Shown here in pieces: positions 1 through 64,000 of a stretch of 64,000 bases of DNA (the stretch's first letter is position 1; each line of letters begins with the position of its first letter). This DNA is from Astropecten irregularis. Its lineage: Eukaryota; Echinodermata; Asteroidea; Paxillosida; Astropectinidae. The translations under genes were made by a program, and so were the position numbers. Where the stretch lies: the NCBI GenBank assembly GCA_963971285.1, contig OZ020251.1:7750001-7814000 (forward strand), in the 5' to 3' direction. The notes under the pieces were generated by a model, which was given only the letters and a program-made list of their open reading frames with translations, did not search any database and was not told where the DNA came from.

Positions 1-878
1 ATCAATTCAGATAAAACCGAAGGCAAATGAAGGAAGAAAAAGAAGGAAAATAGAAGATTGACTATAACTTTCTCTCCTCAAAGAAATCGCTGACTCAATT
101 ACAACCTTATACGTTTTTAATGGTAGCATTTTTACACCGCGTGTAATTGCTATCACACTAGAGCTCTTTCAGGCTTAACCACAGCGCTATACCGAACAGT
201 TCCCTCGGCAGGAGTCCAAACGCCCGACGGTAGAGTAACACCACCATCTCGGCAGACGACTTTTTCGCGCCAAAAAATCTGACGTCACGCGAGGGCAGGT
301 GGTTAATGACAAGCGCAAATAGGACATGCGGTCTTTTTTACGTTTGCCACAACACTATGGTGTGGTATTTCTGCCGAATGAAGTAGAAGTGTCAAATTTC
401 TTCTGAGATTTGAAGATGAAAAAAAAAATATTTGGAATCTTTCTAAAAGTCATTTGTTTTCTGAGGATCCTCAGGTCTACGGCTTGTCCTCTAACAAATT
501 TTAGATTGGGGAACTGATTGTAAACATTCCTATTGCTTTAGTTGTCTCGTTAGTTCCTTATCCTATTTCAATTGTCAGATTGTTGCTCTACCAACACCAT
601 TGAAAACAAAAGTTCTGTCACCCATTAATGATGTTGCGCGGCATCTCAAATTGTTTTGAAAGTTGCCGGTAATGCAACGCAAGATTGAAAATGCGCCGTA
701 TAGATTTTATGATAATTATCGAATTGGTACGCGAAACTGTGCTGTATTAATGTTACTACTTGCCGTTGGTATGTGACGTTACTTAGACAAATCAGTACAT
801 TAATGAATTTTGCAAATGGATTGGTATTGTTCAGATCCTTGGAAAAACTGTGTGAACTGGCGGCTAATGAAACCACAG
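1..878. other. No gene recognised
   Basis: I see no exon with convincing splice sites and no recognisable protein. The only open frame here, on the minus strand at 646-876, has no family resemblance. A short A-rich run lies near 419-430. The stretch reads as intergenic DNA. Confidence 0.5.
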
Positions 879-1011
879 GTCGATTTCACCAAACTCGTCG
901 TAACTTACTATCAATCTTAGGACTTATGTTGCACTGCAGTCTTACGTAGGATACGATGGACTATCCCTCGAATTTCAAAGTACGGTCGATCGTAGGGCTG
1001 CGTGAAATCGA
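879..1011. repeat. Foldback element F, copy 1
   Basis: It begins GGTCGATTTCACCAAACTC and ends in the reverse complement form GTGAAATCGATG. The middle carries the family signature of GATCGTAGG/CCTACGATC-type words and CTGCAGTCTTACGTAGGA. Seven loci in this window share this roughly 135-145 bp layout (5206, 22377, 31857, 37113, 50105 and 62889 are the others). There is no coding capacity, so it is MITE-like. Target duplications were not resolved. Confidence 0.75.
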
Positions 1012-2366
1012 TGACTTTGCATTACATGAATGTTAAAACAAGTAATAAAACTTGCACCACCTTCACGAGATTTTAGCCGACTATCAACATCCTTGGTAGT
1101 CATGTTACTGCAACTAAGTGTGTACGATCGTACATACGGTTTGAAAGCAAACCTCGTCCATTTTCTGATCGATGTCTATGACTGTGTGTGATATACATCT
1201 TTTATCAAGCTACTTATTCGTTTCCTTTCATGGGCTGTTTTGTATTATTGTCTCTGTGTCGATCAGCTTTTGAGAAAGATCATGTTAGCATGGAGGAGCC
1301 ATCCTTTTAGCACGTCAAATATATCTTCTTCATCAGACGAAAGCGATCGGAAATCGCCATAGAAGGTAGCAGTGTAGTGTCGTGTTGCATTTTGCCCTCG
1401 TTGATAAATCGTTCGGGGTATTCCTGTAACCTTGTGGGCCTTTTTGGACGTAACCTTGACTTTGGAATTATCATCGAGAAAGGGAGAAACCCAATATGGG
1501 TCACTCAGTATACGTGTCTCCACGTTAATAAGTGCAGACTCCTTCTGTATGAATTATATTACGCGTGCCTGATGGTGTGTTTTGTGCGGTAATGGGGTCG
1601 ACTTCATGATCCACATCTCACAATGCTATTATGTCTATCAAGGTAGCCGAATGAATTTTTATAAAATGCTGTGAGTTAGGAGAGTCTGACGCGTTTCCAT
1701 CCTAGCAGGATCTTTATTGAAGTCTAGAAGCCTTTTTCATTAGAAAACTTGAAAACAATTTTTATTGGAAAATGACCTGCTTTTAACTCCGGCAACAAAT
1801 CCATTAATTGACTCCACTAAAACCGCTCAAAATTGTCTCGGTTTACACCCACAGAAAATATCGCCATACACCCGTCACACCAACAGCGGGGACTCTTGAC
1901 ATATTTCTCCCGGTGTCATCTGACCAGAATTCGTGACGTTGCCAATATTCCCCAGTCCCACTCCTTTTTTAGTTTTTCACATGAGTCATTCAAAGCATCG
2001 TTTGTGGTTGTGTTATTACATCGTACTGACAGACAAAGTCCATGATTGAGTGTAGATGAATGAAGCTATCGTAACTCCCTACAGTCAACTGTAGAACTCT
2101 GGAGATGGTTTTTCAAGTATGTGCAGTCACTTATGTTTTTGAGCCGCCTCCAAAACACTTGTCACGTCTCCTTGTGTTTGGACTGTGGGCGGCTGGTCGC
2201 AGGAGACGTACTGTGGCTAAATAGTCTCTACCTTTCGCGTGTCATGTTCCCGATTTCTCCTCATCAGCTTCCGATAAACCGGTGTAATACGTTATCGGCC
2301 ATTTGGGGCAGAATCAGAGAAATGTCTTCGAGGACTAACTCTATTGATTTCATTCTGAGCAATTTT
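1012..2366. other. No supported gene; one weak minus-strand ORF
   Basis: A minus-strand frame at 1263-1523 (about 86 codons) has protein-like composition near its end (a GDFRSLSSDEEDIFDVLKGW stretch). However, the upstream acceptor is poor, no family is recognisable and no partner exon was found, so it is not called as a gene. A CATCCTAGCAGGATCT word at 1700-1715 recurs at 14311 and 19073. Confidence 0.4.
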
Positions 2367-2425
2367 ATACTGGCCGAAAAATTCAATGAACAGTATAACT
2401 GTTTTTTGAATCTTTCGGCCAGTAT
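2367..2425. repeat. Short inverted repeat (hairpin)
   Basis: The left arm ATACTGGCCGAAAAATTCAA is mirrored by the right arm TTGAATCTTTCGGCCAGTAT, around a loop of about 19 nt. The arms differ at one or two positions. It may be a remnant of a foldback element; no second copy was seen in the window. Confidence 0.7.
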
Positions 2426-2605
2426 ACATGGATGATAGGTTAAAACTATCTGAATAACTTTCGGTACCCCACAAAATAGAATAGTGAAGTTCAAACAAAA
2501 AACGGAAACAGAAATGCTAAAACTGATGGACGATGACAAAATTAAAGCCCTCTAAATATAAATAGTAAAAAAATGATCAAAGTCATTGAAAAGCGAAAAG
2601 AGAAA

Positions 2606-2695
2606 GATTGACTGAATCGGGATTCAAACCAGAAACGTCCGGAATACCGTTTCGACTCTCATCATACCCACATGAGCTATCCAGGCCTATGTTGG
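2606..2695 (-). repeat. tRNA-derived SINE (family I), degenerate copy
   Basis: Read on the minus strand it ends in a tRNA-like body. The B-box region corresponds to GGTTTGAATCCCGATTCAGT and the A-box region to GGATAGCTCATGTGGG. Compare the better copies at 10622 and 57600. The copy is too diverged to be a functional tRNA gene. Confidence 0.75.
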
Positions 2696-3080
2696 AGTAG
2701 TCTCTATTATATGACCTATAATAGTAAATTGTATGTGTTCGTCTTGCAGTTCAAAGCGATGAATCCACTCATATACCCTTATACCTAAGGATGATTTTTA
2801 GGAATGCTGCAACCTGCATAGAATGTTTCAATGTGTTTCAATGTGCTGTTGAAGTTCCAACAGTTTCAATCACGCCAGCTCTGGCTTTAAAGGTTTTTTT
2901 TTTCTGTGAGCCCTGGTCAAATTGTTTAAGCCAGAGAAGTGTCTGAATCGTCTTTTGTTAGCCTTGATAAGTTGGTGAATGAAAGTTGCAGCACATAAAT
3001 TCGGCCGAATCTACCACTTCGCCTTGCCACTGTGTGTACTGGCAGTTTGAAGTCCCGATCGATGAAACACACACCAATAC
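2696..3080. other. No gene recognised
   Basis: AT-rich intergenic DNA with a short direct duplication (AATGTGTTTCAATGTG near 2828-2845) and a T-run at 2893. No exon signal is visible. Confidence 0.5.
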
Positions 3081-3240
3081 GGGCGATTCAAAATAGCGCG
3101 CCACCAAGAGTTTGCAACGCGTTGGCCAATCAAAATACGCTTTATCATTCTGTCGAGCCTTCCCAGAAGCGCATTGGGTCGACAAATTCGGCCAATTGTG
3201 ATTGGCCGACGCGTTGCAAACTCTTGGTGCTACACCTTTT
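3081..3240. mobile_element. MITE family B, copy 1
   Basis: The left end is GGGCGATTCAAAATAGCGCG, followed by CCACCAAGAGTTTGCAACGC and a CCAAT box (GTTGGCCAATCA). The right half repeats this inverted: TGTGATTGGCCGACGCGTTG, then CAAACTCTTGGTG. The terminal inverted repeats exceed 45 bp and the centre is about 60 bp. The right tip is decayed. Other copies or halves are at 6706, 16383, 23842, 51443 and 55448. Confidence 0.85.
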
Positions 3241-5205
3241 GGAACGGCCGGAATGTCTATTCTTTTACCAAGCAGCAAGAGACAGTGTGGTCATATCAGA
3301 AGATTAGCAACTTATTTCTCGTCTCGTTATGAAAGCGTTATTCAATCAAAAATATTGTATTTTTACTTTTCGAGTAGTTAATGTTCAGCAGCTGGTGAAG
3401 ATTGTTACTTTCTTTGTGGAGTCTAGAGCAAAAGGTGGCTCTTTGTCCGCGGGAAGGCACAAATGGGCATCAAAACATGACGCTTAGATGATTATTTACC
3501 CAACATTATTGCAGAGGAAACGTGTACTTGGTGTCAGCAGCGTCGGCTTCGTGTTTGATTAATTTGCAGCTGAAGCGATGTCGCAGAATGGGGCCGAAAC
3601 AATAACGTGTGGCGTATACCGAGAACGGAAACCGGTCGCTTCGTGTTTCATAGGGGAGAACCGCCTTCTGAATTTTCCGTCGAGAAATTTGAGACCCTCT
3701 CCTGTATGTACCGCAGTCGTTGAATGACAAACACCACGTTCAAACGAATCAAATACACATCGAGGATTTCAGTGACAACAACCATTACAATGTATATAAG
3801 TTTCAAAGCAAGATAATGACTTCTCTTAGCAAATTATTCAGCCCTTCATAAGGTAAAACTAACCAAATTGTAAAAACAAAAGCACAATGAACAATTAAAA
3901 ACATGAGCACGTATAAATTAAACAAAACGGAAAAACACAACAAGGCAAAACACAAGGTTCTCCGAATGAAATAAACCAAACCCAAATTAAACCGAGAAAT
4001 GTATTTATGTTAATACTTAGACATGTAGCCTTACAATTTTCACATATGTTTTTTTTTTCTCTGATCTGCGAAGTCATGCGGTCAATACGTCATTCATACG
4101 AGCCCCACGTGGTATATTGAATGAAACCTAGGCCGCTGGTGGTTAAGGGGTAGATGATTGTAATTAAATCAAGCTCGGAATGTATGTTATTTTTGACTAG
4201 CAAAATCAAGGTTAATGTATTATGAAGTGTTTTCTAGGTCAAACGCAAAGCAAGCCTAATTCGTACTAAAGCTCAGATGTTGATGCCGACCGAGTGGTAC
4301 GAAGTAAAACGATGTCAATAAATCGACCTGGTTTGGTGATCTTAATATATTTAAAGATACGATAAAACGTGAGGATGAGTGTGTCTTTAAAATATCGTGT
4401 TTCATTGGCCATCCTGCATGTCTCGCGACACCACGTAATATTCGCCATGCCCACGCTCCTTGCTTGAGATAAAACATCACTGACAACTGTGACACGGACG
4501 GGCGGAATTGCTTTCGCGTCTCATGACTGCGTGATCGATAAGCCGCGACCCCTTCACTGCCGCAGCGTGGGGTCTGCCAGGCGGGCGAATGGCACCGGTA
4601 ACACGGCCATCTGTTGCCTGGGATTTACGCTCGGAAGCCCCGTCACGTCGGACTCTCTTGCTCCATACACTTGTCCAATCCCGACTCAACATCTCAGTGG
4701 GACTGATTCATAGCAAGACATCTTTCGTCTTAAGATCGATAAGAACTTCTCCAAAAAATCCCGGAGGGTGTTCTTCTTGTGATGATCCCGTCCGTCAGAT
4801 TGTCTTAGTCCATCTTGCATGTCGCTCACATTGAGAAATCGATGCCGTAAGGTATTATAGAGAATGACTTCTTGAACCAAATGTAATGCTCTGGTTCATA
4901 GGAAGTCATGCCATCTATTGACCAATACAGAGTGACAAGTTCATTAACATTTCAAGGGTTTTGAAAGGAGGCCCTATCAAGCTTAACTTCTACACTATTT
5001 GTTTACCGAACATTTTCTTGATACATATGGTAGCAAAAATGCTTTGATATAGAAATAAAAAGAAAGGGTTTCCTCAGTAATGTGATTTTACTGCATACTT
5101 GTTAATCTGACATGTTCATAATTACGGATTCTCTGATAATATGAAAAAATAGAATTTAGACCACTACATTGCTTACTTAACCTATAAGGAGTCAGGAAGC
5201 CCTAT
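3241..5205. other. No gene recognised; GC-rich island at 4490-4720
   Basis: Short frames overlap on both strands across the GC-rich patch near 4490-4720. None is supported by splice sites or a known domain, so the patch may be a CpG-rich regulatory segment rather than coding. The rest is AT-rich sequence without repeats I could classify. Confidence 0.4.
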
Positions 5206-5461
5206 GATCCATCATAACTTACGTTACGAAGGATAACCAATCGCATCCCATGGGTCTGCAATGCAATACAATAAGTCCCACAATTGATAGTAAGTAAGGA
5301 TGAGTTTTGTGAAATCCACCCTTGGTCATGCAGGGGTCGATTTTACGAAGCCTTACGATCGATCGTAACTCGAGTTGCGAAGGATAACTCCTTCGCATCC
5401 TAGGGCTGCAATGCACCATGAGTCCTACAATTGAGTTACGATGACTTTGGTGAAATCGACC
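5206..5461. repeat. Foldback element F, two adjacent copies
   Basis: A partial copy (about 5206-5321) ends GTGAAATCCACCC. A fuller copy (5333-5461) starts GGGGTCGATTTTACGAAG and ends GTGAAATCGACCC. Both carry GTTACGAAGGATAAC and AGGGCTGCAATGCA-type words. The arrangement suggests duplication or insertion of one copy beside another. Confidence 0.8.
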
Positions 5462-6345
5462 CAAGGAATATTTAGACGGTTTTCTGTCATCGCCTTGAGC
5501 GGTTAACCCTCAAATTTCCCGTAGATAAAAAAGCAATATATCATCACCATCATAGAGCAATGACATTATGTTATGAAGTAATATTAGCCCAAAAGAAAAA
5601 AATAGAGTCAAAAATACCCAGATTGCGTTACGTACACTCAATTATGATATGAATACTACGGTTAGATGATTTGTCATCTCGTCCAGAGAGCATCAATTCT
5701 TGCTTGGTTGACTCATCACGGTTGAGTTAATTAAGGGTCGACAAAAATCTGGCGTGTCGGGCAATAAAATAAAGCCTGGGTCACATAACGTATATGGCGA
5801 CTGGACTAGACTCTTCTCTTGGGGAGTTAGTGTACAATTTCTGTCAGTGAAGATTGTCTTGCTTTGGCCATTAAAGGCAGCTTACATGATTTGCAAGCCT
5901 CCAAAAAATCATTGAGTTTGAACCAGAAAATGGACTCAACAGTTCGTAAACAGTGCAAACAGTCACCATGGGAAATCTTGGTTCACCAGATGCTGGGTTT
6001 TTGAAGGAAATCAAGATTTAGTGTCTACATCATCAAGATTTAGTGTCTTTTCCAAAGATCGTTCGTCCGAATGATTTACTAGCATTTCGAAAGCGTGGTG
6101 TAACTGTGAAGGATTCGGAGGGTGGCAAGATGAGTTCGGTCGTATTTCTGCTATCCAGATGAACAATGCGTAAAAAGGTACATGAAACAACGTCTGTATA
6201 AGGAAGTTTAAGACCAATTTCAGCCAAAAAAGCACATCTTTGCACATCCTATATGCTCCCTTTACGCCTTCATTGCATATTTATTCCATCGAAACAGCAT
6301 CCAAATTTTTGACGTCAGCCAGTTATATTTTCGATAAGAATTAAA
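5462..6345. other. No gene recognised
   Basis: Intergenic DNA. A 17-nt word (TCAAGATTTAGTGTCT plus flank) is duplicated in tandem near 6010-6048. A minus-strand frame at 6011-6247 has no recognisable content. Confidence 0.5.
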
Positions 6346-6653
6346 GACCTTTCTTTTGCAACGTCACAGACCGAGTTTTGCCAACCAGCATGGCGGAAAC
6401 TATGGGGAGCCATCAAAGCCAGGCATAAAAAATTACCACATATTTTACCCAATTTGTACACAACGTTGCATAAACATTAAATATATTGCTGAATGTAATG
6501 AAAACAACACATCAATGATGGTATGTATATTTTGTATTAAGTTTTCAAAAATGTTGAATGTGGTCACGCCGGCTTTCGAGAAGACGAAATGATTTGCAAC
6601 ATTTGGCCGCCCATGCCAACCAGCAGCCAATGTTTATAAACAAAAGAGAGGTC
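6346..6653. mobile_element. MITE family A, copy 1
   Basis: The ends are GACCTTTCTTTTGCAACGTC on the left and CAAAAGAGAGGTC on the right, which are inverted relative to each other. Subterminal words are CCAACCAGCATGGCGGAAAC on the left and GCCCATGCCAACCAGCAGCC on the right. About 308 bp, non-coding. A full copy in reverse orientation lies at 16530-16860, and rearranged ends lie at 6792-6943. Confidence 0.8.
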
Positions 6654-6705
6654 TATACACGCCTGGAAAGAGTCGGCAGCATAGACTTACAGAATAGTAG
6701 GTAGA

Positions 6706-6789
6706 AATTCGCACATGATTGTGATTGGCCAACGCGATTTAAACTCTTAGTGGCGCACTATTATTTTGAATCGCTCGTATTATTTTACA
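6706..6789. repeat. MITE family B, right half only
   Basis: Only one end is present: GATTGTGATTGGCCAACGCG, then AAACTCTTAGTGGCGCACTA, closing with GAATCGCTCG. It sits between two copies of family A, so this block is a composite of broken foldback elements. Confidence 0.75.
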
Positions 6790-6791
6790 AT

Positions 6792-6943
6792 ATTTCGAGA
6801 AGACGAAAAGATTTGCAACATTTGGCCGCCCATGCCAACCAGCAGTCAATGTTAATAAACAAAAGAAAGGTCTATAGACGCCATAGTTTCCGCCATGCTG
6901 GTTGGCAAAAACTCGGTCTGTGAAGTTACAAAAGAAAGGTCTA
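6792..6943. repeat. MITE family A, rearranged: right end joined to an inverted left end
   Basis: Bases 6792-6876 repeat the right end of copy A1 (TTGCAACATTTGGCCGCCCA through CAAAAGAAAGGTCTATA). They run into 6881-6943, which is the left end of A in reverse complement (GTTTCCGCCATGCTGGTTGG). Two outward GGTCTATA ends therefore lie close together. Confidence 0.75.
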
Positions 6944-6989
6944 TAACAAAAGTTGAACATGTTTCAATCTAACGAACATAGACGACATA

Positions 6990-9900
6990 GACTGTTCAAT
7001 TCATTTCATTTCAATTCAATTCAATTCACATTCTTTTCATTTCTCTACAGGAAATTTGAATTTTTTTTTTGAATGTGCAAAGAAGCTAACCAGTTGTAAA
7101 GGTATTAAGATTGCCCATATTAATGTTAGGAGTCTGTCCTCCAAAATGGATGAAATTCGATTTCTAACGAATAAGCTGGTTATTGATGTGCTATGTATAT
7201 CTGAAACTTGGTTGTGTGATAAAATTAATAATGTTGAAATCCAAATAAATGGTTACAATGTTGTGAGGCATGATAGAACGGATGGTCGCCGGGGTGGTGG
7301 AGTCTGTATCTATGTCAGAAATACCATATCTTTCAACGAGAGGACTGACCTGACTAATGAAGCTCTTGAAGCATCATGGCTGGAACTCAAGTTGAAAAAG
7401 TGTGATTTATTATTATGCTGCATGTATAGACCTCCTAATGCCGATTGTGAGTATTTTAATGGGATCCTCGACACTCTAGATAAAGCTTCTATTGAAAACA
7501 AAGAGATTATTTTATTGGGCGATTTTAATATTGATTATAAATTTGATGAATCCTTAAGCAGCAATCCTATTCATTTGATTGAAAGTTTATATGTTCTTAA
7601 TCAACTTGTTACTAAACCTACACGGGTCACAAATGAATCATCTAAATGTATTGATCTTATTTTAAGTTCGATACCTGAGAAACATACTCTCTGTGATGTG
7701 GCTAAGATAACTCTTAGTGATCACTATATGGTTTATACCTGTATTGACCTTGATTTTAAGGCAACTAAACATAAAACTGTTAGGTTTAGGGACTTTAAAA
7801 AATTCAATGAAGAAGCCTTCCTATATGATCTTGAGTGTTGTTCTATTTTTAACAAGTATGAAGGTTGCAGCTTTGAAGATAAAATGTGGACTACCTGGCG
7901 TGATGAGTTTTTAAAAATAAGTAATAAACATGCTCCTATTAAAACCGTCAGAGTTAAAAACAAATATTGTTCCTGGATGACCCCAGACATTGTTAAACTT
8001 ATGTATAAAAGAGATTTCTTAAAATCACTCTCCATTTCTAGTGGTTGTTCTGATACCTTGAATGAGTACAGAAAAACTAGGAATCTTGTCACCTTGTTAA
8101 TAAGAGAAGCTAAACGTGATTACTTTGATCAGGTGTCTGTTAAATATAGTAATAATCCTAAAAGGTTATGGCGAGAGGTTCATAAAGCCACTGGTAATAG
8201 TCAATTCATCAATAGTACGCATCCTGATCTTAATTGCTCTGATATGAATGATTTCTTCACTGGTATTGGTAAGAAAATTGCTGACTCTTTTAAAAAGATT
8301 CCTCTTGTTTGGAAAAACCCTAAATGTGTTTATAGTCTCAGCTTTGATCCTGTGCCTGATGAGTCTATTTTGAAGTCCTTACGTCATCTTAGTACTGACA
8401 GTAATCTTGATGTTTGGGACTTTGATACTAAACTTCTCAGACTAAGTGCACTACATATTCACAGATCAATTTGTTATATTATCAATCAGTCTCTTAAGAG
8501 TGGTTATATTCCAGATGATTGGAAATTTGCCCGTACTATCCCTATTTATAAGGGAAAGGGTTGCAAAAAGGACAAAGGTAATTACAGACCAATCTCTGTT
8601 GTTTGTCATGTTGGTAAAATTATTGAAAAAGAAGTTCAGGTTCAACTTCTTGATTACCTGAACACTCATGATATGTTTACAACTGATCAATTTGCCTTCC
8701 TTAAGAACCACTCCACTCAGTCATGCCTACATCGAGTCATTGATGATTTTTATGAAGCTTTTAATGAACGTGAAGTTATTGGTTCTTGCTTTCTTGACAT
8801 ATCAAAATGTTTTGATACCATTGACCACGAATTATTACTCTTTAAATTACAACAGTATGGTATTTCTGGTACTGTGCTCAAATGGTTTGAAAACTACATT
8901 TCCAACAGAAAACAAGTGGTTAGATGCAATGGTGAAACGTCTAGTCCTAATGATATTTCTATTGGCGTACCCCAGGGAAGTGTTCTGGGACCAATCTTAT
9001 TTTTAATCTATATTAATGACATAACTCAAAGTGTTAATTCTGATTGTACATGTAATATATTTGCTGATGATGTTATTATTTACACTACTAGGAGTGATAT
9101 GAATGATGTTAATCATGTTTTGCAATGTAACATTGATAGCATTAGTGACTGGTACGAAAGTAATCGTCTTTCTATTAATCCTGATAAAACAAAAATTATG
9201 CTTTTAAAATCAAGTCGTGTGAATAATGATGACAAATTGAATATCTCACTTAAGAATATTCAACTTGAACAGGTTGACCGAGTAAGGTATTTGGGGGTTG
9301 AAGTTGATGAAAATCTCACTTGGGAATCTCATGCTAGGAATGTTTTGAAATCGGTAGCCTATAAGATTCATTCCCTTGGTCGGCTACGTCATGATGTTAA
9401 CAAAAGTCTTCTTAATACCTTATACAAAACAACTATTCAGCCTTGTCTAGACTATGCCAGTTCTGTATGGGGTAACTGCTCAATGACCAATAGGAAGACC
9501 CTATATAGACTGCAAAAAAGAGCTGCCAGGATCGTTGCTAATAACTTTGATTACATTCATTCTCATGGTGATGATATCATGAGAGAACTTTCTTGGCAGA
9601 CCTTTGAACAAAGGAGGGATTATTTTTTAGCTTGTAATATGTACAAATGTGTTCATGGTATAGCCCCTGACAGACTTTGTAACAATGTTGAGATGTATTT
9701 TGATAGGCATGGGTTTAATACAAGAAACGCCAATTCCCTTAATGTTGTAGTCCCCAAAGTTAATATGGATTGTGTTAAGCAATCTCTCAACTACTCAGGA
9801 GCAATTGTATGGAATAATTTACCTGCCGAAGTCCAGAATGCGTCCTCTATTGATAGTTTTAAAAATATGTACAAAAAGCTTTACTTTTAATCGATGTACA

Positions 9901-10130
9901 TTCTTTTAAAATATGTGTTTGCCCTCTATTTTGGTCTTCTTTTGGGGTTCCACGTAGTTGTCGTTATTGTTGTTCTTTACATTTAATTGTCTCCTTTCTT
10001 TCATCCTTTTTATAGTTGTTAATTGATGTTTTTATTACTTCACAGGACCATGTTGTAAAACAGCCTTTGAGCTGATATTATGTATCCTGTTTAAAGATTT
10101 TGAAATAAATAAATAAATAAATAAATAAAT
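6990..10130 (+). mobile_element. Non-LTR retrotransposon, CR1/L2-like (Jockey superfamily)
   Basis: One long frame encodes an apurinic-type endonuclease followed by reverse transcriptase (see the CDS entry). About 240 bp of 3' untranslated sequence ends in a tetranucleotide tail of TAAA repeats at 10106-10130, typical of this group. No gag-like first ORF is seen and the sequence before the frame is simple TTCAATTCA-type repeat. The 5' end is therefore probably truncated, or the element never had ORF1. The approximate left limit is inferred from the end of family A and the start of the open frame. No target duplication was identified. Confidence 0.85.
7056..9890 (+). CDS. LINE ORF2: endonuclease-reverse transcriptase (5' partial)
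   Basis: About 944 codons with no internal stop. Endonuclease landmarks, numbered from 7056, are HINVRSL (about 21-27), the catalytic CISETWL with Glu50, GDFN (about 155-158) and SDH (221-223). Reverse transcriptase landmarks are NYRPIS, the motif A aspartate in FLDISKCFDTID (Asp581), GVPQGSVLGP and the catalytic FADD box (669-672). The C-terminal region has the WNNLP and LQKRAARI words common in CR1/L2-type proteins. The frame opens at a TTG. The first ATG (7146) lies inside the endonuclease after the first conserved motif, so the natural start is missing or non-AUG. Intact catalytic residues suggest a recent insertion; whether it can still move is unknown. Confidence 0.9.
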   Translation: MNFFFECAKKLTSCKGIKIAHINVRSLSSKMDEIRFLTNKLVIDVLCISETWLCDKINNVEIQINGYNVVRHDRTDGRRGGGVCIYVRNTISFNERTDLTNEALEASWLELKLKKCDLLLCCMYRPPNADCEYFNGILDTLDKASIENKEIILLGDFNIDYKFDESLSSNPIHLIESLYVLNQLVTKPTRVTNESSKCIDLILSSIPEKHTLCDVAKITLSDHYMVYTCIDLDFKATKHKTVRFRDFKKFNEEAFLYDLECCSIFNKYEGCSFEDKMWTTWRDEFLKISNKHAPIKTVRVKNKYCSWMTPDIVKLMYKRDFLKSLSISSGCSDTLNEYRKTRNLVTLLIREAKRDYFDQVSVKYSNNPKRLWREVHKATGNSQFINSTHPDLNCSDMNDFFTGIGKKIADSFKKIPLVWKNPKCVYSLSFDPVPDESILKSLRHLSTDSNLDVWDFDTKLLRLSALHIHRSICYIINQSLKSGYIPDDWKFARTIPIYKGKGCKKDKGNYRPISVVCHVGKIIEKEVQVQLLDYLNTHDMFTTDQFAFLKNHSTQSCLHRVIDDFYEAFNEREVIGSCFLDISKCFDTIDHELLLFKLQQYGISGTVLKWFENYISNRKQVVRCNGETSSPNDISIGVPQGSVLGPILFLIYINDITQSVNSDCTCNIFADDVIIYTTRSDMNDVNHVLQCNIDSISDWYESNRLSINPDKTKIMLLKSSRVNNDDKLNISLKNIQLEQVDRVRYLGVEVDENLTWESHARNVLKSVAYKIHSLGRLRHDVNKSLLNTLYKTTIQPCLDYASSVWGNCSMTNRKTLYRLQKRAARIVANNFDYIHSHGDDIMRELSWQTFEQRRDYFLACNMYKCVHGIAPDRLCNNVEMYFDRHGFNTRNANSLNVVVPKVNMDCVKQSLNYSGAIVWNNLPAEVQNASSIDSFKNMYKKLYF

Positions 10131-10620
10131 GCAAGAAGCAGCAATACTAGAGAGAATGTTTAATGAATAATTGCCTATTCGGAGGCATGTTCAAGAAGCA
10201 AAATCCTTAAATGTTACCTGCAATCAAAACTCATGGTATTGTTATAAAACTCAACGTGGCTATAGTTGTTTCGGGCGGCCAATACATGTACTGATTGTTT
10301 TACATTTAGGGCAAAAATTAAGCTCGTATATAAAAGATAATCGTGCATTAAGCAATTAGCTGTAAGCACTTTCATCCCTTTTCCAAAAATTCGATTACAG
10401 GCAATCTTTAAATATGCCTTAGACTAGCTTAAATGAGGCACTATACGTAAAGTGAAGCTTCGGGAGGATAATACAAATAATAACAAAACAAGCAATAGGA
10501 CAGCCAAAAGACAAAAGAGACGACATATGGAACATTATGATAACATGAACATGACCAAAAATAAATAAATATTATACACTAAACTAAGAAAACAAAAAAT
10601 ACATGTATAAGGAACACCAA
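10131..10620. other. No gene recognised
   Basis: AT-rich flank of the LINE. An open frame at 10171-10359 resembles no protein and lacks splice support. Confidence 0.45.
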
Positions 10621-10621
10621 A

Positions 10622-10707
10622 AAAGAAGGTCTGGGTAGTTCGGTTGGTTGGGCTCGCCTGTACGGTATTCCGGAGGTCGCTGGTTCGAATCCCGCTCCAG
10701 TCATGTT
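10622..10707 (+). repeat. tRNA-derived SINE (family I)
   Basis: It contains a pol III A-box-like segment (GGGTAGTTCGGTTGGTTGGG) and a strong B box (GGTTCGAATCCCGCTCCAGT). The spacing is tRNA-like and a poly-pyrimidine stretch follows. The recurring consensus CTGTACGGTATTCCGGAGGTC between the boxes is shared by all family I copies. It is not a functional tRNA, because the acceptor stem does not pair and the anticodon arm is not canonical. Confidence 0.85.
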
Positions 10708-11516
10708 TACCCCTTATTTTGACGTTTCAATCTACGTAGAAATCGTCAACGGCAGTGCTTAATGGCGACTACGTAGATTATTACTTATTCACCACTCCAT
10801 GTCAAGATTTTGTTTAAAGAAAAAAGACAAAGAAAGATGACCGACTACAGAGTAACGACAAGTCCCGCCTTGTCAGTACTCAAAATTGGCGCGAAAGAAA
10901 TTGAAATTCAAGTACTCGTCCATTCGTAATACGATATATATTAATAGAGAGACACGCTTTCTATTAGTTACCGTGTGTAATTAATTGAGAGGTTTGACAA
11001 GGTCTCAATTAAATAGACGGAGAAGGCGAGATGGTGAGTTAATCAAACAAAAAAACCCTGAGGGGAAGATAAGGACGAACCGATTTCTTATAATCCAAAC
11101 AAAATCATGTCAGATGTCATTTTATATAATACCAGAAGTGACATGTCTCTTTTGTAACTACGCATCTTTGGCAATCTAACCTGTCACTAGGGCCATGTAA
11201 CGTCACCAGTATCGCTGGTTTGCAGGAACCGATTGTAATTCAGAAGATGTCAATCCATTCTTGGGAACCGGAAGTATTCTGATTGAGGTTTCAGGCAATT
11301 CCTTGAATTGGGTTTAACGTTAACGTCACTGACGACCTTTTTGGAAACTTGCCATAGGAAGAGTTTATATGGGTCACTTTGTGCGTTTTCTTCCGGACTC
11401 CGGACTAATCCAAGTAGGGAAGTCAGCAGGGATTTGAGCTGTCAGCTCCAGCCTGGTGTTGAGGACTGATCTGCCCCTCGGGGTGACTGGACCTGGCGTG
11501 GGGGTCGGGGCTACCC
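10708..11516. other. No gene recognised; GC-rich just before the minus-strand exon
   Basis: The word ATCTACGTAG/CTACGTAGAT near 10731-10780 forms a small inverted repeat. Bases 11400-11516 are GC-rich and would be the 3' untranslated part of the minus-strand exon that follows, if that exon is real. Confidence 0.4.
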
Positions 11517-11762
11517 CTAAACCATACTCAAAGACTGCTTCTTCTCGGCTTTCTTGCGGGGCAATCGTCCAGGGTTGTTGACGGATGATTCGGCCAGTTT
11601 CACCCGATACTTCATTTGAGCAAAATAAGTGAATCTTTCAATAACTGCTCGTCTCGATCTTGCGCTAATTATGTCCATGGTTTGACTCGCAATGCACGGA
11701 ATGCCATATCCAACATTGTACTGACCATTGATATCATGATTATGTACCATTAAGATGTCCCA
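11517..11762 (-). CDS. Probable last coding exon of an unidentified minus-strand gene
   Basis: Read on the minus strand, a long pyrimidine run ends in AG just before 11762. An uninterrupted frame then runs to a TAG at 11517-11519. The peptide begins WDILMVHNHDINGQ and continues with GYGIPCIASQTMDII, SARSRRAVIERFTYFAQMKY and a Lys/Arg-rich tail PRKKAEKK. The composition looks protein-like rather than random, with even hydrophobic spacing and a basic C-terminal tail. I do not recognise the family. No upstream exon at higher coordinates was identified, so the gene is partial here. It could also be a chance frame. Confidence 0.5.
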   Translation of the reverse strand, partial: WDILMVHNHDINGQYNVGYGIPCIASQTMDIISARSRRAVIERFTYFAQMKYRVKLAESSVNNPGRLPRKKAEKKQSLSMV

Positions 11763-11929
11763 CTAAAAAAAAAATATGTCTGTTTTGTCAAACATGACCG
11801 GATTTTATAAGCCAATCTCGAGGCGGGCAACTGCTCCTGCAAAAAGGACTTGGTCACTCATAGCATATAATTAAGTTTTTATCTCCAAAATGATTATCTT
11901 TAAGTTATAAAAAAATTGAAAAAGAAAAA

Positions 11930-12012
11930 CTGAATGGAACGTGAGTCGAACCTTCGACCCCCGGAATACCGTACCAGAACGTACCCTACCAACCAAGCTA
12001 TCTAGATTAAAA
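11930..12012 (-). repeat. tRNA-derived SINE (family I), minus strand
   Basis: In plus orientation it reads GTGAGTCGAACCTTCGACCC, then CCGGAATACCGTACCAGAAC and CAACCAAGCTATCTAGA. This is the reverse complement of the B-box to A-box body of the family. Confidence 0.75.
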
Positions 12013-14301
12013 TTAGATTTTTAGTTTCTTATTAGACATTCGCTTTAACATAAATGTCTTTTTCATTTCATTCAAGATTTTTTCATCTTTGAATTATTTT
12101 CTAGCACTTTGTAGTTGCGATAATTCCATGCAGTATGTTAGGGGACATACCCTTATGAAAAGATAACACCAATTCTAAAAAGAAAACGGATACCAGACAA
12201 TTTTGAATCCAAGCCCTGGTTTTATTGCACTGCATGGAGTGTATGCACAGCTAGGCTTGGTGACACAGTGATATGACATCTGCACTAGTCTATTCAGAAG
12301 AAGGTCGTTGGTTCGAAGGCGGTTTTTAAAACAATATTAATTTTCTGGCGATTTTGGAGTTATGTTGCAAATGATGGTTATTTTGCAGATATACACACTA
12401 TAGACTCTTCTTACAGTTGACGCCATGCAGAGTGACGTCAGAGTTATCCATGACAACTGTATTATTTCTATAGAAGGATAAGTGCGATTATTAATAACAC
12501 ATGTCTATATAGTAGGTTTATTATTTCATTCAGCTCAATCCTATACGACAGGCTGTTGAGAAGCATACATGCTGCTGACCAAAACCATTCCCAATCACCC
12601 ATCTCGTGTCTTCAGCGAGTACGGAGGGGGAGGGGAGGGTTGTAACTGCCTACGGTGGTCAATTTGGTCTTGCTCGTTTGCATCCCCCCTCTCCGCCCCT
12701 GGTCGTCGAACACCTGTCCAGAAAAACTGTCCCTTTCTTAATGGAATCGATGACATTCAATCAGATATAAAAGTCGGAAGCTATCCCGATAACAGCTTCT
12801 TCAGTAAAAAAAAAAGAAAAAAGTAACCAACAAAAAAACAAAAACAAAAAATCCCTCAACGAACCCTTATCTAAACCACACCCCTTCTGATGACAACCCT
12901 CAACAATAATGAATGTCATTACACTTTGATGAGATTTTTTTTCTCTCTCTCCCCTTTTTTTCTTCTATTTATTCCTCCTCCTCTGCTTCTTCGCCCCGGT
13001 CTCATATTATTATTATTATTATATGCTATAGCAATCATCACCTGGTAGATACCCTTTGAGTGGTAAATTTCATTATTGAGCTGACATGAAGTCATTTGTG
13101 GGGAAAAAAAATTAACTGCCTTCTCCTGTAATTGCAAGGCGGCACATAATCCACTTTACTTCACACGCGCGCCTCCCCACCTGTTCCAAGCTTGTCGACA
13201 ATGAAAATGATATATACGTCAAATCTGATGTATTTCATCAACGATTGAATCAATCAGCCCCGTATTTCATATGCATTTTCGAATCGTGTCGCAAAGAATT
13301 ATTAAGTTCTTTCTTGTGATAAATCTATTGGCATAACTGGTAATAACTTACACCAGCCTTTATATTGATGTTCGATTTAACTGCCGTTGTACTTTATATG
13401 AGACATTCTCTACAGCGAATCGGGTCAAAATGCTGACCTTCCGTTCTAGGCTCGGCTTATTAGTTTCTGGTGAATTTGACAGGTATTGAGTGAAACGTGC
13501 AAGCCAGTCCCATAGTGTTTGAATCTGTGTACATGTATTCTCTTAGGTTCATCCCACAGTGTTTCCTTAAATTTCAAAATACTGAGATGATTGGGTTATA
13601 ACACCGATGATTAGATTCACGAAACCAATGTTTAGGTTTACATACTTGATGAGACATTTGAGGTTCACAAAAACGAAATGAAAGGGATCAGTCCACATGA
13701 CGAAGCCGAAGAAAGGCTCCGCCCCATGTATATCCCAAGCCCTTCATTTCATTTAGGACACAAAATGGCGCCAAATCTATAGCTAGACTTCCAATGAACA
13801 GGTTCAACCAGACCGATTACGAACACAGTTTTCTCGTCAGATCTAATCAGGAGTTTAGCATGATGGATTGGCTTGGGTCGCTAAGGTGCGAAGTGTGCCT
13901 TGATATCAAAGTTCAGGTTAAGTCATTCGATATGTCACCGTGAAACGATAGTCAATCCTGCAAGTGTGTGAGGAGCCGGTTACCATTAAGGAGAAGGAAT
14001 TTACAGCTACTATCCTCTGCTGTGGCCTTGGTATATCTCTTCCAGTCCTACTAAAACCGTGAACAGAAACTCAATCTTGTGTCACTGAAATAAACCTGTT
14101 TCCACACGTATCCCATTCGTACCATCTAAACCTATTTAAGTCATGGGAAGAAATTATCCATACATAAAGACTTGTTGTGCTGTCTTTCTTTGACGGTTAG
14201 GCTGCAAGACACAATATTCTTTCAGATATTTAACGATACATTTCAACAGCTTATACATATCAAACAGCTTAGTGGCAAATGTTTAGAGTAGGGAAGGCCT
14301 G
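12013..14301. other. No gene recognised
   Basis: A SINE-like fragment (GGTCGTTGGTTCGAAGGCGG) lies near 12303-12322. An 85-codon frame at 12569-12826 ends in a Lys/Arg run over a poly-A stretch and looks spurious. A short ATT run lies at 13005-13021. The 5' exons of the micro-exon gene could be here, but no candidate gave the required reading phase. Confidence 0.35.
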
Positions 14302-14361
14302 ATGCGTTTCGATCCTAACAGGATATTTCTCATGCGTTTCGATCCTAACAGGATATTTCTC
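14302..14361. repeat. 30-bp direct tandem repeat, two exact units
   Basis: Two adjacent copies of a unit starting ATGCGTTTCGATCCTAACAG and ending GGATATTTCTC. Each contains the near-palindrome GATCCTAACAGGAT. Related words occur at 1700 and 19073. Confidence 0.9.
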
Positions 14362-14455
14362 AAAGGCAACATGACGGAAGAACAAGAACATTTGTTTTGT
14401 GGCAAATTTAAATTGTGTTTAATTTTCAAATGGTTTACCTTCATCCCGATTAGCA

Positions 14456-14781
14456 TTTTAAGGTACAGTACAGGATTGGTTACATATCCCAACAGAAATG
14501 TTCGTAGATTTATGTATAACTTTCAGGATAGGAAAATGCTGCTTGTAGTAACATACATGTGCCGTTAAAATATGTGAAATGGTGTATTTATCTAGACATT
14601 AGTAAGACAATGAAAGAGAAAAGTTTTGATCTCGGGGTAAGATCAAAACCATTTGTTATGTTTTAAAAGAAAAATTTAGTCGGTTTTTCGCTATGATTAT
14701 TTTCATGTACATGCTGGATTGGACAAACAAAGCGCAACTGGTGTCCTGCGTACATTACCAACCATGTGTTATACCTTTAAG
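14456..14781 (+). mobile_element. MITE family E, subtype E2, copy 1
   Basis: It starts TTAAGGTACAGTACAGGATT and ends GTTATACCTTTAA, so the ends are inverted AAAGGTA/TACCTTT. The family body reads AACAGAAATGTTC, then a TTTATCTAGACATTAGTAA-type segment and an internal palindrome (TTTTGATCTCGGGGTAAGAT). About 325 bp, non-coding. Subtype E2 carries the GATCTCGGGGTAAGATC centre; subtype E1 has GATCTTTTAAAAGATC there instead. Confidence 0.85.
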
Positions 14782-14874
14782 TAATTTAGATTTTTCTTGC
14801 AAAATAGATATATTTTGTTCAATTTGTACGGGTAAATTGCTAAATGAAACATAATTTTATTTCTCTCCCTACAG

Positions 14875-14927
14875 TTCATGGACGGCCACTGCCCTGGCTT
14901 AAAGACAACAGTCAAAAACGTGCACAG
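14875..14927 (+). CDS. Micro-exon gene, exon a (53 nt)
   Basis: The strong acceptor TTTATTTCTCTCCCTACAG precedes it and the donor GTGAGA follows. The chosen frame encodes HGRPLPWLKDNSQKRAQ after a split first codon. An alternative frame with an internal ATG (14878) would stop in the 27-nt exon downstream, so it is less likely. Confidence 0.6.
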
Positions 14928-17900
14928 GTGAGATATTCCTATTTTTATTTTCCAATCACGAAAAGAAATCGACACCAGTGCACAGGTGTGCAAAATTGTA
15001 ATAATAATAATAATAATAATTTATTCTTAATATAGCGTTTTCCATTAAAAATCTCAAAACGCTTTACATAAAAATTCACAATCATAAGTAAGAAAAACCA
15101 TCTATTCATTAACTAATTTCAATATTACGAGTAAAACGTATAATACCCCCCTGAAAGTAAAAAGAAAAAAAATGCTGAACGTTTTAATAAATTTCACACT
15201 CATTACTGATTTATAAATAAACTAAGAGTGTATTTAAGTTACAATCACACCAATTAAAAAAAAATAAAATACAAAATACAAAATAAAACATAAAAACCAT
15301 TAAAACCGATGAAACAGATGAACAGAAATACAATTATTTAGTTTACATGTTAAGAATAATACTTTCTAAAAAGATATGTCTTAAGTTGAGTTTTAAAAAT
15401 GCCATACTGACCGTTATGTCTTAAATAGACTGGAAGTTTGTTCCACAATTTCGGTGCATAGTTAGAAAAGGCACGATCACCATATGTCTTGCTAGGTATA
15501 GGACGAACATTTTGATAGCACAATTTTACCCCATCACAGCTTCTAAAATTGTTTGATGAAATGCATCGGGATTAATAATAATTGCTTAAAGGGTGCCTTT
15601 TACTTTTTCCATTTGTTTTCCCATTTTACTGCTGTTTGTTTTGGTGAAGATCTCTAACAAATGTCATTTCTCTGTTTCATTTTTTGTTCGCATAATGTGC
15701 TTCTGCCATTGCTACCTTCAAGCAGATTGATTTGGTGAGTCGATTGTCTTTATACGTACATTTTGTGTAAACTGAGTTCATCAAACCTTTAAAAAAACAT
15801 GGCTGTAACGTCTGAAAAACATTATGCACATGTCTCACCGATTAATGATTTAACGTATATCTAAATGCGTATAGGATAAATAAACCTTGACAGCTTTCGT
15901 TGAAGAGTCACATTAGAATGACAAATGACTGTAGCATAATGCCAACGACAACAACAACATTATTTTACGGCTTCAGGACAACATGAATGCTTCATTGAAT
16001 TGTTGGATAGGCAAAAACAACAACAAACAAACAAATATAAATCAAAGCAAACAAATAAACCAACAACAAAAATCCGCTTCACTGTTCATGAAGAATCATG
16101 CTTCGAAAAAAGAAACACGCGCGCAAGCAAAAAATAACTGCAAAGTAGTCGCAACTAGATAACATTACAATGGAGTTGCTTGTTAACCTGTGATGTTTGT
16201 GGAAGCGCAACTTTTGCGTACTGATAAAAGTTGTTTCGGAGGGAATGGCTTTGTGTCTAAAAAGTTGCCTAGCACCAATTTCTGGTTTGATCTAAGCAGA
16301 CACAGGTTTCAAACCAAATTTGAGTTTATTATGTGCAACTTGCACAAGGTTCATATCAGATTTTAATCATAAAACCATACGAGCGATCCTAAATATAGTG
16401 CGCCACTAAGTTTTCCAGGCGCACAGCGATTGAGTAGACACATTCCGAGCATTGTGATTGGCCAACGCTTCGCAAACTCTTGGTGGCGCACTATTTATGG
16501 AGTCGGGCGTATTATCTTTGTACTGATAGTAGACCCTTTTTTTTCTTCTTTTTTTACAAACATTGACTCGTAAATGGCATAGGCCGCCAAATGTTTCACT
16601 TCATTTCATCTTCTCGAAAGACGGTGTAACCAAATTCAACGTTTTTGCAAACTTTCCATAGCTTAACAAATTACATACCATCTTTGCTTGTGTTGTTTCC
16701 ATTACATTCAGCAATATCTTTCAATGTTTATGAAACGTTGTGTACAAATTGTGTTCAAATTGTGGTAATTTTTTATGCCAGGCTTTGATGGCTCTCCATA
16801 GTTTCCACCATCTTGGTTTGCAAAAACCCATGCTTTGACGTTGCAAAATAAAGGGGTCTAGAGTAACTGTACGAAAATGCCTCCGGCATGGTGTTGAGTC
16901 ATTAACATGCGGGCTGTTGTAATGGCCTTCATAAAACATGCATAATCGAACGGGCAACCAACATGGTTCCTGAGACAATTTGCTCAACCTGATATTGCAC
17001 ATGAAAAAAAAACCACAAGGCCAGCGTAGATAATAAATGATTTTGGCAATTGCGATATTAGGTTGGGCAGTGAAAAGAACAATAGTGTATGATATTGGAA
17101 TGTACTTCAGATAAGCATTAACATCACATTGATCGTATACATGATACTAGCCTTGCTTCTTTCCATTTTCCTCCCATGTATACAATGATACAACCCGTAA
17201 TACTTGGAATCCAGGACATACATACATACTGCACACTGCTCTCGTGAACGAATCGCGCTCTGCTTTGACAGACTTTAATATCATTTTTTTGGTACCGTAA
17301 TGGATCAAAATCGAATCTCGTTGCTCAGAAAGGAAACCTGAAATTGTGTCTGCGTTTTTCACAAACAAAATTAATGCGCATGTTGAATGTGAACACCAGA
17401 CAAGCAACATGGCTGTCTATTATGTTAACGAATAATGTGCAAGAAGAACGTCGGTTTCAAAGTTTCAATGCTAGTGTATTATAGGGGTTTGCTGCAATGA
17501 AACGCGGAGTGAATTTAAGGTGTAATACAATCGTGATTACCAAAGGTCACAGAACAGCACTCACACTTTGCCTGATCCAGCATATACATGAAATAATAAA
17601 CCTGCAATAATTTGAGCTCAATCGGACATCTGAAATAGGGAAAACCCGACTCAATGTTTCTTATCAAACAAAAGGAATTGTTTTGATCTTACCCTGAGAT
17701 CAAAACTGTTTTCGGTCATTGTTTTACTAAAATATCGAAAACCCGACTCAACTTTTCTTATAGAACTTAAATAATGATTTTGATCTTACCCCAAGATCAA
17801 AACTGTTTTCGGTCTTTATTTCACTAATTTCTGGATAAATACACCATTTCTGGTTGAAATATTTTAACGGTGTGTTTCTACCAGCGTCATATCTATACCC

Positions 17901-20900
17901 TGAAGATTACACGTAAAACTATGAGCATTTCTCGTAGGCTATATTACCAATCCTGTACTGTACCACAAACTGCGCACTAATTAGCCCGGCATACAGCATG
18001 CATTTTTGATGAAGTACACGAACTCCCTCTTCTTGCTCGCGTCCCCACTTCCACCCGACTCGAGTGGGCGATGACAATTCGATTTACGATTAAACGGCGG
18101 CAGATCAAAGTGAGCCCGAGGCTTGGAGAAGAAAAAAAAAGACAGATACAATAACCGAAAAAAAAAAAATTCCAGTAACCTTGATCATGACGAGAAGACA
18201 ATAGGGGGCTTTTACGCTCGCCAACGATACCCCGTGTATTATGTTTACCCTATAGTGTGTACGCAAAATGCTCCATCCCAGTGACGTAGGAGGAGAAGAC
18301 AAGTCTTATAGGGTCAGAAGAATGACATTGAACCTCATTCTCCACGCGGTAGGAAATGCGAAACAATTCCAAGTCTAGAAATAGTATAAAAGAGCAATTT
18401 CTTCACCGCGTCATATATCATCCTTTTATCTTAATTCACCCACGAAGCCTTGGCTCCCATAGGCCACTACAAATCCAATTCTGTCTAGTGCTGATTTTAT
18501 TTATTTATTTATTTATTTATTTTTTGGAACTTGTGTGGACGGCACCGCTCCTCGAGGATGCTGATTGAGATAGGCTTAAGGCAAGATGTCTCCAGAACAG
18601 GGATTAAAAAAATACGAGCGCATAATTACGTCGCCATGGGATAAAAAAGATCGTTTCCATAGCATTAGGCGCTTCAACCATCAGCGCCATGTCATGACAA
18701 CCAAAAAAAACCAGAAAAACAAAACAAGAAAAGTGCAAATTCGATACTATTCTTCTGGGGAATTAGAGAAAGCCCTTTTACCTTTATATATATATATTTT
18801 TTTTTCATTTCTATTTTACCCTGCAATTTGGTTCCCTGCAGGTTAAATAATAAATTTACTATTGGGAGCTAAAGGGCTGAAAGCTCTTAAGGTTGTATTG
18901 AGTACGTCACGATGCCAACGTACTTTTTTTCAGAGAGTTCACTGTACAATATTAATATTGCAACAACAAATTCATCTTTCGCCTAATTCTCACCGCTCAA
19001 AAAAACGCTTATATCAAAGTAACTTAACATCCCCCGACATCTAACCCAAGGAATTAGGGGGAATGACGTTATGATCCTAGCAGGATCTGTCTCTTAGGCT
19101 AAATGGCAAGAAGACATGAGCATGCAGGTTAAGATACACATAAATGGATGAGAGGATCAGAACAAAGAGGGCAGGGCGATCGATGGAAACTCGAGTTGTA
19201 CGAGAGATAAGCAATCGGATATGACGACTTCTACGGAGCAATGCATCATGAGGGTGGGAAATCACAAAGGGATGAGGTAGAGATGGGCAAGTATGGAGAG
19301 GGTAAAGGGACCAAACATTAATTTGTGTCAAAAGGGTATTATTGTATTCAGGAAAAAATATTCAAGAAGGTATAGAGAGATATAAGAAACAGTGATGCAA
19401 GATGGTGGATGACAGAAGAAAACCTTACTTAAAGGTACAGTACAGGATTGGTATCATACCAAAACAGATATGTTCACATATTTACATGTAGTTTTCAGGA
19501 TATGAAGATGGTGCTTATAGAAACATACAGTTAAAATATTTCTGACTTAAATTGTTTATTGATATAGAAAATAATCAAACAACGACCGAAAACAGTTTTG
19601 ATCTCAGGGTAAGATCAAAACAATCTTTATTTTTTGTAAGACAAATTTTGTCGGATTTTCGCAATTTTTCGCTAAGTTCATTGTTTTATGTACATGTTTG
19701 ATGTGTGGTTGCTGTTTTGCGACCTTTTCAGAATTATGTATTATCATGCCTTTAAAATCATCATTCATTTCAGAGTTGGAGTCCCGGGAACCAGCTTCCC
19801 ATCTGTTATATCTCTCCATTTATCATGACCGTTAATGAAGTTTAAACGGACCATGATGGTGTTTATTCCTATCTACCGTATTCATTACCGTGTCCAGCAC
19901 ACCGCAATGTGCGCAGTATATCCCTGAAAATCACTCTTGAAGACATAAAATTTAATGATATTCGAGGTGTGCTTGCTGAAACGAATTAGAGTTAACCTGA
20001 CATCAAGAAAATAATTATAACACCACCATTACAAACAACATTAAATGTAATATCTTATTTTGGTTTAAGAAATGCAGATTCATGGGCACAAATATCAAGG
20101 AAGATACAATAACAGTCATCTGCGAAATTTTAGGCTCCATGCGGTGTCCACGTTTTGAGAAAACAGTGAAAAAACAAACAAACCGTTTTTGGTAATTGGT
20201 TTTAACATTTTATGGATACCTACAGCATTTCAGGCAGAATAATCTTGTAAGGTGTGTTTCTACCATCACAATTTTTATACCCTATAAGTTATAGGTATAT
20301 CTGCTAAGATTTCTGTTTCGGTAGGCCTATGCTACTATTAGTATGATAGTATATTTAAATATTCTTCAGTTCACATTTTGGAAAGTGCTAAAGATGTTTG
20401 TGAATTGGACTTCTTTAACGGTAGACGAGAACGGTTTCTTTACATTTCCAAACAAGAGACGATTGTCAAATGCGAAAATCAATGCATAATTCATTGTATT
20501 ATCTTAAGCTATTTACACTTATACACTTGTTACTACAATGCTACAATGTTTATTTTGCACAATATTTGTTCCGAAATATTTATGTCATCGAATGGAAAAG
20601 AAAAGGTAAACATTCACAATGCTGATAAAGTTGTTAGCAAAACTTAATCACATTAAAAAAAAATTGGACAAAAAAAGTTTAAGCGAAATCGTTATTGTGA
20701 AGAAATGTGTGAAGCTTGGGTCGCCATTTTCCGTTCTCGGTTAAACTTGACACAACTACTCTATGCAAACCTGTCAAGTTACAGTGGAGTTGGACTATAC
20801 TTGTAGAGTCTGATTTATTTCAATCAATGACATTTCGCAGATACATTATGATTACACAGACACACAAACGACACGATCATTACCACATCTTGGGCAATTC

Positions 20901-23900
20901 AAATAATAAAGCTCTTTTCTCACCAGTCAAAACTAAGAAATATCGGCATAAGTCTCTTTCAGCCCCCATTCCAAATGTGTTTCATCGGCACCCCTTCAGT
21001 ATCGGCAAAGGGACCTGGTTCCACTGAAATGGGAGGTGATCTGGGTCTTCTCCAAATGTAACGTTTTTAACTGCTACATTAACTACTTTGCTGCGAATTG
21101 AAGTTAAAATGGTAAAAGATCGGATGTTTACAATTAATTGGAGGAAAGGCCCATGGTATTTGTGTCGATTACATCCGCTCATTCTACTAGGTCACCTCGT
21201 TATAGATGTTTATCATTGGTGTTTGTTCCAGATGTGATGTTTGTTCACACTTGGCTTTACCCTAAATCGCATCAATGCTCTTATATGGGTCCTTCCTGCC
21301 TTAGCCACAGTTTCTCCAGACGTATATTTACCTAAACCACCAAAAAACATATTCACTTTCAGCCAATCTTCCCAGCTACTGGGGAAACGAACCGGGTTCC
21401 TCAGTCTTCTCATATAAAACGCACGTGTCTTGTAGAGGTTATTCGGGAACAAATTTGAGCCTCAGAAAGTCTGGTGCAATCACAGCTCTTTCGATGCAGA
21501 AAGTCCGGAGATTCGAGACCCTTTTTCCCCATCAATTGTTTACCATTCCCAGAAGAATCAATATCTGAAATGACGGTCCGCGCTGACCTTTAGTTTCTGG
21601 TGTCCGGCTGGCATTTAATATAATATAGAACTCTGGATATTGCGTTGTTTTGTGCATTATTGTATTTCATGGCAATAACTGGGCTGTTTATTGTTTTACC
21701 ACGCTTCTGTTGCAGGGCGCACGGGTAAGTAACTCTATGCATGTATCAGCAGTATCTTGTCCGTATGTTGAGACAAGTCTAAAAGCCGTGAAATGATAAT
21801 AACTAACCATAACTCTTTGGCAGACTAAACACAATGAAACTAATTTCAAGAAGCCAAAGTTATAACAAAAATACCGTTGACATTTCTCGGCAAAGGTAGT
21901 TTTGCGGTAACTATTTGGAACACGAAACCGCGCAGACTTATTGCAGGTGGCTTGCATAGCAGGCGCATGGTTGTCAGCCAGAATACCACGTGATGAATAC
22001 TGCAAATGGCTGGTTCCCGCGCGGTTGATATGTCAGTGTGATGTATTGACCAGCATTGAACCGTGGATGGAATGAGCAAGATGAATGTTACGCGGGAAAC
22101 AGAAAATGACAGACAATGTGAATATTGCAGACGGATATCGAACGGTGAAAAGATTAGAGAGGCGGGAATAAGACCTACAGGAAATAGGAGACCATGTTAA
22201 TATTGCAGACGGATATCGAACGAATAAAAGACCATGTACAGAGGCGGGGATAAGACATACAGGAAAAGAGAGAAGTGGTTTGGGGCTTACCCGGACGGAA
22301 AAGAAGAGACAAAAACGATGTAAGAGGAAGCGGGGTGTTTATCAAGGTCTTTAAGGGTTTGTCTCTTGTGTATGGAGTCGATTTCGGAGTTGAAGCCTTA
22401 TGATCGATCGTGACTCGAGTTTCGTAGAATAACCTATCGTGCCCTATACTTAGGGCAGCTGCAATGCATCATAAGTCCTTGCGATTGAAAGTTACGATGT
22501 GTGTGGTGTAATAGACCCCTGAGCACGTTAACACCAATGTCAACACTTAAAGCTAGACTTGGTAGACTAAAGTAGACAAGCTATGTTTCGCTATTTCACA
22601 TAATCCATAGGTCACGTTCACAGGCAGAACTTCCGCCATTAATGAATGTACCCAAAACAATCTTCTTCTTACGGTGTTACTCTGTGACGAAGTGAAAGTT
22701 GCATGTCTTGTTGTTATTGTGTCGTGGTGTTTGTCAAGTTATCTCTCATGGTAAGGTGATGCTATTTATTTCTTATAGTTTCCTAGTTTGGTTTATGTAT
22801 ATTTTTTTTAAGAAAATCATCAACATGTAGCTGTGCTTTTTTTTCAAGTGGCAATGTAATTCCACCTCGTGATTTGATACAGTTTTCAAGATATAGATTT
22901 TGTGATGTATCCACTGCTTTTGTTTTCTTGAAAATGTTGCCAGTTGAGTATATAGAGGCTTTAGACGTGTGATCATTGATATATTTAATATTCCCATTTG
23001 TTATGCATGTAATCATTCACTAAAAACGGCGTCCTTGTCAATGATTTTGATAGTCACGGTTATGATGGTTCTGTTTGGACGGATGGGGGCGTTTCCTCTT
23101 GACGTATGTCTGCACAAACATTAGCGAATTCATTTCAGTATTTTGTTTGCATGAATGCGTATCTGGTACCTTGTATGCACCGAGCAAAGTAGGTTGAATA
23201 TGTCCCCTCTTGGAAATTCTAAAGGGGGCTCGACAGGTTTCATAAGAAACTTACTTTTGGAATTAACTCCAATAAATAGGAGTTTATACTTATCCGTCGC
23301 AAAGTCGACAAGTATTTTTGTTAGAAATGGGGGTTCGCTACAAATTTCAACCCTCGAATTAATGTGACTCTGGTTCCAATGGGAGCGATTTCAACTCTGC
23401 TCTTCGGAGAGTGTTGATTAGTACACACAAAGTCATGCCTCCACAAGCAGTTCTTTCACTGCATGTGTGTAAACGGTCGTAAAACTATCATTGTTCAAAT
23501 TAGGCATGCCCTTCACCGACGTGGGTGAGCACTGTATATACTCAGTGCTTGTGAGAGCAGTTGAAAAAAAAATCACATGCTGGCTCAGCATCCCACCTGA
23601 GCCAGCATATGACTTTTTAACGTGCTCTCACAAGCACAGAGTATACAGTGCTCATCTATTTCCCGACCAAAATCAATCAATATTCATAAATCATTGTTGT
23701 GCCTTGTCTGTATCCTGTAAAATTGTCTATTGCTGCAGTACGAATGAGCTAAGAACGAACTTTCTATTAACTGTTTCTTATTGCATTATCAAAAGTAGAA
23801 GTAGTACTGGAGCCTATGTGCATTTTCCTGTTCATTTTATGGACATTGTGATTGGTCAACGCAATGAAAACTCTAGGAGGCGCACTATTATGAATCGGCC

Positions 23901-26900
23901 ATATCAATTTACGCTATACACGGGTTTACACTTCCAAAAAAGCGCATGCGTGATAGTGCCTCGTTTTGAAGTCGCGATCAAAACTGCCAAAGTGTAAACC
24001 CGTGTATTGTCTTCGACAATGGACGGGCTTACACTTAGAAAAGTGCGCACGCGTGGAAGTGCCTCGTTTTGAAGTTGCGATCAAAATCCAAGATGGCCGC
24101 CATGGTGTAAACCCGTGTATTCCACTAATTTGCTTCGGCGGCAGGCGACATGTTATATATGTGTAGCATGCTTACTGTGATTATTGCCGACGTGTTTATG
24201 TGTCATGATTCGTGATATAATTTTTTCTGGTACCACCCTTACGTTATTTTAATCATCTTAATTTATGTTTTACTCCATGCTTTCATTTGGGATTGCTAAC
24301 GCGGCAGAGGGTATGTTCACCAATCGATTCAATTCTTGCTGTTTTTATTTCATTTTATTTCATTTTATTTCTAACCGATGGTGGCGCTGTTTACCGCGCA
24401 CGGTACGAATGTACAATATGCTCGCTGAGGGCGCTCACACCACTTTATGATATAATTTCTAGACCAGCGAATCTTATTTCACTTAGCTGACAAAATCGTA
24501 TGTTTACCAGCGAAACACTCTTGAGGAACTGGATGCAGCTTTATTTAAAGGCCAAAGGTTCTGTGCTCGTGCTTTTGATTGCATTCATGGGTAATTGATC
24601 ACGAGCTAACAGAAATATTTTTTTCTTCATCCCGTTTGCTTGCTTGGTCTGGACGGAGAAGCAATGTGAGGTAAGCATAACAATACCATTTTCTATAATT
24701 TGTTAACATTTATTTTATGCATTTTTTTCTTAGAATTTGTATCCAAAAAATATCATTTCTGTTTTATCTTCACCATTTTGTGACTACCTTCAATATTAAG
24801 CAAATGTTACAATTCATGATTGTAAAATGTTGTACCAATAATTGCCGTGGCAGTATTCTTCCTTACATGTGCATTTTTACGATCAAAACCAACTTCTTTA
24901 ATTGAATACGTTGCATAACATAATGGCCTGAAATTCACACGCTAGGCTGATAAAATTATCTCTTATTTTCTCGATAGACTAGAGATAGCAATGGTGTGTG
25001 AGGTCGTCTTTTTGGAGTCTGTATATGATTAAGATGTCTGTATATTATCAGAGGATCACCAACTGGGGCCAATTTAGTAGAGCTGCTTAAGCACCAACAT
25101 TTGCTTAAGCAACAAAAAACCTTTGTAAATAAAATCAGTATGCCAGCCAAAACTCCTTGTGACTGTTATGCTCAGCAGACAATGGCCGAATACAAGTAAA
25201 AAGCAGTACACAAATACATGGACATTTTGATTGGCAATCCTGTTTGATCAAAGAAAACTTTTCATGCTTTGATTTTTAAAGCAGGTCTATGAAATTGGCC
25301 CATGGTGTAAGGCTCAGTTGAGCAAGTACTGTGTTTGATATGTTGAGGCCAAGTTGAGACGTTGATCATTTATCAATGTGGATATATGTTGTGCTTTAAG
25401 GTTGTCTTTTAGGTTATCAATACTGACAACGAATAATTCGAGCCCATCAATCAATGGATTGATTAATCCAAGTATTAAGATCTACATCAAATATTCTTAA
25501 CAAGAATGATAATTGCTAAATTTCAAAGATTTATCGCTTATTTATTTTGATGTTATACACCGATACATCACCAAATTCATTATTTTGTTTTCTTTTTTTC
25601 GCATGCAAACGCCAACACCGTTTTTCTCCACGTGGCAGCTTGATCCAAGGGTAAGATATAATTGTTGTTGTTTAAAAAAAATCACATGCTTCAAGACATT
25701 GAGTATCGTCTTTGTATGTGGTGAAACAGTAGAGATAATCCGTAATGCCATTGAATATGAAATTCACAATCCAGCAATCTCGCACACTCGCACTGGTAAT
25801 TATTTTCGTATACCTTTGTTCTAATTTGGGTCGTATTCGGTATCTTACAATACATACCTTGATCAAAAGAATTGATTGTTGATTTAATATCGTGTTCCTT
25901 TTTTTCCTTTCCATGTATCTTTCCCGGATATTAGAACTGTCACGGAACCGTAAGTTCAGATTTGGTTATCTCGTTTTTGGTTTTTTTTTTTTCATTGAAA
26001 AATTGACTAGAGCGGGACTCGAACCAGCGACCTCCGGAATACCGTACAGGCACTCTTACATGTATTACCACCTGAGCTATCCGGCTCTTTGTTGGTTGAG
26101 TCCCTAATATTCAATTTTCTTTAAAGTGGAAATGTGAAATAAAGATTTATAGATATTCTGTTTATTTTTTTCGAATGGATTATTTTGTACCGCTGTTTTA
26201 TGCAAAATTTATAAATAAATACGTTTATGTGGTTTCTTTTTTTGCAGAACTGGAAGAATCTGGCTGACTTAAAAGTGAGTTGAAAAAATACAGAAAACCA
26301 TGTTTACTCTGTAACAGCACGTAGAGAAATTGCTCAATCTAAAGATGAATTGATTATCCAGGCAAACTCGTTCACCCTATTAGATATAAGCTGCTCTTGT
26401 CAGTTTCCTTATTTTAGCTATTTTCATTTTGGGGACAATTTAATGCACGGTCAGCAATGACTGTTAGATGTTCCAGGGTAAAATCATATATGGCTAGGTT
26501 TCCTGCCGCAATTGTAGAATTTTGAACCATTTTAAAATTGATGCACATAATGATTGTGTAGTCTAATCGCCATCTTTTTGTTGCTAAACAAATAGAACCG
26601 GTTGAAATGGCCGAATGTTGCAAAACATTCAAAGTACAATCTTTTCGCGAGACGCTTGCAACAAAATTAAATGTTTGCTTTGCCCTTTAAGCCATAATAA
26701 ATGTATAAATGAATACTGCTTGGTTGTCAACAAATTCAATACGAACTTAGACTTATAGGACATGTTTAAGTTGATGGCACCATTGATTTTGTCTTTGATT
26801 TTACCCTTTTTCAGGCTAGCTATGCCAGCCGTTCACGACAAAGAGACCGCTCAAGAAGCAAGCGACGACTGTTCGATATACTTCAGAAACAGACCAACCC

Positions 26901-26931
26901 TGAGCTCAACGCACCAAATAAACTCGAATAA
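14875..26931 (+). CDS. Micro-exon gene, 3' part (unidentified small basic protein)
   Basis: Exons at 14875-14927, 15726-15734, 21716-21724, 25639-25650, 26248-26274 and 26815-26945 have consensus acceptors and donors (GTGAG, GTGAGT, GTAAGT, GTAAGA, GTGAGT, GTAAAT). Joined, they give a single open frame. The first carries 2 nt of a split codon; all later exons are phase 0 up to a TAA at 26929-26931. The peptide units are HGRPLPWLKDNSQKRAQ, IDL, GAR, LDPR, NWKNLADLK and a 38-residue basic end containing SRSRQRDRSRSKRRLFDILQ. The stop lies 14 nt before the last donor, and an acceptor at 27809 would start a 3' untranslated exon. The 5' exons, with any signal peptide, were not found. I do not recognise the protein. 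The basic clusters would fit a processed secreted peptide or a nuclear protein, but neither is shown. Confidence 0.6.
14999..15570 (-). mobile_element. Truncated CR1-like LINE, minus strand
   Basis: The minus strand from about 15555 down to 15365 encodes the end of a LINE ORF2, with VRPIPSKTYGDRAFSNYAP, KLWNKLPVYLRHN and FKTQLKTYLFRKYY. A 3' untranslated part follows and ends in an ATT-repeat tail at 14999-15021 (plus-strand ATAATAATA). It lies in the first visible intron of the micro-exon gene, in opposite orientation. It belongs to a different lineage from the LINE at 6990, because both the tail and the C-terminus differ. Confidence 0.85.
15726..15734 (+). CDS. Micro-exon gene, exon b (9 nt)
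   Basis: ATTGATTTG (IDL) lies between the acceptor CTACCTTCAAGCAG and a perfect donor GTGAGT. An AG three bases upstream could instead give a 12-nt exon (QIDL). Both keep the phase. Confidence 0.5.
15735..16382. other. Intron sequence, no feature recognised
   Basis: Runs of AACAA and AAACAAACAAA occur around 16010-16070. No exon or repeat family was recognised between the micro-exon and the next foldback element. Confidence 0.45.
16383..16506. mobile_element. MITE family B, complete short copy
   Basis: The left end CGATCCTAAATATAGTGCGC with CCACTAAGTTTTCCAGGCGC is mirrored on the right by TTGTGATTGGCCAACGCTTC, AAACTCTTGGTGGCGCACTA and GAGTCGGGCG. The internal part is deleted relative to the 3081 copy. 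Confidence 0.8.
16530..16860. mobile_element. MITE family A, copy in reverse orientation
   Basis: It begins TAGACCCTTTTTTTTC and ends TGACGTTGCAAAATAAAGGG then GTCTA. Inside it repeats copy A1 in reverse complement: GCCAGGCTTTGATGGCTCTC, CATAGTTTCCACCATCTTGG and ATGTTTATGAAACGTTGTG. It is about 330 bp and lies directly after a family B copy, as A and B also do at 6346-6943. Confidence 0.8.
16861..17635. other. Intron sequence, no feature recognised
   Basis: Open frames on the minus strand at 16721-17002 and 17147-17410 are shadows of repeats or AT-poor patches and show no domain. No exon is called. Confidence 0.4.
17636..17965 (-). mobile_element. MITE family E2, minus strand, with internal duplication
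   Basis: It ends in CCAATCCTGTACTGTACC, the reverse complement of the E2 start at 14456. A block of about 90-105 bp containing AAAACCCGACTCAA, the palindrome GATCTTACCCTGAGATCAAA and CTGTTTTCGGTC occurs twice in tandem (about 17641-17730 and 17748-17826). Confidence 0.8.
17966..19430. other. Intron sequence, simple repeats only
   Basis: It contains TTTA repeats near 18498-18521, A-rich runs, and a TATATATA plus T-run near 18785-18805. A CCTAGCAGGATCTGTCTCTT word lies at 19075. Short frames have no recognisable content. Confidence 0.45.
19431..19760 (+). mobile_element. MITE family E2, copy 3
   Basis: It starts TAAAGGTACAGTACAGGATT and ends TATTATCATGCCTTTAAAA. The centre is TTTTGATCTCAGGGTAAGAT followed by CAAAAC. 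It aligns along its whole length with the 14456 copy. Confidence 0.85.
20047..20350 (-). mobile_element. MITE family E, diverged copy
   Basis: It holds the conserved words GATTCATGGGCACAAATATC, AGGAAGATACAATAACAGTC, ATCTGCGAAATTTTAGGCTC and GTGTTTCTACCATCAC in the order of the minus-strand E1 consensus. The ends are decayed (ATATCTTATTTTGG and AGTATGATAGTA). Confidence 0.75.
20351..21715. other. Intron sequence, no further feature
   Basis: Minor frames at 20378-20647, 20716-21027 and 21138-21335 lack splice signals or known domains. No repeat family was recognised here. Confidence 0.4.
21716..21724 (+). CDS. Micro-exon gene, exon c (9 nt)
   Basis: GGCGCACGG (GAR) sits between a textbook acceptor (TTTACCACGCTTCTGTTGCAG) shortened here to its last 20 bases and a perfect donor GTAAGT. 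The 9-nt length keeps phase 0. Confidence 0.55.
22112..22270. repeat. Direct tandem duplication, about 80-85 bp unit
   Basis: AATATTGCAGACGGATATCG occurs at about 22120 and 22201. Each copy is followed by AAC(G), a degenerate AAAAGA segment, GAGGCGGG and ATAAGAC with TACAGGAAA. Confidence 0.85.
22377..22518. repeat. Foldback element F, copy 3
   Basis: It starts GTCGATTTCGGAG with CTTATGATCGATCGTGACTC and ends in the decayed form TGGTGTAATAGACCCC. It contains CTGCAATGCATCATAAGTCC. Confidence 0.75.
22519..23507. other. Intron sequence, no firm feature
   Basis: A possible extra 12-nt micro-exon (TTATCTCTCATG before GTAAGG at 22749) has only a weak acceptor and is not called. The rest is AT-rich. 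Confidence 0.35.
23508..23665. mobile_element. Foldback element H, copy 1
   Basis: Long arms: GCCCTTCACCGACGTGGGTG, AGCACTGTATATACTCAGTG and CTTGTGAGAGCA on the left are mirrored by TGCTCTCACAAGCAC and GTATACAGTGCTCATCTA on the right. An inner palindrome, TGCTGGCTCAGCATCCCACC with TGAGCCAGCATATG, sits at the tip. A second copy lies in receptor intron 14 at 54206. Confidence 0.85.
23842..23905. repeat. MITE family B, right half
   Basis: ATTGTGATTGGTCAACGCAA, AAACTCTAGGAGGCGCACTA and TGAATCGGCC form the right end of family B. A family C element starts 12 bp downstream. Confidence 0.75.
23917..24006. mobile_element. MITE family C, copy 1
   Basis: About 90 bp with TACACGGGTTTACACTTCC at the left and AAGTGTAAACCCGTGTA at the right. 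The interior reads GCGCATGCG and GTGCCTCGTTTTGAAGTCGC. The ends fit a TA target. Non-coding. Confidence 0.85.
24020..24120. mobile_element. MITE family C, copy 2 (tandem with copy 1)
   Basis: It repeats copy 1 in the same orientation after 14 bp. The interior GTGCCTCGTTTTGAAGTTGC and AAGATGGCCGCC match the copy at 55520 almost exactly. The AAGATGGC word resembles a YY1 core site. Confidence 0.85.
24121..25064. other. Intron sequence; possible 9-nt micro-exon at 24662-24670
   Basis: A duplicated TTTCATTTTATTTC word lies at 24347-24370. CAATGTGAG (QCE) is followed by the donor GTAAGC at 24671 and preceded by AAG after a pyrimidine-rich stretch. It would keep phase 0 and fit between the GAR and LDPR exons. 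The acceptor is weak, so it is not called as an exon. Confidence 0.35.
25065..25301. mobile_element. Foldback element G, copy 1
   Basis: It starts GGGGCCAATTTAGTAGAGCT with GCTTAAGCACCAACATTTGC and ends CAGGTCTATGAAATTGGCCC. The ends are inverted. The GCTTAAGCA palindrome is the family hallmark. Other copies are at 49868 and 60022. Confidence 0.85.
25639..25650 (+). CDS. Micro-exon gene, exon d (12 nt)
   Basis: CTTGATCCAAGG (LDPR) lies between the acceptor TTTTTCTCCACGTGGCAG and the donor GTAAGA. Phase 0 in and out. Confidence 0.55.
26006..26098 (-). repeat. tRNA-derived SINE (family I), minus strand
   Basis: In plus orientation it reads ATTGACTAGAGCGGGACTCG, AACCAGCGACCTCCGGAATA, CCGTACAGGCACTC and ACCTGAGCTATCCGGCTC. 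This is the complete B-box to A-box body in reverse complement. It lies in an intron of the micro-exon gene. Confidence 0.85.
26248..26274 (+). CDS. Micro-exon gene, exon e (27 nt)
   Basis: A T-rich tract ending TTTTTTTGCAG precedes it and GTGAGT follows. It encodes NWKNLADLK. The other two frames contain stops, so this exon fixes the phase of the gene. Confidence 0.65.
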
Positions 26932-26945
26932 TGGAAACTGTTCAG
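26815..26945 (+). CDS. Micro-exon gene, last coding exon
   Basis: The acceptor is TTTTACCCTTTTTCAG and the donor at 26946 is GTAAATG. In phase 0 it encodes ASYASRSRQRDRSRSKRR, LFDILQKQTNPELNAPNKLE and stops at 26929-26931. A second frame is also open across the exon and into the next one (to GISX at about 27896), but the upstream 27-nt exon excludes that phase. Confidence 0.6.
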
Positions 26946-27183
26946 GTAAATGTCTTTCATACTGTCATTCCATTGCTTGTCTTGTCTCCAAGTGCCAGTT
27001 TTGATAAGCTTGAACGGTGATTGAGATCAGTTTTTTTCCGAATAGGTTTTTTGAATGTTTGTTTGAATGAATTGAATGAACTTGGATTAAACTCGAAATG
27101 AAAAGCTGTGGTGTATCAACAGTGGTTTAAATCCCTCCTTTTTTAGTATGAATGCGAAGTTGGCAATGAACGAAAGCCTTTGG

Positions 27184-27735
27184 TTGTTGGCGCTGCTGTT
27201 GCGGTTAAGACTGCCGCTACTGCTGTTGGTGCTGCTGCTGCTGTTTTGTTTTTGTTTTTTTGCTTCTGTTCATGTTGTACCTGTTGCGTTATTCATGCTG
27301 TTGCTTCCGTGTTGCTGCTTTCGATGCTGCTTGCTGATTTTGTTGTTGCCGTTGATATTGCTGTTTCTGTTGTTACTGTTGCTGGTGCTGCTGCTTTCCT
27401 TGTTTTGCTGTTGTTGCTGCTGCTTTTTGCTGCTGTTGTTATTGCCGTTGCTGTTGTTGTTGCTGTAGCTGCTGCTACTGGTGATGCCGTTGTTGCTGTC
27501 ACTGTTGCTGGCGCTAGTGTTTTTTCTTTTTGCTGATTTTGCTGCTGTTTATGCTGTTTATGCTGCTGGTGTTTTTGCTGCTTTTGTTATTGAAGTTGCT
27601 GATGCTGCTGCTACCGGTGTTGCTGCTGTTATTGATACTGTTGCAGTTGTTGATATTTTTTTATGTTGTATCTGCTGTTGCTTTTGTTGTTGCTGTTTTT
27701 GTTGATGCTACTGATTTGCTGTTATAGTTGCTATA
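27184..27735. repeat. Degenerate GCT/GTT trinucleotide tract
   Basis: About 550 bp of interrupted TGCTGTTGT-type triplets, with almost no purine runs on the plus strand. It opens several low-complexity frames (Leu/Val/Ala on plus, Ala/Thr on minus), which are by-products of composition. It lies in the intron after the stop-containing exon of the micro-exon gene. Confidence 0.95.
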
Positions 27736-27808
27736 GTTGTCTTCCTGTTCTTGATTGAGAAACTATAAAGTTACCCTCATCAGTTTTGTTTCTTTCATTT
27801 TTATCCAG

Positions 27809-28450
27809 GCTTTCACGTCGTCTTGGACCATCTGGAAGCCACTCCTACGCCGACTAGACAAGATAATGATATTCCCTGCAATCTGGGGATCTCGTAGTAA
27901 TGAACAGAAAAAAGAACTACAACAAAATGTTGTTAATTATCAGCACATTGTCTTTGAAAGTTATATTTTATAATATCAATTGCAACGTGAAGGCAACCGG
28001 CATAATAGATTTAGCTTTTCGGTATTTATCATCACAATTTTTCGTCCCAAAATGCATATCCACTTGTTGGGGTCAACGTATGAACATATGACGTCATCCG
28101 TCTGTTGTGTTTCTATTCTTTAAAATAATTTACACACGCGAGGAGTACGTACGGCTGGAAGTGGACCGTACAATGTGCAACACATGTACAGAGTGCGTAC
28201 GGATCACGAGATAGATCCGGCTAATTTTAACGCATCTGCTGCCACCAACGTTTGCGAAGTTTATTATCTGTTTGCCTTCACGTCACAATTTTTCTTTCAA
28301 GTCGACAGAGGGCGCCCGAATCTATAAAAACCACTGAGAATATTATTCAATACGATAAAATTAACAAATACACTAGGCATCAACTGCTAGTAATTCTCAC
28401 ACAATTTGGCACTCGTTCACTGCAGAGACACGGCACTTTAGAATGGAAAT
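27809..28450 (+). other. Probable 3' untranslated exon of the micro-exon gene (end uncertain)
   Basis: A strong acceptor (TTTGTTTCTTTCATTTTTAT then CCAG) ends at 27808. It would splice to the donor at 26946, downstream of the stop codon. The 3' end is not defined. No clear AATAAA was found within the first few hundred bases, so the right limit is a guess. Confidence 0.4.
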
Positions 28451-29614
28451 AGAAGGACAAGTTACTGTTTCTAATTAAAATTTAATCTGAACCCTTATTG
28501 AATCTAGCACGAGTTCAAGTTATTAATGTAATATGAAATTCTTTTCGACAACATTCCTGACAAACACAAGAAAATAATGATATAATAATGACGGATTAAA
28601 ATTAATACGATAGAAAAAAAATGTGAACCACCTATTTTCACTTTCAACGAACTTTAGCATTGGACCAATTTGGACTAGATAATGTCGCTCCATTTTTTCT
28701 CTATAAAGCAGTCTCCTAGTTTTCTCTTTGTGCCACTTTCATTGACTTTCTGATATTTGGTGATAACAATTAATTTTGGATAGAATCTGTGTCGTGATAC
28801 GCATAATTTACATGATTTACAGAATGGCAAAGTTATAAAGACTTAAGCAAAAACAAAATAAGAAATGTAGATACATCGGTAAAGCGATATTTAGCTCATT
28901 ATGATTGTTCGTAGTTTTATGATTTAGTTCGTGCAAAACATTAATAGTTTATGCAAAATAATGATTCACAGTTACATAATTCTGACATGACTTTAAAATG
29001 TATATTTTTGGAAATAATTTTATCAACGCTATTTTAGTCGGTAGGAATTATTAACATGGCTTAAACTACTGGGAAAATATTGTATGAAGATATTTTGCGA
29101 TCTTATTTCAGGATACTTTTTTGAGATGTCAGTTAATACGTCTAGACGAGTTGTGATAACGCTCTCCTTTGAATTTTTTTTAAAAAGAAAATGGAAAAGC
29201 ATTTTTCTCTGGTTCCAATTGAAAACAATCAGTCAATTTTTTTTTTTGGGGGGGGGGCCAAAAATAATAACAAATTTGAACTTATTTGAAACAAATGCAG
29301 AAACGAACATCAAGTAAACTTTTCCCTTGTATCAACATTTTGAAGCGGATGAATAATCAGTTTGCAATGGCTAGTTTGAAATTATTATACATGTATTTAA
29401 ATATTACAGATAATTCACGCAAAATCATACTTATAATTTCTTGCTATTTTGACTTGGATACAATATTTCAACGATTTAATGTGGAATAAGTAATATTTTT
29501 CTTTTAGTATTAGATAGTCAATTGATGTTATATACATTAAATCATTAAAGAAATTGACAGAAATATTGACAAATGACTGTATTCACAAGGAAGAAGAATA
29601 TTCTAATCACACTA
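28451..29614. other. No gene recognised
   Basis: AT-rich DNA with a T-run followed by a G-run at about 29237-29257 (ten T then nine G). No exon or repeat family was identified. Confidence 0.5.
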
Positions 29615-29735
29615 GGGGCCTGTTTCATTAACGTACAGGATCAACAATCTGCAGATGCACGTCACATGTAAGATACGCTAACATGGGTTCCGGATCAGTA
29701 GGATCCGTGATCTTGAGCGTGAAACAAACAGGCCC
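29615..29735. repeat. Foldback element M
   Basis: The end GGGGCCTGTTTCATTAACGT is mirrored by CGTGAAACAAACAGGCCC. The interior GGATCAACAATCTGCAGA and GGATCAGTAGGATCC contains smaller palindromes. A single copy in the window. Confidence 0.75.
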
Positions 29736-30351
29736 GAGATACCACCAGCACACTAGAATACTACTTAACATCACCGTGATACTAACGCGTAAGCCAGACA
29801 ACCACATACAAGACAAGTAGACCCCGACGGTACATGAATACTCTATCTCTCCACACAAAATAGACACGAGAAGATATCACTGATAAATGTATATAATAAT
29901 AGTTAGGTAGCAGTCAATGTCACTGTAGGCATTGAGCACTCGCACCATTATAAGCCACGCTTATGTGTCTGGTACCAAGACTGCGGAATTGAATGGTCAT
30001 TCCAACACACTAATGAATAAGAACATCAAAACTACCATGCGTAGTTATTATCGTATTATTGAGATGTTAACGGATTTTCACAACAGAAAAAAGTTCTGAG
30101 CAGAATAATATCATATGCTTGTTAGTTACGACCTGAAAGTAGTCCAAAATGCTTGTGGAAAAAAATCGAGGTACGTATTTTCAATCTCTTGTAGTTAGTG
30201 AATTACGCCACCAACTTTCTAGATTTATTTTATTATTTAAAACAAAAAGAAGAATTTGCTCGACGAGCGTAAGGTAAGGTCGACATCCACTCTGATTCGA
30301 CATAAAATGTCGCAGCGTCAAAATGAGAGAAAGGTCGGCCAATGGCCATTT
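29736..30351. other. No gene recognised
   Basis: Intergenic; nothing beyond short random frames. Confidence 0.5.
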
Positions 30352-30498
30352 GGAGACTTTGGAGAACGGGTCTTCAAGTCAACAGCGCACGCGCACGCAC
30401 GAGTAAGAGTAAGCACGCGCAAAACAACGCGCGCATGCTCACATTTGCACGCGGTTGCGCTGTAGACTGTCTTGAAGACCGGTTCTCCAAAGTCTCCC
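30352..30498. mobile_element. Foldback element D, copy 1
   Basis: The left arm GGAGACTTTGGAGAACGGGT, CTTCAAGTCAACAGCGCACG is mirrored by CTTGAAGACCGGTTCTCCAA, AGTCTCC. The centre is alternating GC/AC sequence (GCGCACGCGCACGCACG and GCACGCGCAAAACAACGCGC) with Z-DNA-forming character. Other copies are at 34909 and 55812. Confidence 0.9.
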
Positions 30499-30722
30499 AT
30501 TATGAAGCATCATTACCCGGGACTTTCGGGTTGCAATTCCTCATCCGTTTTTAGAAACCAGAGGCAATTCGTGACATGTTGGGATTGGGTAAACAAAATT
30601 ATGGCTCTAAATTCTTGCGTCTTTTGTTTACTCATTCTGTGATGTTATACGGCATGTCAAGGAAAAACACTGACCATGGGCAATGTGGGGTTGCGGGGAT
30701 GACATGAATGATTATAGACTTT

Positions 30723-30973
30723 ACTCTCTAAATACAAAAAGAGTGAATTGCCACTCTTTTGAACGGCCACACGGGGGACAACTCTTTTTCGAGATGTCTT
30801 CCACTCTTATAGAGTGATGTTTGCATCGTTGTGAATGATTTTTCACTCGGGTCCAAAGTGAAAACCACTGCAAAAGCGTGAAATGACCACCAATCTTTTT
30901 CAATAGCCATAATTTATGAAGGACAACTCGATTCTAAAAGAGTGGCATTTTCACTCTATTGTATTCAGAGAGT
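30723..30973. repeat. Foldback element L
   Basis: ACTCTCTAAATACAAAAAGA with GTGAATTGCCACTCTTTT on the left is mirrored by AAAAGAGTGGCATTTTCACT and CTATTGTATTCAGAGAGT on the right. An inner pair of CACTCTTATAGAGTG and TTTCACTCGGGTCCAAAGTG gives further self-complementarity. About 250 bp. Confidence 0.85.
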
Positions 30974-31467
30974 ATGTTTAGGTGAACTTGCAGTTAACAC
31001 ATTTAATGAAGTCAATTGTGGGGACTATGGTCACGTAGAATATGTCTAACTACAAAAGTATAACTTCAATTCAATATTTGGTCGAAACGTTGGGAACACC
31101 GCTCTCAAAACCACAATCAATCTCAAATGCATGCCGTTACTTAAACGTACCTCTTGGTGTTTTTCACCAACACCCAAACTTGAAATAATTTTACCTTAGC
31201 AATGAACTATCTCAATAGACATAAAATAATTCTACAAATCATGGTCCCCCTCGATATTTTCACTGTACTCGACTTTCCCTCTGTGCTTGTCTATTTTTTT
31301 TTTTTCTTTTCTCTGCTACATACTGTGTACATAAAAAGAATAATAACCTTTAAAAAAAAGACAGCTTAAATAAAGTATTCTATGGAATTGTTTCAATAGT
31401 TCACGTTTCATCCACAAAGCGTTTGTTATTTGGTATTTGTATCATTTATGGCCCTGCTTTATGCCTA

Positions 31468-31616
31468 AATGTAATATCGTACTTAGATTTTTCTAACATC
31501 TGTAACATCAAGATGTTACAGATGATACAGCTAAAGTCATCTGTGAAATTCCCAGTCCCATACGGCGCCCACATTTTGAGACAGTAAAAAACAAACGGCC
31601 TTAGTATTTTTTTAAA
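31468..31616 (-). mobile_element. MITE family E, one end only, with a new perfect hairpin
   Basis: AATGTAATATCGTACTTAGA to GGCCTTAGTATTTTTTTA matches the minus-strand E1 end (TCATCTGTGAAATTCCCAGT, CCCATACGGCGCCCACATTT). At 31497-31524 the sequence CATCTGTAACATC, AA, GATGTTACAGATG is a perfect palindrome that the other copies lack. Confidence 0.8.
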
Positions 31617-31856
31617 TCATTATGGAGTAATTATGTTCCTGTTTTATGGTTTTATGTGAATCAATCAGCATTCGGGCTTCTTATGGCCATCCCATGTTGC
31701 CACGCATTGTGAATGGTAAGGGTGGTTCGCCATGTCAAGGTATTTGTCACCTTACATGAGCATCATGTTTATCAGCCTGTGATATAAATAAGCCCTTTCA
31801 TCTCTCCCACATTAAACTTTCGTAAGCCACTGGTTGCGCGTGATTTGTGTGACCTT

Positions 31857-31994
31857 GGGGCGATTTCACGAGGCCATACGATCGGTCGTAACTGGAGTGA
31901 CGAAGGATAACCCATCGTATCACACGTAGGGCTGCAATGTCTCACAAGTCCTACGATTGATAGTAAGTTAGGACGAGTTAGATGATATTGACCC
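31857..31994. repeat. Foldback element F, copy 4
   Basis: GGGGCGATTTCACGAGGCCA, TACGATCGGTCGTAACTGGA, ATAACCCATCGTAT and the decayed right end GATGATATTGACCCG follow the family order. Confidence 0.8.
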
Positions 31995-32104
31995 GAGGTC
32001 AGCAAGCCTCTGTTCACTTATTGGAATGAAATCCCTCTCTTTCCATACACCTGATCTTCCTCCTTTGCATCGTTTCTCCTCTGGATCATTCCTGATGGAC
32101 AATA

Positions 32105-33030
32105 GCCCATTGTTTTCGATGTTTTATGTGACCGCCGTTTCCGTGTTCAAATTCAGCCTCCGGAACTTCCGGGATTTTGACCATAAGTACCGACCAGGTA
32201 TTCTTCACTCACGCTTCCAGACGGGCAGGAATCATTTATGTACGGTCAGAGTAATTCTCACAATAATGCTGAGGAAGAGAAAACTTCTAAACCTTTATGT
32301 ATTTATTTATAATTATCTTCCCGGTTTTTTTTTGTATAGTAGTTTCAGTCCATTGTTCTCGTTGCTTGATGTCCGTGTTCGTCGTTTCCGTTGTCAAACT
32401 CGACATCCAGAATGACCGGGACCCGGAACCATAATTATCACCGATTATTCACCGATGTTTCCTGAGTGAAAACCAAAAGTTTCTTACAGTAACATGTCAA
32501 ACAATATCTTCAATTGCAAACACAGAAACTGAAACTTTCCCCGCTGTGTATAATAATAATATACTGATGTAAATTACGAAAGAAGAAAAAAATACAGTTG
32601 GTGTACAACACAATGAAAGGAAAATAACTCATTGTATTGGCTTGAGGCGAGAGCGAATGTGATTTAGTGTTTCTTGCTTTTTTCTTATTATTTATCTAGT
32701 TATCAATTATTATTATTTTTCGAGTGGCGTGCTCGTCACGTCACTGAGAATCTTTGTGTACAGCCCATGCACCAACGCTTTTGAATTATGTGTTTATATC
32801 AGACGCTGGCTATAATGCACAATGAAATTACGTTTTATTTTGTTATTGGGATATTTAATTTATTTATTTTGTTATCTTATTTGTTTTGTTTTTCTTTCGA
32901 ATATAGTAGTTTCAGTCATTTGTTCTCTGTGCTTATGTCATCGACGGTTTCATGGCCATATGCGCTCTCTTGGATTTCTGGAATTAGCACTATAAATACC
33001 GACCATGGGATTGTTACCACGACGTTTCGT
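32105..33030. repeat. Three diverged direct copies of a roughly 100-bp segment
   Basis: Segments at about 32105-32207, 32348-32440 and 32912-33025 share a degenerate order. First comes (A/T)TTGTTTTCGATGTTTTATG-like sequence, then a CGTTTCCGTG-like word. Next is CCGGAACTTCC/CCAGAATGACC/TTGGATTTCTGG, and finally TACCGACCA in copies 1 and 3. Spacing is about 240 and 570 bp. The block sits just upstream of the receptor promoter. Relationship judged by eye. Confidence 0.5.
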
Positions 33031-33550
33031 GACTGGCGAGGGATCATCTACGTCAGGGTAATAGCTTGGATAGAATGATGATGATAATAAATAATGTTGC
33101 GGGGAACCAAAAAAAAAAAAAACCACCGTGCCGACTCCGTAGCTTATTCAATCTCGGTCGGTTTGACAATGAAACCTATAGGAACAGCGAACAATAATTA
33201 CATTGATGACGCGTGATACAAAGAGCAAGCAGAGATTGGAGCTCACTCTAAATCATGCTTGAAGGCCACAGTATACTGCATTTTGATTCCGTCAAAAGCA
33301 TACATTATGCGAGGCGTACATTTCATCACAGCAAATGATACGTGCCAGTATGAATAAAAAAAAGGTTGCATGGTTTCTGAAGACAAAAACGCCTTGCTAT
33401 CAGTCTTCAATTATGTAAATTGGAAAGTGCGATTGTATATGTCCTGGTTGATTCGACTGTGACAGTCATAACTTCCTGATACTTGCACTTGCTTTTGTTT
33501 TACTGGACGTTGCTTTGACATGTGCAGTGTAACGTACGTAATACGGCTGA
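33031..33550. other. Upstream region of the receptor gene
   Basis: AT-rich DNA with a poly-A run (33109-33121). No repeat element recognised. Enhancers or promoter elements may lie here but none can be named. Confidence 0.4.
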
Positions 33551-33557
33551 TATAAAA
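33551..33557 (+). promoter_or_regulatory. TATA box of the GABA-B-like receptor gene
   Basis: TATAAAA lies 121 bp before the start codon. That leaves room for a start site near 33580 and a short 5' leader. An acceptor-like TGCTGTTGCAG at 33631-33641 means the leader could instead be spliced. Confidence 0.5.
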
Positions 33558-33671
33558 CGTGGTTGACAGGTCGCCCGGTCATTGAAGCAGGGGGCATTAC
33601 GTACTTGACATCGCAGAGTGCTGCTTCTACTGCTGTTGCAGATACGATTAAAACCAGTGACTTCTCAAATC

Positions 33672-33914
33672 ATGCCAAACATGTTTCTGTATCCGATCCT
33701 TATCCTGGGATTCGCCGTGCTTGCAGCGTCGGCCGACAACGGGACTAGGCCCCTGTATATCGCCGGTCTTTTCCCTCTCTCGGAGAAGGATGGGTGGAGC
33801 AGATACTTCGGGTTTGCTAGTCTCATGGCGAGCGAGAGAGCCATCGTCGACATCAATAACTCCACGGATGTTCTCCCTGGCTACGAAATTGTGTTAATCT
33901 CCAACGATACCGAG
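33672..33914 (+). CDS. Receptor exon 1 (residues 1-81)
   Basis: ATG at 33672 begins MPNMFLYPILILGFAVLAAS, a signal peptide with likely cleavage before DNGTRP. It continues YIAGLFPLSEKDGW, the start of lobe 1. The frame stays open upstream but without ATG. Donor GTAGGT, phase 0. Confidence 0.9.
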
Positions 33915-36900
33915 GTAGGTAGATTACAGTACCTTCTATATAACAAGCATGATATATGCAGCAGATTTGAGTACCTTAAACAAACTGGTAAGGACATTTG
34001 CAGATTACGTATCCTTAAAGGGCAGGTAACAAAGCAGCCAACACAGATGACCATAAATGTACGTGTCACTTCCAGGGTATGAAGATGGTGCTGGTAGAAA
34101 CATAGTGAACTGGTGTATGCATCCAAAGAGTGAAACAAAATACTAAAAACTAAAAATTATCTTGCAAGATTACAAATCCTTCTTTATATTTTATAAGAAA
34201 AGATGAGTTTGGTTTTCGCTATTTTCAATTGTCTTTTTTTTCCTTTCTTTTTTTTGAAATGGTTTATTTATCCAGAAATTATTAAAAAACAAAGACCAGA
34301 AACAGAGTTTGAGCTCGGGGTAAGACCATTGTTTATGCTCTATTTGAAAAATTGAGTCAGCTTTTTACTGTTTTCTCATGACTCAGATGTCCGGTTGAGC
34401 TCAAATGTTCTCAGGTTTATCATTTCATTGGATCAGACAAAGTGTTCGTGCTGCTTTGTGATCTTAAATAATAATTTACTATACAAAAACTAAGAATCGA
34501 AGAAAATTGTTTTTAAAAGAAGACCTTTCTAACTTTCGGATTTTAGTCACTGCTGTGAACGGTTCAGAAAAAACGGAGGGACAGGGGCAGGTCTTGCAGT
34601 GCTCAATCGCAGTAATTACCACGCAGTGATACCGCTAACTTCAGAAATGATGACTTATCGATGTTCCCTCATGTTTCTCGCATTCAGGGTGATAAGGTGA
34701 CTGCTTTGAATATGCTTTATGATCACATCTACACGCCGCCCGTTAAAGTCGCTGTGATGGGCTCCATCCTGTCATCGGTTACCGAGACCGTGGGCGAGGT
34801 GGCTGGCCGATGGAACTTGGTGGAGGTAAGTCTCGCCATTAGAATTCACTTAAAAGTTATGTGCCGTAAAAAAGGGAAAGAAAAAAAGAAAAACAATGAT
34901 CATCAATTGGAGACTTTTGAAGAGTCGGTCTTGAGTCAGCAGCGCACGCGCACGCACGCGCAATACAACGCGCGCATGCTCACAATTGCGCAAGCATGGT
35001 TTGCGCGTGCGCTGTTGACTCAAGACCGACTCTCCAAAAGTCTCCGATTAACTACAAGCGAAACTAAACGGAATTTAAACTCATTGAAATGTGAAAGCGA
35101 CTTCCTTAATACCGTACCGGTGTTCCTGAGGTCGCTGGTTGGAATCCGCTCCAGACAATTTTTGTTTTGTCCTCATTTCAATGAAAAAATGAAAGAATTC
35201 AATCAGACACGGGAGAGAGAAACAAAGTTGTTCGTCTGTGGTCGTGTTTGTATTGTAAGCACAAGTAACGCGTTCAAACAGAAAAAACGTATTTCAACTC
35301 ATCAACCAGGATCTAAGGCCCTACAAACAAATTGTTGTATTGGCGTAACCCGCCCGACCCAACAATATGCCCCGACCCAAAACATTTAAAAAAAAAAAAT
35401 AATAATAATAAAAAAAAAAAAAAAAAAAATCGGAAAAACAAAACAAAACAAACAAAAATCGCAAATTTGTAGGCCTATGCTGATGCAGATTAAAAGCTTA
35501 AGTTAAAAGGTGCAAAAGATGGAAACCAGACTGGTAAAAGTTGTTATGTCATTTCTTGTCTTTATTTGACTCGTCAAATACTGTGATATACAGGAAAAAA
35601 GCATTTAATACAGGAAAATTTAAAAAAAATTAAAAAAAAAACACCCGCCCTACCCTATTTTCCAACCCTCCGTTACTCCAATACAACAATTTTTTTTATG
35701 GCCTAAACATTGCTCGGTCTTGGAATGAAACGCTTATAGTCCCACGCCCCCACATACACTCCAGCCACCCCGCCCACAAAGAAAAAGAATCAAAAATGAA
35801 AGAGAAAATACTTAAGAAATACTGTGGCTGTTTTTCACTGTTTTCTAAAAAAGTGGGCACCGTATGGGACTGACATTTTTACAGATGACTGTTACTGTAT
35901 ATATCTTGGTATTTTTGCCCATGAATCTGCATTTCTTTGACATAAATCAAAGTATAATATGAAACCGATATTGATAGCGATTTGTCTGTGAAATAAAGAT
36001 GTTGCTTACATCGAGAAATCTGCAAAATTGTATCGATTGGTTTCGATTACAGCAATTGATTCTAAAAGAATTCTGATCATGCTCTTTTATTTTCATTTTT
36101 AGTACTGATTACTCCTGCAAATATTGAAAATAAAATCCTTAAACCTACAATCATTTAAAAGAAAAAATATACAAATAAATGAATACAATTGAAAATTATA
36201 TATTTACATATATTATTCGTCGTTTACCATTGAATTCCGTCTGTCCAACAACGAAATAAATATAAGCAAAAACCAACAACGACAAATTGTGGACATTTTA
36301 TAAGTTTTTATTGATTCTCATGGCCGCAATTACATTTATAGCATATCATATGAGTTGCATGCGAGACAACCTTCAGCTTAAATAGCATGACCGGAAATAA
36401 ATGCATGACTTTAATTCAATTTGATTATGATCTCTTTGGGCCTTGTGACCATTCTGGGACATTACGAAATTGCAATTTTTTTTTCTGAAATGAAAATAGT
36501 TTCCAGGACAAGACTCTACGTCGCTGATCTACCAACATCGGTTATTTCTTTCCATTTCTGTATTTCATTTTATGAAATGTAAGATTTTTGGAGTACTTGG
36601 ATCAAGTGGTTTACTACAACAAAATTGTCGATATAAGAAGAGGTCTATTGTTGTAGCGTTTAATAACCGGTTGTTCTTAGTTATTTTCTATGCAATTGGG
36701 GTTTATTTCACTCAACGTTACTTACTACGCGTATCAATCGAAGGACTTTCCAGGACAATATCATACTTTGATTTTTATCAAAAATGTACGGATTCATGTG
36801 CACAAATATCAAGACAAATACAGTAACAGTCATCTGTGAAAATGTCAGTCTTATACGGTGCCCACTTTTTGAGAAAACAGTGAAAAACGGCCACAGTATT

Positions 36901-39900
36901 TCTTAAGTGTTTTCTCTTTTATTTTTGATCTTTTAAAAGATCAAACAGATTTTCGGTCGTGGTTTTACTAATTTCTGGATAAATACATCATTTCAGGCGA
37001 AAAAAAACTAATGGTATGTTTCTACCACCACCATCTTCATACCCTGTAAGTTATACGTAAATATGTGAACATTTCTGTTTTGGTTTCTTACCAAAGTATG
37101 ATACTACCTTTAAGATGCATTGCGGGCCTATGTAGGATACGATGGGTTTTCATACTTAGTAAATTGAGTTACGGTCGGTATAGGCTTCATGAAATCGACC
37201 CCAGGACTATAATAGCCAGGCGTAGATGACTTTGGAAGAAGGAAAACTGCCTGCCGAGTAGAGATGAGCTAGATTTATGCTACAATAAATACAGCGTCTT
37301 TAGCACAGTAATTAATATGAATTCATATCTGCATTATATAAAACTCCTATCCAGGTTTTAGGCAGTCGCGCTCCCGTTCTTTCATTGTCCCTTTTTGTCC
37401 TCTTTTTCTATAATATATAGCTTAGATCGTTCCAATCCGCCGAATTGTCTTTTCTTTTATTGGATAATCACTCCAGAGAGCCTGTATTGCATGGAGTGTA
37501 TTTCAACAACAGGAAATTATTTATTCGTTCATGTTGATGGTTAGGGTCTCTCTTAAAATTGCATTAAGGCATTATGGAGCAGAATAATCCAGCACTGAAC
37601 TTGAGATGGTTTTTCCTCAGACACGGCGCCATGAATCTTTTGATTGAGCGTCTTCTTTAGATTCAGATGGAGGTCATGAAAAAATCATGCCATGGGAAGG
37701 AAATGACAAAGAATGTTTAATGTAGACCTATATCCGACTTTTTCTTTGATACCTGAACTCCGGCGCTAGTGGGCTATTCGGTAATGCAGAATTGGCAATT
37801 GATTTCCTCTGCAGTACGTCATGTTGGAACTCAATTGGCTGATATTGACCATGAACTTCTAGAATTGAACCCTTTAACAACATTATTAGATTGCTTTTAT
37901 AGATTTGACAAATGAACTCTGAAACAATTAGTGAGAGCAGTTATGAATTAAACTTTGTTTTGCGTCTAGCAAACATATTTAGGTCGTTAACATATTTTGT
38001 ATTGTCCTGTTTTCCATTCTTGTTTTGTGATGCCAATTGTATCGGCTTGTATATCCGTGATCTTTTATGAGCTGTAAATCGTGTCATACGTTTTACAAAT
38101 AGTGTATTAGAGAGACAGGTTACATGCATGTGTTAGATGCTGTGACATCGTGACATTTAGACGTCTCCCTAAGGTATCGGCTACCTTTTACAGAGATTAT
38201 TGTTACCGGCGATATTTTATCATAAAACGAGGAATCCTCTTTTAATGGACATTATGTAAATTTCAAGTTCATTAGTTTGGAGGATGTCAAGGATGTATCC
38301 CTAAATGCATATCCTCGGAATATGCATTATAATAAACTTCCGCAATAAGAAAAACAGCCCACGAACAGGCCATTGAATTTATTCTTCATTTTTGGCCTAT
38401 CGGTTTGAGCGATTGAAAATCAAATCAGTGGCGATGCTGAACACCAATGAAAGCGAAGGATTGCAAACTTTAGATCGATCATTTCAAAGTAATGATGCAC
38501 GGCTGTGCCTTGTGTTTGTTCTTGTTTGTTTGTTTTTTCTTTCCAAAAAGAGTACCTTTTCTCAGAAAAAAAAACGTTTCCAAAACTTTTTACTTTAAAA
38601 ACCAGGAACACTTTAAAGCTCATCCTGACTTAAAACCCCTATGTTTGGACAATGTCAACATGCCGCGAGCATAATAAACCTAATCGAAGGTGTTTTCTTC
38701 ACTACGCATGCGCGTGCAAAAGACATTGGTAATCTCGAACAAATAGAGTTGTACATGTTCACCACGCGTACATAGTTGCGGCCCGCGAAGTTTTTTTGTT
38801 TTCAATTCGAAAATATGCAGCCAGGTATAACTCTGTGCATATCGTCGCCGGTGGTGCAGATCCAATGTGAGTAGGGCGTCCATAGCTGGGCACAGTGTAC
38901 GGGGTATCATGGACCGTGAAGTCATGAACGAAATGCATGGCTTTTAGCCATATTCTGCCTCCATCAGAAGTGACCCCCCCCCCCCCTCCCCTGGTTCTCA
39001 GAGCTGCGAGGCATTTGCATTTGATTCTCCGTTTGACTGAAATAACGTGATGGTGCGATACCTTTGATGGGAGCAGAAGCAACAAAGCAGCCCCCATCAC
39101 TTATGCCATTTAATTGTTTGCGCATCGGCAGCAATTAAATTATGCGCAGCAATACAATTGGTGTACGTCCTACCTGCCTGCTGGCAAGCAATCAACAAGT
39201 TGACACCCCCCCCCCCCCCGACGTACTTTGTCTTAATAGCCTAGACCAGGAGCTGCCGTACATCATAGTCCTGTTGGGAGACAGATCTTCCCCATGCACC
39301 GAGTTTCAGCATGACCCCCTGTCTACCCCACCCTCCCTTCCCCTATACTCAATCACGTTAACAACACCTTCGTACATGCAGGCAATTTCTCCAATTACGC
39401 AAGGGTTATTTCCTCGATAACCTTGCTCACGGCACTATGCCGGTACATGATTGTATTTGCTGGACGGGCTCCTTAAAGCATCGCGAGGTTTGGCATTGCG
39501 AAGTTGAGCCTAGCTGGCAAAAAGACTTCGATGGAACTGTTTGCACGTGTACGGCGTGAAAGCAAACCGATGTCCCTTTTGAAGTAAATCTTGCTGGCGT
39601 AATACAGTTAGAAAAATAGTCACGTAGATTTTTGAACATGCTATTATACGCGCGGCGATCGATTCAACCGCACACACCCAGGATGTAATGGAGTTCCGAG
39701 GTAATACGCGTGAATGGGCTCGGCCTGCTCTGTAGTCTTCAATGTAATTGACCATCCAGTGATATTTTGTTAGTGGCAATCCAATCACATTTTGGATGTA
39801 CATTGCAAACCCAGGAGAGTTTATACAAGCTCCTCTTGTTTGAATGAAGTTATTATGAAATGTCTCTTGACTAACCCTGGACAAGTCGGTGCAGTGTTTC

Positions 39901-42900
39901 TCATGAATGATTCAATGTTGTCGTTTTTTGTTGCTCTGACAAACTTCTTTTTTTGGATTTCTCCGGATTGTTGACGCAGTATGGGTTACTCGGCCAGACA
40001 AGCCCGGTTTCGGGTTTCCTGCAGCTATCCGGCACCACGACCGAGTCCCTACCAGCATCACGACATCGCATGACTTAAATCACCTTGTCTCCCAATATCT
40101 CTTCTTTCTTTTGTTTTGTTTTTTTCTTCCGTCCTGTTTTTTTTTATGATGCTTTGCCCTTACCAATTAGATATATTCGCTTGATATCTTTATGAGGAGC
40201 GTCATATCATAATCTGTCTACCCTACGTAATTGGAATAACTCAGCTCGCGATTCAGGTGATTTATTCACTTGATCAATTCGCTGGCCGTCCTCCCCACTA
40301 GAAATTTCTCCAGTAGGCCTATCGATTACATGTAATCATTTTCCGTGGCGAAAATTAATTGCGATTTCTCATGTCCTTTCAATTGCCCCTAATTTCCCGG
40401 CACTTTGTAACTTGACATGATGGCTTCGCGATTGAGAGATTGCCTGTTAACATGATTAGTCTCTCATTTCCTCATTTTTGTGGTGAGCAGAAAATGTTTT
40501 TTATAATATGTAGTTTGCTTGTTCGTGTAAAGTGTGTCCTGATTTGGAAACAAAACTGTTGGAGCTGTAGTGGAGAATTTGGTGAAAAATATGTGACAGA
40601 TTTCAGTTAATGTCTGGCCGGACCTGACTTTCAACGGGGGTAAATGGCATCAAACGCGTTAATATTCATAGGCCTAAATCTTGGGAGAATCCTAAAACTG
40701 TAATAGTTTCAAGTCAGCACTGTAATGTCACCTGTATATGAGTGGCAGGCTGGCTTGCAGCACCTCCAGTTGATAAAGTTTAATCCATTTGGTTATACAA
40801 GGTCGTATATGAATGGTTGTTTTTGGCAATTTTAGGAATGATCATGATTTTGCCACTGTACTTTTCAGTTGCAGTTAGAAATATTTTGTTTCCTTTTATA
40901 TTAAAGGTTCACATATCGCCTAATGTTCCCATGTTAGCATTGCCATCCCACTAACCATTGGATTATTATAGGTTTTCCCGGTCATGTTCGGCAAATGAGC
41001 GGACAGTTTAAACTCTTCGTCATTCCGTTTCGCGTGAAACTGCAAGGCACCTCAAACTAGTCATTCGATTTTACTTCATGTGCAAGCAAATGTTCAAAAG
41101 CGTCAGGCGATTAAACAGAATCGCCTTTCTATTTAAAATTTCATTCGAGAAGCATTCAAATTCGCAACGGCTTTTGGCAGGGTGCTAAATTGAATGCCGA
41201 TTTTGTATTGCTAAACTGAAAGACTGTTGAATTTAATTTATTGCAATGCTATATAGATATAAGGATGCATCAAAGGGAAATCGAGTGACGGTTTCAACCG
41301 AGGAGGCAAAATCACGTCAACACGAATGCGTGAAAATGAAATTTGCCGCTCATTTGCCGACAATGACCGGGAAACCCTAAATGTTTTCTCTCATCCGTCT
41401 GCAGGTCTCCCCCGGTGGCTCAACACCCGTGCTAAACGACCGTCATCGTTTCCCATACATCTACCGCGCACTGATATCTTCCGCCGGTTTCTCCCACGCT
41501 GAAATGGCGATAACACAGATGTTTGGATGGACGAAAATTGCCACGTTGCACCAGACGGTTGAGCCGCACGTTGGGGTAAGATGATCGATGGTTACCCGGT
41601 GAAATCACATCCAATTATTCATAAGTAGGCACGTTCACACACTATTTGGGTTGCGATTTGGACACAAATAGTCGTGAATTTGTTTTGGTGCCCCGTTCAC
41701 ACAGCAAATAATCGCGACTTTTTGCAAAAAGACGCAATATTCGTCCGATTTAAATCGCGCTCCAAATTGTCCTCAAAATCGCAATTGTTTGTGTCCACAC
41801 ACAAATAAGCGCGATTATTTGGGTCGCGATTCAAATCGTGAACGTGCCTATTAGAGAGAATAAGATAATTAATTCACTTGTGCATGCAGTTTTGACGCCA
41901 AAGGTGGACCAATAAACTACATCCGTCTGACCTTTGGACTATATATATATATTTTTGTTTCACTTTCTGCTCACATTCAGGCTGCACTAGAGATGCAACG
42001 GCTGGCAGAGGTAAACAATATCACCGTGATTGCCGCGGAGAGTTTCTACGCCGAGGTCGATGATGCCATGCAGCGATTAAAGGTAAAGTCATACACGTGC
42101 GTTTTGTGAACTCTTCCTGACAGCAGATATATCACTCAAATAGAGTCTCTTCGGGTGGCCTTAGATAATTTCAAAATGAGACTTGGGGCTTTAGGCTTGA
42201 ATGTGATTGTGATACCGCCATTTTTGTGTCCTAAACTAAAGAAAGGTCTTGAGATACATGGGCGAAGCTGGAGCCTTTGTTATTCGCTTCCGGTTTCATC
42301 AATATTAGGGCCTATGTGTATTTCGTTTTGTGGGTTTCAAGGCACTAGCCAATAGCCTCAATCGTGGTTTCGTTTAGACCTTATTAACTTTACGGTAAAT
42401 CCATCTGGCATTCGAAGCAGTGCATTCAAACCGAGGCTTGAATTCATAACAGTCTGGACTCTGGTGCCCTATTTCTGTTTAGAATTTGTGTTATATTTCC
42501 CAATGGGTATACAGGAAAGGTGACAACGTTTATGCACCGTGAATAAGGCCTATAGGCCATAGAGAGAGAGTTGCGACACTATTTCGGATACGAAATGGCT
42601 GTTAGGCTACCTTGTACAGATGTGGTATCGTTAACCAATTATTGACGCAAAATCGGCCATTTTGTATCAAAAATTGGGGGTCATAGTCGCTAATTTCTCT
42701 AAGGGAGTTATATTTTATCTCATATCCAATGGCAGCTAGTTTAGTGGCTTTCCAGACTTTATATCTAGTTATGTGTGTCGAGATGATGGCGGTTGCAGGA
42801 TAGATAGCTCGTAAACACACCATTCGAGCATTCGAAGTGTGTACAGTCCCTCGTTCTTGGCCTTTTTCTGTCAAATCCTGCAACGATCTGTTCCCTGCAA

Positions 42901-45900
42901 TGCCTGATTACATTAACACGATCACGATTCCACGTCGGTTACGCCACCTGTTTACGGTTCACCTGCTATCGTCAAGGTAGACTGACGAGTTACGATGCGT
43001 TGGCATTTATTTTTTCCAGGACAAGGATGCGAGAATTATTGCCGCCAATTTCTACGAGGACCGAGTCCGGCGAGTCTTCTGTAGCGTAAGTCAGATTACA
43101 TTATCATGTCAGGAAGCCAATGACACACACACACACACATTGGTTTCACGTGTCAGTTGAGATGTGTTGTCAAAAGATGGGTGTATAAGAATCGCGATAT
43201 TCTTCTGGGACGGGTTGTGTGGTATACGATAGCTGTTACTGACGAGGTTAACAGGACGTTGATTTAACAGCTAATTAGGCCTTCTGGTTAAAATGGCTTG
43301 GAAAAAAAATACACTCTTGCCTGAAATATCTGTTTGACAGCTTTAACATACACACCCATGTTTGTTGTACATACCTTACGTGGATTTTCCTTTGTTCCCA
43401 TGTACTGACCAAATGGACAACTTCAAACCATTAGGATTGAACTCTTCCCATTTTTCATGATGGAATTTGGACCGAATATCCTTTGAATTATAAACTTCAA
43501 TTTGAGACGAGATAAAGACACATTGAAAATGTCTCATTTTGGCCTTTACGTTGGCATCAAAACATTATGTGGACGAGTGGGCGGGTCTACATAACCTCTC
43601 GGAGTCCTGCATTACGTGGACGTCCTTTGTCATGAGGTCGATAGTGGGTATGCGACAAAAACACCAGTGTCCTGTGGGTAGATTTAATTATGTTCACAAT
43701 CGATTTGGTGGAATCTCTTTGCAGCGAGTTCTCATCTCGCCTACAACAATACAAAGTACGAACGTCAGCAAACAAAATCGATGATGTAATCAAATTGAGA
43801 CATCCTATAAGCTTTTTCTGATGCACGATATTATATTTCATCCTTCCCGTAAATCATACGGTAAAAAAAAATGCGCCACTATACTAAGAAAGTATAACTA
43901 TATTATTGTCGCTATGGATGCATTCTCTACATCAAGTCGATATGTCAAGATGATTATCTCAAGAATCCTATGTTTTGACAAAAACAAATCAAGGACAACA
44001 TCACCACAAGGGAGTTGACGTGACTAAGGGCAGGTCATCTTATCAAGACGATAATGATACTTGCTGCAAAGAAGGTGCACTTCGTGCTTCACCTGTATAA
44101 GTCAACATGCAGCGTGGAGATAGTCACATTGGTGATAATTTGTGCGATTTCTCAAGTGTATTAAAGGGTACCTGAAATAAAAACTCATATGAAGTTAAAT
44201 AATAATAAAGCACTTATAAGGCGCACTTGATCTGAAAATCTGTATTGTCATAAAACTTAATATGTATATCATTGTTTGTGCTAAAAAAATATTGTACGTG
44301 AAAAAGAGGTATTTTACACCCATAATTAAGCACCCAACTTTTCGCGACGAAAAACCTTGCTACGTCACCGGCAGAATGCCACACAGTATACCAGTCGCAA
44401 AACTACCGACCCCGCGTTTTTGTTCAAATCGAAGAGCAAAATCGTACATACAATGTGCACAAGCCAACAAGAACTACTGCAGTGCGAGCCTACTTGTTCT
44501 GCCGATGACGTCAAAAGCATTGTTGCGTGGATCAGTTCCGAGGGTGGTTTTTGGGGGGTGGGGCATACATGGACTGATTTTTTTAACTTTGGGACCAAAA
44601 TGAAGCACTTACATAAAAATTAGAATTTATATAGTCATTAATTATGCCTTAAGCAATAATCTGAAAGCACTTTCATCCCTATTTCAGGTAACCTTTAACG
44701 ACACTGTTTAACACGTATTAAACACAATAATGTAATAATTGCCATTTGTGATATAAATCTGAACAGTATCTGGTACACAGACTCCTTTCATTGCACATAG
44801 GGCCACAACAGCCCAGTTTGAATTTCCCAGACTAAAGGCTCTGTTGCTGTGGCACATGATTCAAGACCCTTTTCCAAACCTCGGCTCAGACTCAGGCTCA
44901 GGCTCAGGCTCAAGGTCCATTTCGTGGTTCCATTCTAATATAACGGGCATCAATACATAGGCTTTTGGCTACGGTTTGGAAGAAGATATTCAATTTTGAA
45001 CAAGAAAACAGAGCTTCAGCTTTAATGAAAAGCCACTTCCTGTATATTCAGCATATGGATGTCAGCGCCAGAGACGGAGCCGAGGTTTGGAAAAGGGCCT
45101 TGGGCAAGCTTTTGCTTAGCGATACCCATCTCTGGAATAGACAGGTTCCTTCATGCCATTCTTATCCATAATGAACAATGCATTAGTGCAATATGTCTGC
45201 TATGTGGTTATTAAACAAAATCTTGCCCGTATTATGTGATTTTAGCAACAGTGTTTTTATTCTGGGGATTCCAGGTATTGTTGTTCACATGCAGTGAAAT
45301 AATTCGTTATTGTTCAATTTGAAATCGCGAAAGAATCAATTCTCATTCTTCCTCTTCTTATTCTTCTAAGTGTTCTTCTTATATGTTAAGGCATACCGAC
45401 TTGGCCTGTACGGCGCCCGCTACGTTTGGATGCTACCGGGCTACTTTGCAGACGGCTGGTGGAAAGTTCACGAGGAAGGTGTAACCTGTACACCTGCTGA
45501 GCTGAAGACAGCCAGCGAAGGGTACCTGACCATCATGTGGAGTCAGCATGGCCGGGATGACATCATAACCATTGCAGGCATTGTAAGTAAAATGTGATAA
45601 GTCTTCATCCGGAGCTTTTAAAAAGTCCTTCTCAGCGCTTTAACAATTCTGACGCACTTTTGTGTACTCGCTTAATTCAATTGTGAGAAAATCAGACGGC
45701 TATCGGTGGACCCTGTAGTGCCTTTTTTCACGTTTCCTTGATTTTTTTTTAATTGCATGAAGTGGTCTATTTGGGGTAAGATTGAATTATGGTTTGTAAT
45801 CTTGGGATGGGTGTATTTTCATGTAGTTCTTCAGTTACAGCATGGCTCCCACCATTCAAAACTGGAAAGACCTTTGAGAGGTAGCCAGAAATAAGGCATT

Positions 45901-48900
45901 GTGGGACGGTCAGTGATGTGTACATAGGCGTGTTTTAGCTTCAAATGGCCTCATGTGCTAGTACCGTCTCGCTTCATGTTACTATACAGTAAAACCTCGA
46001 TAATCGAATATCAAGGAATGTAAACTTCTACTTACCCAAACTTAAAATGTCAAGTCGAATTATGCAAATAGAGGTTAGTTGGAGGGTGTCGACTCAAAAT
46101 GTATAAGCGGAATATTACGTACCTCGAATTACATGTGATCGGCCGGCCTGTATCTCAGTTTTGCTCACACGCCATTATGAAACTACCATAGACCCTGTTA
46201 TGTCGACTCATCGCTGCTAGATTTGATGGCTATATTGGAATGTTTGTAATACTTCTAAAACCGTACCCAAGGACTTTTTTCTTATTCATTGGTTTGTTCA
46301 ATTTTCTATACACATTCTGAGCCATACTTTAAGTGTAGTTGTAAAAATGAAAAGTTGCGACATGGCGAAGTAATAAATCTGATGACGTACTCTGACATGT
46401 TCACACGGATTTGTTCTCTATGTTCTCTATGTTCTCTATGTTCTCTATGTTCTCTATGTTCTCTATGTTCTCTATGTTCTCTATGTTCTCTATGTTCTCT
46501 ATGTTCTCTATGTTCTCAATGTTCTCTATGTTCTCTATGTTCTCTATGTTCTCTATGTTCTCTATGTTCTCTATGTTCTCTATGTTCTCTATGTTCTCTA
46601 TGTTCTCTATGTTCTCTATGTTCTGTAAGATTAGGCAAGAAGTATTGCTGCCATCATCTTCAATTGTATTTTCTTGTTTGTTTGTCAATTTTCCTGTTCT
46701 ATATAGCTACTAACCTATAGTGGCTTTTAGCGTTGCCAAGTACAATGTTCACAGTGATTCTGAACTAAAAGAAAGAAATATCTTTGAAAGCTTTTCCATC
46801 TCGGCTGAAAAAAAACAACAACCTAAATTCCCGATGCTTCTTCCGTTGCCGCCACTCTTGTGTGTGTTACAGTTCACCAAGCCAAGTTTGTTTAAACTAT
46901 AAATAGAATTGTGTTAAGTGCTTACGTAGCAGACGTGGAAGAAGTTGTATATGGGAAAAAATGCATTCAATTTGGTTTCAAAGATCGGAGTGTTTCATCT
47001 GCCCTAAAAGCTTTCGCGGAAATTGTAACATTTTACTAGCTTGCTCAAAAGCCTGGTTGATTTTTTTTTCCGATAAGTGTTTTTTGTTGTTGCTGTTATA
47101 GTCTTTTCATTGTTCCTACAAAACGAACAACGCATTTCGATACTGCATCCCCGAACAAATAAATATCTAGTTATTATAATTGTAACAGTGGTATTTAGGG
47201 AAAAAGAAAAACATGCTTGATTTTATTGAAGCACATGGTCGAACACCTCATCATAATTATGTGTTTATTTATTTCGGGGCTAACCCACATAATCGTGTAG
47301 TGATAAGAGGGTCATTACACTTTAATTTCCACCTATCAGGGACTCGAACCCTGGCCACAGGGTGTTAGAATTTCTTTGTCGGCAGCCTTATTATTATCTT
47401 TGGTAGGTACACCGATACTCTCACCTTTACATTGTACTTTATAACGTCTTGTGTCTGTTTTTCGTGGTGTAAGAAACACTTGATTTATAGCGAGTATCTC
47501 ACTAAGCAAGCCTTTTAACAGATTTCGTTTTAACATAGATGGGCCATATCCAGTGCATGATATTGAAGTTCATTTTGGCCACTAGTTGACTGCCACGCTA
47601 GGCATAGTGGATTTCAAGTAGGTACTCGTATAGAGCAGCTGAGCTGCTTGCTCAGTTAAGTGCTGTCGCGGTTTAGCTTTTATTGCTATGTTAATATCCA
47701 TATACCATTTTAGGTTATTTGCGATTTCCACAAACCACCGTAACTATATATTGGTTGTGGTCTCATTCCGTACATATCTCCCAGTCTGTATTATACCCTA
47801 ATGGTTTTCAGTTTGTGTGTGACTGTAAGCAAACAAACGCTTACTGGAGTTCAATACCCCAGTGCATTAGCCAGTTTAAAGGTTGTATCATACTTTGGTA
47901 AGAGACCAAAGCAGAAATGTTCACAGATTTACGTATAACTTTCAGGGTATAAAAGATGATGCTAGTAGAAACCTACTGTTGAAATATTTCCGCCTGAAAT
48001 TGTGTATTTATCCAGAAATTAGTAAAACCACGACCTAAAATCTGTTTGATCTTTTAAAAGATCAAAAATAAAAGAGAAAAGACTAAAGAAATACTGTGGC
48101 TGTTTTTCACTGTTATCTCAAAAAGTTGGCACCGTATGGGACTGAAATTTTCACAGATGACTATTACTGTATCTGTCTTGATATTTTTGCTCATGAATCT
48201 GTATTTCTTTGAGAAAAACCAAAGTATGATGCAACCTTTAATGCCTGATAAAGGACAACGATCACAATTCGAAGATTCACGTGTCATTATCATACCGTCT
48301 GCTTCTCCGTAGACTCCATCGGAATACCGTCGCCAGATGGAGCCCGTCGTAGGTTACAACCTGCCCGTTACCGATCGCGGATTGGTGGCTTGTGCCTATG
48401 ACGGCATGTGGGCTCTGGCCCTCGGACTCCACCAAGCAGAGGAAGAGCTAGGACGCCCTCTGGATTCATTCCGCTATGGCGACAAAGAGTATGCGGACGT
48501 ACTAGGGAGGCACGTTCAGCGACAATATTTCCAAGGAGTCTCGGTAAATGTGAATTTAGATTCTTTTTGTCTTCTTAATGTATCCGCTATTCTTTAAAGA
48601 CGTAAATTAATGCCCATGTCAATATAGAAGTCAGAAAATGCTCTCAATGTAAAACGTCAATTTCAAGTTCATTGGTTTTGAAGATGTTTACGAGCAGGTA
48701 TGTTTTGTGCACTGCGTTCCCTATGGGAATGTTATCCTATACGTTCCCATCCTGTTATTATTATTGTTTGTTTTAATACTTGTTTGCATATTAGAGAGAA
48801 AGATTAGCGTTTGCAAGTTGACATTTAGAAGAAATCGGTCAATAGGGAGACATGTCGATGTCTCAAATACATATCTAGAACAAAATTATTGTTGAAAATT

Positions 48901-51900
48901 TTTTTTTTTAAATCCTCGTAGTCCTTTGTCTATAGAGTTTTGTTCAGCAAGGTTTCAAAACAAAAATATTTTTTTAGGGAACAAGTCTATGGGGATGTCT
49001 CCCTTTCCATTCTCAGTATTTATTGTTATTACAACTATTTTTTTATGTTGCATGAAAAGACCTATACGCTTCTCACAAAGTAATTTCTGATGACAGAAAT
49101 ACAATTAATTGATTGTTGTTAATATAACAACAAGGTCGTTCAATGATGCGATGGGAAAATTTGATCTGATTATTCACTTAATTCTCCATTTGAACTTGTG
49201 AAGGGACCTTTTGGATTCACAGCGAATGGGGACAGGATTGGAACCCTGCTAATTGAACAAAATAAAGGTATGTATTTACTTTTAATGAATGTAAAATAGC
49301 GTGGAATTTTTTTTTTCGAGTTCCGGTCCTTTGCTTTCTCTTTTACGTATTTTGTTCAAAATTTGTTTCGTATGTTCGTCTTTCCGTCTAACGTGAGATT
49401 GCCGTAGTAACGTGATTTGCCTAAAATGAAACGCACAAAATGAGTAATGGTTATATGCCTAGCAGTCTTCAAGACACCATGTTGTCTAAAAAAAAATATT
49501 TCAAATCATTACATTTCTTAGGAGGGACTGAAACAGTCGTCGGTACTTATTACGGCAACAAGACAGTGTCCTGGTCAGTGACCATCCAGGAACTGTGGTA
49601 CTACGCTGGTGGGTAAACCGAGGCAAAGGCTGTGTCCGAAATATCTGGCTGCGGCTGCAAATAACACACAAATCTTTGGAAACAGCTGCAGCTATGTGTG
49701 TAATTTGCGATCACAGCCAGAGAGTCGGGACACGGCCTACTGTTTCTTGAAATGTGGCTTTAGTGATCTGATTCTACAAATGAAGTCGCCATTTTTAGTG
49801 GCAATGTAACGCAAGCCCGTTAAGCTACACCAAATGATTAATCCACCTTTCCATATAAAATGTGCAGAGGCCAATTTCACGGCGCTGCTTAGCACAAAAA
49901 TTTGCTAAGCCTTATATTGCTGTCGTAATAACAAAAAAAACAGGTTTAACAACCAAATTTACATGTGGTGTGTATCACTTGTGATTGTCCTTCGGCTGTT
50001 GTTCACTGACCATGAACATCAAATGAAAAGTCTAACGGTGGTTTGTTGGGAAAGACACTTTTGTGCTCAGCAAATCTGTTTGCAGCGCCATGAAATTGGC
50101 CGAAGGGGCAGATTTCACGAAGGACTAAGATTGATCTGAAGTGTGAACCAATCCTAATTGCTCTGCGAACTGTAATGTCACAGTACAAATCACTTTGGTG
50201 ATACTGACAACACATCTTACGATCGATCGAAGTGTTTGGTGAAATCCAGCCCTGGATCGCTTCATTTCACGTTGGACAGGAGATTCCCAGCACAGATAAA
50301 TTGAAGATCAATATTGAAGATCAATGTAGATCTGTGCAGTCTTATAGTTTACCCTCATCGAGCCTGAAACCAGACTACTTTGCTACAAGACCACATGAAA
50401 TAGTCTGTTCGTATTTCCTTATCTCTGTAGGTGGAAAGGCTCCCTTTGATTCGGACATCACTGAGACTATCACCCAGCTACAGTCCATGCCATTACCCAT
50501 TCTGATATCAGTTTGTGCATTTGCCACATTGGGTACCGTCATCGCTGTGCTATTCATAGTATTCAACATCACAAAGAGGACAAACAGGTACGGGCAGGTA
50601 GTTAGTGACTCGATATTAAGTCAACAGATGGCGCCCTCTGTCAGCCAATTTTAGGACATTAGTGAAACTTGTGGCCGTTTTCCAATCTTCGGCTCGGGCT
50701 CAGGCTCGGGCTCAGGCTCCATCATCCATGCTGAAAAAAATAGGTTGTGGCATTTCATTGAAGCCGAATCTCTGTTTTCTTGTTCAAAATAGAGTATCAC
50801 ATTCCGAACCGAAGCCAAAAGCCTCTATTTTGATACCCGTTATTTTACATTGGATTCAAGAAATGGAGCAGGAGCAGGAGCCGAGGTTTGGAAAAGGGCC
50901 CAGGCTTGAAGCTAGTCATTGGACTTATTTTCTTCATTTAATTTGAAAGGTATTGGTGACATACCCAAACAGAAATGTTCACAGATTTACGGTATAACTT
51001 CCGGAGTATGAAGATGGTGCTTGTATAGGAACATACTGTTAACATTATTTTTTCCGCCTGAAATTATGCATTTATCCAGAAATTAGTAAAACAACTTGAA
51101 ACCAAAAAGAGTTTTGATCTCGGGGTTAGATCAAAACCATTCTTTCTATTTGATATGAGAAATTGAGTGTCGGGGGCTTCGCTATTTTCTCGGGAATCAG
51201 ATGTCTGATTAAGCTTAAATTTTCACAGGCTTAATATTTTATGTACCTGCTGCATTAGACAAATTATGAGTGCTGTTCTGTGACCTTTACCAATCTTGTT
51301 TTATATTTTTAAGGGCAGAAATGGCGGTGGCAAAATAATTTATAATCCTATAGTCTCAAGCTTCCTTTCGTAAAGGCCAACATAAGTACATAACGAGTAT
51401 TAATGTTGGGTCTGTAGCAGATGTGGCTGATTTTGTAGTGAAGGGCAATTCCGAATAGTGCGCCGCCAAGAGTTTACAACACGTTGGCCAATATGGCGAG
51501 CCTTTCTAGACGCGTATTCGGTAAACAAATTCCCGAGCGAGCTAATTCATTGTCATTCTTCTTATTTCCCTAACATAGGCAAGTGAAGATGTCTAGTCCT
51601 AAGCTGAACAATATCATATCCGTGGGGATCATACTTGCCTATTTCTCCGTGGTGATTATGGGAGTAGACCGTTCGCTAGTGGAGGAACATGTGCTTCGCA
51701 GTCTTTGCACGGTACGTTTCCATTCAGATCACGATCATCAGCGATGAGGTCCGTAGCAACTGTCTTCACTATCCTCTGCAAATTCTGTTTGTAATACCGA
51801 GTCATGGTGAAGAAACAGACTCCTCGATTGTTGGTAGCGGATAGGTTTATTGCAACAACTTGCAACGATGATAGAGTCCTGTATTGGCCTATATGGCAAA

Positions 51901-54900
51901 ACAAATAGAAAACAATTACAAAATATGTGAAACTGTAAACAAGCCCAAGAACTAAACGAAATCAACATGATGAAATGTAATTAACAAAGAAAGTTAGGAC
52001 TTACAAACTAAGTGGAACTGGTTTGGAAAGACCAAGTTACAACTAGTATTCCAAGCAACGGCACGCATAAGACATTGAGCGCTGCCGTTACTTCCGCATT
52101 TGAGAAATGTAATAGCGCCCTCTAGCGATTTATTATAGAGACATATTGGTAAAAACTCTGCACATAGTATGAGAGAACTGCATTTCAGTGAGAAGTAGAA
52201 ATATCACTCTTTATGTAGTTTCCACTAATGTGGTTAGTGTGTTCAGATTAGTTTATTCTTAAATCGTAATAGATTTGGCTTGAAGATTTATAAGACTCTT
52301 GGGAGTATGTTAATAGGCACCGTCACGGAGTCAATTTAGATTTGGAGGTATCTTTAGGCCTTTTCACAAGACGGTAAAAAAAAATCTCAACCATTGATAA
52401 ATTCTCTCATGGTTGCAAAATCTTACTAAAGTGTCATCGTGTGAAAGGACACCGATGCTTCAGAATGACCGACGTCTCTAGTGAATCATTAAGAGAATTT
52501 CTCAATGGTTGAGAGTTCTTTTTTAGCGTCGTGTGAAAATGACTTTCGTGTCTCATTTATTACGCAGGTTCGGTGCTGGGGTCTGGCGCTTTCCTTCACC
52601 CTTGCATTCGGTGGAATGTTCACCAAAATGTGGAGAGTGTACAGCATTGTCATACATAACAAGACAAAGAGAAAGGTACGCGTAAATATCGCTTTCCTTT
52701 TTCAGTCTTTACCTCTCTCATATCTATAAAGGTACATGTAGTATCAAACTTCGGTAGCATGCTGAAACAGAAATATTCACAGATTTATCAATAACTTACA
52801 GGGTATAAAAGTAGTGATGGTTGAAACAAACCGTTTAAAAATGTATTTATCCAGAAAAGAGCAAAATTAAAATCAGTGACCATAATTATTTTTGATATTT
52901 TTTTTTTCAAAAAGTGGGCACCGTATGGAACTGAAATGTTCACAGATGACTGTTAGTGTATCTTCCTTGATATTTTATTGCCCACGTAACTTTATTTCTT
53001 TGACAAAAACAAAAGTATGATATTACCTTTGACAGCCTATCCCGTGGTACTCCAGAGAGATTTATCTAAATTTCATATCGTTGGCAGGCCATAAAGGATC
53101 GACAACTCTTCATGATCATCGGGGTCCTACTGCTCATCGACATCGTTATACTGGTAACCCGCCAGATTACTGATCCAATCCGCGTTGAAACTGAACTGGT
53201 TCGCTTGACTCAGGTGAGAGGAGACATCGGGACAGCTTTGCACGTTCTCACATTACCATCTTCACGTATTATTGAGCCAAATTCATGTAAACGGAGCTGT
53301 AACACACGCCAATAAGGAACAAATGCTAAGTGCGTCTCAAAACCACAATGTACTCGGCTAATATTCCACTTGGAATTGGAAGGGCTTATGATATCAAGGG
53401 ACATTATGTGGCTCAGTAATAGCAACGGAGGAATCATATTTCATTCACGATAAGATTTCAGTGTGTTTGTATCAGATGAAATAAGGCCTTGTTTTTATCT
53501 GAAGCAGTGTACTTACAAAGCAGGCTTATTGGCTGAAGTAAATTCTCATACAGTTTTCTAAGCAGGATCTTTGTGTACAGTAATCCGAACACACGCTTTT
53601 GAGAGGCGCCCTCTTTTGGTTAAAACAGAAAATGCTGTGGCGGTAGTATATTATTTTGCACACTGCCAAAACATCTTTTATTAAAATCTGTGGATCCAGA
53701 AGGCTAATCGTGAGCTAAATACGTTGTCCATGCCGAATATTCTTTTAGCTTCCTGTTTCTTTCAGGAAAAGATCGCGCATCACGTATTGAGCCAGAGTAG
53801 TGCATGTACACCGAAAAACGCCACCGAAATTTATGTTTAAACCACAAGAGGGCGCCACTCAAAAACTTGTGTTCGGATTGCAATCATCTTTCTCCTGTAA
53901 TAAAGCTACGTTCATATGAATACAACCGAGTTCGAACAATGACATCAGTGAACTCTGCTATAACAAATCTGATTTGTTTTTGACCATTTGGTTTTCAGAC
54001 GGAGGAAGACCTTCTCAATTACAGGAGGTACGAACATGCATATGTCCAGTGCACCTCAGTCAGCAGTGCTATATGGACAATGGCTTTGATCATATACAAG
54101 GCCTTCGTGGTGGTGTTCGGAGTGTTCCTAGCATGGTCAACAAGGTAGTGTACCATGACGATGAATTATTTTTCGTCGGGGAAATAGAAATAAGCGAGTA
54201 GAATTGCCCTTCACCGACGTAGATGTCGATGAGCACTGTATAATACCTATTGCTTGTTGAGTGCACATAAAACAAATGAGCCAGCAAAGCGGTTGTTCTA
54301 CTGTGCACTCAACAAGCACTGCTTTGCTCATCTACATCGGTGAAGGGCAAGCCAAATTTGCAGGGTCCTGTACCGTTACCAATTGTCGACCTTTGAGACA
54401 ATAGAGCGCCAGTCACCACTTTCCTTACCGTCCACGACTTGAGTCGACAGAGATATCATAAATACAAACCAATTTGACCTGTTGTAGCCCATTTCCAGAT
54501 CGTTTCAAACAAATTTATCTTTCAAAGGAACGTTAAAACGGTGCTTGATATTGCTTTGTAGTTTCTGAATATAGCTATGTATAAATCTTCCAAAAAGTTG
54601 GTTTAGGCCTAAAAATGCAAATCCTGAAAATTATCTGGCAAGGTTTTATCATAAACTGCGTATCAATGTTAGTTGCTGATGAGCAATTTATGTGAGATAA
54701 CTAATATAAATGAAAGACATCAAACAACCACAAGGGAATCTGACTGAATTAAAAGTCATTGAAAAGTGAGCAAAGAAAAATTGACTAATCGAACCGGCGA
54801 CCTCTTAAATACCGTACAGGCGCTCTACCAACTGAGTCATCCAGCCCTATATTGGCGGTAACCCTCGTATCGATGAAATGATCCTTGGGATATGGCGGTG

Positions 54901-56193
54901 TGTGCTTGGTTTCAAGGCTTCTGACTGCCAAAACGAACACGGAAAATTGACTATTGGGGTCACCACCAACGTAGGGCTGAATAGCTCTGTTTGTAAAGCG
55001 CTTGTACGGTATACAGGAGGTCGCCGGTTCGAATTCCGCTCCAGTCAATTTTTCTTTGTTCATTTTCAATAAATGAAAAACCCGCACTGGCGATTTGGAC
55101 TAGGCCTTCGGTCCGCCTACCTATCTGAAACACGAACTGTGAAGTTTCTTTGTAAGTCGTATAAAACACATCATTTTAGTTGTCACCAAAAGGTAGATCT
55201 CATGATTGTCGAATTTGGTTTATCACTCAGAAATATCAACGTTCCTGGCCTGAACGACAGTTACTACGTGGGGTTGTCCATATACAACACTGTCATATGC
55301 TGTGTAGTTGCTGTACCTCTGTCTATACTGAATGTATCTTCAATCAATGTGACGTATGCCCTGGTGGCTGGCTTTCTGCTGCTCTGTACGACTATGACTC
55401 TCTGCATGCTGTTTATCCCAAAGGTATATTAGCCATTATTCAAAATACGGGCGATAGTGCGCCACCAAGAGTTTTGCAATTACACTGCGCAGAATCTGTC
55501 GACCCTTTCCAGACGCGCATACACGGGCTTACACTTCGAAAAGTGCGCATGCGTGGAAGTGCCTCGTTTTGAAGTTGCGATCAAAATCTAAGATGGCCGC
55601 CAAGGTGTAAACCCGTGTATTGCGATGGGCCAACGCGCTGCAAACTCTTCGTGGCGCACTATTAGGAATCGCCCGAATTATGGAAATGAGGCCATGTCCC
55701 AATTTACTGGATGCGGCTGCAAATTACGCATGTACCTATGGCAGCCACTAGCCAGTGACTGTAGCCATTTCCATAGACTAGTGTGTCATTTGCGTTCACA
55801 GTCAGAGAACGGGAGACTTTGGAAAACCGGTCTTCAAGTCAACAGCGCATGCGCACGCAATTGTGAGCATGCGCGCATTGTTTTGCGCGTGCGCTGTTGT
55901 GCGTGCACGTGCGCTGTTGACTTGAAGACTGGTTCTCCAAAGTCTCCCATTGGGACACGGCCTAAGACTCGCCTAGCAGTGCATTTCTTAACCATGTCCC
56001 ATCTATGTTCTGCTCCACATAGGTCGTCGCAGTTTACCGTAAGAACGCCGTTGATGATCAGGTGAATTTCACCATGCACAAAACCAATAACGAGGCCACA
56101 ATTCACGTAGTGGACGGGGAGCAGAGTCAGCAGCCATTACCCCACAGCGCTAGCAACACAGAGGGTGAAGGACCAAGTATTTTAACACTGTAA
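33672..56193 (+). CDS. GABA-B type metabotropic receptor, GABBR2-like (16 exons, 775 aa)
   Basis: Class C GPCR with an N-terminal signal peptide (about 1-20), a bilobed periplasmic-binding-like ectodomain (to about 440) and seven membrane segments (about 453-476, 494-513, 527-550, 571-590, 631-651, 668-690, 695-718). A short tail of about 56 residues follows. Joined coding exons total 2328 nt with all phases compatible. Best resemblance is to GABBR2: LCTVR-W before TM3, IKD-Q after the second inner loop, AWSTRN-PGLNDS at TM6 and MSSP-LNN at TM2. The conserved Cys527 (TM3) and Cys624 (second outer loop) can pair. There are sequons at NGT, NST, NDT and NIT near the N-terminus. Missing compared with the family from memory are the lobe 1 cysteine pair, the GABBR1 glutamate that contacts GABA (the site reads LVACAYDG), and the tail coiled coil. 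Family members couple to Gi/o as obligate heterodimers; the ligand here is unknown. Confidence 0.92.
34013..34470 (+). mobile_element. MITE family E2 in receptor intron 1
   Basis: It contains AGGGTATGAAGATGGTGCTG, the ATTTATCCAGAAATTA segment, GAGCTCGGGGTAAGAC in place of the usual palindrome, and the E2 end part (GCTCAAATGTTCTCAGGTTT). Its ends are decayed. Intron 1 is 773 bp, so the element makes up more than half of it. Confidence 0.75.
34688..34825 (+). CDS. Receptor exon 2 (residues 82-127)
   Basis: Encodes GDKVTALNMLYDHIYTPPVK, VAVMGSILSSVTETVGEVAG, RWNLVE. The WNLV block is diagnostic for the family. Glycine stands where GABBR1 and GABBR2 have a cysteine at the start, and the second partner cysteine is replaced at MGSILSS. 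Phase 0 to phase 0. Confidence 0.93.
34909..35045. mobile_element. Foldback element D, copy 2 (receptor intron 2)
   Basis: GGAGACTTTTGAAGAGTCGG with TCTTGAGTCAGCAGCGCACG is mirrored by GCGCTGTTGACTCAAGACCG with ACTCTCCAAAAGTCTCC. The centre is GCACGCGCAATACAACGCGC. It starts 84 bp after exon 2. Confidence 0.9.
35108..35165 (+). repeat. SINE family I fragment
   Basis: ATACCGTACCGGTGTTCCTG, AGGTCGCTGGTTGGAATCCG and CTCCAGACAATTTTT correspond to the B-box half of the family. Confidence 0.8.
35384..35450. repeat. A-rich low-complexity tract
   Basis: Runs of A with AATAATAATAATA and AAAACAAAACAAACAAAA. It may be a decayed retroelement tail after the SINE fragment, but that is not demonstrable. 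Confidence 0.7.
35798..35963 (+). mobile_element. MITE family E1, one half (receptor intron 2)
   Basis: AGAGAAAATACTTAAGAAAT, AGTGGGCACCGTATGGGACT, GACTGTTACTGTAT and CATGAATCTGCATTTCTTTG, then a decayed right end AAAGTATAATATGAAACC. Confidence 0.85.
36752..37113 (-). mobile_element. MITE family E1, full copy (receptor intron 2)
   Basis: Starts CAATATCATACTTTGATTTT and ends ACCAAAGTATGATACTACCT then TTAAG, with the palindromic centre GATCTTTTAAAAGATC. The terminal inverted repeat TATCATACTTTGG is the clearest mark of subtype E1. Confidence 0.9.
37113..37202. repeat. Foldback element F, partial copy abutting E
   Basis: GATGCATTGCGGGCCTATGT, AGGATACGATGGGTTTTC and TTCATGAAATCGACCC form the right part of F. 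The left part is missing exactly where the E copy ends, so E may have inserted into F. Confidence 0.8.
37203..41404. other. Receptor intron 2, remainder; no exon recognised
   Basis: About 4.2 kb. Poly-C runs lie at 38977-38989 and 39207-39219, and a GCATGCGCGTGC Z-prone word at 38706. Frames on the minus strand (38759-39100 and 39510-39884) have no recognisable domain or supporting splice sites. Confidence 0.5.
41405..41575 (+). CDS. Receptor exon 3 (residues 128-184)
   Basis: Encodes VSPGGSTPVLNDRHRFPYIY, RALISSAGFSHAEM, FGWTKIATLHQ. The (S/T)TPVL and RFP-(Y/F)(I/F)(Y/F)R blocks correspond to the lobe 1 core. Phase 0 to phase 0. Confidence 0.94.
41626..41850. repeat. Foldback element J (receptor intron 3)
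   Basis: TAGGCACGTTCACACACTAT is mirrored by TCAAATCGTGAACGTGCCTA. The interior is built of the word GCGATT and its complement (AATCGCGCTCCAAATTGTCC, AAATAAGCGCGATTATTTGG). It fills over half of the 405-bp intron. Confidence 0.85.
41981..42082 (+). CDS. Receptor exon 4 (residues 185-218)
   Basis: Encodes AALEMQRLAEVNNITVIAAE, SFYAEVDDAMQRLK, from the lobe 2 entry helix and strand (compare E-F---P---VK-LK in relatives). N-I-T is a possible glycosylation site. Confidence 0.92.
43020..43085 (+). CDS. Receptor exon 5 (residues 219-240)
   Basis: Encodes DKDARIIAANFYEDRVRRVF then CS, matching the family block DARII-G-F------VFC. Donor GTAAGT, phase 0. Confidence 0.94.
43086..44866. other. Receptor intron 5, first part
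   Basis: A short CA run lies at 43126-43138. AATAATAAAGCACTTATAAG near 44200 resembles the 3' end of a decayed LINE. Nothing else is recognised. Confidence 0.45.
44867..45099. mobile_element. Foldback element N, copy 1 (receptor intron 5)
   Basis: CCCTTTTCCAAACCTCGGCT is mirrored by AGCCGAGGTTTGGAAAAGGG. A CAGGCT hexamer is repeated four times just inside the left end. A second copy is at 50672. Confidence 0.9.
45391..45582 (+). CDS. Receptor exon 6 (residues 241-304)
   Basis: Encodes AYRLGLYGARYVWMLPGYFA, DGWWKVHEEGVTCTPAELKT, ASEGYLTIMW. The Y-WI-PG-Y---WW block is GABBR2-like. Cysteines here and in exon 5 can form the usual lobe 2 disulfide. Confidence 0.94.
46412..46624. repeat. 9-bp minisatellite, about 23-24 units (receptor intron 6)
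   Basis: Unit TGTTCTCTA, nearly perfect; one unit at about 46511-46519 reads TGTTCTCAA. Because the unit is 9 bp, three frames read as endless tripeptides (MFS and CSL on plus, ENI on minus). These are not genes. Confidence 0.98.
46625..47877. other. Receptor intron 6, middle part
   Basis: No exon or repeat family recognised. GACTCGAACCCTGGCCACAG at 47341 faintly resembles a tRNA or SINE B box on the minus strand. Confidence 0.4.
47878..48242 (+). mobile_element. MITE family E1, full copy (receptor intron 6)
   Basis: Starts AAAGGTTGTATCATACTTTG and ends AAAGTATGATGCAACCTTTA, giving a terminal inverted repeat of at least 20 bp. The centre is GATCTTTTAAAAGATC. It ends 70 bp before exon 7. Confidence 0.93.
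48313..48543 (+). CDS. Receptor exon 7 (residues 305-381)
   Basis: Encodes TPSEYRRQMEPVVGYNLPVT, then RGLVACAYDGMWALALGLHQ and DSFRYGDKEYADVLGRHVQR, ending QYFQGVS. The AYDG-W block is the family hallmark. The residue aligned with the GABA-binding glutamate of GABBR1 is not acidic. Confidence 0.94.
48544..49203. other. Receptor intron 7
   Basis: AT-rich, with the small inverted word GTTGTTAATATAACAAC at 49115-49131. No exon or repeat family seen. Confidence 0.6.
49204..49267 (+). CDS. Receptor exon 8 (residues 382-402 plus 1 nt)
   Basis: Encodes GPFGFTANGDRIGTLLIEQN then K, matching GVSG---F---G-R-G---I-Q of relatives. Donor GTATGT, phase 1. Confidence 0.9.
49522..49608 (+). CDS. Receptor exon 9 (residues 403-431 plus 1 nt)
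   Basis: Encodes GGTETVVGTYYGNKTVSWSV then TIQELWYYA, the last ectodomain strand. The in-frame donor is GTGGGT at 49609. A competing GTAAAC four bases downstream shifts the frame to an early stop. Confidence 0.85.
49628..49737. repeat. Foldback element O, copy 1 (receptor intron 9)
   Basis: GGCTGTGTCCGAAATATCTG with GCTGCGGCTGCAAAT is mirrored by ATTTGCGATCACAGCCAGAG and TCGGGACACGGCC. The larger copy at 55690 is interrupted by element D. Confidence 0.8.
49868..50108. mobile_element. Foldback element G, copy 2 (receptor intron 9)
   Basis: GGCCAATTTCACGGCGCTGC with TTAGCACAAAAATTTGCTAA at the left and AAATCTGTTTGCAGCGCCAT with GAAATTGGCC at the right. It abuts element F. Confidence 0.8.
50105..50253. 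repeat. Foldback element F, copy 6 (receptor intron 9)
   Basis: GGGGCAGATTTCACGAAGGA to CTTACGATCGATCGAAGTGT and GGTGAAATCCAGCCCTGG. Its left end overlaps the right end of G by a few bases, so one element probably landed at the edge of the other. Confidence 0.75.
50431..50587 (+). CDS. Receptor exon 10 (residues 432-483 plus 2 nt)
   Basis: Encodes GGKAPFDSDITETITQLQSM then PLPILISVCAFATLGTVIAV, LFIVFNITKRTN: the juxtamembrane linker and TM1. GGK-P is family-typical. The donor used is GTACGG. The frame after it would run on into the intron. Confidence 0.9.
50672..50901. mobile_element. Foldback element N, copy 2 (receptor intron 10)
   Basis: GGCCGTTTTCCAATCTTCGG with CTCGGGCTCAGGCTCGGGCT is mirrored by GGAGCAGGAGCAGGAGCCGA and GGTTTGGAAAAGGGCC. 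Confidence 0.85.
50944..51316 (+). mobile_element. MITE family E2 (receptor intron 10)
   Basis: Starts TGAAAGGTATTGGTGACATA, has the centre TTTTGATCTCGGGGTTAGAT and ends GACCTTTACCAATCTTG through TTTTTAAGG. Confidence 0.85.
51443..51540. repeat. MITE family B, left half (receptor intron 10)
   Basis: GGGCAATTCCGAATAGTGCG, CCGCCAAGAGTTTACAACAC, GTTGGCCAATATGG. The right half is missing. It ends about 40 bp before exon 11. Confidence 0.8.
51579..51711 (+). CDS. Receptor exon 11 (residues 484-528)
   Basis: With 2 nt from exon 10 it encodes RQVKMSSPKLNNIISVGIIL, AYFSVVIMGVDRSLVEEHVL, RSLCT: inner loop 1, TM2 and the start of TM3. Cys527 is the conserved disulfide partner. Phase 2 to phase 0. Confidence 0.93.
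51712..52357. other. Receptor intron 11, first part
   Basis: A TTTATTGCAACAACTTGCAA word at 51847 recalls the polyadenylation and primer region of a solo LTR on the minus strand, but no matching TG...CA ends were found. Not called. Confidence 0.35.
52358..52542. repeat. Foldback element K (receptor intron 11)
   Basis: GGCCTTTTCACAAGACGGTA with AAATCTCAACCATTGATAAA is mirrored by AGAGAATTTCTCAATGGTTG and TAGCGTCGTGTGAAAATG. It ends about 25 bp before exon 12. Confidence 0.8.
52568..52675 (+). CDS. Receptor exon 12 (residues 529-564)
   Basis: Encodes VRCWGLALSFTLAFGGMFTK then MWRVYSIVIHNKTKRK: TM3 and inner loop 2. FG-MF-K-WRV is diagnostic for GABA-B receptors. Confidence 0.95.
52729..53031 (+). 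mobile_element. MITE family E1 (receptor intron 12)
   Basis: Starts AAAGGTACATGTAGTATCAA and ends AAAAGTATGATATTACCTTT. AAAGTGGGCACCGTATGGAA is present. The element makes up most of this 412-bp intron. Confidence 0.85.
53088..53213 (+). CDS. Receptor exon 13 (residues 565-606)
   Basis: Encodes AIKDRQLFMIIGVLLLIDIV then ILVTRQITDPIRVETELVRL, TQ: TM4 and the start of outer loop 2. DP-R matches the family. Confidence 0.94.
53582..53879. mobile_element. Foldback element P (receptor intron 13)
   Basis: AATCCGAACACACGCTTTTG, AGAGGCGCCCTCTTTTGGTT is mirrored by AACCACAAGAGGGCGCCACT and CAAAAACTTGTGTTCGGATT. The terminal inverted repeats are about 40-45 bp. Confidence 0.9.
53999..54144 (+). CDS. 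Receptor exon 14 (residues 607-654 plus 2 nt)
   Basis: Encodes TEEDLLNYRRYEHAYVQCTS then SAIWTMALIIYKAFVVVFGV, FLAWST: outer loop 2 with Cys624 and TM5. IYK-(F/L) and FLAW-T are family words. Donor GTAGTG, phase 2. Confidence 0.92.
54206..54348. mobile_element. Foldback element H, copy 2 (receptor intron 14)
   Basis: GCCCTTCACCGACGTAGATG to TGCTTGTTGAGTGCAC is mirrored by GTGCACTCAACAAGCACTGC and CATCTACATCGGTGAAGGGC. It is more regular than the copy at 23508. Confidence 0.9.
54778..54862 (-). repeat. SINE family I, minus strand (receptor intron 14)
   Basis: CGAACCGGCGACCTCTTAAA, TACCGTACAGGCGCTCTACC, AACTGAGTCATCCAGCCCTA is the reverse complement of the family body. It forms an inverted pair with the next entry. 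Confidence 0.85.
54948..55062 (+). repeat. SINE family I, plus strand (receptor intron 14)
   Basis: Leader TTGACTATTGGGGTCACCAC, then GGCTGAATAGCTCTGTTTGT, CTTGTACGGTATACAGGAGG and the B box GGTTCGAATTCCGCTCCAGT. It lies about 85 bp from the inverted copy upstream. Confidence 0.88.
55231..55423 (+). CDS. Receptor exon 15 (residues 655-719)
   Basis: After completing Arg655 it encodes NINVPGLNDSYYVGLSIYNT, VICCVVAVPLSILNVSSINV and TYALVAGFLLLCTTMTLCML, FIPK: TM6 and TM7. LND--YVG-SIYN is diagnostic for the family. Confidence 0.95.
55448..55675. mobile_element. MITE family B, complete copy with C nested inside (receptor intron 15)
   Basis: GGGCGATAGTGCGCCACCAA at the left and CAAACTCTTCGTGGCGCACT, ATTAGGAATCGCCC at the right. 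It is interrupted at 55520-55619 by family C. Outside the insertion the halves resemble the copy at 3081. Confidence 0.88.
55520..55619. mobile_element. MITE family C, copy 3, nested in B
   Basis: TACACGGGCTTACACTTCGA to GGTGTAAACCCGTGTA, flanked by A/T in a way that fits a TA target duplication. The interior carries GTGCCTCGTTTTGAAGTTGC and AAGATGGCCGCC, nearly identical to the copy at 24020. Confidence 0.88.
55690..55962. mobile_element. Foldback element O, copy 2, interrupted by D (receptor intron 15)
   Basis: GGCCATGTCCCAATTTACTG with GATGCGGCTGCAAATTACGC on the left and TTGGGACACGGCC on the right. Element D sits just inside the right end. Confidence 0.82.
55812..55947. mobile_element. 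Foldback element D, copy 3, nested in O
   Basis: GGGAGACTTTGGAAAACCGG, TCTTCAAGTCAACAGCGCAT is mirrored by GCGCTGTTGACTTGAAGACT, GGTTCTCCAAAGTCTCCC. The centre GCGCATTGTTTTGCGCGTGC is alternating purine-pyrimidine. Confidence 0.9.
56023..56193 (+). CDS. Receptor exon 16 (residues 720-775, stop)
   Basis: Encodes the cytoplasmic tail VVAVYRKNAVDDQVNFTMHK through NNEATIHVVDGEQSQQ to GPSILTL, stop TAA. There is no heptad pattern and no RSR-type retention motif. Vertebrate GABBR1 and GABBR2 tails are much longer. Confidence 0.9.
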   Translation, partial: VVAVYRKNAVDDQVNFTMHKTNNEATIHVVDGEQSQQPLPHSASNTEGEGPSILTL

Positions 56194-57519
56194 AGGGCAG
56201 ACGTGTTAACACAATACTAGCAAAAGGCTCCCATATCTGACGTCACGAAATCACACAGATTTGTCTGCTGCCCCCATTGACGAAATTCAGAGTATCTGAA
56301 TTTTGGGGAGCTTGCGGGTTGAGCATGTTCAGAGAAAAATCATCCAAAAAGACTCTCTTTCTGTGTTCAATGTGAGATAAATACATGTATGTATGAATAT
56401 TTTCTCATGTCAAGTAGTTTAATGATTATAATTCTAACAAATTATGCGAGGTTTGTTGATTGTTGAACATCCTCTTTAAGTCACAAGGACAAGCTAGTGT
56501 ACACCTTTCTAACGAGTCTACTTTTAACATGGATGCGATTTTCGTCAACGTCCTTTGTTGAAACCTTGCTAAATAATGGTTTCGTGTGAAGCGGAATTTT
56601 ACGCTGCCAGCGGCGTATTTGAGACAAAGTGGGGTGCGGCATCCTGTGTTTGCCGTGACTCGGAAGGTATTTCTGTTGATCTGAAATGGATCTGAAAGTG
56701 CTCCGGATTAAAAATAAAAGTTGTCTGCGTTACACACAAGTCTGTACGGAAGCGTATTTAGGACTCAACTGGATAGCAACTGTGGCCCGCTATTTTTCTT
56801 GGGCTGGAGAGGACAAATATTTTCCCTTGCAGAATAATATTGCCAACAAATTATAATATTAAAAACAAAAAACTTAATTCACCATGGCGAAGCAGTGGGT
56901 CGAATTCCATGTTCTAAATACGCTTCCGTAGCTTTGAGATTTCAACAGCCGATTGTGTGAACTGTCCTGTCTCCGTCTAGCGCAGACTTTATCCCTGACT
57001 TTAAAAGCTTAATACTACAGATCTTGTGTGTGCCCCAGGTGATTAGTCCGTTGTGTTTTATATCCATTGCAAAAGTACATTAATACAAACGAAAACGTTT
57101 TCAAAGAGTTCACAACGCACTTCTGTTTTCAAAGAGTTCACTGCAACGCACTGCAATGAGTATTCTATTATCTAGAGAATAATCGATGCTTTAATCAATT
57201 AATTTGTTTTTTATTTAATTGAGAGATTTGTACGATTTTACGCACACATTTCTGAAGATTGTATTACCAATGGCTTTCCACAAAAAGAGATTCATACACT
57301 CTTTCATGAACCACAAATGTAAACTTTTATATGTTGTGATATTCAATCATTGCTGTGTGAAACGTGCTGTACGTAACTGTCGTCTGTATAGGGCACTGTG
57401 AAGACACTACTGTTGTTAATGTAAATACATATACATGATTTCATGATGTATAACAGCATGGTGATCAAACCGATTTCCCCATGTAACAAGAACTCAATTC
57501 AAAATCACAAAATAATAAA
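56194..57519 (+). other. 3' untranslated region of the receptor and following intergenic DNA
   Basis: The first AATAAA after the stop is at 56713-56718 (in TAAAAATAAAAG) and another is at 57514-57519. A 3' UTR of about 0.5 or 1.3 kb is therefore plausible. No repeat element lies in the first 500 bases. A 20-nt word (TTTTCAAAGAGTTCAC) is duplicated near 57099 and 57125. Confidence 0.4.
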
Positions 57520-57599
57520 CCTAGAGCAATCATGTGTTATACCTTAAACAGTACAATGTTGGTCTGTTTTCTCCTTTTTTTAACCGTCAATTTTCTGAA

Positions 57600-57706
57600 T
57601 TGACTATTAGGGTTACCACCAACGTAGGGTTGGATGGCTCAGTTGGTAGAGCACCTGTATAGTATTCAGGAGGTCGCCGGTTCGAATCCCGCTCCAGTCA
57701 ATTTTT
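57600..57706 (+). repeat. tRNA-derived SINE (family I), best copy
   Basis: Leader TTGACTATTAGGGTTACCAC, A box TGGCTCAGTTGGTAGAGCAC, CTGTATAGTATTCAGGAGGT, B box GGTTCGAATCCCGCTCCAGT, then CAATTTTTCTTCG. The promoter boxes match pol III consensus. The acceptor stem does not close, so it is a SINE head and not a tRNA gene. Confidence 0.9.
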
Positions 57707-57833
57707 CTTCGCTTAGTTGTCAATGTCAATTGTCTTGATTGATTATGAGTTTTGAGTGTAGGCCTGTGTTATTGTTTTAATATCCATGTTTATCAAGTTT
57801 GTTGATAATTATGTCAATAATGTTAAGTAATAG

Positions 57834-58132
57834 TTAAAGGTAATATCATACTTTGTTTTGTTTTTTTGTCAAAGAAATACAGATTTCGTCATATAGGCAC
57901 AGGAAAGATACGGTAACAGTCATCTGTGAAATTTCCAATTCCATAGATCCAAAGAATCTGGGTGGATCAGTTTAAAATTACGCCTTTCTGTATAAATACT
58001 CCATTTCAGGCAGAACTGTTTTAACGGTATGTTTCTACCATCTCCTTCTTTATACAAGTTACCCCAGTATTAAAGTTATAGGTAAATCTGTGAAGATTTC
58101 TGTGGCGGTATATATATATGCTATCATGATAA
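57834..58132 (-). mobile_element. MITE family E1, diverged
   Basis: AAAGGTAATATCATACTTTG start, AGATACGGTAACAGTCATCT, TTCAGGCAGAACTGTTTTAA and GGTATGTTTCTACCATCTCC in minus-strand order. The right end is decayed into a TATATATA run. Confidence 0.82.
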
Positions 58133-58324
58133 TAATGAATGAAAATGCATTAATTCTTAAGTACATGTAGGAGAATCACGTTGGTCGAGCTTCATTATTA
58201 GGACATTACCGAGGTGGTATATACATGTATACTGAACAACAAGCGGAGAGCGATTCGTCTAATCTGTCAAAAAGTGTAAAGTTATTGAACTATTATTTTC
58301 GACAGTCCATGGGTGTAGATCACG

Positions 58325-58353
58325 GGGGGGGGGGGGGTTAGTGGGGGCGGGGG
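58325..58353 (+). other. G-rich tract with quadruplex potential
   Basis: A run of fourteen G, then TTAGT, five G, C and five G. Four or more G-blocks with short loops fit a G4 motif. It lies about 670 bp upstream of the transferase promoter. Function unknown. Confidence 0.6.
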
Positions 58354-58998
58354 TACAACCCCAGGTTTATGTATAATATAGAGTGTCCCCCAGAAAAACG
58401 CGTGTTGAGAACTATTATATGAAAATAAAACTATTTACCACTTACCACAAGATTCACATATTGTGAGATACAGCCATGTCTTGGCTATCACCCCGTAGAA
58501 TTTGAGCAAAATTGGACTGAAATTGAGTGAAAAAAAAAACAAACAAACACTGAATTACCCAACCTCAAAACCCAATAGTCATCTTTCTGTATTATGTACA
58601 TGTATATGTATTTGTGCACAGAAGTACAGCCAGCTACAGGATCGCAGCTTACACCCCAAAGTTTGAGGACGTGTGTACATTCCTATTCCACACACTTTTA
58701 CTATCAGCAACGGGGGGGGGGACCTTTCTTTGGGGTGACATGGGCCACGAGCGCCCACGCAACCCATGAATGCTTCTTAAATTCACTGCACGTATTCCAT
58801 GAAAGATGCTCCATTGTGACTTATAGAGCACACATACCTATACTTAGAATAACAATTAAAGACTGATGGACATTGTATTGATGTGCAGTGCAGTGCAGAG
58901 AAGACTCTCCGCGTATATCGTGCACGTACAGTAGCCTCATGTTCCTGCTAAAAACATGTTCCTTTTCATACACGTGAATTCGTCTTTCCACGGGAATT

Positions 58999-59006
58999 AT
59001 AAATAA
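58999..59006 (+). promoter_or_regulatory. TATA box of the transferase gene
   Basis: TATAAATA follows GGGAAT. A start site near 59030 would give a 5' leader exon ending at 59143. Confidence 0.45.
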
Positions 59007-59029
59007 CTTATACTGGAAAGCTGCAGTGA

Positions 59030-59143
59030 GTCAGTTAAAGCCTGACGGTATACCGTACACTGACAGCGAAGAACTGAAGTAATACCTTAACAGCGTGTTT
59101 CTGTACGTGCAGTCGATCGAGTTTAAGGTGGAGTTCGGAATTG
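59030..59143 (+). other. Probable 5' untranslated exon of the transferase gene
   Basis: The donor GTAAGA follows GAGTTCGGAATTG at 59143. No long frame is present. It would splice to an acceptor at 60444 (TTTCTTTCTAATTCCAG) or 60453. The start is inferred from the TATA box. Confidence 0.45.
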
Positions 59144-60021
59144 GTAAGAATCCAAAACATTCATTGTTCAGTTCTTTCTTTTTTTCTTGCTTGTATGTCG
59201 GCCACGACAGCTTCGCAGTTCTAGGTTTTTATAATATTCTGAATTGATAAAAAAAACAAGATTACATATCTGACCGTACAACTATCATTAAATGTTCTTT
59301 TGGTTATCATTCACAAAACTATAAAGGAGAGGACAAGTGGTTTCCAAAAATATAAAGTTATATGAAAGGAAATCAACTTCAAGCTTCTACAGTTCCCAAA
59401 CGATATTTTTGACTTTCAGCAAATGTTCCCGAGTCGTTTAAACTCTAGATTGAAGAAATTCCTCCAATATTTCAGCGGAAAGTTATACTTTTAGTATAAA
59501 AAGTATACTTTTCATACCTGCTTAATTGTTGCACGATGATGATACTTTTAGGGAACCACTTGTCCACAATTACCGTTATTTTCCTAATGTCTTGAAATAT
59601 TTTGCCTAAAACAAATGCATCATTTTGTACAGCATTACATTTGCCAAAATCGAGAATTATTCGAGAATAGCACATTCGTTTGTGCAGCATTGAGTAGCTT
59701 AATACCCGTACACAGTCATCATGCAATAGTCATTTCTGATGACTAGCCTTGTGTCTTTTGTTCACTTAAAAAACAACCAGGACGAATTACGTAAGCGCGT
59801 TCATTGACAATACGTTAACAATAACAGAGAAATACAGGTCCGTAGAGGTACCTCTTGACTTTACAGTGTTGCATATGAATAGTCGGTGCTCAGAAAGTGT
59901 GCAGGCAAGCATGGACACAAGCGCGGAGATCCTGTGTGTGATCAATAATAGATAATGAAAGTCATGCCATAACCGAATGGGCAATGTGTCTTATTTCTCC
60001 ATGCATGTACATAAATATTCT
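59144..60021. other. Probable leader intron, no feature recognised
   Basis: AT-rich. Minus-strand frames at 59472-59726 and 59787-59984 show no domain. TATACTTTTAGTATAAAAAG near 59486-59505 is a small palindrome. Confidence 0.45.
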
Positions 60022-60266
60022 GGGACAATTTTATAGATCTGCTTAAGTACAACATTTGCTTAAGCATGAAAAGTCTTCCTTGATCAAACAAGATTACAAA
60101 CTAAATTTTCATGCGATGATTACTGCTTTTGACATGTACAGTGTTCGGCCATTGGTTGCTGAGCATAACATTCACAAGGAGTTTCAGCTGGCATACTGTT
60201 TGTTTACCGAGGTTTTTGTTGCTTAAGCAAACTTTAGTTCTTAAGCAGCTCTATGAAATTGGCCCC
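60022..60266. mobile_element. Foldback element G, copy 3
   Basis: GGGACAATTTTATAGATCTG with CTTAAGTACAACATTTGCTT is mirrored by TTGCTTAAGCAAACTTTAGT, TCTTAAGCAGCTCTATGAAA and TTGGCCCC. It lies in the leader intron of the transferase gene. Confidence 0.9.
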
Positions 60267-60471
60267 TGGTTACTGCATAACAGTTAATGGGTTAGGGTCT
60301 GTTAGACTGTGCATTGTGTGACATGCTGGTTAGATATTGGATTGCGGCTTTTGAACAACTTGAAAATTATGTGAATGTGCTGCAGTATTTTAGATGGCAT
60401 TTTACTCTTGAAATCCTGAGAGACATTTTTCTTTCTAATTCCAGTACTTGCAGGTGATTCTGGAGGCGGGG

Positions 60472-60541
60472 ATGGCTGGGTGTATCAACATAAGAACTCT
60501 GTTTTATCTGCAGTTCAGCTGTGTCGTCGCAATATGCCTCT
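60472..60541 (+). CDS. Transferase exon with start codon
   Basis: ATG at 60472; 23 codons plus 1 nt; donor GTAAGT. The hydrophobic stretch without an upstream cleavage motif suggests a signal anchor. Confidence 0.75.
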
Positions 60542-62844
60542 GTAAGTTCAGTCTAAAGTTGAATTCATAATACAAGTAATAAACTGCCTCGAACTGCTCA
60601 TCAGTTAACATGTAGAGTTCCGATCCTAGTATTTAGGATCTTTCTCAAAGGATCTTCATAGGTAGTATCATACTTTGGTAAGAAACCCAAACAGAAATGT
60701 TCAGAGATTTACGTATAACTTGTATGGTATGAAGATGGTGCACGGTGGTAGAAACATACCGTTGAAATATTTCCGGATGAAATGGTGTATTTATCAAGAA
60801 ATTTGTAAAACAACGACCGAAAATCTTTTTGATCTTTTAGAAGATCCAAAATAAAAGAGAAATGACTTATGAAATGAAATACCGTAGCCGTTTTTCACTG
60901 TTTTCTCAAAAGGTGGGCACCGTATGGGACTGAAATTTTCACAGAGGACCGTTACTGTATCTTCCTTGATATTTTTGCCCATGAATCTGCATTTAATTGA
61001 CAAAAAACAAAGTATGATATTACCTTTATTGAAGGCCTTCGATAAAGATCTTATTAGGATCAAAACGTCATTGCCCAGGGCAAGCGCTAACATTGCGCCC
61101 CTAATTCCAACTTCTGATGCCAGTGACCAACAGAACAGGTCCTTTTTTTTTAGCTTTGCGTTTTTTGTGCCCTCTTAAAAGTCGCCCGGGGCACGTGCTC
61201 CAGCCTGTTGCCCCACCCTACGTTACGCAACTGTTAGCCCTCCTTACTCCACACGCCGTGTTTTAACTTAAAATTTTAAGCTAGACTAAAAGATCGTCTT
61301 GCGGGTGGGGGGGTCGAAACGTCAGGCCCTATCTCCTATCACCAAGCATTTGATGTCGATAACTTAGTTGATTAGAAATTTGCAGCAGTTTCTATTACTT
61401 GCATTGAATTTAAAGGTACATGTTATATCATACTTTGTTTTTTATCAAAGAAATTCAGATTCATGGGCACAAATATCAAACAGAAACAGTAGCAGTCATC
61501 TATGAAATTTCAGTCCCATACGGTGCCCACTTTTTGAGAAAACGGTGGAAAACAGCCACAGTATTTCTCTTTTCTCTTTATTTTTTTATCTTTTTAAAGA
61601 TCAAACAGATTTTCGGTCGTTGTTTTACTACTTTGTGGATAAATATACCATTTCAGGCGGAACAATTTTAACTGTAGGTTTCTACCACCACCCTCTTCAT
61701 ACCCTGTACGTTATACGTAAATCTGTGAACATTTCTGTTTTGGTTTCCTACCAAAGTATGATACTACCCTTAAGATTTTGCTTGAAGGTACACGTTTTTT
61801 AACGAACAGTATTTCAGTCAGATTCCCATGTAGTTATTTGATGATTGTATACAGTATTTCAATTATTCTGTTATGGCTATATCCCCGGCAGATTGCTCAT
61901 TCGTAAAGGAGGATCAAAACGTCATCGAAAAAAAATCAACGACTGTTGACGATGTGAAGAAAGACGAGCCCAGTAAGCCTATTCATGTAGCTACGCAGAA
62001 GCCACCGGAAGTAGTCACCTTCGCCGGTTTCAGCACCGATCAGGAAACAGCCATCCGTGCTCTACCACGCCTCTCAAACTGCAGCGCTGCCGATATCAGG
62101 AAGAGAAGGAAGAAGGTTCTTCTCACCTCAACGAACACAGCCTATCTGGACATCACGTTAAATATGTTGCAGAGCCTCAACGAAGCCAGTGTGTGTGTCA
62201 AAACCATCGTGGTCGCTGAGGACAAGAAGGCTTACGAGTATCTGAGAATAAGGGCAGAGTCCGATCACGCAGTTGAGGTTAAGCTGACCGAATTCAGACA
62301 AATGCCTGCCGAGGAATTGACGTCTAAGATGAGGATGGTTCTGAATCAGGAGCGACAGCTGTACCTACTGGACTTGATCAAGAAAGGCATAGAAGTCCTG
62401 TTTTGCGACTCGGATGTATTCTTCTTTCGGGATCCTTTTCGCCTCTTCCGAGGTAAATTCGATGTAGCCATGTTAGACCTCACGTCGATCAATCCTAAAA
62501 ACAAGAATGGATCCCAATTCGTCGACAGTTTCTCTTACTTTAAACCATCAGCGGGGATATCTATATTCATACAGAGTCTAACTCAGTCTCATCCTGGAAG
62601 CTTTTATCTCAACAAGCACATTGCCAATGACATACCGGTTAAAGTAAAGGTCAAGGCACTTGACCCGGATATCTTCGCCACTTCGCAACTTTACTTGAAT
62701 AAATCCTGGCGAAGAACGCATCCAAATGTCGCTGTCATGCATAATGTATGGCATAAACGTCACAAGAGAGTTTTAACGTACCTGAAAAGCCTCAAGTTGT
62801 GGTTGGTAACCAACCAAGTGATGAATACACTCCCTAAGTCATAG
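60472..62844 (+). CDS. Type II membrane glycosyltransferase, nucleotide-diphospho-sugar transferase family (340 aa)
   Basis: Coding exons at 60472-60541 and 61892-62844 join in phase 1 (1023 nt with stop). The first encodes a short cytosolic end (MAGCINIRT) and most of a signal anchor (LFYLQFSCVVAICLYCSFV, about 10-28). A Lys/Asp-rich stem follows (about 29-90). The catalytic domain starts near KKVLLTSTNTAYLDITLNML and holds FCDSDVFFFRDP with Asp196-Ser197-Asp198 as the metal and nucleotide-sugar binding DXD motif. It ends with VAVMHNVWHKRHKRVLTYL. This fits the DUF271-like nucleotide-diphospho-sugar transferase family, whose members include plant xylosyl- and arabinosyltransferases and many uncharacterised animal proteins. 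Donor and acceptor cannot be named. A Golgi lumenal enzyme is expected. The ATG at 61873 in the ORF-bearing exon is upstream of the acceptor and is not the start if the splice is right. Confidence 0.85.
60657..61029 (+). mobile_element. MITE family E1, full copy (transferase intron)
   Basis: AGGTAGTATCATACTTTGGT start, ACAAAGTATGATATTACCTT end, GATCTTTTAGAAGATC centre, AGGTGGGCACCGTATGGGAC inside. It is inverted relative to the copy at 61411. Confidence 0.93.
61411..61774 (-). mobile_element. MITE family E1, full copy in opposite orientation (transferase intron)
   Basis: AAAGGTACATGTTATATCAT start, CCAAAGTATGATACTACCCT end, centre GATCTTTTTAAAGATC. With the 60657 copy it forms an inverted pair about 380 bp apart inside one intron. 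Confidence 0.93.
61892..62844 (+). CDS. Transferase main exon (stem and catalytic domain)
   Basis: The acceptor is ATATCCCCGGCAG. It completes Tyr24 and encodes residues 25-340 without interruption to TAG at 62842-62844. GC content and codon use differ clearly from the AT-rich flanks. Confidence 0.9.
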
Positions 62845-62888
62845 TAAACCAGGCAATTGCGTCGTAGCTTACTTGGTAAAGAGATCAT

Positions 62889-63024
62889 GGGTCGATTTCA
62901 CCAGACTCATCGTAGCCTACAACAAATCGTAGGACATGTGATGCACTGCAGCCCTACGTAGGATACGATGGGTTTTCCTTCGTAATAGTTACGATTGATC
63001 GCACAGGCTTCGGGAAATCGACCC
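62889..63024. repeat. Foldback element F, copy 7 (transferase 3' UTR)
   Basis: GGGTCGATTTCACCAGACTC, CTGCAGCCCTACGTAGGATA and TTCGGGAAATCGACCC. Only 44 bp after the stop codon, so probably transcribed as part of the mRNA. Confidence 0.9.
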
Positions 63025-63193
63025 TGATGTTTGGGCATGTGTAAAAAGTAATAATGGTGATCTTTTGACATTTGTTTTGAAAAAAAAAATCACTTTAAAT
63101 AAGGACATTTACCAGGGTCCATTTTGCAGCTCTTCTTGGCCGTTCAATCTTTTTTGTATATTCAACCAGATATTATTTATACGCAAACTGTTA

Positions 63194-63199
63194 AATAAA
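63194..63199 (+). terminator. Candidate polyadenylation signal of the transferase gene
   Basis: AATAAA within TTAAATAAATAAATTAC, about 350 bp after the stop. Other AT-rich stretches follow, so this is only the first candidate. Confidence 0.4.
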
Positions 63200-63914
63200 T
63201 AAATTACAAATTAAAAAAAGCAATAACAAATATGCACAGTGATAAACTGTGTTCTGACATTTCAATTTTAACTGATGAAATTGGTGAATTTGCATGAAGT
63301 TCACCGCGGGAGTTTTGCTTTGTCATATACATGTACTGAAGTTGTGGCGTCCGATGGTGTTTCGCCCTGTTTAAAAAAAAAATGTATGCAGGTCAAACCT
63401 GAAAGATGAACCTTCGACGTAATAACTGGTTTGAAACCGATGTCTACTGTGTATAGAAAATTGTACAATATCGTCTACTGCAGTTTCTGATTGTTGTTGT
63501 TATTATTTATTATTGTTTGTACTCGTGTAAGTGATTGTTTTTTGTGTTTTTTTAAAAAATTTTTGTTTTGTACGTTTATTTTTTTATAAGCAACTGATAG
63601 GGTGACTTACGTAGTACATTTATTTAATGAACATCTGTTCTTTATTTCATTTAATCAGTTTTTTATTATTATATTATTATCATTATTGATCTAGTTTATG
63701 CTTTAAATATGCTTATATTAAAATCCACAAGGAGTTTCCAGTGCTAAATTATCTCATTTTCAAAGGTCTTTTATGACAAGTAGATTGATGGTTAACTGTA
63801 GTGTAAACGAGACTGGTAAGAACAACGAAAGCAATTGAAGTCTCGATCGATTTGGAAGTTCAATAAATAAAAAGTTAGTGCCAAATACCAAATTGCATGC
63901 CGTTTTTGTCCTAG
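63200..63914. other. No gene recognised
   Basis: AT-rich intergenic DNA with T-runs and TTATTATTATATTATTATC near 63663-63681. Confidence 0.5.
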
Positions 63915-64000
63915 AAAGTTTAAAGGTTATATCATACTTTGGTTTTATCAAGGAAACATAGATTCACGGGCATAAATACAAGGAAGATACATTAAAACAG
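63915..64000 (-). mobile_element. MITE family E1, cut by the window edge
   Basis: TAAAGGTTATATCATACTTT, GGTTTTATCAAGGAAACATA and GATTCACGGGCATAAATACA match the first 85 bp of the minus-strand E1 consensus. Confidence 0.88.

Follow-up and report, generated by a model that had tools for sequence, protein, structure and literature searches.

A probable secreted-peptide gene with a chain of symmetrical micro-exons in a starfish genome

The window, the whole stretch of 64,000 nucleotides that was analysed, lies inside a 21.7-Mb contig of a 475.7-Mb starfish genome. Its left part carries, on the + strand, a chain of exons that includes four micro-exons of 9 to 27 nt. The chain and the exons proposed upstream of it are given below, with negative coordinates counted from the window and splice scores in bits as acceptor/donor; the scores derive from generic metazoan matrices.

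C15:7677156-7677216 (window coordinate -72844 to -72784; L009:7156-7216), + strand: proposed exon 1, a candidate signal-peptide exon of 61 coding nt, MRRAMIAILLWLCSTCVLAT and then G
-25511 to -25389 (C15:7724489-7724611), + strand: 123-nt exon candidate, 5.6/6.5
14875-14927, + strand: exon 2, 53 nt, acceptor 6.8, donor 7.3; its first two bases complete a split codon and the rest reads HGRPLPWLKDNSQKRAQ, with a putative KR cleavage site inside
15726-15734, + strand: IDL micro-exon, 9 nt, 2.2/4.4, the weakest of the four
21716-21724, + strand: GAR micro-exon, 9 nt, 5.4/7.2
25639-25650, + strand: LDPR micro-exon, 12 nt, 3.8/5.0
26248-26274, + strand: NWKNLADLK micro-exon, 27 nt, 6.0/4.3
26815-26945, + strand: exon 7, 6.9/4.9, encoding ASYASRSRQRDRSRSKRRLFDILQKQTNPELNAPNKLE, with the stop codon at 26929-26931
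27809-27897, + strand: start of the last exon, acceptor 9.0, 3' UTR in frame A

Genes and a mobile element were recognized in the surroundings, within the window and upstream of it.

L011:4986-6221, about 95 kb upstream of the window: C2H2 zinc-finger gene, with zf-C2H2 in 9 stretches
Upstream: an FG-repeat open reading frame that we take to be Nup58-like, without a Pfam match
6957-9890: LINE, a 977-codon open frame with endonuclease and reverse transcriptase domains
33642-55432, + strand: class C receptor-like multi-exon gene, presumably a GABA-B type receptor, with an ANF_receptor match at 41405-41575 (E 4.5e-06) and another, below cut-off, at 48313-48594
60445-62841, + strand: glycosyltransferase gene, with Nucleotid_trans (PF03407; E 2.7e-14) at 61870-62841 and, by eye, a possible membrane-anchor exon from 60445, YLQVILEAGMAGCINIRTLFYLQFSCVVAICL

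Examination of the whole stretch confirmed the micro-exon chain that an earlier note on this DNA had described. All of its exons were located at the coordinates it gave, up to the last acceptor at 27809, and on joining they yielded a single open frame, here called frame A, that ends in the 38 residues it had listed. The internal micro-exons, which it described as phase-0 multiples of three, are divisible by three in four cases out of four. Of these, GAR and NWKNLADLK are strongly supported, LDPR moderately and IDL weakly. The further 9-nt exon that it considered possible, QCE at 24662-24670, was dropped, its acceptor scoring -6.0. Among candidate exons of 31-350 nt on the + strand, exons 2 and 7 were the only ones in the first 33 kb, with exon 2 also listed in a longer variant that ends at 14985 (donor 5.0). 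As a control for the matrices, about eight stretches between 33.6 and 53.2 kb, taken for exons of the class C receptor-like gene, were listed as well, 41405-41575 being the only one of the receptor-like stretches scanned that passes the Pfam cut-off. The introns of the proposed chain measure 87,658, 798, 5,981, 3,914, 597, 540 and 863 nt. In the last exon and beyond (27809-30500) no AATAAA was found; of its variants, which do occur there, TATAAA at 28323 comes first.

To set the micro-exons against chance expectation, candidates of 3-30 nt were counted in the 64-kb window at thresholds of 1.5 and 3.5, giving 17 that do not exceed 30 nt (10 on the + and 7 on the - strand). GAR ranked best, and all four claimed micro-exons stood within the top six on the + strand; the other two of these six, 9-nt candidates reading GGTGATAAG at 34688 and TACTTGCAG at 60445, are apparent starts of longer coding exons and were not added. 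Forty first-order random sequences of equal length contained a mean of 5.1 candidates (maximum 12), or 1.7 divisible by three (maximum 5), and the best random candidate exceeded the GAR score of 12.64 in 1 of the 40. Between 14928 and 26814 there are four candidates of at most 36 nt, all four divisible by three, where 0.11-0.36 were expected. The corresponding Poisson P is 6e-6 to 5e-4 for the two settings that retain all four micro-exons (164 kb) and 9e-6 to 7e-4 for four stricter settings, under which two or three survive, the thresholds of all six settings having been picked with the exons already known. A looser donor threshold brings one extra candidate into the interval, at 24978-24993, which is 16 nt long and not divisible by three. 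The micro-exon cluster thus exceeds chance expectation. A fortuitous run of exon-like signals within non-coding DNA would be compatible with the lack of relatives described below and with exon 7 being open in 16% of shuffles in frame A and 13% in frame B, but the cluster P and a separate signal-peptide exon of matching phase both argue against such an origin, which we regard as improbable.

The least secure element of the chain is the IDL exon. Its acceptor is a tandem, AAGCAG, so that use of the upstream AG could alternatively make the exon 12 nt long and its product QIDL. It may also be that only GAR, NWKNLADLK and perhaps LDPR are spliced and that IDL is a chance match, as its scores and the extra AG three bases before the acceptor would suggest, and as the frame would permit, being independent of IDL with four symmetrical micro-exons. 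On the other side, IDL is still among the 10 candidates on the whole + strand, TGC motifs start 16, 22 and 28 nt 5' of it, and weak acceptors are reported for exons of the fly that are under the control of the eMIC splicing domain (PMC8797185). We give the omission of IDL a substantial minority chance; as it is a variant of the main reading and overlaps with it, the odds of the readings do not sum to one.

The micro-exons share with eMIC-dependent neuronal microexons a very short length and symmetry. TGC occurs within 20 nt of the acceptor in three of the four micro-exons compared with 2 of 11 other acceptors, and no other AG lies within 58 nt in three of the four compared with 3 of 11, both comparisons resting on small numbers. 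eMIC microexons, however, combine UGC with a weak 3' splice site and a long AG exclusion zone, whereas the GAR and NWKNLADLK acceptors are good. A search for the SRRM_C family found no match in the genome and none in its 14 controls either, and is therefore uninformative.

The 5' end, left blank in the earlier note, now has a strong candidate in exon 1, which lies 87.7 kb upstream of exon 2, outside the window. Its donor, ACAG/GTAAGT, scores 8.8, and the phase in which it ends is the phase needed by exon 2, giving V at the joint. It was one of four donor sites returned by a lax first-exon scan of the 100 kb upstream (phase 1, donor at least 3, hydrophobic start). Under a stricter signal-peptide rule applied in all three phases to 164 kb of both strands, only a pair of exons with a donor of at least 5 remained, the second having a donor of 5.4 on the - strand; ten 120-kb one-strand simulations yielded four such exons with a donor of at least 5 and none of at least 7. 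The signal-peptide call follows a simple hydropathy-based rule of our own rather than SignalP. GC content rises just 5' of exon 1, where the 500-nt segments starting at -73499, -73249 and -72999 rank 9, 14 and 56 of 654. A signal-peptide exon as the candidate 5' end suggests that the gene encodes a secreted peptide precursor.

The interval between exons 1 and 2 contains 17 candidate exon rows and many open reading frames (listed from at least 95 codons), among which, judged by eye, nothing was convincing as protein except a LINE. One of the rows, the 123-nt candidate, is symmetrical and open in exactly the phase required for a place between exons 1 and 2; it is one of the 10 rows that reach a summed score of at least 11 over both strands of 164 kb. 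Owing to its poor codon score (-11.8 over 40 codons) it was omitted from the model; an additional exon may nevertheless be present at this position, in which case the product would have 136 residues.

Two frames compete over the flanking exons. In frame B, exons 2 and 7 and the last exon would encode ...FMDGHCPGLKTTVKNVH-R-LAMPAVHDKETAQEASDDCSIYFRNRPTLSSTHQINSNNGNCS-G-FHVVLDHLEATPTPTRQDNDIPCNLGIS, the 27-nt exon would be either unreal or a poison exon introducing a stop, and the signal-peptide exon would belong elsewhere. Frame B is open over exon 2 (17 codons), over the entire exon 7 (43 codons, this being the +1 frame of that exon) and, in the last exon, over its final 28 whole codons, with its stop at 27895-27897. 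Its synonymous codon score is 8.1 compared with 0.9 for frame A, and its GC3 of 0.56 is closer than the 0.46 of frame A to the 0.59 of the training genes; the training set comprised 1296 codons from neighbouring open reading frames, including the zinc-finger gene and the Nup58-like frame. Per codon, frame A scores 0.009 and frame B 0.09, corresponding to the 9th and 33rd percentiles of 93 overlapping neighbouring coding segments, and relative to 2,000 non-coding segments frame A lies above about 97% and frame B above about 99%. Codon usage leans to frame B and does not settle the choice. Several features weigh against frame B, however: it meets a stop within the 27-nt exon, whose splice sites are good and in which frame A alone is open, each of the other two frames containing a stop; it requires either an upstream phase-0 exon, for which nothing convincing was seen by eye, or a start at ATG 14878, although the exon around that codon has a strong acceptor; it deprives the signal-peptide exon of its exon 2 partner; and its peptide has no Pfam match. 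Because frame A is needed by the signal-peptide exon as well as by the 27-nt exon, we hold it to be the likely, if not certain, reading frame, and frame B to be unlikely, though a serious rival. Both frames are open in exon 7 (26815-26945), and one of them runs on into the last exon (27809-27897), which raises the possibility of dual coding.

Read in frame A, the joined exons give a conceptual product of 95 residues, MRRAMIAILLWLCSTCVLATVHGRPLPWLKDNSQKRAQ-IDL-GAR-LDPR-NWKNLADLK-ASYASRSRQRDRSRSKRRLFDILQKQTNPELNAPNKLE, with putative cleavage sites at KR after DNSQ and at RSKRR; no amidation Gly precedes KR or RSKRR or stands at the C-terminus. We favour, with a probability of about 60%, a starfish gene of some 101 kb (-72844 to about 27.9 kb) that encodes a small secreted and probably processed peptide precursor with micro-exons. 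Exon 1 would supply the signal peptide, provided that it joins exon 2, and exon 2 a short pro-region ending at the KR site. A PC-type cut after KR would then place the micro-exons at residues 3-21 of the processed peptide, and exon 7 would contribute an Arg-rich region with the RSKRR site, as well as a C-terminal peptide of 20 residues. Since all micro-exons are divisible by three, any one of them could be skipped with the frame intact, and skipping could produce as many as 16 versions of the processed peptide that differ close to its N-terminus; the predicted processed peptides include forms that start AQIDL..., AQGAR... and AQNWK..., and also LFDILQKQTNPELNAPNKLE. With only 14 nt between the stop codon and the last donor, nonsense-mediated decay is not expected.

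Searches for relatives assigned no family to this product. No Pfam family scored above cut-off with the joined peptides or isoforms, and Unpaired, Usp-48 and DUF2398 appeared below cut-off, each varying with the isoform. The two matches in PDB, of which the better had an E of 0.95, were to designed TPR proteins. In the genome, the joined peptide found its own exons 2 and 7 and a weak match of E 1.9, taken for chance; no second copy or relative was found, and within the limits of that search the gene is single-copy. The peptide strings were absent from the text of open-access papers, and a micro-exon gene for a secreted peptide in echinoderms was reported in none of the open-access titles and abstract openings. 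The gene is probably real and is unusual, and its product would be an orphan secreted peptide. Taken as a whole, the interpretation of the earlier note is partly supported: the chain, its frame, its phase-0 pattern and the guess of an echinoderm source stand, QCE falls away, a 5' end can now be proposed, and the identity it left blank has gained no relative.

One family deserves separate consideration. If GAR and LDPR are skipped, the pattern IDL...NWKNL...RRLFD bears a loose likeness to urocortin 1, and the product could be an addition to one of the known families of helical peptide hormones, for example corticotropin-releasing hormone (CRH)/urocortin. The urocortin 1 score of this isoform was reached in 39 of 20,000 shuffles. 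The resemblance was picked post hoc out of 16 peptides and 4 isoforms, however, and neither CRH itself nor urotensin I gave an outstanding score. Pfam CRF (PF00473) remained unmatched by seven constructs at E up to 10 and by three others, and the product ends without the C-terminal Gly that the Asterias CRH precursor, of 130 residues with a 41-residue peptide, carries (PMC4772807). Scanned against the genome, PF00473 gave 5 sub-threshold matches, none at the micro-exon gene and the best of them repetitive in appearance; the model may miss starfish CRH. Membership in this family seems to us very improbable. A resemblance to TIP39 was set aside; like that to urocortin 1 it is not significant given the number of peptides and isoforms tried, and it also spans the KR site.

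Compared with the neuropeptide precursors of the starfish Asterias rubens, the candidate is alike in being a small precursor with a signal peptide by the simple rule and with dibasic or furin-type sites, and differs in lacking an amidation Gly and in having micro-exons inside the processed region. An amidation Gly is common in neuropeptide precursors and not universal. Judged by length and cleavage sites, the candidate corresponds to none of the Asterias rubens precursors compared (PMC4772807).

In layout the gene resembles the micro-exon genes (MEGs) of flatworms, a likeness of layout and not one that would imply kinship of sequence. Flatworm MEGs are described as encoding the signal peptide in their 5' exon, with symmetrical micro-exons below 36 nt making up most of the coding centre, and as giving a small secreted product (PMC4671649). 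Here, four of five predicted central exons are 9-27 nt long and four of four micro-exons are divisible by three; the share drops to four of six if the 123-nt candidate is counted. In MEGs, most or all of the signal peptide is encoded by the exon at the 5' flank, and here a candidate exon of the right phase lies 87.7 kb upstream. The gene is unlike MEGs in its starfish host, in the single copy found, in its very long first intron and in exon 2, which at 53 nt is longer than a micro-exon. As to the host, contig C168, of 16,335 bases, reads as an animal mitochondrion with translation code 9. Echinoderms and flatworms cannot be told apart by this code alone. We take cox1, cox2, atp6, cox3, nad4 and nad5 to share a strand and nad1, nad2 and nad6 to occupy the opposite one, and nad1 and nad2 opposite cox1 presumably represent the starfish arrangement, which would place the gene outside the flatworm lineage that belongs to the definition of a MEG.

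These comparisons permit a bolder and more tentative reading, which at present we doubt more than we believe: an echinoderm-own micro-exon gene in which exons of 3, 3, 4 and 9 residues edit the start of a processed peptide, as a combinatorial code that evolved apart from flatworm MEGs. In its boldest form exons 2 and 7 would each code in two frames, the promoter of the signal-peptide exon serving frame A and another promoter frame B. If the exons are variably used, the gene would provide nearly residue-by-residue splicing of a secreted peptide, outside flatworms and neuronal proteins, and it would do so in animals for which catalogues of neuropeptides exist. As exons of 9-12 nt can be lost by ordinary aligners and gene finders, peptide precursors of this kind may be missed or misread.

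Smaller elements of the window include a tRNA-Thr (AGT) gene at 57628-57700, a weaker tRNA-like match at 54975-55047 that may be a SINE, and a short tandem repeat array at 46396-46720 that is open on both strands (CSLCSLCSL / FSMFSMFSM / ENIENIENI).
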